A stretch of DNA of 64,000 nt, taken from Chamaelirium japonicum. Taxonomy: Eukaryota; Streptophyta; Magnoliopsida; Liliales; Melanthiaceae. A program made the translations under genes and the position numbers. Location of the stretch: contig OX393551.1 of NCBI GenBank assembly GCA_947650365.1, positions 61,745,173-61,809,172 on the forward strand, given 5' to 3'. Of the stretch, positions 1 through 64,000 are shown piece by piece (position 1 is the stretch's first letter; each line of letters opens with the position of its first letter). The notes below the pieces were generated by a model, which searched no databases, was not told where the DNA came from, and saw only the letters and a list, made by a program, of their open reading frames with translations.

Positions 1-286
1 GTACGAATGAATTGGAATGGATCATACGAATGAATTAGAATAGATACATTCGAACGAATGAATTAGAATAGATCGTAGGAATGAATTAAAATGGATCATA
101 CGAATGAATTAGAATTGATCGTGCGAATGAATTAGAATAGATCGTAGGAATTAGAATGGATTGTACGAATAAATTAGAATGGATACATTCGTGCGAATGA
201 ATCCGAATGGATACATTCGTGCGAATGAATTAGAATGGATCGTACGAATGAATTAGAATGGATCGTACGAATGGATTAGAATTGAT
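1..286 (+). repeat. Orientation block 1
   Basis: About 12 irregular monomers, start of SD1. The switch to minus is at ATTGATCGTATGATCC. Confidence 0.85.
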
Positions 287-835
287 CGTATGATCCATTC
301 TAATTCATTCCTACGATCTATTCTAATTTATTCGTTCGAATGTATCCATTCGTACGATCCATTCTTACTCATTCGTACGATCCATTCTAATTTATTCGCA
401 TGAATGTATCCATTCTAATTCATTCGTATGATCCATTCTAATTCATTAGCACGATCCATTCTAATTCATTCGTACGATCCATTATATTTCATTCGTACGA
501 TCCATTCTTAGTCATTCGTACGATCCATTCTAATTCATTCGCATGAATGTATCCATTCTAATTCATTCGTACGATCCATTCTAATTCATTCGTACGATTC
601 ATTCTAATTCATTCGTACGATCCATTCTAATTCATTCGTACGATCCGTTCTACTTCATTCGCACGAATGTATCCATTCTAATTCATTCGTACAATCTATT
701 CTAATTCATTCGCACGATCAATTCTAATTAATTCGTATGATCCATTCTAATTCATTCCTACGATCTATTCTAATTCATTCGTTCGAATGTATCCATTCTA
801 ATTCATTCGTACGATTCATTCTAATTCATTCATAC
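1..835. repeat. Segmental duplication SD1, copy 1
   Basis: Matches 22,912-23,746 at a constant offset of 22,911. The offset was checked at ATGGATTAG (271/23,182), ATTAGC (445/23,356), GATCCGTTC (642/23,553) and GTTCGAATG (781/23,692). The copy includes a plus-to-minus inversion junction near 290 and a shared 4-bp loss in a monomer near 147. The two copies differ only by scattered substitutions. Confidence 0.88.
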
Positions 836-836
836 T
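287..836 (-). repeat. Orientation block 2
   Basis: Two HOR-C steps (markers 361 and 504) followed by HOR-A monomers. Ends at CATTCATACTGCGAATG. Confidence 0.85.
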
Positions 837-1238
837 GCGAATGAATTAGAATGGATCGTACGAATGAGTAAGAATGGATCGTACGAATGAAATAGAATGG
901 ATCGTACGAATGAATTAGAATGGATCGTGCTAATGAATTAGAATGGATCGTACGAATGAATTAGAATGGATACATTCATGCGAATGAATTAGAATGGATC
1001 GTACGAATGAGTAAGAATGGATCGTACGAATGAAATAGAATGGATCGTACGAATGAATTAGAATGGATCGTGCTAATGAATAAGAATGGATCGTACGAAT
1101 GACTTAGAATAGATTGTGCGAATGAATTAGAATGGATCGTACGAATGAATTAGAATGGATCGTATAAATGAATTAGAATGGATCGTGCGAATGAATTAGA
1201 ATGGATCGTATGACTGAATTAGAATGGATACATTCGTG
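837..1238 (+). repeat. Orientation block 3
   Basis: Two HOR-C units then degenerate monomers. Ends at CATTCGTGCTCGTACG. Confidence 0.85.
866..1151 (+). repeat. HOR-C exemplar: 143-bp six-monomer repeat
   Basis: A distinct order is marked by a GAGTAAG monomer, then GAAATAG, a monomer ending GTGC followed by TAATG, a 28-mer ending CATTCATGC, and plain monomers. The GAGTAAG marker at 866 and 1,009 gives 143 bp (five 23-mers plus one 28-mer). The reverse-complement form has the same 143-bp step at 361 to 504 and again at 23,272 to 23,415. Single copies lie near 21.1-21.2, 37.2-37.3, 37.8-37.9 and, partly, 41.16 kb. Confidence 0.85.
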
Positions 1239-2098
1239 CTCGTACGATCCATTCTAATTCATTCGTACGATCCATTCTACTTCATTCGCACGAATGTATC
1301 CATTCTAATTCATTCGTACAATCCATTCTAATTCATTCGCACGATCAATTCTAATTCATTCGTATGATCCATTCTAATTCATTCCTACGATCTATTCTAA
1401 TTTATTCGTTCGAATGTATCCATTCTAATTCATTCGTACGATTCATTCTAATTCATTCGTACGATCCATTCTAATTCATTCGTACGATCCATTCTACTTC
1501 ATTCGCATGAATGTATCCATTCTAATTCATTCGTACAATCCATTCTAATTCATTCGCACGATCAATTCAAATTCATTCGTACGATTAATTCTAATTCATT
1601 CCTACGATCCATTCTAATTCATTCGTATGATCATTATGGCAATTTGATCATCCTCACAAAAAATTAACAAAATCTGAAACTTCTAAGGGCACCGATTGAA
1701 TCAAACGTTTCTGAACCGTCTATTTGAACCGTTAATTTAAATAACACATTTGACGCCCTTATAAGTTTCCAAATTTGCTGATCCATTCTAATTCATTCGT
1801 ACGATCCATTCTAATTCATTCGTACGATCCATTCTACATCATTCCTACGATCCATTCTAATTCATTCGTACGATCCATTCTACTTCATTCGCACGAATGT
1901 ATCCATTCTAATTCATTCGCACAATCCATTCTAATTCATTCGCACGATCAATTCTAATTCATTCGTATGATCCATTCTAATTCATTCCTACGATCTATTC
2001 TAATTTATTCGTTCGAATGTATCCATTCTAATTCATTCGTACGATTCATTCTAATTCATTCGTACGATCCATTCTGATTCATTCATACGATCCATTCT
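1239..2098 (-). repeat. Orientation block 4 (interrupted by island A)
   Basis: HOR-A in minus orientation on both sides of island A, so the island did not change array direction here. Ends at TTCTTAGAATTG. Confidence 0.85.
1633..1779 (+). other. Non-satellite island A (147 bp, most complete copy)
   Basis: Unidentified sequence between ...CGTATGATC and GATCCATTC. It has inverted arms GAAACTTCTAAGGGC (from 1,676) and GCCCTTATAAGTTTCC (to 1,770), and a repeated TTGAACCGT/CTGAACCGT motif between them. No ORF. The short inverted arms would fit a miniature DNA element or a stem-loop, but I cannot name a family. Truncated copies lie elsewhere in the window. Confidence 0.85.
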
Positions 2099-2479
2099 TA
2101 GAATTGATCGTGCGAATGAATTAGAATGGATTGTACGAATGAATTAGAATGGATACATTCGTGCGAATGAATTAGAATAGATCGTAGGAATGAATTAGAA
2201 TGGATCATACGAATGAATTAGAATTGATCGTGCGAATGAATTAGAATGGATTGTACGAATGAATTAGAATGGATACATTCGTGCGAATGACGTAGAACGG
2301 ATCGTACGAATGAATTAGAATGGATCGTATGAATGAATTAGAATGAATCGTACGAATGAATTAGAATGGATACATTCGAACGAATGAATTAGAATAGATC
2401 GTAGGAATGAATTAGAATGGATCATATGAATGAATTAGAATTGAAGTAGAATGAATCGTACGAATAAATTAGAATGGAT

Positions 2480-4880
2480 ACATTCGAACGAATGAATTAG
2501 AATAGATCGTAGGAATGAATTAGAATGGATCATACGAATGAATTAGAATTGATCGTGCGAATGAATTAGAATGGATTGTACGAATGAATTAGAATGAATA
2601 CATTCGTGCAAATGAAGAAGAATGGATCGTACGAATGAATTAGAATGGATCGTACGAATGAATCAGAATGGATCGTACGAATGACTTAGAATGAATCGTA
2701 CGAATGAATTAGAATGGACACATTCGAACGAATGAATTAGAATAGATCGTAGGAATGAATTAGAATGGATCATACGAATGAATTAGAATTGATCGTGCGA
2801 ATGAATTAGAATGGATTGTACAAATGAATTAGAATGGATACATTCGTGCGAATGAAGTAGAATGGATCGTACGAATGAATTAGAATTGATCATACGAATG
2901 AATTAGAATGAATCGTACGAATGAATTAGAATGGATACATTCGAACGAATGAATTAGAATAGATCGTAGGAATGAATTAGAATGGATCATACGAATGAAT
3001 TAGAATTGATCGTGCGAATGAATTAGCACGAATGAATTAGAATGGATCATACGAATGAATTAGAAATGATCGTGCGAATGAATTAGATTGGATTGTACGA
3101 ATGAATTAGAATGGATACATTCGTGCGAATGAAGTAGAATGGATCGTACGAATGAATTAGAATGGATCGTACGAATGAATTAAAATGGATATATTCGAGC
3201 GAATGAATTAGAATGGATACATTTGTGCGAATGAATTAGAATGGATCGTACGAATGAATTAGAATGGATCAGCAAATTCGGAAACACATTCGTGCGAATG
3301 AAGTAGAATGGATCGTACGAATGAATTAGAATGGATCGTACGAATGAATTAGAATGGATACATTCGTGCGAATGAAGTAGAATGGATCGTACGAATGATT
3401 TAGAATGGATCGTACGAATGAATTAGAATGAATCATACGAATGAATTAGAATGGATACATTCGAACGAATGAATTAGAATAGATCGTAGGAATGAATTAG
3501 AATGGATCATACGAATGAATTAGAATTGATCGTGCGAATGAATTAGAATGGATTGTATGAATGAATTAGAATGGATACATTCGTGCGAATGAAGTAGAAT
3601 GGATAGTACGAATGAATTAGAATGGATCGTACGAATGAATTAGAATGAATCGTACGAATGAATTAGAATGGATACATTCGAACGAATGAATTAGAATAGA
3701 TCGTAGGAATGAATTAGAATGGATCATACGAATGAATTAGAATGGATCGTACGAATGAATTAGAATGAATCGTACGAATGAATTAGAATGGATACATTCG
3801 AACGAATGAATTAGAATAGATCGTAGGAATGAATTAGAATGGTTCATACGAATGAATTAGAATTGATCGTGCGAATGAATAAGAATGGATTGTACGAATG
3901 AATTATAATGGATACATTCGTGCGACTGAAGTAGAATGGATCGTACGAATGAATTAGAATGGGTCGTACGAATGAATTAGAATGGATACATTCGAACGAA
4001 TGAATTAGAATAGATCGTAGGAATGAATTAGAATGGATCATACGAATGAATTAGAATTGATCGTGTGAATGAATTAGAATAGATTGTACGAATGAATTAG
4101 AATGGATACATTCGTGCGAATGAAGTAGAATGGATCGTACGAATGAATTAGAATGGATCGTACAAATGAATCAGAATGGATCGTACGAATGAATTAGAAT
4201 GAATCGTACGAATGAATTAGAATGGAAACATTCGAAGGAATGAATTAGAATAGATCGTAGGAATGAATTAGAATGGATCATACGAATGAATTAGAATTGA
4301 TCGTGCGAATGAATTAGAATGGATTGTACGAATGAGTTAGAATGGATACATTCGTGCGAATGAAGTTGAATGGATCGTACGAATGAATTAGAATGGATCG
4401 TACGAATGAATTAGAATAAATCGTACGAATGAATTAGAATGGATACATTCGAACGAATGAATTAGAATAGATCGTAGGAATGAATTAGAATGGATCATAC
4501 GAATTAATTAGAATTGATCGTGCGAATGAATTAGAATGGATTGTACGAATGAATTAGAATAGATACATTCGTGCGAATGATGTAGAATGGATCGTACAAA
4601 TGAATCAGAATGGATCGTACGAATGAATTAGAATGAATCGTACGAATGAATTAGAATGGAAACATTCGAACGAATGAATTAGAATAGATCGTAGGAATGA
4701 ATTAGAATGGATCATATGAATGAATTAGAATTGATCGTGCGAATGAATTAGAATGGATTGTACGAATGAATTAGAATGGATACATTCATGCGAATGAAGT
4801 AGAATGGATCGTACGAATGAATTAGAATGGATCGTACGAATGAATTAGAATGAATCGTACGAATGAATTAGAATGGATAC
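2480..4880 (+). repeat. Segmental duplication SD2, copy 1 (about 2.4 kb)
   Basis: Private markers recur 2,399 bp downstream: a chimeric monomer with ATTAGCACG at 3,022/5,421, the AGCAAATTCGG stub at about 3,268/5,667, an AATCAG monomer at 2,661/5,060 and an HOR short-cut near 3,721/6,120. Further right the offset becomes 2,376, one 23-mer less. Edges are approximate. Confidence 0.85.
3267..3286 (-). other. Stub of island A (GATCAGCAAATTCGG...)
   Basis: Only the terminal AGCAAATTCGGAAAC of the island remains before the satellite resumes at ACATTCGTG. The left flank (TATATTCGAGCG then CATTTGTGCG monomers) is the same as at 48.98-49.07 kb, so this is a deletion derivative of that locus. Confidence 0.8.
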
Positions 4881-7240
4881 ATTCGAACGAATGAATTAGA
4901 ATAGATCGTAGGAATGAATTAGAATGGATCATACGAATGAATTAGAATTGATCGTGCGAATGAATTAGAATGGATTGTACGAATGAATTAGAATGGATAC
5001 AATCGTGCGAATGAAGTAGAATGGATCGTACGAATGAATTAGAATAGATCGTACGAATGAATCAGAATGGATCGTACGAATGAATTAGAATGAATCGTAC
5101 GAATGAATTAGAATAGAAACATTCGAACGAATGAATTAGAATAGATCGTAGGAATGAATTAGAATGGATCATACGAATGAATTAGAATTGATCGTGCGAA
5201 TGAATTAGAATGGATTGTACGAATGAATTAGAATGGATACATTCGTGCGAATGAAGTAGAATGGATCGTACCAATGAATTAGAATGGATAGTACGAATGA
5301 ATTAGAATGAATCGTACGAATCAATTAGAATGGATACATTCGAACGAATGAATTAGAATAGATCGTAGGAATGAATTAGAATGGATCATACGAATGAATT
5401 AGAATTGATCGTGCGAATGAATTAGCACGAATGAATTAGAATGGATCATACGAATGAATTAGAAATGATCGTGCGAATGAAATAGAATGGATTGTACGAA
5501 TGAATTAGAATGGATACATTCGTGCGAATGAAGTAGAATGGATCGTACGAATGAATTAGAATGGATCGTACGAATGAATTAAAATGGATATATTCGAGCG
5601 AATGAATAAGAATGGATACATTTGTGCGAATGAATTAGAATGGATCGTACGAATGAATTAGAATGGATCAGCAAATTCGGAAACACATTCGTGCGAATGA
5701 AGTAGAATGGATCGTACGAATGAATTAGAATGGATCGTACGAATGAATTAGAATGGATACATTCGTGCGAATGAAGTAGAATGGATCGTACGAATGAATT
5801 AGAATGGATCGTACGAATGAATTTGAATGAATCGTACGAATGAATTAGAATGGATACATTCGAACGAATGAATTAGAATATATCGTAGGAATGAATTAGA
5901 ATGGATCATACGAATGAATTAGAATTGATCGGGCGAATGAATTAGAATGGATTGTACAAACGAATTAGAATGGATACATTCGTGCGAATGAAGTAGAATG
6001 GATCGTACGAATGAATTAGAATGGATCGTACGAATGAATTAGAATGAATCGTACGAATGAATTAGAATGGATACATTCGAACGAATGAATTAGAATAGAT
6101 CGTAGGAATGAATTAGATTGGATCATATGAATGAATTAGAATGGATCGTACGAATGAATTAGAATGAATCGTACGAATGAATTAGAATGGATACATTCGA
6201 ACGAATGAATTAGAATAGATCGTAGGAATGAATTAGAATGGATCATACGAATGAATTAGAATTGATCATGCGAATGAATTAGAATGGATTATACGAACGA
6301 ATTAGAATGGATACATTCGTGCGAATGAAGTAGAATGGATCGTACGAATGAATTAGAATGGATCGTACGAATGAATTAGAATGGATACATTCGAACGAAT
6401 GAATTAGAATAGATCGTAGGAATGAATTAGAATGGATCATACGAATGAATTAGAATTGATCGTGCGAATGAATTAGAATGGATTGTACGAATGAATTAGA
6501 ATGGATACATTCGTGCGAATGAAGTAGAATGGATCGTACGAATGAATTAGAATGGTTCGTACGAATGAATCAGAATGAATCGTACGAATGAATTAGAATT
6601 GAAACATTCGAACGAATGAATTAGAATAGATCGTAGGAATGAATTAGAATGGATCACACGAATGAATTAGAATTGATCGTGCGAATGAATTAGAATGGAT
6701 TGTACGAATGTATTAGAATGGATACATTCGTGGGAATGAAGTAGAATGGATCGTACGAATGAATTAGAATGGATCGTACGAATGAATTAGAATGAATCGT
6801 ACGAATGAATTAGAATGGATACAATCGAACGAATGAATTAGAATAGATCGTAGGAATGAATTAGAATGGATCATACGAATGAATTAGAATTGATCGTGTG
6901 AATGAATTAGAATGGATTGTACGAATGAATTAGAATGGATACATTCGTGCGAATGATGTAGAATGGATCGTACAAATGAATCAGAATGGATCGTACGAAT
7001 AGATTAGAATGAATCGTACGAATGAATTAGAATGGAAACATTCGAACGAATGAATTAGAATAGATCGTAGGAATGAATTAGAATGGATCATACGAATGAA
7101 TTAGAATTGATCGTGCGAATGAATTAGAATGGATTGTACGAATGAATTAGAATGGATACATTCGTGCGAATGAAGTAGAATGGATAGTACGAATGAATTA
7201 GAATGGATCGTACGAATGAATTAGAATGAATCGTACGAAT
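4881..7240 (+). repeat. Segmental duplication SD2, copy 2 (about 2.4 kb)
   Basis: Tandem direct copy of the preceding 2.4 kb. Towards its right end the marker pair GATGTAG plus AATCAG (4,581/6,957) shows an offset of 2,376 instead of 2,399, so one 23-bp monomer was lost here or gained in copy 1. Confidence 0.85.
5666..5685 (-). other. Stub of island A, second copy
   Basis: Identical to the stub 2,399 bp upstream and carried along by duplication SD2. Confidence 0.8.
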
Positions 7241-8198
7241 GAATTAGAATGGATACATTCGAACGAATGAATTAGAATAGATCATAGGAATGAATTAGAA
7301 TGAATCATACGAATGAATTAGAATTGATCGTGCGAATGAATTAGAATGGATTGCACGAATGAATTAGAATGGATACATTCATGCGAATGAAGTAGAATGG
7401 ATCGTACGAATGAATTAGAATGGATCGTACGAATGAATTAGAATGAATCGTACGAATGAATTAGAATTGATACATTCGAACGAATGAATTAGAATAGATC
7501 GTAGGAATGAATTAGAATGGATCATACGAATGAATTAGAATTGATCGTGCGAATGAAGTAGAATGGATCGTACGAATGAATTAGAATGGATGATACGAAT
7601 GAATTAGAATGAATCGTACGAATGAATTAGAATGGATACATTCGAACGAATGAATTAGAATAGATCGTAGGAATGAATTAGAATGGATCATACGAATGAA
7701 TTAGAATTGATCGTGCGAATGAATTAGAATGGATTGCACGAATGAATTTAAATGGATACATTCGTGCGAATGAAGTAGAATGGATCGTACGAATGAATTA
7801 GAATGGATTGTACGAATGAATTAGAATGAATCGTACGAATGAATTAGAATGAATACATTCGAACGAATGAATTAGAATAGATCGTAGGAATGAATTAGAA
7901 TGGATCATACGAATGAATTAGAATTGATCGTGCGAATGAATTAGAATGGATTGTACGAATGAATTAGAATGGATACATTCGTGCGAATGAATTAGAATGG
8001 ATCATATGAATGAATTAGAATGGATCGTACGAATGAATTAGAATGGATACATTCGAACGAATGAATAAGAATAGATCGTAGGAATGAATTAGAATGGATC
8101 ATACGAATGAATTAGAATTGATCGTGCGAATGAATTAGAATTGATTGTACGAATGAATTAGAATGGATACATTCGTGCGAATGAATTAGAATGGATCG

Positions 8199-8361
8199 TA
8201 CGATCTATTCTATTTCATTCGTATGATCCATTCTAATTCATTTGTATGATCCATTCTACTTCATTCGCTCGAATGTATCCATTCTAATTCATTCGTACAA
8301 TCCATTCTAATTCATTCGCACGATCAATTCTAATTCATTCGTATGATCCATTCTAATTCAT
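8199..8361 (-). repeat. Orientation block 6
   Basis: About seven monomers between two switches. Left edge at ATCGTACGAT. Confidence 0.85.
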
Positions 8362-8563
8362 TGGATACATTCGAACGAATGAATTAGAATAGATCGTAGG
8401 AATGAATTAGAATGGACCATACGAATGAATTAGAAATGATCGTGCGAATGAATTAGAATGGATTGTACGAATGAATTAGAATGGATACATTCGTGCGAAT
8501 GAAGTAGAATGGATCGTACAAATGAATTAGAATAGATCGTACGAATGAATTAGAATGAATCGT
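8362..8563 (+). repeat. Orientation block 7
   Basis: Just under one HOR-A length. Ends at AATCGTACGATTCG, a dyad. Confidence 0.85.
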
Positions 8564-9255
8564 ACGATTCGTACAATCCATTCTAATTCATTCGCACGAT
8601 CAATTCTAATTCATTCGTATGACCCATTCTAATTCATTCCTACGATCTATTCTTATTCATTCGTTCGAATGTATCCATTCTAATTCATTCGTATGATTCA
8701 TTCTAATTCATTCGTATGATCCATTCTAATTCATTCGTACGATCCATTCTACTTCATTCACACGAATGTATCCATTCTAATTCATTCGTACAATCCATTC
8801 TAATTCATTCGCACGATCAATTCTAATTCATTCGTATGATCCATTCTAATTCATTCCTACGATCTATTATAATTCATTCGTTCGAATGTATCCATTCTAA
8901 TTCATTCGTACGATTCATTCTAATTCATTCGTACGATCCATTCTAATTCATTCGTACGATCCATTCTACTTCATTCGTATGATCCATTCAAATTCATTCG
9001 TACGATCCATTCTAATTCATTCCTACGATCTATTCTAATTCATTCGTACGATCCATTCTAATTCATTCGCACGAATGTATCCATTCTAATTCATTCATAC
9101 AATCCATTCTAATTCATTCGCACGATCAATTCTAATTCATTCGTATGATCCATTCTAATTCATTCCTACGATCTATTCTAATTTATTCGTTCGAATGTAT
9201 CCATTCTAATTCATTCGTACGATTTATTCTAATTCATTTGTACGATCCATTCTAA
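8564..9255 (-). repeat. Orientation block 8
   Basis: HOR-A, minus. Ends at TTCTAATGAATTAGAA, a perfect inverted pair with a 2-bp spacer. Confidence 0.87.
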
Positions 9256-9466
9256 TGAATTAGAATAGATCGTAGTAATGAATTAGAATGGATCATACGA
9301 ATGAAGTAGAATTGATCGTGCGAATGAATTAGAATGGATTGTACGAATGAATTAGAATGGATACATTCGTGCGAATGAAGTAGAATGGATCGTACGAATG
9401 AAGTAGAATGGATCGTACGAATGAATTAGAATGGGATCGTACGAATGAATTTGAATGGATCGTACA
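9256..9466 (+). repeat. Orientation block 9
   Basis: About one HOR-A length with two GAAGTAG monomers in a row. Ends at GGATCGTACAATCC. Confidence 0.85.
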
Positions 9467-11443
9467 ATCCATTCTAATTCATTCGCACGATCAATTCTAA
9501 TTCATTCGTATGATCCATTCTAATTCATTCCTACGATCTATTCTAATTCATTCATTCGAATGTATCCACATTCGAACGAATGTATCCATTCTAATTCATT
9601 TGTACAATCCATTCTAATTCATTCGCACGATCAATTCTAATTCATTCGTATGATCCATTCTAATTCATTCCTACGATCTATTCTAATTCATTCGTTCGAA
9701 TGTATCCATTCTAATTCATTCGTACGATTCATTCTAATTCATTCGTACGATCCATTCTAATTCATTCGTACGATCCATTCTACTTCATTCGCACGAATGT
9801 ATCCCACGAATGTATCCATTCTAATTCAATCGTACAATCCATTCTAATTCATTCGCCCGATCAATTCTAATTTATTCGAATAATCCATTCTAATTCATTC
9901 CTACGATCTATTCTAATTCATTCGTTCGAATGTATCCATTCTAATTCATTCGTACGATTCATTCTAATTCATTCGTACGATCCATTCTAATTCATTCGTA
10001 CGATCCATTCTACTTCATTCGCACGAATGTATCCATTCTAATTCATTCGTGCAATCCATTCTAATTCATTCGCACGATCATTTCTAATTCATTCGTATGA
10101 TCCATTCTAATTCATTCCTACGATCCATTCTACTTCATTCGTACGATCCATTCTACTTCATTTGCACGAATGTATCCATTCTAATTCATTCATACAATCC
10201 ATTCTAATTCATTCGCACGATCAATTCTAATTCATTCGTATGATCCATTCTAATTCATTCCTACGATCTATTCTAATTCATTCGTTCGAATGTATCCATT
10301 CTAATTCATTCGTATGATTCATTCTAATTCATTCGTACGATCCATTCTAATTCATTCGTACGATCCATTCTAATTTATTCGTACGATCCATTCTAATTCT
10401 TTAGCACGATCAATTCTAATTCATTCGTATGATCCATTCTAATTCATTCCTACGATCTATTCTAATTCATTCGTTCGAATGTATCCATTCTAATTCATTC
10501 GTACGATTTATTCTAATTCATTCGTACGATCCATTCTAATTCATTCGTACGATCCATTCTACTTCTAATTCATTCGTACAATCCATTCTAATTCATTCGC
10601 ACGATCAATTCTAATTCATTCGTATGATCCATTCTAATTCATTCCTTCGATCTATTCTAATTCATTCGTTCGAATGTATCCATTCTAATTCATTCGTACG
10701 ATCCATTCTAATTTATTCGTACGATCCATTCTACTTCATTCGCACGAATGTATCCATTCTAATTCATTCGTATAATCCATTCTAATTCATTCGCACGATC
10801 AATTCTAATTCATTCGTATGATCCATTCTAATTCATTCGTACGATCTATTCTAATTCATTCGTTCGAATGTATCCATTCTAATTCATTCGTACGATTCAT
10901 TCTAATTCATTCGTACGATCCATTCTAATTCATTCGTACGATCCATTCTAATTCATTCGTACGATCCATTCTATTTCATTCGTACGATCCATTCTACTTC
11001 ATTCGCACGAATGTATCCATTCTAATTCATTCGTGCAATCAATTCTAATTCATTCGTACGATCCATTCTAATTCATTCGTACGATCCGATCCATTCTAAT
11101 TCATTCGTACGATCCATTCTACTTCATTCGCACGAATGTATCCATTCTAATTCATTCGTACAATCCATTCTAATTCATTCGCACGATCAATTCTAATTCA
11201 TTCGTATGATCCATTCTAATTCATTCCTACGATCTATTCTAATTTCTTCGTTCGAATGTATCCATTCTAATTCATTCGTACGATTCATTCTAATTCATTC
11301 GTACGATCCATTCTGATTCATTCGTACGATCCATTCTGATTCATTCGTACGATCCATTCTACTTCATTCGCACGAATGTATCCATTCTAATTCATTCGTA
11401 CAATCCATTCTAATTCATTCGCACAATCAATTCTAATTCATTC
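9467..11443 (-). repeat. Orientation block 10
   Basis: HOR-A with several slip joints. At about 9,568-9,583 a 16-bp dyad ACATTCGAACGAATGT is inserted between two GTATCC motifs. Near 9,803 a truncated 28-mer gives ATCCCACGAATG. Ends at CATTCGTCGAATG. Confidence 0.88.
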
Positions 11444-14400
11444 GTCGAATGAATTAGAATGGATACATTCGAACGAATGAATTAGAATAGATCGTAGGAA
11501 TGAATTAGAATGGATCATACGAATGAATTAGAATTGATCGTGCGAATGAATTAGAATGGATTGCATGAATGAATTAGAATGGATACATTCGTGCGAATGA
11601 AGTAGAATAGATCGTACGAATGAATTTGAATGGATCGTACGAATGAATTAGAATGGATACACTCGAACGAATGAATTAGAGTAGATCGTAGGAATGAATT
11701 AGAATGGATCGTACGAATGAATTAGAATGAATCGTACGAATGAATTAGAATGGATACATTCGAACGAATAAATTAGAATAGATCGTAGGAATGAATTAGA
11801 ATGGATCATACGAATGAATTAGAATTGATCGTGCGAATGAATTAGAATGGATTGTACGATTGAATTAGAATGGATACATTCGTGCGAATGAAGTAGAATG
11901 GATCGTACGAATGAATTAGAATGGATCGGATCGTACGAATGAATTAGAATGGATCGTAGGAATGAATTAGAATGGATCGTACGAATAAATTAGAATGAAT
12001 CGTACGAATGAATTAGAATAGATACATTCGAACGAATGAATTAGAATAGATCGTAGGAATGAATTAGAATGGATCATACGAATGAATTAGAATTGATCAT
12101 GCGAATGAATTAGAATGGATTGTACGAATGAATTAGAATGGATACATTCGTGCGAATGATGTAGAATGGATCGTACGAATGAATCAGAATGGATCGTACG
12201 AATGAATTAGAATGAATCGTACGAATGAATTAGAATGGATACATTCGAACGAATGAATTAGAATAGATCGTAGGAATGAATTAGAATGGATCATACGAAT
12301 GAATTAGAATTGATCGTGCGAATGAATTAGAATGGATTGTACGAATGAATTAGAATGGATACATTCGTGCGAATGAAGTAGAATAGATCGTACGAATGAA
12401 TTAGAATGGATCGTACGAATGAATTAGAATGAATCGTACGAATGAATTAGAATGGATACATTCGAACTAATCAATTAGAATAGATCGTAGGAATGAATTA
12501 GAATGGATCATACGAATGAATTAGAATTGATCGTGCGAATGAATTAGAATGGATTGTACGAAGGAATTAGAATGGATACATTCGTGCGAATGAAGTAGAA
12601 TGGATCATACGAATGAATTAGAATGGATCGTACGAATGAATTAGAATGAATCGTACGAATGAATTAGAATGGATACATTCGAACGAATGAATTAGAATAG
12701 ATCGTAGGAATGAATTAGAATGTATCATACGAATGAATTAGAATTGATCGTGCGAATGAATTAGAATGGATTGTACGAATGAATTAGAATGGATACATTC
12801 GTGCGAATGAAGTAGAATGGATCGTACGAATGAATTAGAATGGATCGTACGAATGAATTAGAATGGATACATTCGAACGAATGAATTAGAATAGATCGTA
12901 GGAATGAATTAGAATGGATCATACGAATGAATTAGAATTGATCGTTCGAATGAATTAGAATGGATTGTACGAATGAATTAGAATGGATACATTCGAACGA
13001 ATGAATTAGAATAGATCGTAGGAATGAATTAGAATGGATCATACGAATGAATTAGAATTGATCGTGCGAATGAATTAGAATGGATTGTACGACGTACGAA
13101 TGAATTAGAATGAATCGTACGAATAAATTAGAATGGAAACATTCGAACGAATGAATTAGAATAGATCGTAGGAATGAATTAGAATGGATCATACGAATGA
13201 ATTAGAATTGATCGTGCGAATGAATTAGAATGGATTGTACGAATGAATTAGAATGGATACATTCGTGCGAATGAAGTAGAATGGATCGTACGAATGAATT
13301 AGAATGGATCGTACGAATGAATTAGAATGAATCATATGAATGAATTAGAATGGATACATTCGAACGAATAAATTAGAATAGATCATAGGAATGAATTAGA
13401 ATGAATTAGAATGGATCGTACGAATGAATTAGAATGGATTGTACGAATAAATTAGAATGGATCGTACGAATGAATTAGAATGAATCGTACGAATGAATTA
13501 GAATGGATACATTTGAACGAATGAATTAGAATAGATCGTAGGAATGAATTAGAATGAATCATATGAATGAATTAGAAATGATCGTGCGAATGAATTAGAA
13601 TGGATTGCACGAATGAATTAGAATGGATACATTCGTGCGAATGAAGTAGAATGGATCGTACGAATGAATTAGAATGGATCGTACGAATGAATTAGAATGA
13701 ATCGTACGAATGAATTAGAATGGATACATTCGAACGAATGAATTAGAATAGATCGTAGGAATGAATTAGAATGGATCATACGAATGAATTAGAATTGATC
13801 GTGCGAATGAATTAGAATGGATTGTACGAATGAATTAGAATGGATACATTCGTGCGAAAGAAGTAGAATGGATCGTACGAATGAATTAGAATGGATCGTA
13901 CGAATGAATTAGAATGGATACATTCGAACGAATGAATTAGAATAGATCGTAGGAATGAATTAGAATGGATCATACGAATGAATTAGAATTGATCGTGCGA
14001 ATGAATTAGAATGGATTGTACGAATGAATTAGAATGGATACATTCGTGCGAATGAAGTAGAATGGATCGTACGAATGAATTAGAATGGATCGTATGAATG
14101 AATTAGAATGGATACATTCGAACGAATGAATTAGAATAGATCGTAGGAATGAATTAGAATGGATCATACGAATGAATTAGAATTGATCGTGTGAATGAAT
14201 TAGAATGGATTGTACGAATGAATTAGAATGGATACATTCGTGAGAATGAAGTAGAATGGATCGTACGAATGAATTAGAATGGATCGTACGAATGAATTAG
14301 AATGAATCATACGAATGAATTAGAATGGATACATTCGAACGAATGAATTAGAATAGATCGTAGGAATGAATTAGAATGGATCATACGAATGAATTAGAAT

Positions 14401-15148
14401 TGATCGTGCGAGTGAATTAGAATGGATTGTACGAATGAATTAGAATGGATACATTCGTGCGAATGAAGTAGAATGGATCGTACGAATGAATTAGAATGGA
14501 TCGTACGAATGAATTAGAATGGATCATACGAATGAAGTAGAATGGATCGTACGAATGAATTATAAAGGATCATACGAATGAATTAGAATGAATCGTACGA
14601 ATGAATTAGAATGGATACATTCGAACGAATGAATTAGAATAGATCGTAGGAATGAATTAGAATGGATCATACGAATGAATTAGAAATGATCGTGCGAATG
14701 AATTAGAATGGATTGTACGAATGAATTAGAATAGATACATTCGTGCGAATGAATTAGAATGGATCGTACGAATGAATCAGAATGGATCGTACGAATGAAT
14801 TAGAATGAATCGTACGAATGAATTAGAATGGAAACATTCGAACGAATGAATTAGAATAGATCGTAGGAATAAATTAGAATGGATCATACGAATGAATTAG
14901 AATTGATCGTGCGAATGAATTAGAATGGATTGTACGAATGAATTAGAATGGAAACATTCGTGCGAATGAAGTAGAATGGATCGTACGAATGAATTAGAAT
15001 GGATCGTACGAATGAATTAGAATTGATACATTCATGCGAATGAATTAGAATGGATCATATGAATGAATTACAATGGATCGTATGAATGAATTAGAATGGA
15101 TCGTACGAATGAATTAGAATGGATCATGCTAATGAAGTAGAATGGATC
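11444..15148 (+). repeat. Orientation block 11
   Basis: HOR-A/B, including SD3 copy 1, with irregular joints at 11,925 (GGATCGGATCG) and 13,091. Ends at GGATCGATTC. Confidence 0.9.
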
Positions 15149-15489
15149 GATTCTAATTCATTTGTACGATCCATTCTAATTCATTCGTACGATCCATTCT
15201 ACTTCATTCTTACGATCCATTCTACTTCATTCGCACGAATGTATCCATTCTAATTCATTCGTACAATCCATTCTTTTTCATTCGCGCGATCTATTCTAAT
15301 TCATTCGTATGATCCATTCTAATTCATTCCTACGATCTATTCTAATTCATTCGTTCGAATGTATCCATTCTAATTTATTCGTACGATCCATTCTAATTCA
15401 TTCGTACGATCCATTCTACTTCATTCGCACGAATGTATCCATTCTAATTCATTCCTACGATCTATTCTAATTTATTCGTTCGAATGTAT
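12640..15489. repeat. Segmental duplication SD3, copy 1 (partial)
   Basis: Markers at a constant 3,798-bp offset to copy 2: CGTTCG (12,943/16,741), GACGTACG slip joint (13,091/16,889), a doubled AGAATGAATTAG (about 13,391/17,189), TGAGAATG (14,241/18,039), the ATCGAT inversion junction (15,145/18,943) and the CATGAATTAG junction (15,491/19,289). Material upstream of about 12.64 kb stays in HOR phase but lacks the private markers of copy 2. Confidence 0.88.
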
Positions 15490-15491
15490 CC
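15149..15491 (-). repeat. Orientation block 12
   Basis: 343-bp minus insert. The same insert with the same two junctions recurs as block 14, and its left junction also at 35,175. Confidence 0.88.
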
Positions 15492-18400
15492 ATGAATTAG
15501 AATGGATACATTCGTGCGAATGAAGTAGAATGGATCGTACGAATGAATTAGAATGGATCGTACGAACGAATTAGAATGAATCGTATGAATGAATTAGAAT
15601 GGATACATTCGAACGAATGAATTAGAATAGAATGTAGGAATGAATTAGAATGGATCATACGAATGAATTAGAATTGATCGTGCGAATGAATTAGAATGGA
15701 TTGTACGAATGAATTAGAATGGATACATTCGTGAGAATGAAGTAGAATGGATCGTACGAATGAATTAGAATGGATCGTACGAATGAATTAGAATGAATCA
15801 TACGAATGAATTAGAATGGATACATTCGAACGAATGAATTAGAATAGATCGTAGGAATGAATTAGAATGGATCATACGAATGAATTAGAATTGATCGTGC
15901 GAATGAATTAGAATGGATTGTACGAATGAATTATAATGGATACATTCGTGCGAATGAACTAGAATGGATCGTACGAATGAATTAGAATGGATCGTACGAA
16001 TGAATTAGAATGAATCGTACGAATGAATTGGAATGGATACATTCGAACGAATGAATTAGAATAGATCGTAGGAATGAATTAGAATGGACCATACGAATAA
16101 ATTAGAATTGATCGTGCGAATGAATTAGAATGGATTGTACGAATGAATTAGAATGGATACATTCGTGCGAATGAAGTAGAATGGATCGTATGAATAAATT
16201 AGAATGGATCGTACGAATGAATTAGAATGAATCGTACGAATGAATTAGAATAGATACATTCGAACGAATGAATTAGAATAGATCGTAGGAATGAATTAGA
16301 ATGGATCATACGAATGAATTAGAATTGATCGTGCGAATGAATTAGAATGGATTGTACGAATGAATTAGAATGGATAGATTTGTGCGAATGAAATAGAATG
16401 GATCGTACGAATGAATTAGAATGGATCGTACGAATGAATTAGAATGAATCGTACGAATGAATTAGAATGGATACATTCGAACGAATGAATTAGAATAGAT
16501 CGTAGAAATGAATTAGAATGGATCATACGAATGAATTAGAATTGATCGTGCGAATGAATTAGAATGGATTGTACGAATGAATTAGAATGGATACATTCGT
16601 GCGAATGAAGTAGAATGGATCGTACGAATGAATTAGAATGGATCGTACGAATGAATTAGAATGGATACATTCGAACGAATGAATTAGAATAGATCGTAGG
16701 AATGAATTAGAATGGATCATACGAATGAATTAGAATTGATCGTTCGAATGAATTAGAATGGATTGTACGAATGAATTAGAATGGATACATTCGAACGAAT
16801 GAATTAAAATAGATCGTAGGAATGAATTAGAATGGATCATACGAATGAATTAGAATTGATCGTGCGAATAAATTAGAATGGATTGTACGACGTACGAATG
16901 AATTAGAATGAATCGTACGAATTAATTAGAATGGAAACATTCGAACGAATGAATTAGAATAGATCGTAGGAATGAATTAGAATGGATCATACGAATGAAT
17001 TAGAATTGATCGTGCGAATGAATTAGAATGGATTGTACGAATGAATTAGAATGGATACATTCGTGCGAATGAAGTAGAATGGATCGTACGAATGAATTAG
17101 AATGGATCGTACGAATGAATTAGAATGAATCATACGAATGAATTAGAATGGATACATTCGAACGAATAAATTAGAATAGATCGTAGGAATGAATTAGAAT
17201 GAATTAGAATGGATCGTACGAATGAATTAGAATGGATTGGACGAATGAATTAGAATGGATCGTACGAATGAATTAGAATGAATCGTACGAATGAATTAGA
17301 ATGGATACATTTGAACGAATGAATTAGAATAGATCGTAGGAATGAATTAGAATGAATCATACAAATGAATTAGAAATGATCGTGCGAATGAATTAGAATG
17401 GATTTCACGAATGAATTAGAATGGATACATTCGTGCGAATGAAGTAGAATGGATCGTACGAATGAATTAGAATGGATCGTACGAATGAATTAGAATGAAT
17501 CGTACGAATGAATTAGAATGGATACATTCGAACGAATGAATTAAAATAGATCGTAGGAATGAATTAGAATGGATCATACGAATGAATTAGAATTGATCGT
17601 GCGAATGAATTAGAATGGATTGTACGAATGAATTAGAATGGATACATTCGTGCGAATGAAGTAGAATGGATCGTACGAATGAATTAGAATGGATCGTACG
17701 AATGAATTAGAATGGATACATTCGAACGAATGAATTAGAATAGATCGTAGGAATGAATTAGAATGGATCATACGAATGAATTAGAATTGATCGTGCAAAT
17801 GAATTAGAATGGATTGTACGAATGAATTAGAATGGATACATTCGTACGAATGAAGTAGAATGGATCGTACGAATGAATTAGAATGGATCGTACGAATGAA
17901 TTAGAATGGATACATTCGAACGAATGAATTAGAATAGATCGTAGGAATGAATTAGAATGGATCATACGAATGAATTAGAATTGATCGTGCGAATGAATTA
18001 GAATGGATTGTACGAATGAATTAGAATGGATACATTCGTGAGAATGAAGTAGAATGGATCGTACGAATGAATTAGAATGGATCGTACGAATGAATTAGAA
18101 TGAATCATACGAATGAATTAGAATGGATACATTCGAACGAATGAATTAGAATAGATCGTAGGAATGAATTAGAATGGATCATACGAATGAATTAGAATTG
18201 ATCGTGCGAATGAATTAGAATGGATTGTACGAATGAATTAGAATAGATACATTCGTGCGAATGAAGTAGAATGGATCGTACGAATGAATTAGAATGGATC
18301 GTACGAATGAATTAGAATGGATCATACGAATGAAGTAGAATGGATCGTACGAATGAATTATAATGGATCATACGAATGAATTAGAATGAATCGTACGAAT

Positions 18401-19287
18401 GAATTAGAATGGATACATTCGAACAAATGAATTAGAATAGATCGTAGGAATGAATTAGAATGGATCATACGAATGAATTAGAAATGATCGTGCGAATTAA
18501 TTAGAATGGATTGTACGAATGAATTAGAATGGATACATTCGTGCGAATGAATTAGAATGGATCGTACGAATGAATCAGAATGGATCGTACGAATGAATTA
18601 GAATGAATCGTACGAATGAATTAGAATGGAAACATTCGAACGAATGAATTAGAATAGATCGTAGGAATGAATTAGAATGGATCATACGAATGAATTAGAA
18701 TTGATCGTGCGAATGAATTAGAATGGATTGTACGAATGAATTAGAATGGATACATTCGTGCGAATGAAGTAGAATGGATCGTACGAATGAATTAGAATGG
18801 ATCGTACGAATGAATTAGAATTGATACATTCGTGCGAATGAATTAGAATGGATCATATGAATGAATTACAATGGATCGTATGAATGAATTAGAATGGATC
18901 GTACGAATGAATTAGAATGGATCATGCTAATGAAGTAGAATGGATCGATTCTAATTCATTTGTACGATCCATTCTAATTCATTCGTACGATCCATTCTAC
19001 TTCATTCTTACGATCCATTCTACTTCATTCGCACGAATGTATCCATACTAATTCATTCGTACAATCCATTCTTTTTCATTCGCACGATCAATTCTAATTA
19101 ATTCGTATGATCCATTCTAATTCATTCCTACGATCTATTCTAATTCATTCGTTCGAATGTATCCATTCTAATTTATTCGTACGATCCATTCTAATTCATT
19201 CGTACGATCCATTCTACTTCATTCGCACGAATGTATCCATTCTAATTCATTCCTACGATCTATTCTAATTTATTCGTTCGAATGTAT
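15490..19287. repeat. Segmental duplication SD3, copy 2 (3,798-bp unit)
   Basis: Full unit between two identical minus-to-plus junctions (CATGAATTAG). It contains plus HOR-A/B units and a minus island of about 343 bp at its right end. Private variants include GTGAGAATG, a GAACTAG monomer, GAATTGGAATGG and GTAGAAATG. Confidence 0.88.
15492..18946 (+). repeat. Orientation block 13
   Basis: HOR-A/B of SD3 copy 2. Begins at CCATGAATTAG, ends at GGATCGATTC. Confidence 0.9.
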
Positions 19288-19289
19288 CC
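18947..19289 (-). repeat. Orientation block 14
   Basis: Copy of block 12, offset 3,798. Confidence 0.88.
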
Positions 19290-20340
19290 ATGAATTAGAA
19301 TGGATACATTCGTGAGAATGAAGTAGAATGGATCGTACGAATGAATTAGAATGGATCGTACGAATGAATTCGAATGAATCATACGAATGAATTAGAATGG
19401 ATACATTCGAACGAATGAATTAGAATAGATCGTAGGAATGAATTAGAATGGATCATACGAATGAATTAGAATTGATCGTGCGAATGAATTAGAATGGATT
19501 GTACGAATGAATTATAATGGATACATTCGTGCGAATGAACTAGAATGGATCGTACGAATGAATTAGAATGGATCGTACGAATGAATTAGAATAAATCGTA
19601 CGAATGAATTGGAATGGATACATTCGAACGAATGAATTAGAATAGATCGTAGGAATGAAATAGAATGGATCATACGAATAAATTAGAATTGATCGTGCGA
19701 ATGAATTAGAATGGATTGTACGAATGAATTAGAATGGATACATTCGTGCGAATGAAGTAGAATGGATCGTACGAATGAATTAGAATGGATCGTACGAATG
19801 AATTAGAATGAATCGTACGAATGAATTAGAATGGATACATTCGAACGAATGAATTAGAATAGCTCGTAGGAATGAATTAGAATGGATCATACGAATGAAT
19901 TAGAATTGATCGTGCGAATGAATTAGAATGGATTGTACGAATGAATTAGAATGGATACATTTGTGCGAATGGAGTAGAATGGATCGTACGAATGAATTAG
20001 AATGGATCGTACGAATGAATTAGAATGAATCGTACGAATGAATTAGAATGGATACATTCGAACGAATGAATTAGAATAGATCGTAGAAATGAATTAGAAT
20101 GGATCATACGAATGAATTAGAATTGATCGTGCGAATAAATTAGAATGGATTGTACGAATGAATTAGAATGGATACATTCGTGCGAATGAAGTAGAATGGA
20201 TCGTACGAATGAATCGTACGAATGAATTAGAATGTATACATTCGAACGAATGAATTAGAATAGATCGTAGGAATGAATTAGAATGGATCATACGAATGAA
20301 TTAGAATTGATCGTGCGAATGAATTAGAATGGATTGTACA
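19288..20340 (+). repeat. Segmental duplication SD3, copy 3 (partial)
   Basis: Starts at the same CATG junction and carries the private variants GTGAGAATG, GAACTAG, GAATTGGAATGG and GTAGAAATG. The last lies at 20,082 against 16,501, an offset of 3,581 (3,798 minus 217), so exactly one HOR-A unit is missing. It is cut off by an inversion at about 20,340. A further fragment with GTAGAAATG lies at 21,338-21,640. Confidence 0.85.
19290..20338 (+). repeat. Orientation block 15
   Basis: SD3 copy 3. Ends at TTGTACAATCTAATC. Confidence 0.88.
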
Positions 20341-21337
20341 ATCTAATCTAATTCATTCGTTCGTACGATCCATTCTAATTCATTCGTACGATCCATTCTA
20401 ATTCATTCGCACGATCTATTCTAATTCATTCGTTCGAATGTATCCATTCTAATTCATTCGTATGATTCATTCTAATTCATTCGTACGATCCATTCTAATT
20501 CATTCGTACGATCCATTCTATTTTATTCGCACGAATGTATCCATTCTAATTCATTCGTACAATCCATTCTAATTCATTCCTACGATTCATTCTAATTCAT
20601 TCGTACGATCCATTCTAATTCATTCGTACGATCCATTCTACATCATTCGCACGAATGTATCCATTCTAATTCATTCGTACGATCCATTCTAATTCATTCG
20701 CCCGATCCATTCTAATTCATTCTCACAAATTTAACCTTTCTAATTCATTTGCACGATCTATTCAAATTCATTCGCACTATCCAGATCTATTCTAATTCAT
20801 TCGTTTGAATTTATCCATTCTAATTCATTCGTACGATCCATTCTAATTCATTCGTACGATCCATTCTACTTCATTCGCACGAATGTATCCATTCTAATTC
20901 ATTCGTACAATCCATTCTAATTCATTCGCACGATCAATTCTAATTCATTCGTATGATCCATTCTAATTCATTCCTACGATCTATTCTAATTCATTCGTTC
21001 GAATGTATCCATTCTAATTCATTCGTACGATCCATTCTAATTCATTCGGACAATCTATTCTAATTTATTCGTACGACCCATTCTAATTCATTAGCACGAT
21101 CCATTCTAATTCATTCGTACGATCCATTCTATTTCATTTGTATGATCCATTCTTACTCATTCGTACGATCCATTCTAATTCATTCGCACGAATGTATCCA
21201 TTTTAATTCAGTCATACGATCCATTCTAATTCATTCGCACGATCCATTCTAATTCATTTATACGATCCATTCTAATTCATTCGTACGATCCATTCTGATT
21301 CATTCGTACGATCCATTCTACATCATTCGCACGAATG
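20339..21337 (-). repeat. Orientation block 16
   Basis: Degenerate minus monomers. It includes the rare AACCTTTCTAATTC monomer near 20.73 kb, a CACTATCCAG joint at about 20.78 kb and one HOR-C copy near 21.1-21.2 kb. Confidence 0.87.
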
Positions 21338-21400
21338 TACGAATGAATTAGAATGGATCATACGAATGAATTAGAATTGATCGTGCGAATGAATTAGAAT
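20950..21400. repeat. Segmental duplication SD5, copy 1
   Basis: Matches 37,663-38,113 at an offset of 16,713, checked at CGGACA (21,047/37,760) and at the minus-to-plus junction GAATGTACGAATG (21,333/38,046). Shared rare features are the CGGACAATC monomer, an ATTAGCACG monomer, TTCAGTCATACG and CTACATCATTC. Confidence 0.85.
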
Positions 21401-21822
21401 GGATTATACGAATGAATTAGAATGGATACATTCGTGCGAATGAAGTAGAATGGATCGTACGAATGAATTAGAATGGATCGTACGAATGAATTAGAATGAA
21501 TCGTACGAATGAATTAGAATGGATACATTCGAACGAATGAATTAGAATAGATCGTAGAAATGAATTAGAATGGATCATACGAATGAATTAGAATTGATCG
21601 TGCGAATAAATTAGAATGGATTGTATGAATGAATTAGAATGGATACATTCGTGCGAATGAAGTAGAATGGATCGTACGAATGAATTAGAATGGATCGTAC
21701 GAATGAATTAGAATGGATCGTACGAATGAACTAGAATGGATCGTACGAATGAATTAGAATGGATCGTACGAATGAATTAGAATGAATCGTACGAATGAAT
21801 TAGAATGGATCATACGAATGGA
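21338..21822 (+). repeat. Orientation block 17
   Basis: About two HORs with the GTAGAAATG marker of SD3, then plain monomers. Ends at AATGGATTCTACTTC. Confidence 0.85.
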
Positions 21823-22643
21823 TTCTACTTCATTCTAATTCATTCGTACGATCCATTCTAATTCATTCGTACGATCCATTCTAATTCTTTCGTACAATCC
21901 ATTCTAATTCATTCGTACGATCCATTCTACTTCATTCGCACGAATGTATCCATTCTAATTCATTCGTACAATCCATTCTAATTCATTCGCACGATCAATT
22001 CTAATTCATTCGTATGATCCATTCTAATTCATTCCTACGATCTATTCTAATTTATTCGTTCGAATGTTTCAATTCTAATTCATTCGTACGATTCATTCTG
22101 ATTCATTCGTACGATCCATTCTAATTCATTCGTACGATCCAATCTACTTCATTCGCACGAATGTATCCATTCTAATTCATTCGTACAATCCATTCTAATT
22201 CATTCGCACGATAAATTCTAATTCATTCGTATGATCCATTCTAATTCATTCCTACGATCTATTCTAATTCATTCGTTCGAATGTATCCATTCTAATTCAT
22301 TCGTACGATCCATTCTAATTCATTCGTACGATCCATTCTACTTCATTCGCACGACTGTATCCATTCTAATTCATTCGTACAATCCATTCTAATTCATTCG
22401 CACGATCAATTCTAATTCATTCGTATGATCCATTCTAATTCATTCCTACGATCTATTCTAATTCATTTGTTCGAATGTATCCATTCTAATTCATTCGTAC
22501 GATCCATTCTAATTCATTCGCACGATCCATTCTACTTCATTCGCACGAAAGTATCCATTCTAATTCATTCGTACAATCCATTCTAATTCATTCGCACGAT
22601 CAATTCTAATTCATTCGTATGATCCATTCTAATTCATTCGTAC
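21823..22643 (-). repeat. Orientation block 18
   Basis: HOR-A, minus. Ends at CATTCGTACATTCGTGCG. Confidence 0.87.
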
Positions 22644-23197
22644 ATTCGTGCGAATGAATTAGAATAGATCGTGCGAATGAATTAGAATGGATTGTACGAA
22701 TGAATTAGAATGGATACATTCGAACGAATAAATTAGAATAGATCGTAGGAATGAATTAGAATGAATCATACGAATGAATTAGAATTGATCGTGCGAATGA
22801 ATTAGAATGGATTGTACGAATGAATTAGAATGGATTAGAATAGATCGTAGGAATTGGAATGGATCATACGAATGAATTAGAATGAATCGTACGAATGAAT
22901 TGGAATGGATCATACGAATGTATTGGAATGGATCATACGAATGAATTAGAATAGATACATTTGAATGAATGAATTAGAATAGATCGTAGGAATGAATTAG
23001 AATGGATCATACGAATGAATTAGAATTGATCGTGCGAATGAATTAGAATAGATCGTAGGAATTAGAATGGATTGTACGAATGAATTAGAATGGATACATT
23101 CGTGCGAATGAATCAGAATGGATACATTCGTGCGAATGAATTAGAATGGATCGTACGAATGAATTAGAATGGATCGTACGAATGGATTAGAATTGAT
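22644..23197 (+). repeat. Orientation block 19
   Basis: Irregular plus monomers. The part from 22,912 is SD1 copy 2. Confidence 0.87.
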
Positions 23198-23746
23198 CGT
23201 ATGATCCATTCTAATTCATTCCTACGATCTATTCTAATTTATTCGTTCGAATGTATCCATTCGTACGATCCATTCTTACTCATTCGTACAATCCATTCTA
23301 ATTCATTCACATGAATGTATCCATTCTAATTCATTCGTACGATCCATTCTAATTCATTAGCACGATCCATTCTAATTCATTCGTACGATCCATTCTATTT
23401 CATTCGTACGATCCATTCTTACTCATTCGTACAATCCATTCTAATTCATTCGCATGAATGTATCCATTCTAATTCATTCGTATGATCCATTCTAATTCAT
23501 TCGTACGATTCACTCTAATTCATTCGTACGATCCATTCTAATTCATTCGTACGATCCGTTCTACTTCATTCGCACGAATGTATCCATTCTAATTCATTCG
23601 TACAATCCATTCTAATTCATTCGCACGATCAATTCTAATTCATTCGTATGATCCATTCTAATTCATTCCTACATTCTATTCTAATTCATTCGTTCGAATG
23701 TATCCATTCTAATTCATTCATACGATTCATTCTAATTCGTTCGTAC
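22912..23746. repeat. Segmental duplication SD1, copy 2
   Basis: Direct copy of bases 1-835 with no net length change. The inversion junction near 23,198 and the HOR-C pair are reproduced, so block structure was copied as a unit. The left edge may lie further left, because copy 1 is cut by the window start. Confidence 0.88.
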
Positions 23747-23812
23747 GATCCATTCTAATTCATTCGTACGATCCATTCTACTTCATTCGCACGAATGTAT
23801 CCATTCTAATTC
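23198..23812 (-). repeat. Orientation block 20
   Basis: HOR-C pair then HOR-A, as in block 2. Ends at the SD4 junction TCATGGATAC. Confidence 0.87.
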
Positions 23813-24157
23813 ATGGATACATTCGAACGAATAAATTAGAATAGATCGTAGGAATGAATTAGAATGGATACATTCGTGCGAATGAAGTAGAATGGATCGT
23901 ACGAATGAATTAGAATGGATCGTACGAATAAATTAGAATGGATACATTCGAACGAATGAATTAGAATAGATCGTAGGAATGAATTAGAATGGATCATACG
24001 AATGAATTAGAATTGATCGCGCGAATGAAAAAGAATGGATTGTACGAATGAATTAGAATGGATACATTCGTGCGAATGAAGTAGAATGGATCGTAAGAAT
24101 GAAGTAGAATGGATCGTACGAATGAATTAGAATGGATCGTACAAATGAATTAGAATC
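23813..24157 (+). repeat. Orientation block 21
   Basis: 345-bp plus insert, the first of five near-identical ones, flanked by TCATGGATAC and AATCGATCC. Confidence 0.88.
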
Positions 24158-25142
24158 GATCCATTCTACTTCATTAGCATGATCCATTCTAATTCATTCG
24201 TACGATCCATTCTAATTCATTCATACGATCCATTGTAATTCATTCATATGATCCATTCTAATTCATTCGCATGAATGTATCAATTCTAATTCATTCGTAC
24301 GATCCATTCTAATTCATTCGTACGATCCATTCTACTTCATTCGCACGAATGTATCCATTCTAATTCATTCGTACAATCCATTCTAATTCATTCGCACGAT
24401 CAATTCTAATTCATTCGTATGATCCATTCTAATTCATTCCTACGATCTATTCTAATTCATTCGTTCGAATGTTTCCATTCTAATTCATTCGTACGATTCA
24501 TTCTAATTCATTCGTACGATCCATTCTGATTCATTCGTACGATCCATTCTAATTCATTCGCACGAATGTATCCATTCTAATTCATTCGTACAATCCATTC
24601 TAAATCATTCGCACGATCATTTCTAATTCATTCGTATGATCCATTCTAATTCATTCCTACGATCTATTCTAATCCATTCTAATTCATTCGTACGATTCAT
24701 TCTAATTCATTCGTATGATCCTTTATAATTCATTCGTACGATCCATTCTACTTCATTCGTATGATCCATTCTAATTCATTCGTACAATCAATTCTAATTC
24801 ATTCGTTCGAATGTATCCATTCTAATTCATTCGTATGATTCATTCTAATTCATTCGTACGATCCATTCTAATTCATTCGTACGATCCATTCTACTTCATT
24901 CTCACGAATGTATCCATTCTAATTCATTCGTACAATCCATTCTAATTCATTCGCACGATCAATTCTAATTCATTCGTATGATCCATTCTAATTCATTCCT
25001 ACATTCTATTCTAATTCATTCGTTCGAATGTATCCATTCTAATTCATTCATACGATTCATTCTAATTCGTTCGTACGATCCATTCTAATTCATTCGTACG
25101 ATCCATTCTACTTCATTCGCACGAATGTATCCATTCTAATTC
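24158..25142 (-). repeat. Orientation block 22
   Basis: Begins with the TTAGCATG and CCATTGTAATTC monomers, then HOR-A. Carries the 18-bp and 143-bp deletions relative to block 26. Confidence 0.88.
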
Positions 25143-25487
25143 ATGGATACATTCGAACGAATAAATTAGAATAGATCGTAGGAATGAATTAGAATGGATA
25201 CATTCGTGCGAATGAAGTAGAATGGATCGTACGAATGAATAAGAATGGATCGTACGAATAAATTAGAATGGATACATTCGAACGAATGAATTAGAATAGA
25301 TCGTAGGAATGAATTAGAATGGATCATACGAATTAATTAGAATTGATCGTGCGAATGAAAAAGAATGGATTGTACGAATGAATTAGAATGGATACATTCG
25401 TGCGAATGAAGTAGAATGGATCGTAAGAATGAAGTAGAATGGATCGTACGAATGAATTAGAATGGATCGTACAAATGAAATAGAATC
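25143..25487 (+). repeat. Orientation block 23
   Basis: Second 345-bp plus insert ('b' type, AATTAATTAG). Confidence 0.88.
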
Positions 25488-28400
25488 GATCCATTCTACT
25501 TCATTAGCATGATCCATTCTAATTCATTCGTACGATCCATTCTAATTCATTCATACGATCCATTGTAATTCATTCATATGATCCATTCTAATTCATTCGC
25601 ACGAATGTATCAATTCTAATTCAATCGTACGATCCATTCTAATTCATTCGTACGATCCATTCTACTTCATTCGCACGAATGTATCCATTATAATTCATTC
25701 GTACAATCCATTCTAATTCATTCGCACGATCAATTCTAATTCATTCGTATGATCCATTCTAATTCATTCCTACGATCTATTCTAATTCATTCGTTCGAAT
25801 GTTTCCATTCTAATTCATTCGTACGATTCATTCTAATTCATTCGTACGATCCATTCTGATTCATTCGTACGATCCATTCTAATTCATTCGCACGAATGTA
25901 TCCATTCTAATTCATTCGTACAATCCATTCTAATTAATTCGCACGATCATTTCTAATTCATTCGTATGATCCATTCTAATTCATTCCTACGATCTATTCT
26001 AATTCATTTGTTCGAATGTATCCATTCTAATTCATTCGTACGATTCATTCTAATTCATTCGTATGATCCATTATAATTCATTCGTACGATCCATTCTACT
26101 TCATTCGTATGATCCATTCTAATTCATTCGTACGATCCATTCTAATTCATTCGTACGATCCATTCTACTTCATTCGCACGAATGTATCCATTCTAATTCA
26201 TTCGTACAATCCATTCTAATTCATTCGCACGATCAATTCTAATTCATTCGTATGATGCATTCTAATTCATTCCTACGATCTATTCTAATTCATTCGTTCG
26301 AATGTATCCATTCTAATTCATTCGTATGATTCATTCTAATTCATTCGTATGATCAATTCTAATTCATTCGTACGATCCATTCTACTTCATTCTCACGAAT
26401 GTATCCATTCTAATTCATTCGTACAATCCATTCTAATTCATTCGTACAATCCATTCTAATTCATTCGCACGATCAATTCTAATTCATTCGTATGATCCAT
26501 TCTAATTCATTCCTACGATCTATTCTAATTCATTCGTTCGAATGTATCCATTCTAATTCATTCGTACGATCCATTCTAATTCATTCGTACGATCCATTCT
26601 ACTTCATTCGCACGAATGTATCCATTCTAATTCATTCGTACAATCCATTCTAATTCATTTGCACGATCAATTCTAATTCATTCGTATGATCCATTCTAAT
26701 TCATTCCTACGATCTATTCTAATTCATTCGTTCGAATGTATCCATTCTAATTCATTCGTACGATCCATTCTAATTCATTCGTACGATCCATTCTACTTCA
26801 TTCGCACGAATGTATCCATTCTAATTTATTCGTACAATCCATTCTAATTCATTCGCACGATCAATTCTAATTCATTCGTATGATCCATTCTAATTCATTC
26901 CTACGATCTATTCTAATTCATTCGTTCGAATGTATCCATTCTAATTTATTCGTACGATTCATTCTAATTCATTCGTACGATCCATTCTAATTCATTCGTA
27001 CGATCCATTCTACTTCATTCGCACGAATGTATCCATTCTAATTCATTCGTGAAATCCATTCTAATTCATTCGCACGATCATTTCTAATTCATTCGTATGA
27101 TCCATTCTAATTCATTCCTACGATCTATTCTAATTCATTCGTTCAAATGTATCCATTCTAATTCATTCGTACGATTCATTCTAATTCATTCGTACGATCC
27201 ATTCTAATTCATTCGTCCAATCCATTCTAATTCATTCGTACGATCCATTCTAATTCATTCTAATTCATTCCTACGATCTATTCTAATTTATTCGTTCGAA
27301 TGTATCCATTCTAATTCATTCGTATGATTCATTCTAATTCATTCGTACGATCCATTCTAATTCATTCGTACGATCAATTCTACTTCATTCGCACGAATGT
27401 ATCCATTCTAATTCATTCGTACAATCCATTCTAATTCATTCGCACGATCAATTCTAATTCATTCGTATGATCCATTCTAATTCATTCCTACGATCTATTC
27501 TAATTCATTCGTTCGAATGTTTCCATTCTAATTAATTCGTACGATTCATTCTAATTCATTCGTACGTCGTACAATCCATTCTAATTTATTCGCACGATCA
27601 ATTCTAATTCATTCGTATGATCCATTCTAATTCATTCCTACGATCTATTTTAATTCATTCGTTCGAATGTATCCATTCTAATTCATTCGTACAATCCATT
27701 CTAATTCATTCGAACGATCAATTCTAATTCATTCGTATGATCCATTCTAATTCATTCCTACGATCTATTCTAATTCATTCGTTCGAATGTATCCATTCTA
27801 ATTCATTCGTACGATCCATTCTAATTCATTCGTACGATCCATTCTACTTCATTCGCACGAATGTATCCATTCTAATTCATTCGTACAATCCATTCTAATT
27901 CATTCGCACGATTAATTCTAATTCATTCGTATGATCCATTCTAATTCATTTCTACGATCTATTCTAATTCATTCGTTCGAATGTATCCATTCTAATTCAT
28001 TCGTACGATTCATTCTAATTCATTCGTACGATCCATTCTAATTCATTCGTACGATCCATTCTACTTCATTCGCACAAATCTATCCATTCTAATTCATTCG
28101 TACAATCCATTCTAATTCATTCACACGATCAATTCTAATTCATTCGTATGATCCATTCTAATTCATTCCTACGATCTATTCTAATTCATTCGTTCGAATG
28201 TATCCATTCTAATTCATTCGTACGATTCATTCTAATTCATTCGTACGATCCATTCTAATTTATTCGTACGATCCATTCTACTTCATTCGCACGAATGTAT
28301 CCATTCTAATTCATTCGTACAATCCATTCTAATTCATTCGCACGATCAATTCTAATTTATTCGTATGATCCATTCTAATTCATTCCTACGATCTATTCTA

Positions 28401-28963
28401 ATTCATTCGTTCGAATGTATCCATTCCAATTCATTCGTACGATTCATTCTAATTCATTCGTACGATCCATTCTAATTCATTCGTACGATCCATTCTAGTT
28501 CATTCGCACGAATGTATCCATTATAATTCATTCGTACAATCCATTCTAATTCATTAGCACGATCAATTCTAATTCATTCGTATGATCCATTCTAATTCAT
28601 TCCTACGATCTATTCTAATTCATTCGTTCGAATGTATCCATTCTAATTCATTCGTATGATTCATTCTAATTCATTCGTACGATCCATTCTAATTCATTCG
28701 TACGATCCATTCTACTTCATTCTCACGAATGTATCCATTCTAATTCATTCGTACAATCCATTCTAATTCATTCGCACGATCAATTCTAATTCATTCGTAT
28801 GATCCATTCTAATTCATTCCTACATTCTATTCTAATTCATTCGTTCGAATGTATCCATTCTAATTCATTCATACGATTCATTCTAATTCGTTCGTACGAT
28901 CCATTCTAATTCATTCGTACGATCCATTCTACTTCATTCGCACGAATGTATCCATTCTAATTC
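25488..28963 (-). repeat. Orientation block 24
   Basis: 3.5 kb of minus HOR-A. The region from about 27.84 to 28.5 kb contains three HORs absent from SD4 copy 2. Confidence 0.9.
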
Positions 28964-29308
28964 ATGGATACATTCGAACGAATAAATTAGAATAGATCGT
29001 AGGAATGAATTAGAATGGATACATTCGTGCGAATGAAGTAGAATGGATCGTACGAATGAATTAGAATGGATCGTACGAATAAATTAGAATGGATACATTC
29101 GAACGAATGAATTAGAATAGATCGTAGGAATGAATTAGAATGGATCATACGAATGAATTAGAATTGATCGCGCGAATGAAAAAGAATGGATTGTACGAAT
29201 GAATTAGAATGGATACATTCGTGCGAATGAAGTAGAATGGATCGTAAGAATGAAGTAGAATGGATCGTACGAATGAATTAGAATGGATCGTACAAATGAA
29301 TTAGAATC
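28964..29308 (+). repeat. Orientation block 25
   Basis: Third 345-bp plus insert ('a' type). Confidence 0.88.
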
Positions 29309-30454
29309 GATCCATTCTACTTCATTAGCATGATCCATTCTAATTCATTCGTATGATCCATTCTAATTCATTCATACGATCCATTGTAATTCATTCATAT
29401 GATCCATTCTAATTCATTCGCATGAATGTATCAATTCTAATTCATTCGTACGATCCATTCTAATTCATTCGTACGATCCATTCTACTTCATTCGCACGAA
29501 TGTATCCATTCTAATTCATTCGTACAATCCATTCTAATTCATTCGCACGATCAATTCTAATTCATTCGTATGATCCATTCTAATTCATTCCTACGATCTA
29601 TTCTAATTCATTCGTTCGAATGTTTCCATTCTAATTCATTCGTACGATTCATTCTAATTCATTCGTACGATCCATTCTGATTCATTCGTACGATCCATTC
29701 TAATTCATTCGCATGAATGTATCCATTCTAATTCATTCGTACAATCCATTCTAAATCATTCGCACGATCATTTCTAATTCATTCGTATGATCCATTCTAA
29801 TTCATTCCTACGATCTATTCTAATTCATTCGTTCGAATGTATCCATTCTAATTCATTTGTACGATTCATTCTAATTCATTCGTATGATCCTTTATAATTC
29901 ATTCGTACGATCCATTCTACTTCATTCGTATGATCCATTCTAATTCATTCGTACGATCCATTCTAATTCATTCGTACGATCCATTCTACTTCATTCGCAC
30001 GAATGTATCCATTCTAATTCATTCGTACAATCCATTCTAATTCATTCGCACGATCAATTCTAATTCATTCGTATGATCCATTCTAATTCATTCCTACGAT
30101 CTATTCTAATTCATTCGTTCGAATGTATCCATTCTAATTCATTCGTATGATTCATTCTAATTCATTCGTACGATCCATTCTAATTCATTCGTACGATCCA
30201 TTCTACTTCATTCTCACGAATGTATCCATTCTAATTCATTCGTACAATCCATTCTAATTCATTCGCACGATCAATTCTAATTCATTCGTATGATCCATTC
30301 TAATTCATTCCTACATTCTATTCTAATTCATTCGTTCGAATGTATCCATTCTAATTCATTCATACGATTCATTCTAATTCGTTCGTACGATCCATTCTAA
30401 TTCATTCGTACGATCCATTCTACTTCATTCGCACGAATGTATCCATTCTAATTC
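29309..30454 (-). repeat. Orientation block 26
   Basis: Full-length counterpart of block 22. Confidence 0.88.
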
Positions 30455-30799
30455 ATGGATACATTCGAACGAATAAATTAGAATAGATCGTAGGAATGAA
30501 TTAGAATGGATACATTCGTGCGAATGAAGTAGAATGGATCGTACGAATGAATTAGAATGGATCGTACGAATAAATTAGAATGGATACATTCGAACGAATG
30601 AATTAGAATAGATCGTAGGAATGAATTAGAATGGATCATACGAATTAATTAGAATTGATCGTGCGAATGAAAAAGAATGGATTGTACGAATGAATTAGAA
30701 TGGATACATTCGTGCGAATGAAGTAGAATGGATCGTAAGAATGAAGTAGAATGGATCGTACGAATGAATTAGAATGGATCGTACAAATGAATTAGAATC
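30455..30799 (+). repeat. Orientation block 27
   Basis: Fourth 345-bp plus insert ('b' type). Confidence 0.88.
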
Positions 30800-33600
30800 G
30801 ATCCATTCTACTTCATTAGCATGATCCATTCTAATTCATTCGTACGATCCATTCTAATTCATTCATACGATCCATTGTAATTCATTCATATGATCCATTC
30901 TAATTCATTCGCACGAATGTATCAATTCTAATTCAATCGTACGATCCATTCTAATTCATTCGTACGATCCATTCTACTTCATTCGCACGAATGTATCCAT
31001 TATAATTCATTCGTACAATCCATTCTAATTCATTCGCACGATCAATTCTAATTCATTCGTATGATCCATTCTAATTCATTCCTACGATCTATTCTAATTC
31101 ATTCGTTCGAATGTTTCCATTCTAATTCATTCGTACGATTCATTCTAATTCATTCGTACGATCCATTCTGATTCATTCGTACGATCCATTCTAATTCATT
31201 CGCACGAATGTATCCATTCTAATTCATTCGTACAATCCATTCTAATTAATTCGCACGATCATTTCTAATTCATTCGTATGATCCATTCTAATTCATTCCT
31301 ACGATCTATTCTAATTCATTTGTTCGAATGTATCCATTCTAATTCATTCGTACGATTCATTCTAATTCATTCGTATGATCCATTATAATTCATTTGTACG
31401 ATCCATTCTACTTCATTCGTATGATCCATTTAATTCATTCGTACGATCCATTCTAATTCATTCGTACGATCCATTCTACTTCATTCGCACGAATGTATCC
31501 ATTCTAATTCATTCGTACAATCCATTCTAATTCATTCGCACGATCAATTCTAATTCATTCGTATGATGCATTCTAATTCATTCCTACGATCTATTCTAAT
31601 TCATTCGTTCGAATGTATCCATTCTAATTCATTCGTATGATTCATTCTAATTCATTCGTATGATCAATTCTAATTCATTCGTACGATCCATTCTACTTCA
31701 TTCTCACGAATGTATCCATTCTAATTCATTCGTACAATCCATTCTAATTCATTCGCACGATCAATTCTAATTCATTCGTGTGATCCATTCTAATTCATTC
31801 CTACGATCTATTCTAATTCATTCGTTCGAATGTATCCATTCTAATTCATTCGTACGGTCCATTCTAATTCATTCGTACGATCCATTCTACTTCATTCGCA
31901 CGAATGTATCCATTCTAATTCATTCGTACAATCCATTCTAATTCATTTGCACGATCAATTCTAATTCATTCGTATGATCCATTCTAATTCATTCCTACGA
32001 TCTATTCTAATTCATTCGTTCGAATGTATCCATTCTAATTCATTCGTACGATCCATTCTAATTCATTCGTACGATCCATTCTACTTCATTCGCACGAATG
32101 TATCCATTCTAATTCATTCGTACAATCCATTCTAATTCATTCGCACGATCAATTCTAATTCATTCGTATGATCCATTCTAATTCATTCCTACGATCTATT
32201 CTAATTCATTCGTTCGAATGTATCCATTCTAATTTATTCGTACGATTCATTCTAATTCATTCGTACGATCCATTCTAATTCATTCGTACGATCCATTCTA
32301 CTTCATTCGCACGAATGTATCCATTCTAATTCATTTGTGAAATCCATTCTAATTCATTCGCACGATCATTTCTAATTCATTCGTATGATCCATTCTAATT
32401 CATTCCTACGATCTATTCTAATTCATTCGTTCAAATGTATCCATTCTAATTCATTCGTACGATTCATTCTAATTCATTCGTACGATCCATTCTAATTCAT
32501 TCGTCCAATCCATTCTAATTCATTCGTACGATCCATTCTAATTCATTCTAATTCATTCCTACGATCTATTCTAATTTATTCGTTCGAATGTATCCATTCT
32601 AATTCATTCGTATGATTCATTCTAATTCATTCGTACGATCCATTCTAATTCATTCGTACGATCAATTCTACTTCATTCGCACGAATGTATCCATTCTAAT
32701 TCATTCGTACAATCCATTCTAATTCATTCGCACGATCAATTCTAATTCATTCGTATGATCCATTCTAATTTATTCCTACGATCTATTCTAATTCATTCGT
32801 TCGAATGTTTCCATTCTAATTAATTCGTACGATTCATTCTAATTCATTCGTACGTCGTACAATCCATTCTAATTTATTCGCACGATCAATTCTAATTCAT
32901 TCGTATGATCCATTCTAATTCATTCCTACGATCTATTTTAATTCATTCGTTCGAATGTATCCATTCTAATTCATTCGTACAATCCATTCTAATTCATTCG
33001 AACGATCAATTCTAATTCATTCGTATGATCCATTCTAATTCATTCCTACGATCTATTCTAATTCATTCGTTCGAATGTATCCATTCTAATTCATTCGTAC
33101 GATCCATTCTAATTCATTCGTACGATCCATTCTACTTCATTCGCACGAATGTATCCATTCTAATTCATTCGTACAATCCATTCTAATTCATTCGCACGAT
33201 CAATTCTAATTCATTCGTATGATCCATTCTAATTCATTCCTACGATCTATTCTAATTCATTCGTTCGAATGTATCCATTCTAATTCATTCGTATGATTCG
33301 TTCTAATTCATTCGTACGATCCATTCTAATTCATTCGTACGATCCATTCTACTTCATTCTCACGAATGTATCCATTCTAATTCATTCGTACAATCCATTC
33401 TAATTCATTCGCACGATCAATTCTAATTCATTCGTATGATCCATTCTAATTCATTCCTACATTCTATTCTAATTCATTCGTTCGAATGTATCCATTCTAA
33501 TTCATTCATACGATTCATTCTAATTCGTTCGTACGATCCATTCTAATTCATTCGTACGATCCATTCTACTTCATTCGCACGAATGTATCCATTCTAATTC
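30800..33600 (-). repeat. Orientation block 28
   Basis: Counterpart of block 24, three HORs shorter. One base is missing at about 31,430 (CCATTTAATTC). Confidence 0.9.
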
Positions 33601-34660
33601 ATGGATACATTCGAACGAATAAATTAGAATAGATCGTAGGAATGAATTAGAATGGATACATTCGTGCGAATGAAGTAGAATGGATCGTACGAATGAATTA
33701 GAATGGATCATACGAATAAATTAGAATGGATACATTCGAACGAATGAATTAGAATAGATCGTAGGAATGAATTAGAATGGATCATACGAATGAATTAGAA
33801 TTGATCGCGCGAATGAAAAAGAATGGATTGTACGAATGAATTAGAATGGATACATTCGTGCGAATGAAGTAGAATGGATCGTAAGAATGAAGTAGAATGG
33901 ATCGTACGAATGAATTAGAATGGATCGTACAAATGAATTAGAATCGATCCATTCTACTTCATTAGCATGATCCATTCTAATTCATTCGTACGATCCATTC
34001 TAATTCATTCATACGATCCATTGTAATTCATTCATATGATCCATTCTAATTCATTCGCATGAATGTATCAATTCTAATTCATTCGTACGATCCATTCTAA
34101 TTCATTCGTACGATCCATTCTACTTCATTCGCACGAATGTATCCATTCTAATTCATTCGTACAATCCATTCTAATTCATTCGCACGATCAATTCTAATTC
34201 ATTCGTATGATCCATTCTAATTCATTCCTACGATCTATTCTAATTCATTCGTTCGAATGTTTCCATTCTAATTCATTCGTACGATTCATTCTAATTCATT
34301 CGTACGATCCATTCTGATTCATTCGTACGATCCATTCTAATTCATTCGCACGAATGTATCCATTCTAATTCATTCGTACAATCCATTCTAAATCATTCGC
34401 ACGATCATTTCTAATTCATTCGTATGATCCATTCTAATTCATTCCTACGATCTATTCTAATTCATTCGTTCGAATGTATCCATTCTAATTCATTCGTACG
34501 ATTCATTCTAATTCATTCGTATGATCCTTTATAATTCATTCGTACGATCCATTCTACTTCATTCGTATGATCCATTCTAATTCATTCGTACGATCCATTC
34601 TAATTCATTCGTACGATCCATTCTACTTCATTCGCACGAATATATCCATTCTAATTCATT
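33599..34660. repeat. Segmental duplication SD4, copy 3 (partial)
   Basis: Third start of the unit, of 'a' type (GATCGCGCG at about 33.80 kb, GAATGAAAAAG after it). It follows copy 2 for about 1.06 kb and is then cut by a minus-to-plus switch at about 34,665. Confidence 0.88.
33601..33945 (+). repeat. Orientation block 29
   Basis: Fifth 345-bp plus insert ('a' type). Confidence 0.88.
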
Positions 34661-34664
34661 CGCA
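33946..34664 (-). repeat. Orientation block 30
   Basis: Truncated counterpart of blocks 22 and 26. Ends at CATTCGCACGAATG. Confidence 0.87.
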
Positions 34665-35177
34665 CGAATGAAGTAGAATGGATCGTACGAATGAATTAGA
34701 ATGGATTGTACGAATGAATTAGAATGGATACATTCGAACGAATGAATTAGAATAGATCGTAGGAATGAATTAGAATGGATCATACGAATGAATTAGAATT
34801 GATCGTGCGAATGAATTAGAATGGATTGTATGAATGAATTAGAATGGATACATTCGTGCGAATGAAGTAGAATAGATCGTACGAATGAATTAGAATGGAT
34901 CGTACGAATGAATCAGAATGGATCGTACGAATGAATTAGAATGAATCGTACGAATGAATTAGAATGGAAACATTCTAACGAATCAATTAGAATAGATCGA
35001 TTAGAATGGATCATACGAATAAATTAGAATGGATCATACGAATAAATTAGAATTGATCGTGCGAATGAATTAGAATGGATTGTACGAATGAATTAGAATG
35101 CAATGGATCGTGTGAATGAATTAGAATGAATCGTACGAATGAATTAGAATGGATCATGCTAATGAAGTAGAATGGAT
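34665..35177 (+). repeat. Orientation block 31
   Basis: HOR-A/B, including an AATCAG monomer and a shortened joint at about 35.0 kb. Ends at GGATCGATTC. Confidence 0.87.
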
Positions 35178-36607
35178 CGATTCTAATTCATTTGCACGAT
35201 CCATTCTAATTCATTCGTACGATCCATTCTACTTCATTCTTACGATCCATTCTACTTCATTCGCACGAATGTATCCATTCTAATTCATTCGTACAATCCA
35301 TTCTAATTCATTCGCACGATCAATTCTAATTCATTCGTATGATCCATTCTAATTCATTCCTACGATCTATTCTAATTCATTCGTTCGAATGTATCCATTC
35401 TAATTCATTCGTACGATTCATTCTAATTCATTCGTACGATCCATTCTAATTCATTCGTACGATCCATTCTACTTCATTCGTATGAATGTATCCATTCTAA
35501 TTCATTCGTACAATCCATTCTAATTCATTCGCACGATCAATTCTAATTCATTCGTATGATCCATTCTAATTCATTCCTACGATCTATTCTAATTTATTCG
35601 TTCGAATGTGTCCATTCTAATTCATTCGTACGATTCATTCTAATTCATTCGTACGATCCATTCTAATTCATTCGTACGATCCATTCTACTTCATTCGCAC
35701 GAATGTATCCATTTCTAATTCATTCGTACAATCCATTCTAATTCATTCGCACGATCAATTCTAATTCATTCGTATGATCCATTCTAATTCATTCCTACGT
35801 TCTATTCTAATTCATTCGTTCGAATGTATCCATTCTAATTCATTCATACGATTCATTCTAATTCATTCGTACGATCCATTCTAATTCATTCGTACGATCC
35901 ATTCTACTTCATTCGTACGAATGTATCCATTTCTAATTCATTCGTACAATCCATTCTAATTCATTCGCACGATCAATTCTAATTCATTCATATGATCCAT
36001 TCTAATTCATTCCAACGATCTATTCTAATTCATTCGTTCGAATGTTTCCATTCTAATTCATTCGTACGATTCATTCTAATTCATTCGTACGATCCATTCT
36101 CATTCATTCGTACGATCCATTCTACTTCATTCGCACGAATGTGTCCATTCTAATTCATTCGTACAATCCATTCGAATTCATTCGCACGATCATTTCTAAT
36201 TTATTCGTATGATCCATTCTAATTCATTCCTACGATCTATTCTAATTCATTCATTCGAATGTATCCATTCTAATTCATTCGTACGATTCATTCTAATTCA
36301 TTCGTACGATCCATTTCCAATTCATTCGTACGATCCATTCTACTTCATTCGCACAAATGTATCCATTCTAATTCATTCGTATAATTCATTCGTACGATCC
36401 GTTCTACTTCATTCGCACGAATGTATCCATTCTAATTCATTCGTACAATCCATTCTAATTCATTCGCACGATCAATTCTAAGTCATTCGTATGATCTATT
36501 CTAATTCATTCCTACGATCCATTCTAATTCATTCGTATGATCCATTCTAATTCATTCCTATGTACGATCCATTCTAATCTATTCCTGTGATCCATTCTAA
36601 TTCATTC
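35178..36607 (-). repeat. Orientation block 32
   Basis: Begins like blocks 12 and 14 (CATTCTTACGATCC). Two 28-mers have an extra T (CCATTTCTAATTC at 35.71 and 35.93 kb). Ends at CATTCGTGCGAATG. Confidence 0.88.
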
Positions 36608-37021
36608 GTGCGAATGAATTAGATTGCATCGTACGAATGAATTAGAATGGATCGGACGAATGAATTAGAATGGATCGTACGAATGAATTAGAATGGATCG
36701 AAGAATGGATTAGAATGGATCGTAGGAATGAATTAGAATGTATCGTACGAATGAATTAGAATTGATCGTGCGAATGAATTAGAATGGATTGTACGAATGA
36801 ATTAGAATGGATACATTCGTGATACATTCATGCGAATGAATTAGAATTGATCGTACGTGCGAATGAATTAGAATGGATCGTACGAATGAATTGGAATGAA
36901 TCGTACGAATGAATTAGAATGGATCGTACGAATGAATTGGAATGAATCGTACGAATGAATTAGAATGGATCATACGAATGAATTAGAATTGATCGTGCGA
37001 ATGAATTAGAATGGATTGTAC
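36608..37021 (+). repeat. Orientation block 33
   Basis: Degenerate plus monomers with several slip joints (GGATCGAAGAATGG, CGTGATACATTC). Ends at TTGTACGATCC. Confidence 0.85.
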
Positions 37022-38049
37022 GATCCATTCTAATTCATTCGTACGATCCATTCTCATTCATTCGCACGATCCATTCTAATTCATTCATACGATCCATTGT
37101 AATTCATTCATATGATCCATTCTAATTCATTCGCACGAATGTATCAATTCTAATTCATTCGTACGATCCATTCTAATTCAATCGCACAACCTATTCAAAT
37201 TCATTCGTACGATCCATTCTAATTCATTAGCACGATCCATTCTAATTTATTCGTACGATCCATTCTATTTCATTCATACGATCCATTCTTACTCCTTCGT
37301 ACGATCCATTCTAATTCATTCGCACGAATGTATCCATTCTATTCTAATTCATTCGTACGATCCATTCTAATTCATTCGCACGGTCCATTCTAATTCATTC
37401 ATACGATCCATTCTAATTCATTCGTACGATCCAGTTTAATTCATTCGCACGATCCATTCTAATTCATTCATACGATCCATTCTAATTCAATCATACAATC
37501 CATTCTAATTCATTCGCACGAATATATACATTCTAATGCATTCGTACGATCCACCCTAATTCCTTCGTATGATCCATTCTAATTCATTCGAACGAATGTA
37601 TCCATTGTAATTCATTCGTACGATCCATTCGAATTCATTCATACGATCCATTCTAATTCATTCATACGATCCATTCTAACTCATTCCTACGATCTATTCT
37701 AATTCATTCGTTCGAATGTATCCATTCAAATTCATTCGTACGATCCATTCTAATCCATTCGGACAATCTATTCTAATTTATTCGTACGATCCATTCTAAT
37801 TCATTAGCACGATCCATTCTAATTCATTCGTACGATCCATTCTATTTCATTTGTATGATCCATTCTTACTCATTCGTACGATCCATTCTAATTCATTCGC
37901 ACGAATGTAACCATTCTAATTCAGTCATACGATCCATTCTAATTCATTCGCACGATCCATTCTAATTCATTTATACGATCCATTCTAATTCATTCGTACG
38001 ATCCATTCTGATTCATTCGTACGATCCATTCTACATCATTCGCACGAAT
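37022..38049 (-). repeat. Orientation block 34
   Basis: Degenerate. Contains another copy of the CCATTGTAATTC series of block 22 (37.05-37.17 kb), two HOR-C copies and the left part of SD5 copy 2. Confidence 0.87.
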
Positions 38050-38113
38050 GTACGAATGAATTAGAATGGATCATACGAATGAATTAGAATTGATCGTGCG
38101 AATGAATTAGAAT
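37663..38113. repeat. Segmental duplication SD5, copy 2
   Basis: Second copy of the 20.95-21.40 kb segment, including its orientation switch. Copies differ by scattered substitutions only, such as GTATCC against GTAACC after the CACGAAT. Confidence 0.85.
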
Positions 38114-41100
38114 GGATTGTACGAATGAATTAGAATGGATCATACGAATGAATTAGAATGAATCATACGAATGAATTAGAATGGATACATTCGAACGAAT
38201 GAATTAGAATAGATCGTAGGAATGAATTAGAATGGATCGTACGAATGAATTAGAATGGATCGTACGTATGAATCAGAATTGATCGTACGAATGAATTAGA
38301 ATGAATCGTATGAATGAATTAGAATGGAAACATTCGAACGAATGAATTAGAATAGATCGTAGGAATGAATTAGAATGGATCACACGAATGAATTAGAATT
38401 GATCGTGCGAATGAATTAGAATGGATTGTACGAATGAATTAGAATGGATACATTCGTGCAAATGAAGTAGAATGGATCGTACGAATGAATTAGAATGGAT
38501 CGTACGAATGAATTAGTATGGATACATTCGAACGAATGAATTAGAATAGATCGTAGGAATGAATTATAATTGATCATAGGAATGAATTAGAATGGATCAT
38601 ATAAATGAATTAGAATGGATCGTGTGAATGAATTAGAATTGATCGTATGACTGAATTAGAATGGATACATTCGTGCGAATGAAGTAGAATGGATCGTACG
38701 AATGAATTAGAATGGATCATACGAATGAATTAGAATGAATCGTACGAATGAATTAGAATGGATACATTCGAACGAATAAATTAGAATAGATCGTAGGAAT
38801 GAATTAGAATGGATCATACGAATGAATTAGAATTGATCGTGCGAATGAATTAGAATGGATTGTACGAATGAATTAGAATGGATATGCGAATGAATTAGAA
38901 TGGATTGTACGAATGAATTAGAATGGATACATTCGTGCGAATGAAGTAGAATGGATCGAACGAATGAATTAGAATGGATCGTACGAATGAATTAGAATGG
39001 ATACATTCGAACGAATGAATTAGAATAGATCGTAGGAATGAATTACAATGGATCATACGAATGAATTAGAATTGATCGTGCGAATGAATTAGAATGGATT
39101 GTACGAATGAATTAGAATGGATACATTCGTGCGAATGAAGTAGAATGGATCGTACGAATGAATCAGAATGGATCGTACGAATGAATTAGAATGAATCGTA
39201 CGAATGAATTAGAATGGAAACATTCGAACGAATGAATTAGAATAGATCGTAGGAATGAATTAGAATGGATCACACGAATGAATTAAAATTGATCGTGCGA
39301 ATGAATTAGAATGGATTGTACGAATGAATTAGAATGGATACATTCGTGCGAATGAAGTAGAATGGATCGTACGAATGAATTAGAATGGATCGTACGAATG
39401 AATTAGAATGAATCGTACGAATGAATTAGAATGGATATATTCGAACGAATGAATTAGAATAGATCGTAGGAATGAATTAGAATGAATTAGAATAGATCGT
39501 ACGAATGAATTAGAATGGATTGTACGAATGAATTAGAATGGATCGTAGGAATGAATTAGAATGAATCGTACGAATGAATTAGAATGGAAACATTCGAACG
39601 AATGAATTAGAATAGATCGTAGGAATGAATTAGAATGGATCATACGAATGAATTAGAATTGATCGTGCGAATGAATTAGAATGGATTGTACGAATGAATT
39701 AGAATGGATACATTCGTGCGAATGAAGTAGAATGGATCGTACGAATGAATTAAAATGGATCGTACGAATGAATTAGAATGAATCGTACGAATGAATTAGA
39801 ATGGATACATTCGAACGAATGAATTAGAATAGATCGTAGGAATGAATTAGAATAGATCATACAAATGAATTAGAATTGATCGTGCGAATGAATTAGAATG
39901 GATTGCACGAATGAATTAGAATGGATCGTACGAATGAATTAGAATGAATCGTACGAATGAATTAGAATGGATACATTCGAACGAATGAATTAGAATAGAT
40001 GGTAGGAATGAATTAGAATGGATCATACGAATGAATTAGAATTGATCGTGCGAATGAATTAGAATGGATTGCACGAATGAATTAGAATGGATACATTCGT
40101 GCGAATGAAGTAGAATGGATCGTACGAATGAATTAGAATGGATCGTACGAATGAATTAGATTGAATCGTATGAATGAATTAGAATGGATACATTCGAACG
40201 AATGAATTAGAATAGATCGTAGTAATGAATTAGAATGGATCATACGAATGAATTAGAATTGATCGTGTGAATGAATTAGAATGGATTGTACGAATGAATT
40301 AGAATAGATACATTCGTGCGAATGATGTAGAATGGATCGTACGAATGAATCAGAATGGATCGTACGAATGAATTAGAATGAATCGTACGAATGAATTAGA
40401 ATGGATACATTCGAACGAATGAATTAGAATAGATCGTAGGAATGAATTAGAATGGATCATACGAATGAATTAGAATTGATCGTGCGAATGAATTATAATG
40501 GATTGTACGAATGAATTAGAATGGATACATTCGTGCGAATGAAGTAGAATGGATCGTACGAATGAATTAGAATGGATCGTACGAATGAATCAGAATGGAT
40601 CATACGAATGAATTAGAATGGATACATTCGAACGAATGAATTAGAATAGATCGTAGGAAAGAATTAGAATGGATCATAGGAATGAATTAGAATTGATCGT
40701 GCGAATGAATTAGAATGGATTGTACGAATGAATTAGAATGGATACATACGTGCGAATGAAGTAGAATGGATCGTACGAATGAATTAGAATGGATCGTACG
40801 AATGAATTAGAATGAATCGTACGAATGAATTAGAATGGATACATTCGAACGAATAAATTAGAATAGATCGTAGGAATGAATTAGAATGGATCATACGAAT
40901 GAATTAGAATTGATCGTGCAAATGAAGTAGAATGGATTGTACGAATGAATTAGAATGGATACATTCGTGCGAATGAAGTAGAATGGATCGTACGAATGAA
41001 TTAGAATGGATCGTACGAATGAATTAGAATGAATCGTACGAATGAATTAGAATGGATACATTCGAACGAATGAATTAGAATAGATCGTAGGAATGAATTA

Positions 41101-41765
41101 GAATGGATCATACGAATGAATTAGAATTGATCATGCGAATGAATTAGAATGGATCGTACAAATGAGTAAGAATGGATCATACAAATGAAATAGAATGGAT
41201 CGTACGAATGAATTAGAATGGATCGTATGAATGAATTAGAATGGATACATTCGTGCGAATGATGTAGAATGGATCGTACGAATGAAATAGAATGGATCGT
41301 ACGAATGAATGCGAATGGATCGTACGAATGAATTAGAATGGATACATTCATGCGAATGGATCGTACGAATGAATTAGAATGGATCATACGAATGAATTAG
41401 AATTGATCGTGCGAATGAATTAGAATGGATTGTACGAATGAATTAGAATGGATATATTCGTGAGAATAAAGTAGAATGGATCGTACGAATGAATTAGAAT
41501 GGATCGTACGAATGAATTAGAATGAATCGTACGAATGAATTAGAATGGATACATTCGAACGAATGAATTGGAATAGATCGTAGGAATGAATTAGAATGGA
41601 TCATACGAATGAATTAGAATTGATCGTGCGAATTAATTAGAATGGATTGTACGAATGAATTAGAATGGATACATTCGTGCGAATGAAGTAGAATGGATCG
41701 TACGAATGAATTAGAATGGATCGTATGAATGAATTAGAATGGATCGTACGAATGAATTAGAATGG
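38050..41765 (+). repeat. Orientation block 35
   Basis: 3.7 kb of HOR-A/B. The part at 41.13-41.37 kb is irregular, with GAGTAAG and GAAATAG (HOR-C-like) monomers. Confidence 0.9.
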
Positions 41766-42303
41766 AATGTATCCATTCTAATTCATTCGTGCAATCCATT
41801 CTAATTCATTCGCACGATCCATTCTACTTCATTCGCACGAATGTATCCATTCTAATTCATTCGTACAATCCATTCTAATTCATTCGCACGATCAATTCTA
41901 ATTCATTCGTATGATCCATTCTAATTCATTCCTACGATCTATTCTAATTCATTCAATTCATTCGTACGATCCATTCTAATTCATTCGTACGATCCATTCT
42001 ACTTCATTCGCACGAATGTATCCATTCTAATTCATTCGTACGATCTATTTTAATTCATTCGTACGATCAATTCTAATTCATTCGTATGATCCATTCTAAT
42101 TCATTCCTACGATCCATTCTAATTCATTCGTACGATCCATTCTAATTCATTCGTACGATCCATTCTAATTCATTCGTATGATCCATTCTAATTCATTCGT
42201 ATGATCCATTCTAATTTATTCGTTCGAATGTATCCATTCTAATTCATTCGTACGATTCATTCTAATTCATTTGTACGATCCATTCTAATTCATTCGTATG
42301 ATC
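41766..42303 (-). repeat. Orientation block 36
   Basis: Minus HOR-A then plain monomers up to island B. Mostly the outer left arm of the palindrome. Confidence 0.87.
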
Positions 42304-42376
42304 ATTATGGCAATTTGATCATCCTCATAAAAAATTAACAAAATCTGAAACTTCTAAGGGCGCCGATTGAATCAAA
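42304..42376 (+). other. Island B: left half of island A
   Basis: Same as A from ATTATGGCAATTTGATC to GATTGAATCAAA, with CGCC in place of CACC, then joined to satellite in plus orientation (TGAATTAG). It lies exactly at a minus-to-plus orientation switch and in the left arm of the large palindrome. Confidence 0.88.
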
Positions 42377-43049
42377 TGAATTAGAATGGATCGGGCGAAT
42401 GAATTAGAATGGATCGTACGAATGAATCAGAATGGATCATACGAATGAATTAGAATGGATCACAGGAATAGATTAGAATGGATACATTCAAACGAATAAA
42501 TTAGAATAGATCGTAGGAATGAATTAGAATGGATCATACGAATGAATTAGAATTGATCGTACGAATGAAGTAGAATAGATCATACGAATGAATTAGAATT
42601 GATCGTGCGAATGAATTAGAATGGATTGTACGAATGAATTAGAATGGATACTTTCGTGCGAATGAAGTAGAATGGATCGTACGAATGAATCAGAATGGAT
42701 CGTACGAATGAATTAGAATGAATCGTACGAATGAATTAGAATGGATACATTCGAACGAATGAATTAGAATAGATCGTAGGAATGAATTAGAATGGATCAT
42801 ACGAATGAATTAGAATTGATCGTGCGAATGAATTAGAATGGATTGCACGAATGAATTAGAATGGATACATTCGAGCGAATGAAGTTGAATGGATCGTACG
42901 AATGAATTAGAATGGATCGTACGAATGAATTAGAATGAATCGTACGAATGAATTACAATGGATACATTCGAACGAATGAATTAGAATAGATCGTAGGAAT
43001 GAATTAGAATGGATCATACGAATGAATTAGAATGGTTACATTCGAACGT
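42377..43049 (+). repeat. Orientation block 37
   Basis: Inner left arm of the palindrome. Ends at CATTCGAACGTACAATC. Confidence 0.87.
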
Positions 43050-43621
43050 ACAATCAATTCTAATTTATTCGCACGATCAATTCTAATTCATTCGTACGAT
43101 CCATTCTAGCCATTCTAATTCATTCGTACGATCCATTCTAATTCATTCGTACGATCCATTCTGATTCATTCGTACGATCCATTCTGATTCATTCGTACGA
43201 TCCATTCTACTTCATTCGCACGAATGTATCCATTCTAATTCATTCGTGCAATCCATTCAAATTCATTCGCACTATCCAGATCTATTCTAATTCATTCGCA
43301 CGAATGTATCCATTCTAATTCATTCGCACGATCAATTCTAATTCATTCGTATAATCCATTCTAATTCATTCCTACGATCTATTCTAATTCATTCGTTCGA
43401 ATGTATCCATTCTAATTCATTCGTGCAATCCATTCTAATTCATTCGCACGATCATTTCTAATTCATTCGTATGATCCATTCTAATTCATTCCTACGATCT
43501 ATTCTAATTCATTCGTACAATCCATTCTAATTCATTCGCACGATCAATTCTAATTCATTCGTATGATCCATTCTAATTCATTCCTACGATCTATTCTAAT
43601 TCATTCGTTCGAATGTATCCA
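43050..43621 (-). repeat. Orientation block 38
   Basis: Palindrome spacer, irregular. A CACTATCCAGATC joint near 43.27 kb matches 20.78 kb. Ends at GTATCCATGCGAATG. Confidence 0.85.
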
Positions 43622-43848
43622 TGCGAATGAATTAGAATGGATTGAATTAGAATGGATTGTACGAATGAATTAGAATGGATCATACAAATGAATTAGAATG
43701 GATTGTACGAATGAATTAGAATGGATCATACGAATGAATTAGAATTAATCGTACGAATGAATTAGAATGGATTGTACGAATGAATTAGAATGGATCGTAC
43801 GAATGAATTAGAATTGATCGTGCGAATGAATTAGAATGGATTGTACGT
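43622..43848 (+). repeat. Orientation block 39
   Basis: Palindrome spacer, ten monomers. Ends at TTGTACGTTCGAATG. Confidence 0.85.
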
Positions 43849-44591
43849 TCGAATGTATCCATTCTAATTCATTCGTATGATCCATTCTAATTCATTCGTA
43901 CGATCTATTCTAATTCATTCGTTCGAATGTATCCATTCTAATTCATTCGTACGATTCATTATAATTCATTCCTACGATCTATTCTAATTCATTCGTTCGA
44001 ATGTATCCATTCTAATTCATTCGTACGATTCATTCTAATTCATTCGTACGATCCATTCTAATTCATTCGTACGATCCATTCTACTTCATTCGCTCGAATG
44101 TATCCATTCTAATTCATTCGTGCAATCCATTCTAATTCATTCGCACGATCAATTCTAATTCATTCGTATGATCCATTCTAATTCATTCCTACGATCTATT
44201 CTAATTCATTCGTTCGAATGTATCCATTCTAATTCATTCGTACGATTCATTCTAATTCATTCGTACGATCCATTCTGATTCATTCGTACGATCCATTCTA
44301 CTTCATTCGCACGAATGTATCCATTCTAATTCATTCGTACAATCCATTCTAATTCATTTGCACGATCAATTCTAATTCATTCGTATGATCTATTCTACTT
44401 CATTCGTATGATCAATTCTAATTCATTCGTATGATCCATTCTAATTCATTCCTACAATCTATTCTAATTTATTCGTTCGAATGTATCCATTCTAATCTAT
44501 TCCTGTGATCCATTCTAATTCATTCGTACGATCCATTCTGATTCATTCGTACGATCCATTCTAATTCATTCGCACGATCCATTCTAATTCA
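43849..44591 (-). repeat. Orientation block 40
   Basis: Inner right arm of the palindrome, ending at island C. Confidence 0.87.
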
Positions 44592-44663
44592 TTTGATTCA
44601 ATCGGCGCCCTTAGAAGTTTCAGATTTTGTTAAATTTTATGAGGATGATCAAATTGCCATAAT
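44592..44663 (-). other. Island C: inverted partner of island B
   Basis: Reverse complement of B with the same truncation point and the same CGCC variant. One length difference lies in the A-rich run. It sits at a minus-to-plus switch and in the right arm of the palindrome. Confidence 0.88.
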
Positions 44664-45127
44664 GATCATACGAATGAATTAGAATGGATCGTACGAATGA
44701 ATTAGAATGAATCGTACGAATGAAATAGAATGGATACATTCGAACGAATAAATTAGAATGGATCGTACGAATGAATTAGAATGGATCATACGAATGAATT
44801 AGAATGGATCGTACGAATGAATTAGAATGGATCGTACGAATGAATTAGAATGGATCATACGAATGAATTAGAATTGATCGTACGAATGAATTAGAATGGA
44901 TCGTACGAATGAATTAGAATGGATACATTCGTGCAAATGAAGTAGAATGGATCGTACGAATGAATTAGAATGGTTCGTACGAATGAATTGAATGAAATAG
45001 AATAGATCGTAGGAATGAATTAGAATGGGTCATACGAATCAAGTAGAATGGATCGTACGAATGAATTAGAATGGATCGTACGAATGAATTAGAATGGATT
45101 GTACGAATGAATTAGAATGAATACATT
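44664..45127 (+). repeat. Orientation block 41
   Basis: Outer right arm to about 45,035, then plain monomers. Ends at ATACATTCCATTC. Confidence 0.87.
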
Positions 45128-45547
45128 CCATTCTAATTCATTCGTACGATCCATTCTACTTCATTCGCATGAATGTATCCATTCTAATTCATTCGTACAA
45201 TCCATTCTAATTCATTCGCACGATCAATTCTAATTCATTCGTATGATCCATTCTAATTTATTCCTACGATCTATTCTAATTCATTCGTTCGAATGTATCC
45301 ATTCTAATTCATTCGTACGATTCATTCTAATTCATTCGTACGATCCATTCTAATACATTCGTACGATCCATTCTACTTCATTCGCACGAATGTATCCATT
45401 CTAATTCATTCGTACAATCCATTCTAATTCATTCACACGATCAATTCTAATTCATTCGTATGATCCATTCTAATTCATTCCTACGATCTATTCTAATTCA
45501 TTCGTTCGAATGTATCCATTCTAATTCATTCGTACAATCTATTCTAA
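45128..45547 (-). repeat. Orientation block 42
   Basis: About two minus HOR-A units. Ends at TTCTAATCGTACG. Confidence 0.87.
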
Positions 45548-47581
45548 TCGTACGAATGAATTAGAGTGGAAACATTCGAACGAATGAATTAGAATAGATC
45601 GTAGGAATGAATTAGAATGGATCATACGAATGAATTAGAATTGATCGTGCGAATGAATTAGAATGGATTGTACGAATGAATTAGAATGGATACATTCATG
45701 CAAATGAAGTATAATGGATCGTACGAATGAATTAGAATGGATCGTACGAATGAATTAGAGTAAATCGTACGAATGAATTAGAATGGATACATTCGAACGA
45801 ATAAATTAGAATGGATCATACGAATGAATTAGAATTGATCGTGCGAATGAATTAGAATGGATTGTACGAATGAATTAGAATGGATACATTCGTGCTAATG
45901 AAGTAGAATGAATCAGAATGGATCGTACGAATGAATTAGAATGAATTAGAATGGATACATTCGAACGAATGAATTAGAATAGATCGTAGGAATGAATTAG
46001 AATTGATCATGCGAATGAATTAGAATGGATTGTACGACTGAATTAGAATGGATCATACGAATGAATTAGAATGGATCGTGCGAATGAATTAGAATAGATT
46101 GTACGAATGAATTAGAATGGATACATTCATGTGAATGAATTAGAATGGATCGGACTAATGAATTAGAATGGATCGTACGAATGAATTAGAATGGATTGTA
46201 CGAATGAATTAGAATGGATATATTCGAACGAATGAATTAGAATAGATCGTAGGAATGAATTAGAATGGATCGTACAAATGAATTAGAATTGATCGTGCGA
46301 ATGAATTAGAATGGATTGTACGAATGAATTAGAATGGATACATTCGTGCGAATGAAGTAGAATAGACCGTAGGAATGAATTAGAATGGATCATACGAATG
46401 AATTAGAATTGATCGTGCGAATGAATTAGAATGGATTGTACGAATGAATTAGAATGGATATATTCGTGCGAATGAAGTAGAATGGATCGTACGAATGAAT
46501 TAGAATGGATCGTACGAATGAATTAGAATGGATACATTCGAACAAATGAATTACAATAGATCGTAGGAATGAATTAGAATGGATCATACGAATGAATTAG
46601 AATTGATCGTGCGAATGAATTAGAATGGATTGTACGAATGAATTAGAATGGATACATTCGTGCAAATGAAGTAGAATGGATCGTACGAATGAATTAGAAT
46701 GGATCGTACGAATGAATCAGAATGGATCGTACGAATGAATTAGAATGAATCGTACGAATGAATTAGAATGGAAACATTCGAACGAATGAATTAGAATAGA
46801 TCGTAGGAATGAATTAGAATGGATCATACGAATGAATTAGAATTGATCGTGCGAATGAATTAGAATGGATTGCACGAATGAATTAGAATGGATACATTCA
46901 AGCGAATGAAGTAGAATGGATCATACGAATGAATTAGAATGGATCGTACGAATGAATTAGAATGAATCGTACGAATGAATTAGAATGGATACATTCGAAC
47001 GAATAAATTAGAATAGATCGTAGGAATGAATTAGAATGGACCATACGAATGAATTAGAATTGATCGTGCGAATGAATTAGAATGGATTGTACGAATGAAT
47101 TAGAATGGATACATTCATGCGAATGAAGTAGAATGGATCGTACGAATGAATTAGAATGGATCGTACGAATGAATTAGAAATGATCGTGCAAATGAATTAG
47201 AATGGATTGGACGAAAGAATTAGAATGGATACATTCGTGCGAATGAAGTAGAATGGATCGTACGAATGAATTAGAATGGATCGTACGAATGAATTAGAAT
47301 GAATCGTACGAATGAATTAGAATGGATACATTCGAACGAATTAATTAGAATAGATCATAGGAATGAATTAGAATGGATCATACGAATGAATTAGAATTGA
47401 TCGTGCGAATGAATTAGAATAGATTGTACGAATGAATTAGAATGGATACATTCGTGCGAATGAAGAATGAATCGTACGAATGAATTAGAATGGATACATT
47501 CGAACGAATAAATTAGAATGGATCGTACGGATGAATTAGAATGGATACATTCGTGCGAATGAATTAGAATGAATCGTTAGA
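45548..47581 (+). repeat. Orientation block 43
   Basis: HOR-A plus the HOR-B exemplar, with internal shortened units at 45.90-46.20 kb. Ends at AATCGTTAGAATG. Confidence 0.88.
46554..46793 (+). repeat. HOR-B exemplar: 240-bp ten-monomer variant
   Basis: Between the plain monomer and the AATGAATCGTAC monomer there is one additional 23-mer whose constant half reads GAATGAATCAG, and the following 28-mer has GGAAACATTCG instead of GGATACATTCG. The marker-to-marker distance is 240 bp (46,554 to 46,794), and the next unit returns to 217 bp. The AATCAG monomer is also seen near 2.66, 4.17, 5.06, 34.91, 38.27, 55.87 and 63.0 kb, usually with the GAAACATTCG partner. Confidence 0.9.
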
Positions 47582-47710
47582 ATGTATCCATTCTAATTCA
47601 TTCGCACGACCAATTCTAATTCATTCGTTCGTACGATCCATTCTAATTCATTCGTACGATCTATTCTACTTCCATTCTACTTCATTTGCACGAATGTATC
47701 CATTCTAATT
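47582..47710 (-). repeat. Orientation block 44
   Basis: About five monomers, one of them fused (CTACTTCCATTCTACTTC). Confidence 0.82.
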
Positions 47711-49463
47711 CGATACATTCGAACGACTGAATTAGAATAGATCGTAGGAATGAATTAGAATGGATCATACGAATGAATTAGAATTGATCGTGTGAATGAA
47801 TAAGAATGGATTGTACGAATGAATTAGAATGGATCGTACGAATGAATTAGAATGAATCGTACGAATGAATTAGAATGGAAACATTCGAACGAATGAATTA
47901 GAATAGACCATAGGAATGAATTAGATTGGATCATATGAATGAATTAGAATTGATCGTGTGAATGAATTAGAATGGATTGTACGAATGAATTACAATGGAT
48001 CATACGAATGAAGTAGAATGGATAATACGAATGAATTAGAATTGATCGAGCGAATGAATTAGAATGGATTGTACGAATGAATTAGAATGGATACATTCGT
48101 GCGAATGAAGTAGAATGGATCGTACGAATGAATTAGAATGGATCGTACGAATGAATTAGAATTGATCGTGCGAATGAATTAGAATGGATTGTACGAATGA
48201 ATTAGAATGGATACATTCGTGCGAATGAAGTAGAATGGATCGTACGAATGAATTAGAATGGATCGTACGAATGAATTAGAATGAATCGTACGAATGAATT
48301 AGAATGGATATATTCGAACGAATGAATTAGAATAGATCGTAGGAATGAATTAGAATGGATCATACGAATGAATTAGAATTGATCGTGCGAATGAATTAGA
48401 ATGGATTGTACGAATGAATTAGAATGGATACATTCGTGCGAATAAAGTAGAATGGATCGTACAAATTAGAATAGATCGTAGGAATGAATTAGAATGGATC
48501 GTACGAATGAATTTGAATGGATCGTACAAATGAATTAGAAAGGTTACATTTGTGAGAATGAATTAGAATTGATCGTACGAATGAATTAAATGGATCGTAC
48601 GAATGGATTAGAATGAATCATACGAATGAATTAGAATGGATCGTACGAATGAATTAGAATGGATCGTGCAAATGAATTAGAATCGATCATACGAATGAAT
48701 TAGAATGGATCGTACGAACGAATGAATTAGAATTGATCGTGCGAATGAATTAGAATGGATTGTACGAATGAATTAGAATGGATACATTCGTGCGAATGAA
48801 GTAGAATGGATCGTACGAATGAATTAGAATGGATCGTACGAATGAATTAGAATGAATCGTACGAATGAATTAGAATGGATCGTACAAATGAATTAGAATG
48901 AATCGTAGGAATGAATTAGAATGGATCATACGAATGAATTAGAATTGATCGTGCGAATGAATCCGAATGGATCGTACGAATGAATTAAAATGGATATATT
49001 CGAGCGAATGAATTAGAATGGATACATTTGTGCGAATGAATTAGAATGGATCGTACGAATGAATTAGAATGGATCAGCAAATTCGGAAACTTATAAGGGC
49101 GTCAAATGTGTTATTCAAATTAACGGTTCAAATAGACGGTTCGTGCGAATGAAGTAGAAAGGATCGTACGAATGAATTAGAATGGATCGTACGAATGAAT
49201 TAGAATGGATACATTCGAACGAATGAATTAGAATAGATCGTAAGAATGAATTAGAATGGATCATACGAATGAATTAGAATTGATCGTGCGAATGAATTAG
49301 AATGGATTGTACGAATGAATTAGAATGGATACATTCGTGCGAATGAAGTAGAATGGATCGTACGAATGAATTAGAATAGATCGTAGGAATGAATTAGAAT
49401 GGATTAGAATAGATCGTAGGAATGAATTAGAATGAATCATACGAATGAATTAGAATGGATCGT
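47711..49463 (+). repeat. Orientation block 45 (contains island D)
   Basis: HOR-A and many degenerate monomers. The rare AAAGGTTACATTTGTGAG 28-mer is at 48.54 kb. Ends at GGATCGTACAATC. Confidence 0.87.
49076..49141 (-). other. Island D: right half of island A, inverted
   Basis: Reverse complement of A from AGCAAATT(C/T)GG through GACGGTTC, then straight into GTGCGAATG satellite. B/C and D are complementary truncations of A and together cover most of it. D sits inside a plus block with no orientation switch. Confidence 0.85.
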
Positions 49464-50009
49464 ACAATCTATTCTAATTCATTCGTACGATCCATTCTAC
49501 TTCATTCGCACGAATGTATCCATTCTAATTCATTCGTACAATCCATTCTAATTCATTCGCACGATCAATTCTAATTCATTCGTATGATCCATTCTAATTC
49601 ATTCCTACGATCTTTTCTAATTCATTCATTCGAATGTATCCATTCTAATTCATTCGTACGATTCATTCTAATTCATTCGTACGATCCATTCTAATTCATT
49701 CGTACGATCCATTCTACTTCATTCGCACGAATGTATCCATTCTAATTCATTCGTATGATCCATTCTACTTCATTCGCACGAATGTATCCATTCTAATTCA
49801 TTCGTACAATCCATTCTAATTCATTCGTACGATTTATTCTAATTCATTCCGACGATCTATTCTAATTCATTCGCTCGAATGTATCCTTTCTAATTCATTC
49901 GTATGATCCATTCTAATTCATTCGTACAATCCATTCTAATTCATTTGTATGATCCATTCTAATTCATTCGTACAATCCATTCTAATTCAATCCATTCTAA
50001 TTCCTTCGC
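49464..50009 (-). repeat. Orientation block 46
   Basis: HOR-A then irregular monomers. Ends at CCTTCGCATGGATAC. Confidence 0.86.
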
Positions 50010-50682
50010 ATGGATACATTCGAACGAATGAATTAGAATAGATCGTAGGAATGAATTAGAATGGATCATACGAGTGAATTAAAAATGATCGTGCGAATGA
50101 ATTAGAATGGATTGTACGAATGAATTAGAATGGATACATTCGTGCGAATGAAGTAGAATGGATCGTACGAATGAATTAGAATGGATCGTACAAATGAATT
50201 AGAATGGATCGTACGAATGAATTAGAATGGAAACATTCAAACGAATGAATTAGAATAGATCGTAGGAATGAATTAGAATGGATCTTACGAATGAATTAGA
50301 ATTGATCGTGCGAATGAATTAGAATTGATCGTGCGAATGAATGTGAATGGATTGTACGAATGAATTAGAATGGATACATTCATGCGAATGAAGTAGAATG
50401 GATCATACGAATGAATTAGAATGGATCGTACGAATGAATTGAATGAATTAGAATTGATCGTAGGAATGAATTAGAATATTGATCGTGCGAATGAATTAGA
50501 ATGGATTGTACGAATGAATTAGAATGGATACATTCGTGCGAATGAAGTAGAATGGATCGTACGAATGAATTAGAATGGATCGTACGAATGAATTAGAATG
50601 GATACATTCGAACGAATGAATTAGAATAGATCCTAGGAATGAATTAGAATGAATCATACGAATGAATTAGAATGGATCGTAC
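50010..50682 (+). repeat. Orientation block 47
   Basis: About three HORs with slip joints near 50.44 kb. Ends at GGATCGTACAATCC. Confidence 0.87.
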
Positions 50683-51202
50683 AATCCATTCTAATTCATT
50701 CGTACGATCCATTCTACTTCATTCGCACGAATGTATCCATTCTAATTCATTCGTACAATCCATTCTAATTCATTCGCACGATCAATTCTAATTCATTCGT
50801 ATGATCCATTCTAATTCATTCCTACGATCTATTCTAATTCATTCGTTCGAATGTATCCATTCTAATTCATTCGTACGATTCATTCTAATTCATTCGTACG
50901 ATCCATTCTAATTCATTCGTACGATCCATTCTACTTCATTCGGACGAATGTATCTATTCTAATTCATTTGTACGATCCATTCTACTTCATTCGCACGAAT
51001 GTTTCCATTCTAATTCATTCGTACAATCCATTCTAATTCATTCGCACGATCAATTCTAATTCATTCGTATGATCCATTCTAATTCATTCCTACGATCTAT
51101 TCTAATTTATTCGTTCGAATGTATCCATTCTAATTCATTCGTACGATTCATTCGTACGATCCATTCTAATTCATTCGTACGATCCATTCTACTTCATTCT
51201 CA
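50683..51202 (-). repeat. Orientation block 48, left part
   Basis: HOR-A, broken off inside a monomer (CTTCATTCTC) at the non-satellite sequence. Confidence 0.87.
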
Positions 51203-51471
51203 TCCGAATTTTGAATTTAAATAACTGGGGAGGGAGGTCAAGAGAGCTTAAAATTATGCTAGGAGACCGGGAGGTAGGCTCTAGGGCTGGTCGGGCTCGG
51301 TCCCGAGCCCTGAACCGGGCTCGGTTGGAATCCGGGTGCGATTCATCCATCAACCGGGCTGAAAAGAATAATAAGTCGTAACTATCAAACCGGAAGTCGG
51401 AATAGGGCCCGAGAGGATTCGTTGGAAAGGTCTCGTCAACGCGAACGCGTTAGCGCTTGGTACATAATTTT
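51203..51471. mobile_element. Non-satellite sequence, possible hAT-like transposon end
   Basis: Unique 269 bp joined to minus satellite after CTTCATTCTC and running into the gap. From 51,282 it reads TAGGGCTGGTCGGGCTCGG, with an inverted pair GGGCTCGG (51,293-51,300) and CCGAGCCC (51,303-51,310), and GGGCTCGG again at 51,317. A TAGGG start and iterated GC-rich subterminal motifs resemble plant hAT-type ends, but the other end and the target-site duplication would lie in the gap. It could equally be unrelated flanking DNA or a misjoin. AACGCGTT lies at 51,444-51,451. No convincing ORF. Confidence 0.35.
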
Positions 51472-51971
51472 NNNNNNNNNNNNNNNNNNNNNNNNNNNNN
51501 NNNNNNNNNNNNNNNNNNNNNNNNNNNNNNNNNNNNNNNNNNNNNNNNNNNNNNNNNNNNNNNNNNNNNNNNNNNNNNNNNNNNNNNNNNNNNNNNNNNN
51601 NNNNNNNNNNNNNNNNNNNNNNNNNNNNNNNNNNNNNNNNNNNNNNNNNNNNNNNNNNNNNNNNNNNNNNNNNNNNNNNNNNNNNNNNNNNNNNNNNNNN
51701 NNNNNNNNNNNNNNNNNNNNNNNNNNNNNNNNNNNNNNNNNNNNNNNNNNNNNNNNNNNNNNNNNNNNNNNNNNNNNNNNNNNNNNNNNNNNNNNNNNNN
51801 NNNNNNNNNNNNNNNNNNNNNNNNNNNNNNNNNNNNNNNNNNNNNNNNNNNNNNNNNNNNNNNNNNNNNNNNNNNNNNNNNNNNNNNNNNNNNNNNNNNN
51901 NNNNNNNNNNNNNNNNNNNNNNNNNNNNNNNNNNNNNNNNNNNNNNNNNNNNNNNNNNNNNNNNNNNNNNN
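51472..51971. other. Assembly gap, 500 N
   Basis: Exactly 500 ambiguous bases, most likely a placeholder for a gap of unknown length. Satellite lies on its right, non-satellite DNA on its left. Confidence 0.98.
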
Positions 51972-53708
51972 TCACAAATGTAACCTTTCTAATTCATTTG
52001 TATGATCCATTCAAATTCATTCGTACGATCCATTCTAATTCATTCCTACGATCTATTCTAATTCATTCGTTCGAATGTATCCATTCTAATTCATAATTAC
52101 GATCCATTCTAATTCATTCGTACGATCCATTCTACTTCATTCGCACGAATGTATCCATTCTAATTCATTCGTACAATCCATTCTAATTCATTCGCACGAT
52201 CAATTCTAATTCATTCGTATGATCCATTCTAATTCATTCCTACGATCTATTCTAATTCATTCGTTCGAATGTATCCATTCTAATTCATTCGTACGATTCA
52301 TTCTAATTCATTCGTACGATCCATTCTATTTCATTCGTACGATCCATTCTACTTCATTCGCACGATCAATTCTATTTCATTCCTACGATCTGTTCTAATT
52401 CATTCGTTCGAATATATCCATTCTAATTCATAATTACGATCCATTCTAATTCATTCGTACGATCCATTCTACTTCATTCGCACGAATGTATCCATTCTAA
52501 TTCATTCGTACAATCCATTCTAATTCATTCGCACGATCAATTCTAATTCATTCGTATGATCCATTCTAATTCATTCCTACGATCTATTCTAATTCATTAG
52601 TTCGAATGTATCCATTCTAATTCATTCGTACGATTCATTCCAATTCATTCGTACGATCCATTCTAATTCATTCGTACGATCCATTCTACTTCATTCGCAC
52701 TAATGTATCCATTCTAATTCATTCGCACGATCAATTCTAATTCATTCGTATGATCCATTCTTATTCATTCCTACGATCTATTCTAATTCATTCGTTCGAA
52801 TGTATCTATTCTAATTCATTCGTACGATTCATTCTAATTCATTCATACGATCCATTCTACATCATTCGTACGATCCATTCTACTTCATTCGCACGAATGT
52901 ATCCATTCTAATTCATTCGTACAATCCATTCTAATTCATTCGCACGATCAATTCTAATTCATTCGTATGATCCATTCTAATTCATTCCTATGATCTATTC
53001 TAATTCATTCGATCGAATGTATCCATTCTAATTCATTCGTACGATTCATTCTAATTTATTCGTACGATCCATTCTAATTCATTCGTACGATCTATTCTAA
53101 TTCATTCGCACGAATGTATCCATTCTAATTCATTCGTACAATCCATTCTAATTCATTCGCACGATCCATTCTAATTCATTCGCACGATCAATTCTAATTC
53201 ATTCGTATGATCCATTCTAATTCATTCCTACGATCTATTCTAATTCATTCGTTCGAATGTATCCATTCTAATTCATTCGTACGATTCATTCTAATTCATT
53301 CGTACGATCCATTCTAATTCATTCGTACGATCCATTCTACTTCATTCGCACGAATGTATCCATTGCACGAATGTATCCATTCTAATTCATTCGTACAATC
53401 CATTCTAATTCATTCGCACGATCAATTCTAATTCATTCGTATGATCCATTCTAATTCATTCCTACGATCTATTCTTATTCATTCGTTCGAATGTTTCCAT
53501 TCTAATTCATTCGTACGATTCATTCTAATTCATTCGTACGATCCATTCTGATTCATTCGTACGATCCATTCTACTTCATTCGCACGAATGTATCCATTCT
53601 AATTCATTCGTGCAATCCATTCTAATTCATTCGCACGATCAATTCTAATTCATTCGTATGATCCATTCTAATTCATTCTTACGATCTATTCTAATTCATT
53701 CCTACGAT
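51972..53708 (-). repeat. Orientation block 48, right of gap
   Basis: HOR-A. TTCATAATTACGATCC occurs at 52.09 and 52.43 kb, and GTATCCATTGCACG is a slip joint at 53.36 kb. Ends at CTACGATCGTGCG. Confidence 0.88.
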
Positions 53709-54018
53709 CGTGCGAATGAATTAGAATGGATTGTACGAATGAATTAGAATGGATACATTCGTGCGAATGAAGTAAAATGGATCGTACGAATGAATTAGAA
53801 TGGATTGTACGAATGAATTAGAATTGATCGTGCGAATGAATTAGAATGGATTGCACGAATGAATTAGAATGGATACATTCGTGCGAATGAAGTAGAATGG
53901 ATCGTGCGAATGAATTAGAATGGATTGTACGAATGAATTAGAATGGATACATTCGTGCGAATGAAGTAGAATGGATCGTACGAATGAATTAGAATGCATC
54001 GTACGAATGAATTAGAAT

Positions 54019-54660
54019 GAATCGTATGAATGAATTAGAATGGATACATTCGAACGAATGAATTAGAATAGAACGTAGGAATGAATTAGAATGGATCATA
54101 CGAATGAATTAGAATTGATCGTGCGAATGAATTAGAATGGATTGTACGAATGAATTAGAATGGATACATTCGTGAGAATGAAGTAGAATGGATCGTACGA
54201 ATGAATTAGAATGGATCGTACGAATGAATTAGAATGAATCGTATGAATGAATTAGAATGGATACATTCGAACGAATGAATTAGAATAGAACGTAGGAATG
54301 AATTAGAATGGATCATACGAATGAATTAGAATTGATCGTGCGAATGAATTAGAATGGATTGTACGAATGAATTAGAATGGATACATTCGTGAGAATGAAG
54401 TAGAATGGATCGTACGAATGAATTAGAATGGATCGTACGAATGAATTAGAATGAATCGTATGAATGAATTAGAATGGATACATTCGAACGAATGAATTAG
54501 AATAGAACGTAGGAATGAATTAGAATGGATCATACGAATGAATTAGAATTGATCGTGCGAATGAATTAGAATGGATTGTACGAATGAATTAGAATGGATA
54601 CATTCGTGAGAATGAAGTAGAATGGATCCTACGAATGAATTAGAATGGATCGTACGAATG
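54019..54660 (+). repeat. Recent tandem triplication of one HOR-A unit
   Basis: Three adjacent 217-bp units share three private variants: GAACGTAG (54,071, 54,288, 54,505), AATCGTATG and CATTCGTGAGAATG. Just downstream, AATTGGAATGG recurs at 54,901 and 55,335, a 434-bp step, so a two-HOR block was also duplicated. Confidence 0.88.
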
Positions 54661-54713
54661 AATTAGAATGAATCATACGAATGAATTAGAATGGATACAT
54701 TCGAACGAATTAA

Positions 54714-55584
54714 TTAGAATAGATCGTAGGAATGAATTAGAATGGATCATACGAATGAATTAGAATTGATCGTGCGAATGAATTAGAATGGATTGTACGA
54801 ATGAATTAGAATGGATACATTCGTGCGAATGAAGTAGAATGGATCGTACGAATGAATTAGAATGGATCGTACGAATGAATTAGAATGAATCGTACGAATG
54901 AATTGGAATGGATACATTCGAACGAATGAATTAGAATAGATCGTAGGAATGAATTAGAATGGATCATACGAATGAATTAGAATTGATCGTGCGAATGAAT
55001 TAGAATGGATTGTACGAATGAATTAGAATGGATACATTCGTGCGAATGAAGTACAATGGATCGTACGAATGAATTAGAATGGATCGTACGAATGAATTAG
55101 AATGAATCGTACGAATGAATTAGAATGGATACATTCGAACGAATGAATTAGAATAGATCGTAGGAATGAATTAGAATGGATCATACGAATGAATTAGAAT
55201 TGATCGTGCGAATGAATTAGAATGGATTGTACGAATGAATTAGAATGGATACATTCGTGCGAATGAAGTAGAATGGATCGTACGAATGAATTAGAATGGA
55301 TCGTACGAATGAATTAGAATGAATCGTACGAATGAATTGGAATGGATACATTCGAACGAATGAATTAGAATAGATCGTAGGAATGAATTAGAATGGATCA
55401 TACGAATGAATTAGAATTGATCGTGCGAATGAATTAGAATGGATTGTACGAATGAATTAGAATGGATACATTCGTGCGAATGAAGTAGAATGGATCGTAC
55501 GAATGAATTAGAATGGATCGTACGAATGAATTAGAATGAATCGTACGAATGAATTAGAATGGATACATTCGAACGAATGAATTA
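54714..55584 (+). repeat. HOR-A exemplar: 217-bp nine-monomer higher-order repeat
   Basis: Four clean consecutive units. The monomer variable halves in order are AATAGATCGTAG, AATGGATCATAC, AATTGATCGTGC, AATGGATTGTAC, 28-mer ending CATTCGTGC, a monomer with GAAGTAG in the constant half, plain consensus, AATGAATCGTAC, and 28-mer ending CATTCGAAC. Seven 23-mers plus two 28-mers give 217 bp. The AATAGATCG marker at 55,151, 55,368 and 55,585 is spaced exactly 217 bp. The two 28-mers alternate at 97 and 120 bp. This is the dominant unit of the window in both orientations. Confidence 0.95.
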
Positions 55585-57084
55585 GAATAGATCGTAGGAA
55601 TGAATTAGAATGGATCATACGAATGAATTAGAATTGATCGTGCGAATGAATTAGAATGGATTGTACGAATGAATTAGAATGGATACATTCGTGCGAATGA
55701 AGTAGAATGGATCGTACGAATGAATTAGAATGGATCGACGAATGAATTAGAATTGATCGTGCGAATGAATTAGAATGGATTGTACGAATGAATTAGAATG
55801 GATACATTCGTGCGAATGAAGTAGAATGGATCGTACGAATGAATTAGAATGGATCGTACGAATGAATCAGAATGGATCGTACGAATGAATTAGAATGAAT
55901 CGTACGAATGAATTAGAATGAAAACATTCGAACGAATGAATTAGTATAGATCGTAGGAATGAATTAGAATGGATCATACGAATGAATTAGAATTGATCGT
56001 GCGAATGAATTAGAATGGATTGTACGAATGAATTAGAATGGATACATTCGTGCGAATGAAGCAGAATGGATCGTACGAATGAATTAGAATGGATCGTACG
56101 AATGAATTAGAATGAATCGTACGAATGAATTAGAATGGATACATTCGAACGAATGAATTAGAATAGATCGCAGGAATGAATTAGAATGGATCATACGAAT
56201 GAATTAGAATTGATCGTGCGAATGAATTAGAATGGATTGTACGAATGAATTAGAATGGATACATTCGTGCGAATGAAGTAGAATGGATCGTACGAATGAA
56301 TTAGAATGGATACATTCGTGCGAATGAAGTAGAATGGATCGTACGAATGAATTAGAATGGATCGTACGAATGAATTAGAATGAATCGTACGAATGAATTA
56401 GAATGGATACATTCGAACGAATGAATTAGAATAGATTGTACAAATGAATTAGAATGGATACATTCGTGCGAATGAAGTAGAATGGATCGTACGAATGAAT
56501 TAGAATGGATCGTGCGAATGAATTAGAATGGATTGTACGAATGAATTAGAATGGATACATTCGTGCGAATGAAGTAACGAATGAATAAGAATAGATCGTA
56601 GGAATGAATTAGAATGGATCGTACGAATGAATTCAAATGGATCGTATGAATGAATTAGAATAGAACGTGTGAATGAACTAGAATGGATCGTACGAATGAA
56701 GTAGAATGGATCCATTCGAGCAAATTAGTTAGAATGGATCGTACGAATGACTTAGAATGGATCGTAGGAATGAATAAGAATGGATCGTACGAATGAATTA
56801 GAATGGCTAGAATGGATCGTACGAATGAATTAGAATGAATCGTACGAATGAATTAGAATGGATACATTCGAACGAATAAATTAGAATAGATCGTAGGAAT
56901 GAATTAGAATGGATCATACGAATGAATTAGAATTGATCGTTCGAATGAATTAGAATGGATTGTACGAACGAATTAGAATGGATACATTCGTGCGAATAAA
57001 GTAGAATGGATCGTATGAATTAATTAGAATGGATCGTACGAATGAATTAGAAGGAATCGGACGAATGAATTATAATGGATCGTA

Positions 57085-59350
57085 CAATCCATTCTAATTC
57101 ATTCGTACAATCCATTCTAATTCATTCGCACGATCAATTCTAATTCATTCGTATGATCCATTCTAATTCATTCCTACGATCTATTCTAATTCATTCGTTC
57201 GAATGTATCCATTCTAATTCATTCGTACGATCCATTCTAATTCATTCGTACGATCCATTCTACTTCATTCGCATGAATGTATCCATTCTAATTCATTCGT
57301 ACAATCCATTCTAATTCATTCGCACGATCAATTCTAATTCATTCGTATGATCCATTCTAATTCATTCCTACGATCTATTCTAATTCATTCGTTCGAATGT
57401 ATCCATTCTAATTCATTCGTATGATTCATTCTAATTCATTCGTACGATCCATTCTAATTCATTCGTACGATCCATTCTACTTCATTCGCTCGAATGTATC
57501 CATTCTAATTCATTCGTACAATCCATTCTAATTCATTCGCACGATCAATTCTAATTCATTCGTATGATCCATTCTAATTCATTCCTACGATCTATTCTAA
57601 TTTATTCGTCGATCCATTCTACTTCATTCGCACGAATGTATCCATTCTAATTCATTCGTACAATCCATTCTAATTAATTCGCACGATCAATTCTAATTCA
57701 TTCGTATGATCCATTCTAATTCATTCCTACAATCTATTCTAATTCATTCGTTCGAATGTATCCATTATAATTCATTCGTACGATTCATTCTAATTCATTC
57801 GTACGATCCATTCTAATTCATTCGTACGATCCATTCTACTTCATTCGCACGAATGTATCCATTCTAATTCATTCGTACAATCCATTCTAATTCATTCGCA
57901 CGATCAATTCTAATTCATTCGTATGATCCATTCTAATTCATTCCTATGATCTATTCTAATTCATTCGTTCGAATGTTTCCATTCTAATTCATTCGTACGA
58001 TTCATTCTAATTCATTCGTATGATCCTTTCTGATTCATTCGTACGATCCATTCTAATTCATTCGTACGATCCATTCTACTTCATTCGCACGAATGTATCC
58101 ATTCTAATTCATTCGTACAATCCATTCTAATTCATTCGCACGATCAATTCTAATTCATTCGTCGATCCATTCAAATTCATTCGTACGATCCATTCTACTT
58201 TATTCGCACGAATGTATCCATTCTAATTCATTCGTACAATCCATTCTAATTCATTCGCACGATCAATTCTAATTCATTCGTATGATCCATTCTAATTCAT
58301 TCCTACGATCTATTCTAATTCATTCGTTCGAATGTATCCATTCTAATTCATTCGTACGATTCATTCTAATTCATTCGTACGATCCATTCTACTTCATTCG
58401 CACGAATGTATCCATTCTAATTCATTCGTACAATCCATTCTAATTCATTCGCACGATCAATTCTAATTCATTCATATGATCCATTCTAATTCATTCCTAC
58501 GATCTATTCTAATTCATTCGTTCGAATGTATCCATTCCAATTCATTCGTACGATTCATTCTAATTCATTCGTACGATCCATTCTAATTCATTCGTACGAT
58601 CCATTCTACTTCATTCGCACGAATGTATCCATTCTAATTTATTCGTACAATTCATTCTAATTTATTCGCACGATCAATTCTAATTCATTCGTATGATCCA
58701 TTCTAATTCATTCCTACGATCTATTCTAATTCATTCGTTCGAATGTATCCATTCTAATTCATTCGTATGATTCATTCTAATTCATTCGTACGATCCATTC
58801 TAATTCATTCGTACGATCCATTCTACTTCATTCTCACGAATGTATCCATTCTAATTCATTCGTACAATCCATTCTAATTCATTCGCACGATCAATTCTAA
58901 TTCATTCATATGATCCATTCTAATTCATTCCTACGTTCTATTCTAATTCATTCATTCGAATGTATCCATTCTAATTCATTCATACGATTCATTCTAATTC
59001 ATTCGTACGATCCATTCTAATTCATTCGTACGATCCATTCTACTTCATTCGCACGAATGTATCCATTCTAATTCATTCGTACAATCCATTCTAATACATT
59101 CGCACGATCAATTCTAATTCATTCGTCTGAATCATTCTAATTCATTCCTACGATCTATTCTAATTCATTCGTTCGAATGTATCCATTCTAATTCATTCGT
59201 ACGATTCATTCTAATTCATTCGTACGACCTATTCTAATTCATTCGTACGATCCATTCTACTTCATTCGCACGAATGTATCCATTCTAATTCATTCGTACA
59301 ATCCATTCTAATTCATTCGCACGATCATTTCTAATTCATTCGTATGATCC
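57085..59350 (-). repeat. Orientation block 50
   Basis: HOR-A with two joints that delete part of a unit (CGTCGATCC at 57.61 and 58.16 kb). Confidence 0.9.
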
Positions 59351-59396
59351 AACGAATGAATTAGAATAGATCGTAGGAATGAATTAGAATGGATCA
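59351..59396 (+). repeat. Orientation block 51 (two-monomer flip)
   Basis: A 46-bp plus insert inside minus array: GATCCAACGAATG on entry, GGATCACGAATG on exit. Smallest flipped block seen. Confidence 0.85.
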
Positions 59397-60289
59397 CGAA
59401 TGTATCCATTCTAATTCATTCGTACGATCCATTCTACTTCATTCGCACGAATGTATCCATTCTAATTCATTCGTACAATCCATTCTAATTCATTCGCACG
59501 ATCAATTCTAATTCATTCGTATGATCCATTCTAATTCATTCCTACGATCTATTCTAATTCATTCGTTCGAATGTATCCATTCTAATTCATTCGTACGATC
59601 TATTCTAATTCATTCACACGAATGTATCCATTCTAATTCATTCGTACAATCCATTTTAATTCTTTCGCACGATCAATTCTAATTCATTCGTATGATCCAT
59701 TCTACTTCATTCGCAAGAATGTATCCATTCTAATTCATTCGTACAATCCATTCTAATTCATTCGCACGATCAATTCTAATTCATTCGTATGATCCATTCT
59801 AATTCATTCCTACGATCTATTCTAATTCATTCGTTCGAATGTATCCATTCTAATTCATTCTTACGATTCATTCTAATTCATTCGTACGATCCATTCTAAT
59901 TCATTCGTACGATCCATTCTACTTCATTCGCACGAATGTATCCATTCTAATTCATTCGTACAATCCATTCTAATTCATTCGCACGATCAATTCTAATTCA
60001 TTCGTATGATCCATTCTAATTCATTCCTACGATCTATTCTAATTCATTCGTACAATCCATTCTAATTCATTCGTACGATCCATTCTACTTCATTCGCACG
60101 AATGTATCAATTCTAATTCATTCGTACGATTCATTCTAATTCATTCGTACGATCCATTCTAATTCATTCGTACGATCCATTCTACTTCATTCGTATGATC
60201 CATTCTAATTCTTTCGTACGATCCATTCTAATTCATTCGTACGATCCATTCTACTTCATTCCTACGATCTATTCTAATTCATTCGTTCG
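59397..60289 (-). repeat. Orientation block 52
   Basis: HOR-A with shortened units. Ends at the dyad CATTCGTTCGAATG. Confidence 0.87.
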
Positions 60290-60558
60290 AATGAATCGTA
60301 CAAATGAATTAGAATGGATCATACGAATGAATTAGAATTGATCGTACGAATGAATTAGAATGGATTGTACGAATGAATTAGAATGGATACATTCGTGCGA
60401 ATGAAGTAGAATGGATCGTACGAATGAATTAGAATGGATCGTGCGAATGAATTAGAATAGATTGTACGAATGAATTAGAATGGATTAATTCGTGCGAATG
60501 AAGTAGAATGGATCGTACGAATGAATTAGAATGGATCGTGCAAATGAATTAGAATCGA
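60290..60558 (+). repeat. Orientation block 53
   Basis: About 11 monomers. Ends at AATCGATCC, the same junction as in the SD4 units. Confidence 0.86.
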
Positions 60559-61379
60559 TCCATTCTACTTCATTAGCACGATCCATTCTAATTCATTCGT
60601 ACGATCAATTCTAATTCATTCATACGATCCATTCTAATTCATTCGTACGATCTATTCTAATTCAATTCCAAGATCTATTCTAATTCATTCGTACGATCCA
60701 TTATAATTCATTCGTACGATCCATTCTAATTCATTCGCACGATCCATTCTAATTCATTCTCACAAATTTAACCTTTCTAATTCATTTGCACGATCTATTC
60801 AAATTCATTCGCACTATCCATTCTAATTCATTTGTATGATCCATTCTAATTCATTCGTACGATCCATTCTAATCCATTCGTACGATCCATGGTAATTCAT
60901 TCGTACGATCCATTCTAATTCATTCCTACGATCCATTCTACTTCATTCGCACGAATGTATCCATTCTAATTCATTCGTACAATCCTTTCTAATTCATTCG
61001 CACGATCAATTCTAATTCATTCGTATGATCCATTCTAATTCATTCCTACGATCTATTCTAATTTATTCGTTCGAATATATCCATTCTAATTCATTCGTAC
61101 GATTCATTCTAATTCATTCGTACGATCCATTCTGATTCATTCGTATGATCCATTCTAATTCATTCCTACGATCTATTCTAATTCATTCGATTCATTCGTA
61201 CGATCCATTCTAATTCATTCGTACGATCCATTCTACATCATTCGCACGAATGTATCCATTCTAATTCATTCGTACAATCCATTCTAATTCATTCGCATGA
61301 TCATTTCTAATTCATTCGTATGATCCATTCTAATTCATTCCTACGATCTATTCTAATTCATTCGTTCGAATGTATCCAA
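60559..61379 (-). repeat. Orientation block 54
   Basis: Begins TTCATTAGCACG as in SD4. The rare AACCTTTCTAATTC monomer is at 60.77 kb. Ends at GTATCCAATTAATTAG. Confidence 0.87.
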
Positions 61380-64000
61380 TTAATTAGAATGGATCATACG
61401 AATGAATTAGAATTGATCGTGCGAATGAATTAGAATGGATTGTACGAATGAATTAGAATGGATACATTCGTGCGAATGAAGTAGAATGGATCATACGAAT
61501 GAATTAGAATGGATACATTCGTGCGAATGAAGTAGAATGGATCGTACGAATGAATTAGAATGGATACATTCGTGCGAATGAAGTAGAATGGATCGTACGA
61601 ATGAATTAGAATGGATCGTACGAATGAATTAGAATGAATCGTACGAATGAATTAAATGGAAACATTCAAACGAATGAATTAGAATAGATCGTAGGAAAGA
61701 ATTAGAATGGATCATACGAATGAATTAGAATTGATCGTGCGAATGAATTAGAATGGATTGTACGAATGAATTAGAATGGATACATTCGTGCGAATAAAGT
61801 AGAATGGATCGTACGAATGAATTAGAATGGATCGTACGAATGAATTAAAATGAATCGTGCGAATGAATTAGAATGGATACATTCGAACGAATAAATTAGA
61901 ATAGATCGTAGGAATGAATTAGAATTGATCGTGCGAATGAATTAGAATGGATTGTACGAATGAATTAGAATGGATACATTCGTGCGAATGAAGTAGAATG
62001 GATCATACGAATGAATTAGAATGGATCGTACGAATGAATTAGAATGGATACATTCGAACGAATGAATTAGAATAGATCGTAGGAATGAATTAGAATGGAT
62101 CATACGAATGAATTAGAATTGATCGTGCGAATTAATTAGAATGGATACATTCGTGCGAATGAATTAGAATTGATCGTGCGAATGAATTAGAATGGATACA
62201 TTCGAACGAATGAATTAGAATAGATCGTAGGAATGAATTAGAATGGATCATACGAATGAATTAGAATTGATCGTGCGAATGAATTAGAATGGATTGTACG
62301 AATGAATTAGAATGTATACATTCGTGCGAATGAAGTAGAATGGATCGTTCGAATGAATTAGAATGGATCGTACGAATGAATTAGAATGAATCGTACGAAT
62401 GAATTAGAATGGATACATTCGAACGAATGAATTAGAATAGATCGTAGGAATGAATTAGAATGGATCATACGAATGAATTAGAATTGATCGTGCGAATGAA
62501 TTAGAATGGATTGTACGAAAGAATTAGAATGGATACATTCGTGCGAATGAAGTAGAATGGATCGTACGAATGAATTAGAATGGATCGTACGAATGAATTA
62601 GAATGGATACATTCGAACGAATGAATTAGAATAGATCGTAGGAATGAATTAGAATGGATCATACGAATGAATTAGAATTGATCGTGCGAATGAATTAGAA
62701 TGGATTGTACGAATGAATTAGAATGGATACATTCGTGCGAATGAAGTAGAATGGATCATACGAATGAATTAGAATGGATCGTACGAATGAATTGGAATGA
62801 ATCGTACGAATGAATTAGAATGGATACATTCGAAGAATGAATTAGAATAGATCGTAGGAATGAATCGACAAATGAATTAGAATTGATCATGCGAATGAAT
62901 TAGAATGGATTGTACGAATGAATTAGAATGGATATATTCGTGCGAATGAAGTAGAATGGATCGTACGAATGAATTAGAATGGATCGTACGAATGAATCAG
63001 AATGGATCGTACGAATGAATTAGAATGAATCGTACGAATGAATTAGAATGGAAACATTCGAACGAATGAATTAGAATAGATCGTAGGAATGAATTAGAAT
63101 GGATCATACGAATGAATTAGAATTGATCGTGCGAATGAATTAGAATGGATTGTACGAATGAATTAGAATGGATACATTCGTGCGAATGAAGTAGAATGGA
63201 TCGTACGAATGAATTAGAATGGATCGTACGAATGAATTAGAATGAATCGTACGAATGAATTAGAATGGATACATTCGAATGAATGAATTAGAATAGATCG
63301 TAGGAATGAATTAGAATGGATCATATGAATGAATTAGAATTGATCGTGTGAATGAATTAGAATGGATTGCACGAATGAATTAGAATGGATCGTACGAATG
63401 AATTAGAATGAATCGTACGAATCAATTAGAATGGATACATTCGAACGAATGAATTAGAATAGATCGTAGGAATGAATTAGAATGGATCATACGAATGAAT
63501 TAGAAATGATCGTGCGAATGAATTAGAATGGATTGCACGAATGAATTAGAATGGATACATTCGTGCGAATGAAGTAGAATGGATCGTACGAATGAATTAG
63601 AATGGATCGTACGAATGAATTAGAATGAATCGTACGAATGAATTAGAATGGATACATTCGAACGAATAAATTAGAATAGATCGTAGGAATGAATTAGAAT
63701 GGATCATACGAATGAATTAGAATTGATCGTAGGAATGAATTAGAATGGATTGTACGAATGAATTAGAATGGATCGTACGAATGAATTAGAACGAATCGTA
63801 CGAATGAATTAGAATGGAAACATTTGAACGAATGAATTAGAATAGATCGTAGGAATGAATTAGAATGGATCATACGAATGAATTAGAATTGATCATGCGA
63901 ATGAATTAGAATGGATTGTACGAATGAATTAGAATGGATACATTCGTGCGAATGAAGTAGAATGGATCGTACGAATGAATTAGAATGGATCGTACGAATG
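61380..64000 (+). repeat. Orientation block 55 (runs off the window)
   Basis: HOR-A/B. An 11-bp loss in a monomer near 62.87 kb shortens one HOR-B to 229 bp (62,845 to 63,074). The next unit is 217 bp. Confidence 0.9.

Follow-up and report, generated by a model that had tools for sequence, protein, structure and literature searches.

The closest described system is the Chio1/Chio2 satellite of the holocentromeres of Chionographis japonica, in which monomers of 23 and 28 bp, with a length difference of 5 bp, form a higher-order repeat cluster (Kuo et al. 2023, PMC10264360). It accounts for approx. 16% of the genome and runs in mixed forward and reverse arrays (PMC10264360). The published assembly was built from HiFi reads with hifiasm, scaffolded with SALSA2 at MAPQ10 and curated manually; its 12 scaffolds comprise 1090.73 Mb (PMC10264360). 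How satellite units spread along a holocentric chromosome was left open. Ectopic (non-allelic) conversion, under which repeats are expected to pass from unit to unit along a chromosome, has been proposed (PMC10264360, PMC12722358), as has circular DNA (PMC10264360), and hairpin-linked breaks together with ectopic conversion were suggested for the Chio repeat (PMC12722358). The passages on the repeat in PMC10264360 cover monomer-scale dyads and mixed orientation; kilobase palindromes, arm histories and tags limited to certain units were not encountered in them.

Kilobase-scale inverted satellite subarrays, or macro-dyads, are known from Tribolium madens, where the relevant sections of PMC13081366 describe thousands of conserved, recurring inversion sites in the likely (peri)centromeres of all chromosomes. 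For satellites in general, break-induced replication has been proposed, with replication restart and template switching as sources of duplication; microhomology-mediated events and a maize cent10 inversion are reported in the same paper (Talbert and Henikoff 2022, PMC8997354). Its passages on the model concern direct higher-order repeats, and the inverted step considered below is an extension made in our analysis.

The window analysed here is a stretch of 64 kb on chromosome C3 (C3:61745173-61809172) of the Chamaelirium japonicum assembly, and a k-mer scan showed that nearly all of it is satellite. The monomer is a 23-bp repeat with a 28-bp variant (period 23; motif spacings of 23, n=1347, and 28, n=240), and the higher-order period is 217 bases with an autocorrelation of 0.75; arithmetically, 217 equals 7x23 plus 2x28. 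We assign the repeat to the Chio1/Chio2 type because it matches the description in PMC10264360 and carries the 9-mer TTCGTACGA (332 occurrences in the window, 402 of its reverse complement), which is common to Chio and Chama repeats (PMC12722358). The match was judged by monomer lengths, the 9-mer and mixed orientation, and by these features the satellite fits the holocentromere repeat of Chionographis japonica and probably belongs to that type. The alternation of forward and reverse arrays is pronounced, with 56 strand flips in the window. They comprise 41 distinct junction sequences, two of which were seen 7 times each and three twice. Kilobase-scale inverted subarrays are present as in Tribolium madens, whereas a predominance of few conserved inversion types was not seen in the window.

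Several further features of the window deserve mention. A larger palindrome lies at 10.6-35 kb (10602-21777 versus 22221-34999); within bounds set by the analyst, and with numerous gaps, its arms are 97.0% identical over 10716 aligned bases, and each of the 21 250-base bins with starts from 14084 to 19084 reaches 98.4-100%. A gap of 500 N occupies 51472-51971. Neither an ARAGORN search of the whole window for tRNA-type genes nor an Rfam search of 41300-45600 for known RNAs gave a match. The genome searched (1,518,659,071 bases in 3253 contigs) contains rbcL, which points to a plant. Exact satellite 39-mers number 1,077,632 in it, and the generic 39-mer was found on C1 among the matches listed. 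An extrapolation of the satellite content from 39-mer density gave an impossible 1086 Mb and was dropped; it is wrong because exact 39-mers are rare in the window (63).

A palindrome with mirrored private markers

Within this array lies a palindrome of approx. 3 kb, which our analysis confirmed as real. With strict gap costs its left arm spans 41905..43040 on the plus strand and its right arm 43924..45039 on the minus strand, at 97.9% identity over 1112 bases (score 1024). With lenient costs the arms extend to 41313-43300 and 43622-45544 (96.9% over 1839 bases). The arm length of about 1.1 kb given in the first-pass annotation is therefore that of the strict alignment and grows to 1839 aligned bases when gaps are cheap. 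Inverted diagonals were built from exact 40-mers between 41.0 and 46.2 kb. The largest has a coordinate sum of 86968 and covers 642 bases, and a second (sum 86847, 340 bases) extends the arms outward; the sums 86967 (151 bases) and 86944 (104 bases, one 23-mer away) also lie on the palindrome, in agreement with the earlier description of sums shifting by one base and then by one 23-mer. The remaining inverted diagonals, of 225 bases or less, are satellite cross-matches.

The arms are marked by features that recur in mirror order. The outer flips at 41757..41781 and 45112..45136 mirror each other, as do the flips at 42282 and 44581 and the inner flips at 43027..43063 and 43831..43867 (mirrored pairs 41757/45112, 42282/44581 and 43027/43831). 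Each arm contains one truncated island, at 42300..42377 (plus) and 44591..44667 (minus), a fragment of a dispersed palindromic element whose 3′ side joins opposite-strand satellite; both fragments end at the same truncation point. A rare 24-mer at 42458..42481 (plus) and 44487..44510 (minus) lies 82 bases inside the island junction in either arm. Mirror order of two islands had been claimed before; the mirroring holds, whereas the two islands are one fragment of one element per arm. Similarly, the 883 bases between the strict arms (43041..43923) had been read as a spacer with two more flips. Three flips lie in it or at its edge: those at 43027 and 43831 are mirrored and belong to the arms, and the junction scan leaves only the flip at 43593-43638 unpaired in the centre.

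Arm identity by itself is not special in this window. In a control with low costs for large gaps, a plus block at 39.0-41.76 kb aligned with a minus block at 25.6-28.9 kb over 2740 bases with 96.1% identity. Because such high opposite-strand identity is common here, the case for the palindrome rests on the mirrored private markers. The same alignment speaks for a chance product of mixed orientation in a tandem array, an explanation to which we give practically no weight. None of 400 random inverted pairs from the same window scored as high as the strict core (maximum 950, median 426), the 151 strongly opposite-oriented pairs among them had a median of 603 and a maximum of 950, and the best score of the left arm against 190 other tiles was 703. 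Moreover, mirroring extends to the truncated island, the rare 24-mer and three flips. The proposal that one particular segment was genuinely duplicated in inverted orientation is thus supported, and the expected excess of arm identity over unrelated blocks was found with strict gaps and, only narrowly, with lenient ones.

Could the mirror image have arisen in the library or the assembly? Foldback artefacts have identical arms and arise independently wherever they occur. Since long satellite arrays are hard to assemble and the window itself contains a 500-N gap, a hairpin-type (foldback) HiFi read or a mis-join is conceivable. We nevertheless regard such an origin as very improbable. Between 41905-43300 and 43622-45039 there are 1308 matches and 36 mismatches, with gaps of 23, 1, 74, 9, 5 and 14 bases, so the arms are told apart by 36 substitutions and several indels, two of them of 23 and 74 bases. 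Neither identical arms nor independent formation at each place was found: the lengths specific for each side return in copies on separate contigs, and N is absent from all 17 satellite loci that were counted.

Amplification as a unit and the history of the arms

The first-pass annotation had implied an event particular to this place. This was not supported, for the 3.6-kb unit 41700-45299 is found collinear in other loci: L009 (96.8%), L010 (96.1%), L011 (97.0%) and L016 (96.4%), which lie on C3 and two separate contigs and are free of N. Further copies are present in L017 (3279 bases at 97.7%, cut by the fetched end), L013 (2936 bases at 96.3%) and, at 88-92% over 2.8-3.4 kb, L014, L015 and L018. 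Some copies lack the island or part of an arm. Judged by this collinearity, amplification of the whole palindrome is shown. The amplified segment must be larger than the palindrome because collinearity with distant copies continues past the arms, at 38053-44973 with L017 (92.6%), 39668-45099 with L011 (95.8%) and 43312-46870 with L009 (93.2%); altogether, 38053..46870 is collinear with one or another distant copy.

Genome-wide, the truncated-island junction occurs at 27 places (up to 2 mismatches), with 7 plus/minus pairs spaced 1.96-2.23 kb apart, and the rare marker at 40 places (up to 1 mismatch), with 9 such pairs spaced 1.77-2.10 kb apart. The nine marker pairs and an additional island pair (C124:904581/906795) define ten palindromes, two of which (C176:103185 and C124:222953) are known as marker pairs only. 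Five lie at 30-31 Mb of C3, one is that of the window at 61.8 Mb, two are on C124 and one each on C139 and C176. The 61-62 Mb block of C3 therefore has a single palindrome by this count; a partner arm devoid of the marker, like that of L013, would be missed by the pairing. In contrast to the macro-dyads of Tribolium, we are dealing with a single cassette whose ten copies, recognised by paired markers, lie on C3 or small contigs, and most of the flips around it are unique.

Palindromes on Y chromosomes are kept alike by gene conversion, and their arms are more alike within a locus than between loci. That arm-to-arm conversion maintains the present arms in this way seems very unlikely. In its favour is the low left-right distance within L011 (1.59%) and L017 (1.34%), where limited conversion is possible. 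Otherwise the arms follow their side and not their locus. A tree of 21 arms clustered the sides, with the right arm of L015 falling outside. In a second tree of 19 arms, from which the left arm of L014 and the right arm of L015 were dropped on account of deletions (when kept, right arms need two changes), right arms formed one group (94/95), left arms grouped weakly (67/74) and four single arms lacking the marker stood outside (100/100). Grouping of arms by locus was disfavoured weakly for the window (p 0.031) and more strongly for L009 (0.00015), L010 (0.00002), L016 (0.0013) and the four arms of L011 and L017 (0.0002); the five tests were run without correction, and the rows had been named after a first tree was seen. 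Variants private to a locus and common to both its arms number 0 or 1 at six loci, against 1 to 90 private to one arm. Since the near-identical L011 and L017 mask each other, L017 was left out for the L011 count.

Raw distances separate the sides only weakly, with 1.63% among left arms, 2.06% among right arms, 2.17% for left versus right within a locus and 2.35% between loci. Only 2 alignment columns split the sides almost cleanly. Because 23-base indels blur the alignment and diagnostic columns come down to one or two, marker distances were used instead. The inner-flip distance is 660-662 in 7/8 left arms and 736 in 7/9 right arms. The outer flip is 188 bases from the short monomer in all eight left arms; in right arms this distance is 137 in five of nine and 114 in two, the other two not being scorable. 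We put more weight on these lengths than on the trees because recombination among copies breaks the tree model and because the grouping tests are post hoc and uncorrected. Taken together, a palindrome that formed once and was then amplified whole is the most likely history and is well supported.

The arms look older than the palindrome copies. All but one of the 27 truncated junctions were read, the exception being C176:103089; among these 26, the rare marker was present at 20 and absent at 6. An island flanked by satellite of the same strand (window 1633), truncated islands lacking the rare marker, unpaired left-type arms and full palindromes coexist. Left-type arms without a partner marker (L018, L031, L033 and L034) may, though, be decayed palindromes, not ancestors.

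Origin of the island

To judge from its sequence, the island is a piece of a dispersed, palindromic, foldback-like element. An internal pattern of this element occurs at 844 places (up to 2 mismatches), the 100 listed all being on C1-C5, and five copies from C1, C2, C4 and C5 as well as a C8 copy are inverted repeats of approx. 380-730 bases, some of them cut by fetched ends. The copy within satellite at window 1633 begins at the centre of the element, and its joins with the satellite are ATGATC and TGAT, whereas the palindrome island breaks off at AAATG onto opposite-strand satellite. Microhomology at the joins thus comprises ATGATC and TGAT, and AATG if the source was like L012; where L012 has AAATG, however, AAACG is found in the window's satellite island, which would shorten the third microhomology. 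A plain transposon insertion was considered for the island and set aside, as the joins, though of few bases, resemble microhomology joins of an internal piece. The capture boundary occurs at 84 places. Because all of these lie on C3 or on seven other contigs, a single capture followed by copying is suggested.

Tags shared by two blocks of C3

Four tags were sought genome-wide with complete listings. C3 carries 16 of the 27 truncated junctions, 41 of the 84 island boundaries, 38 of the 91 places of an independent flip-junction tag and 17 of the 40 rare markers; the other 11, 43, 53 and 23 are on other contigs. On C3 every tag falls at 30.07-31.48 or 61.38-62.10 Mb. The remainder are on C124, C128, C139, C166, C167, C176 and C240 with two to four tags each, and none of the four was found on any other chromosome in these listings. 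Presence on all chromosomes, as in Tribolium, is hence not seen for this cassette. The seven contigs, four of which (C124, C139, C167 and C176) measure 0.74-0.93 Mb each, are taken as unplaced, and some may represent other haplotypes of the C3 blocks. By contrast, the inner-flip pattern occurs at 537 places (up to 2 mismatches), with C1, C4, C5 and other contigs represented among the 100 listed. It was rejected as a private tag, its relatives one or two substitutions away being found on these chromosomes and contigs.

Samples of 120 bases were satellite at 29.7-32.5 Mb (9/9) and 60.9-61.6 Mb (4/4) of C3, and satellite was absent from the samples at 41.5, 60.6 and 62.2-63.2 Mb (5/5 in the last). 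The tags fill parts of two arrays, since satellite samples extend beyond the tagged blocks. In the arm tree, unmarked single arms pair across the two blocks (L023 with L025b, 81/81; L024 with L025a, 92/98), whereas their outer sides pair within blocks (99.1% versus 97.9-98.2%). This confinement of tags would fit an exchange between two centromere units of one chromosome. Copies of the same array do not count as independent observations, so that exchange is supported by roughly one shared lineage, perhaps more. Our tentative reading, held at slightly less than even confidence, is that two units of C3 approx. 30 Mb apart share a private lineage of rearrangements comprising the element piece, its junction, the 24-mer, the palindrome and the flip.

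The placement on C3 depends on scaffolding, and Hi-C places pure satellite poorly. A serious rival to exchange between units is therefore that the blocks at 30-31 and 61-62 Mb are one unit split by mis-scaffolding, with no movement between units. We consider this possible though rather unlikely. The weakness of Hi-C on satellite would favour it, as would SALSA2 at MAPQ10 with hand curation if the assembly is the published one; between two and four of the four tags recur on each of the same seven other contigs, and the tagged blocks occupy only part of each sampled array. Conversely, ordinary sequence separates the blocks, with non-satellite samples at 41.5 and 60.6 Mb and dispersed repeats in between, and satellite continues beyond one tagged block (29.7-32.5 Mb, 9/9) and to the left of the other (60.9-61.3 Mb, 3/3). 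If the exchange between two units is true, the tags provide direct sequence evidence that kilobase blocks are exchanged among the units of one chromosome and less with other chromosomes, as expected from units meeting in a shared chromocentre. Ectopic conversion in Chionographis (PMC12722358, PMC10264360) is a model in the sections that treat it, whereas the tags are its trace in the sequence, if the scaffolding is right.

Overall, the palindrome is probably an amplified rearrangement cassette within a megabase array of the Chio1/Chio2 centromeric type, with a history of four steps. A piece of a foldback-like element would have been captured into a minus-strand satellite run through microhomologies of 4-6 bases. 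A later break inside this piece would then have been joined to plus-strand satellite, giving a truncated island that marks an orientation flip. Subsequently, the segment around the flip may have been copied in inverted orientation beside the original, yielding left and right arms. Finally, the palindrome and several kb of flank would have been amplified and moved within and between the blocks assigned to C3. Template switching or break-induced replication may underlie the first three steps; the fourth may be due to ectopic exchange, with two units of one chromosome as partners. An array of dyad-bearing monomers would break and restart often; a restart on the opposite strand would produce a flip, and a restart that copies back along the segment an inverted copy. 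We infer the enzymology from the products, which also suggest the order of events.

A selected macro-dyad, whose hairpin or cruciform aids centromere identity as proposed for Tribolium madens, appears very improbable to us. The cassette does recur with the same centre, in ten copies by markers, and both the short dyads of the published Chio monomer (PMC10264360) and the macro-dyads of Tribolium (PMC13081366), as far as the relevant sections describe them, would be compatible with it. Yet the rare marker is confined to 40 places against 1,077,632 exact satellite 39-mers, the window, with 41 different junctions at its 56 flips, shows no preferred inversion site, and some copies dispense with the island or part of an arm. 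No sign of a function was seen, and we think that the palindrome is a by-product of array recombination that needs no function of its own. Its use lies in marking the movement of centromere repeats; it does not represent a novel class of element.

Mixed orientation of the Chio repeat and kilobase-scale satellite palindromes in Tribolium are already known; the unit-limited tags are what is worth following. In the main text of the literature searched, we found no report of this palindrome or of such tags in Chionographis. Unambiguous tags are hard to come by in satellites with short monomers. Here, copies can be followed from block to block and from contig to contig by three sufficiently distinctive tags (truncated-island junction, rare 24-mer and flip tag), and an order of events can be read from the side-specific arms. 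Provided that the placements are right, the spread of a centromeric satellite becomes directly testable in long reads and in relatives.

A second, larger palindrome

Besides the 3.1-kb satellite palindrome at 41905-45039, the window holds a second imperfect palindrome that exceeds it in size, with arms at 10602-21777 and 22221-34999 and a centre near 22.2 kb. An inverted alignment of the arms, broken by numerous gaps, pairs 10716 bases at 97.0% identity, and all 21 of the 250-base bins starting at 14084-19084 matched at 98.4-100%.

Possible further recurring inverted units

One junction at which the satellite changes strand, TTAGAATCGATCC...AGCATG, occurs seven times in the window (15114, 18912, 24150, 29301, 30792, 33938 and 35144), besides relatives. 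Genome-wide, 91 places carry it with at most one mismatch, confined to C3, the chromosome-scale sequence holding the window, and seven other contigs. Several form minus/plus pairs spaced about 2.1-2.3 kb (e.g. C3:30919014/30921256 and C176:505908/508127), which look like a second recurring palindrome. Joins between satellite and island, a fragment of a dispersed palindromic element, are likewise paired in minus/plus order about 7.8-7.9 kb apart at C3:30972414/30980350 and C3:31115714/31123535, perhaps representing another recurrent inverted unit.

Dispersed elements and probable plastid contigs

The 3′ part of the islands' element lies at 49080-49129, truncated on its other side and adjoining plus-strand satellite. 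A dispersed repeat ends at 51203-51471, where it is interrupted by an assembly gap of 500 N (51472-51971). Some of its copies lie 5.8-7.7 kb apart in the same orientation, an LTR-like arrangement. Elsewhere in the assembly, rbcL gave 131 matches, all at 455.1-455.2 bits, on contigs numbered C265 and above (e.g. C306, C340 and C367); these probably represent plastid DNA remaining as many contigs.

Apparent satellite dialect of the array

The exact 39-mer made of two perfect monomers is found 1,077,632 times across the genome, whereas the window contains just 63. Thus, the window's array seems to be a divergent dialect of the satellite repeat.
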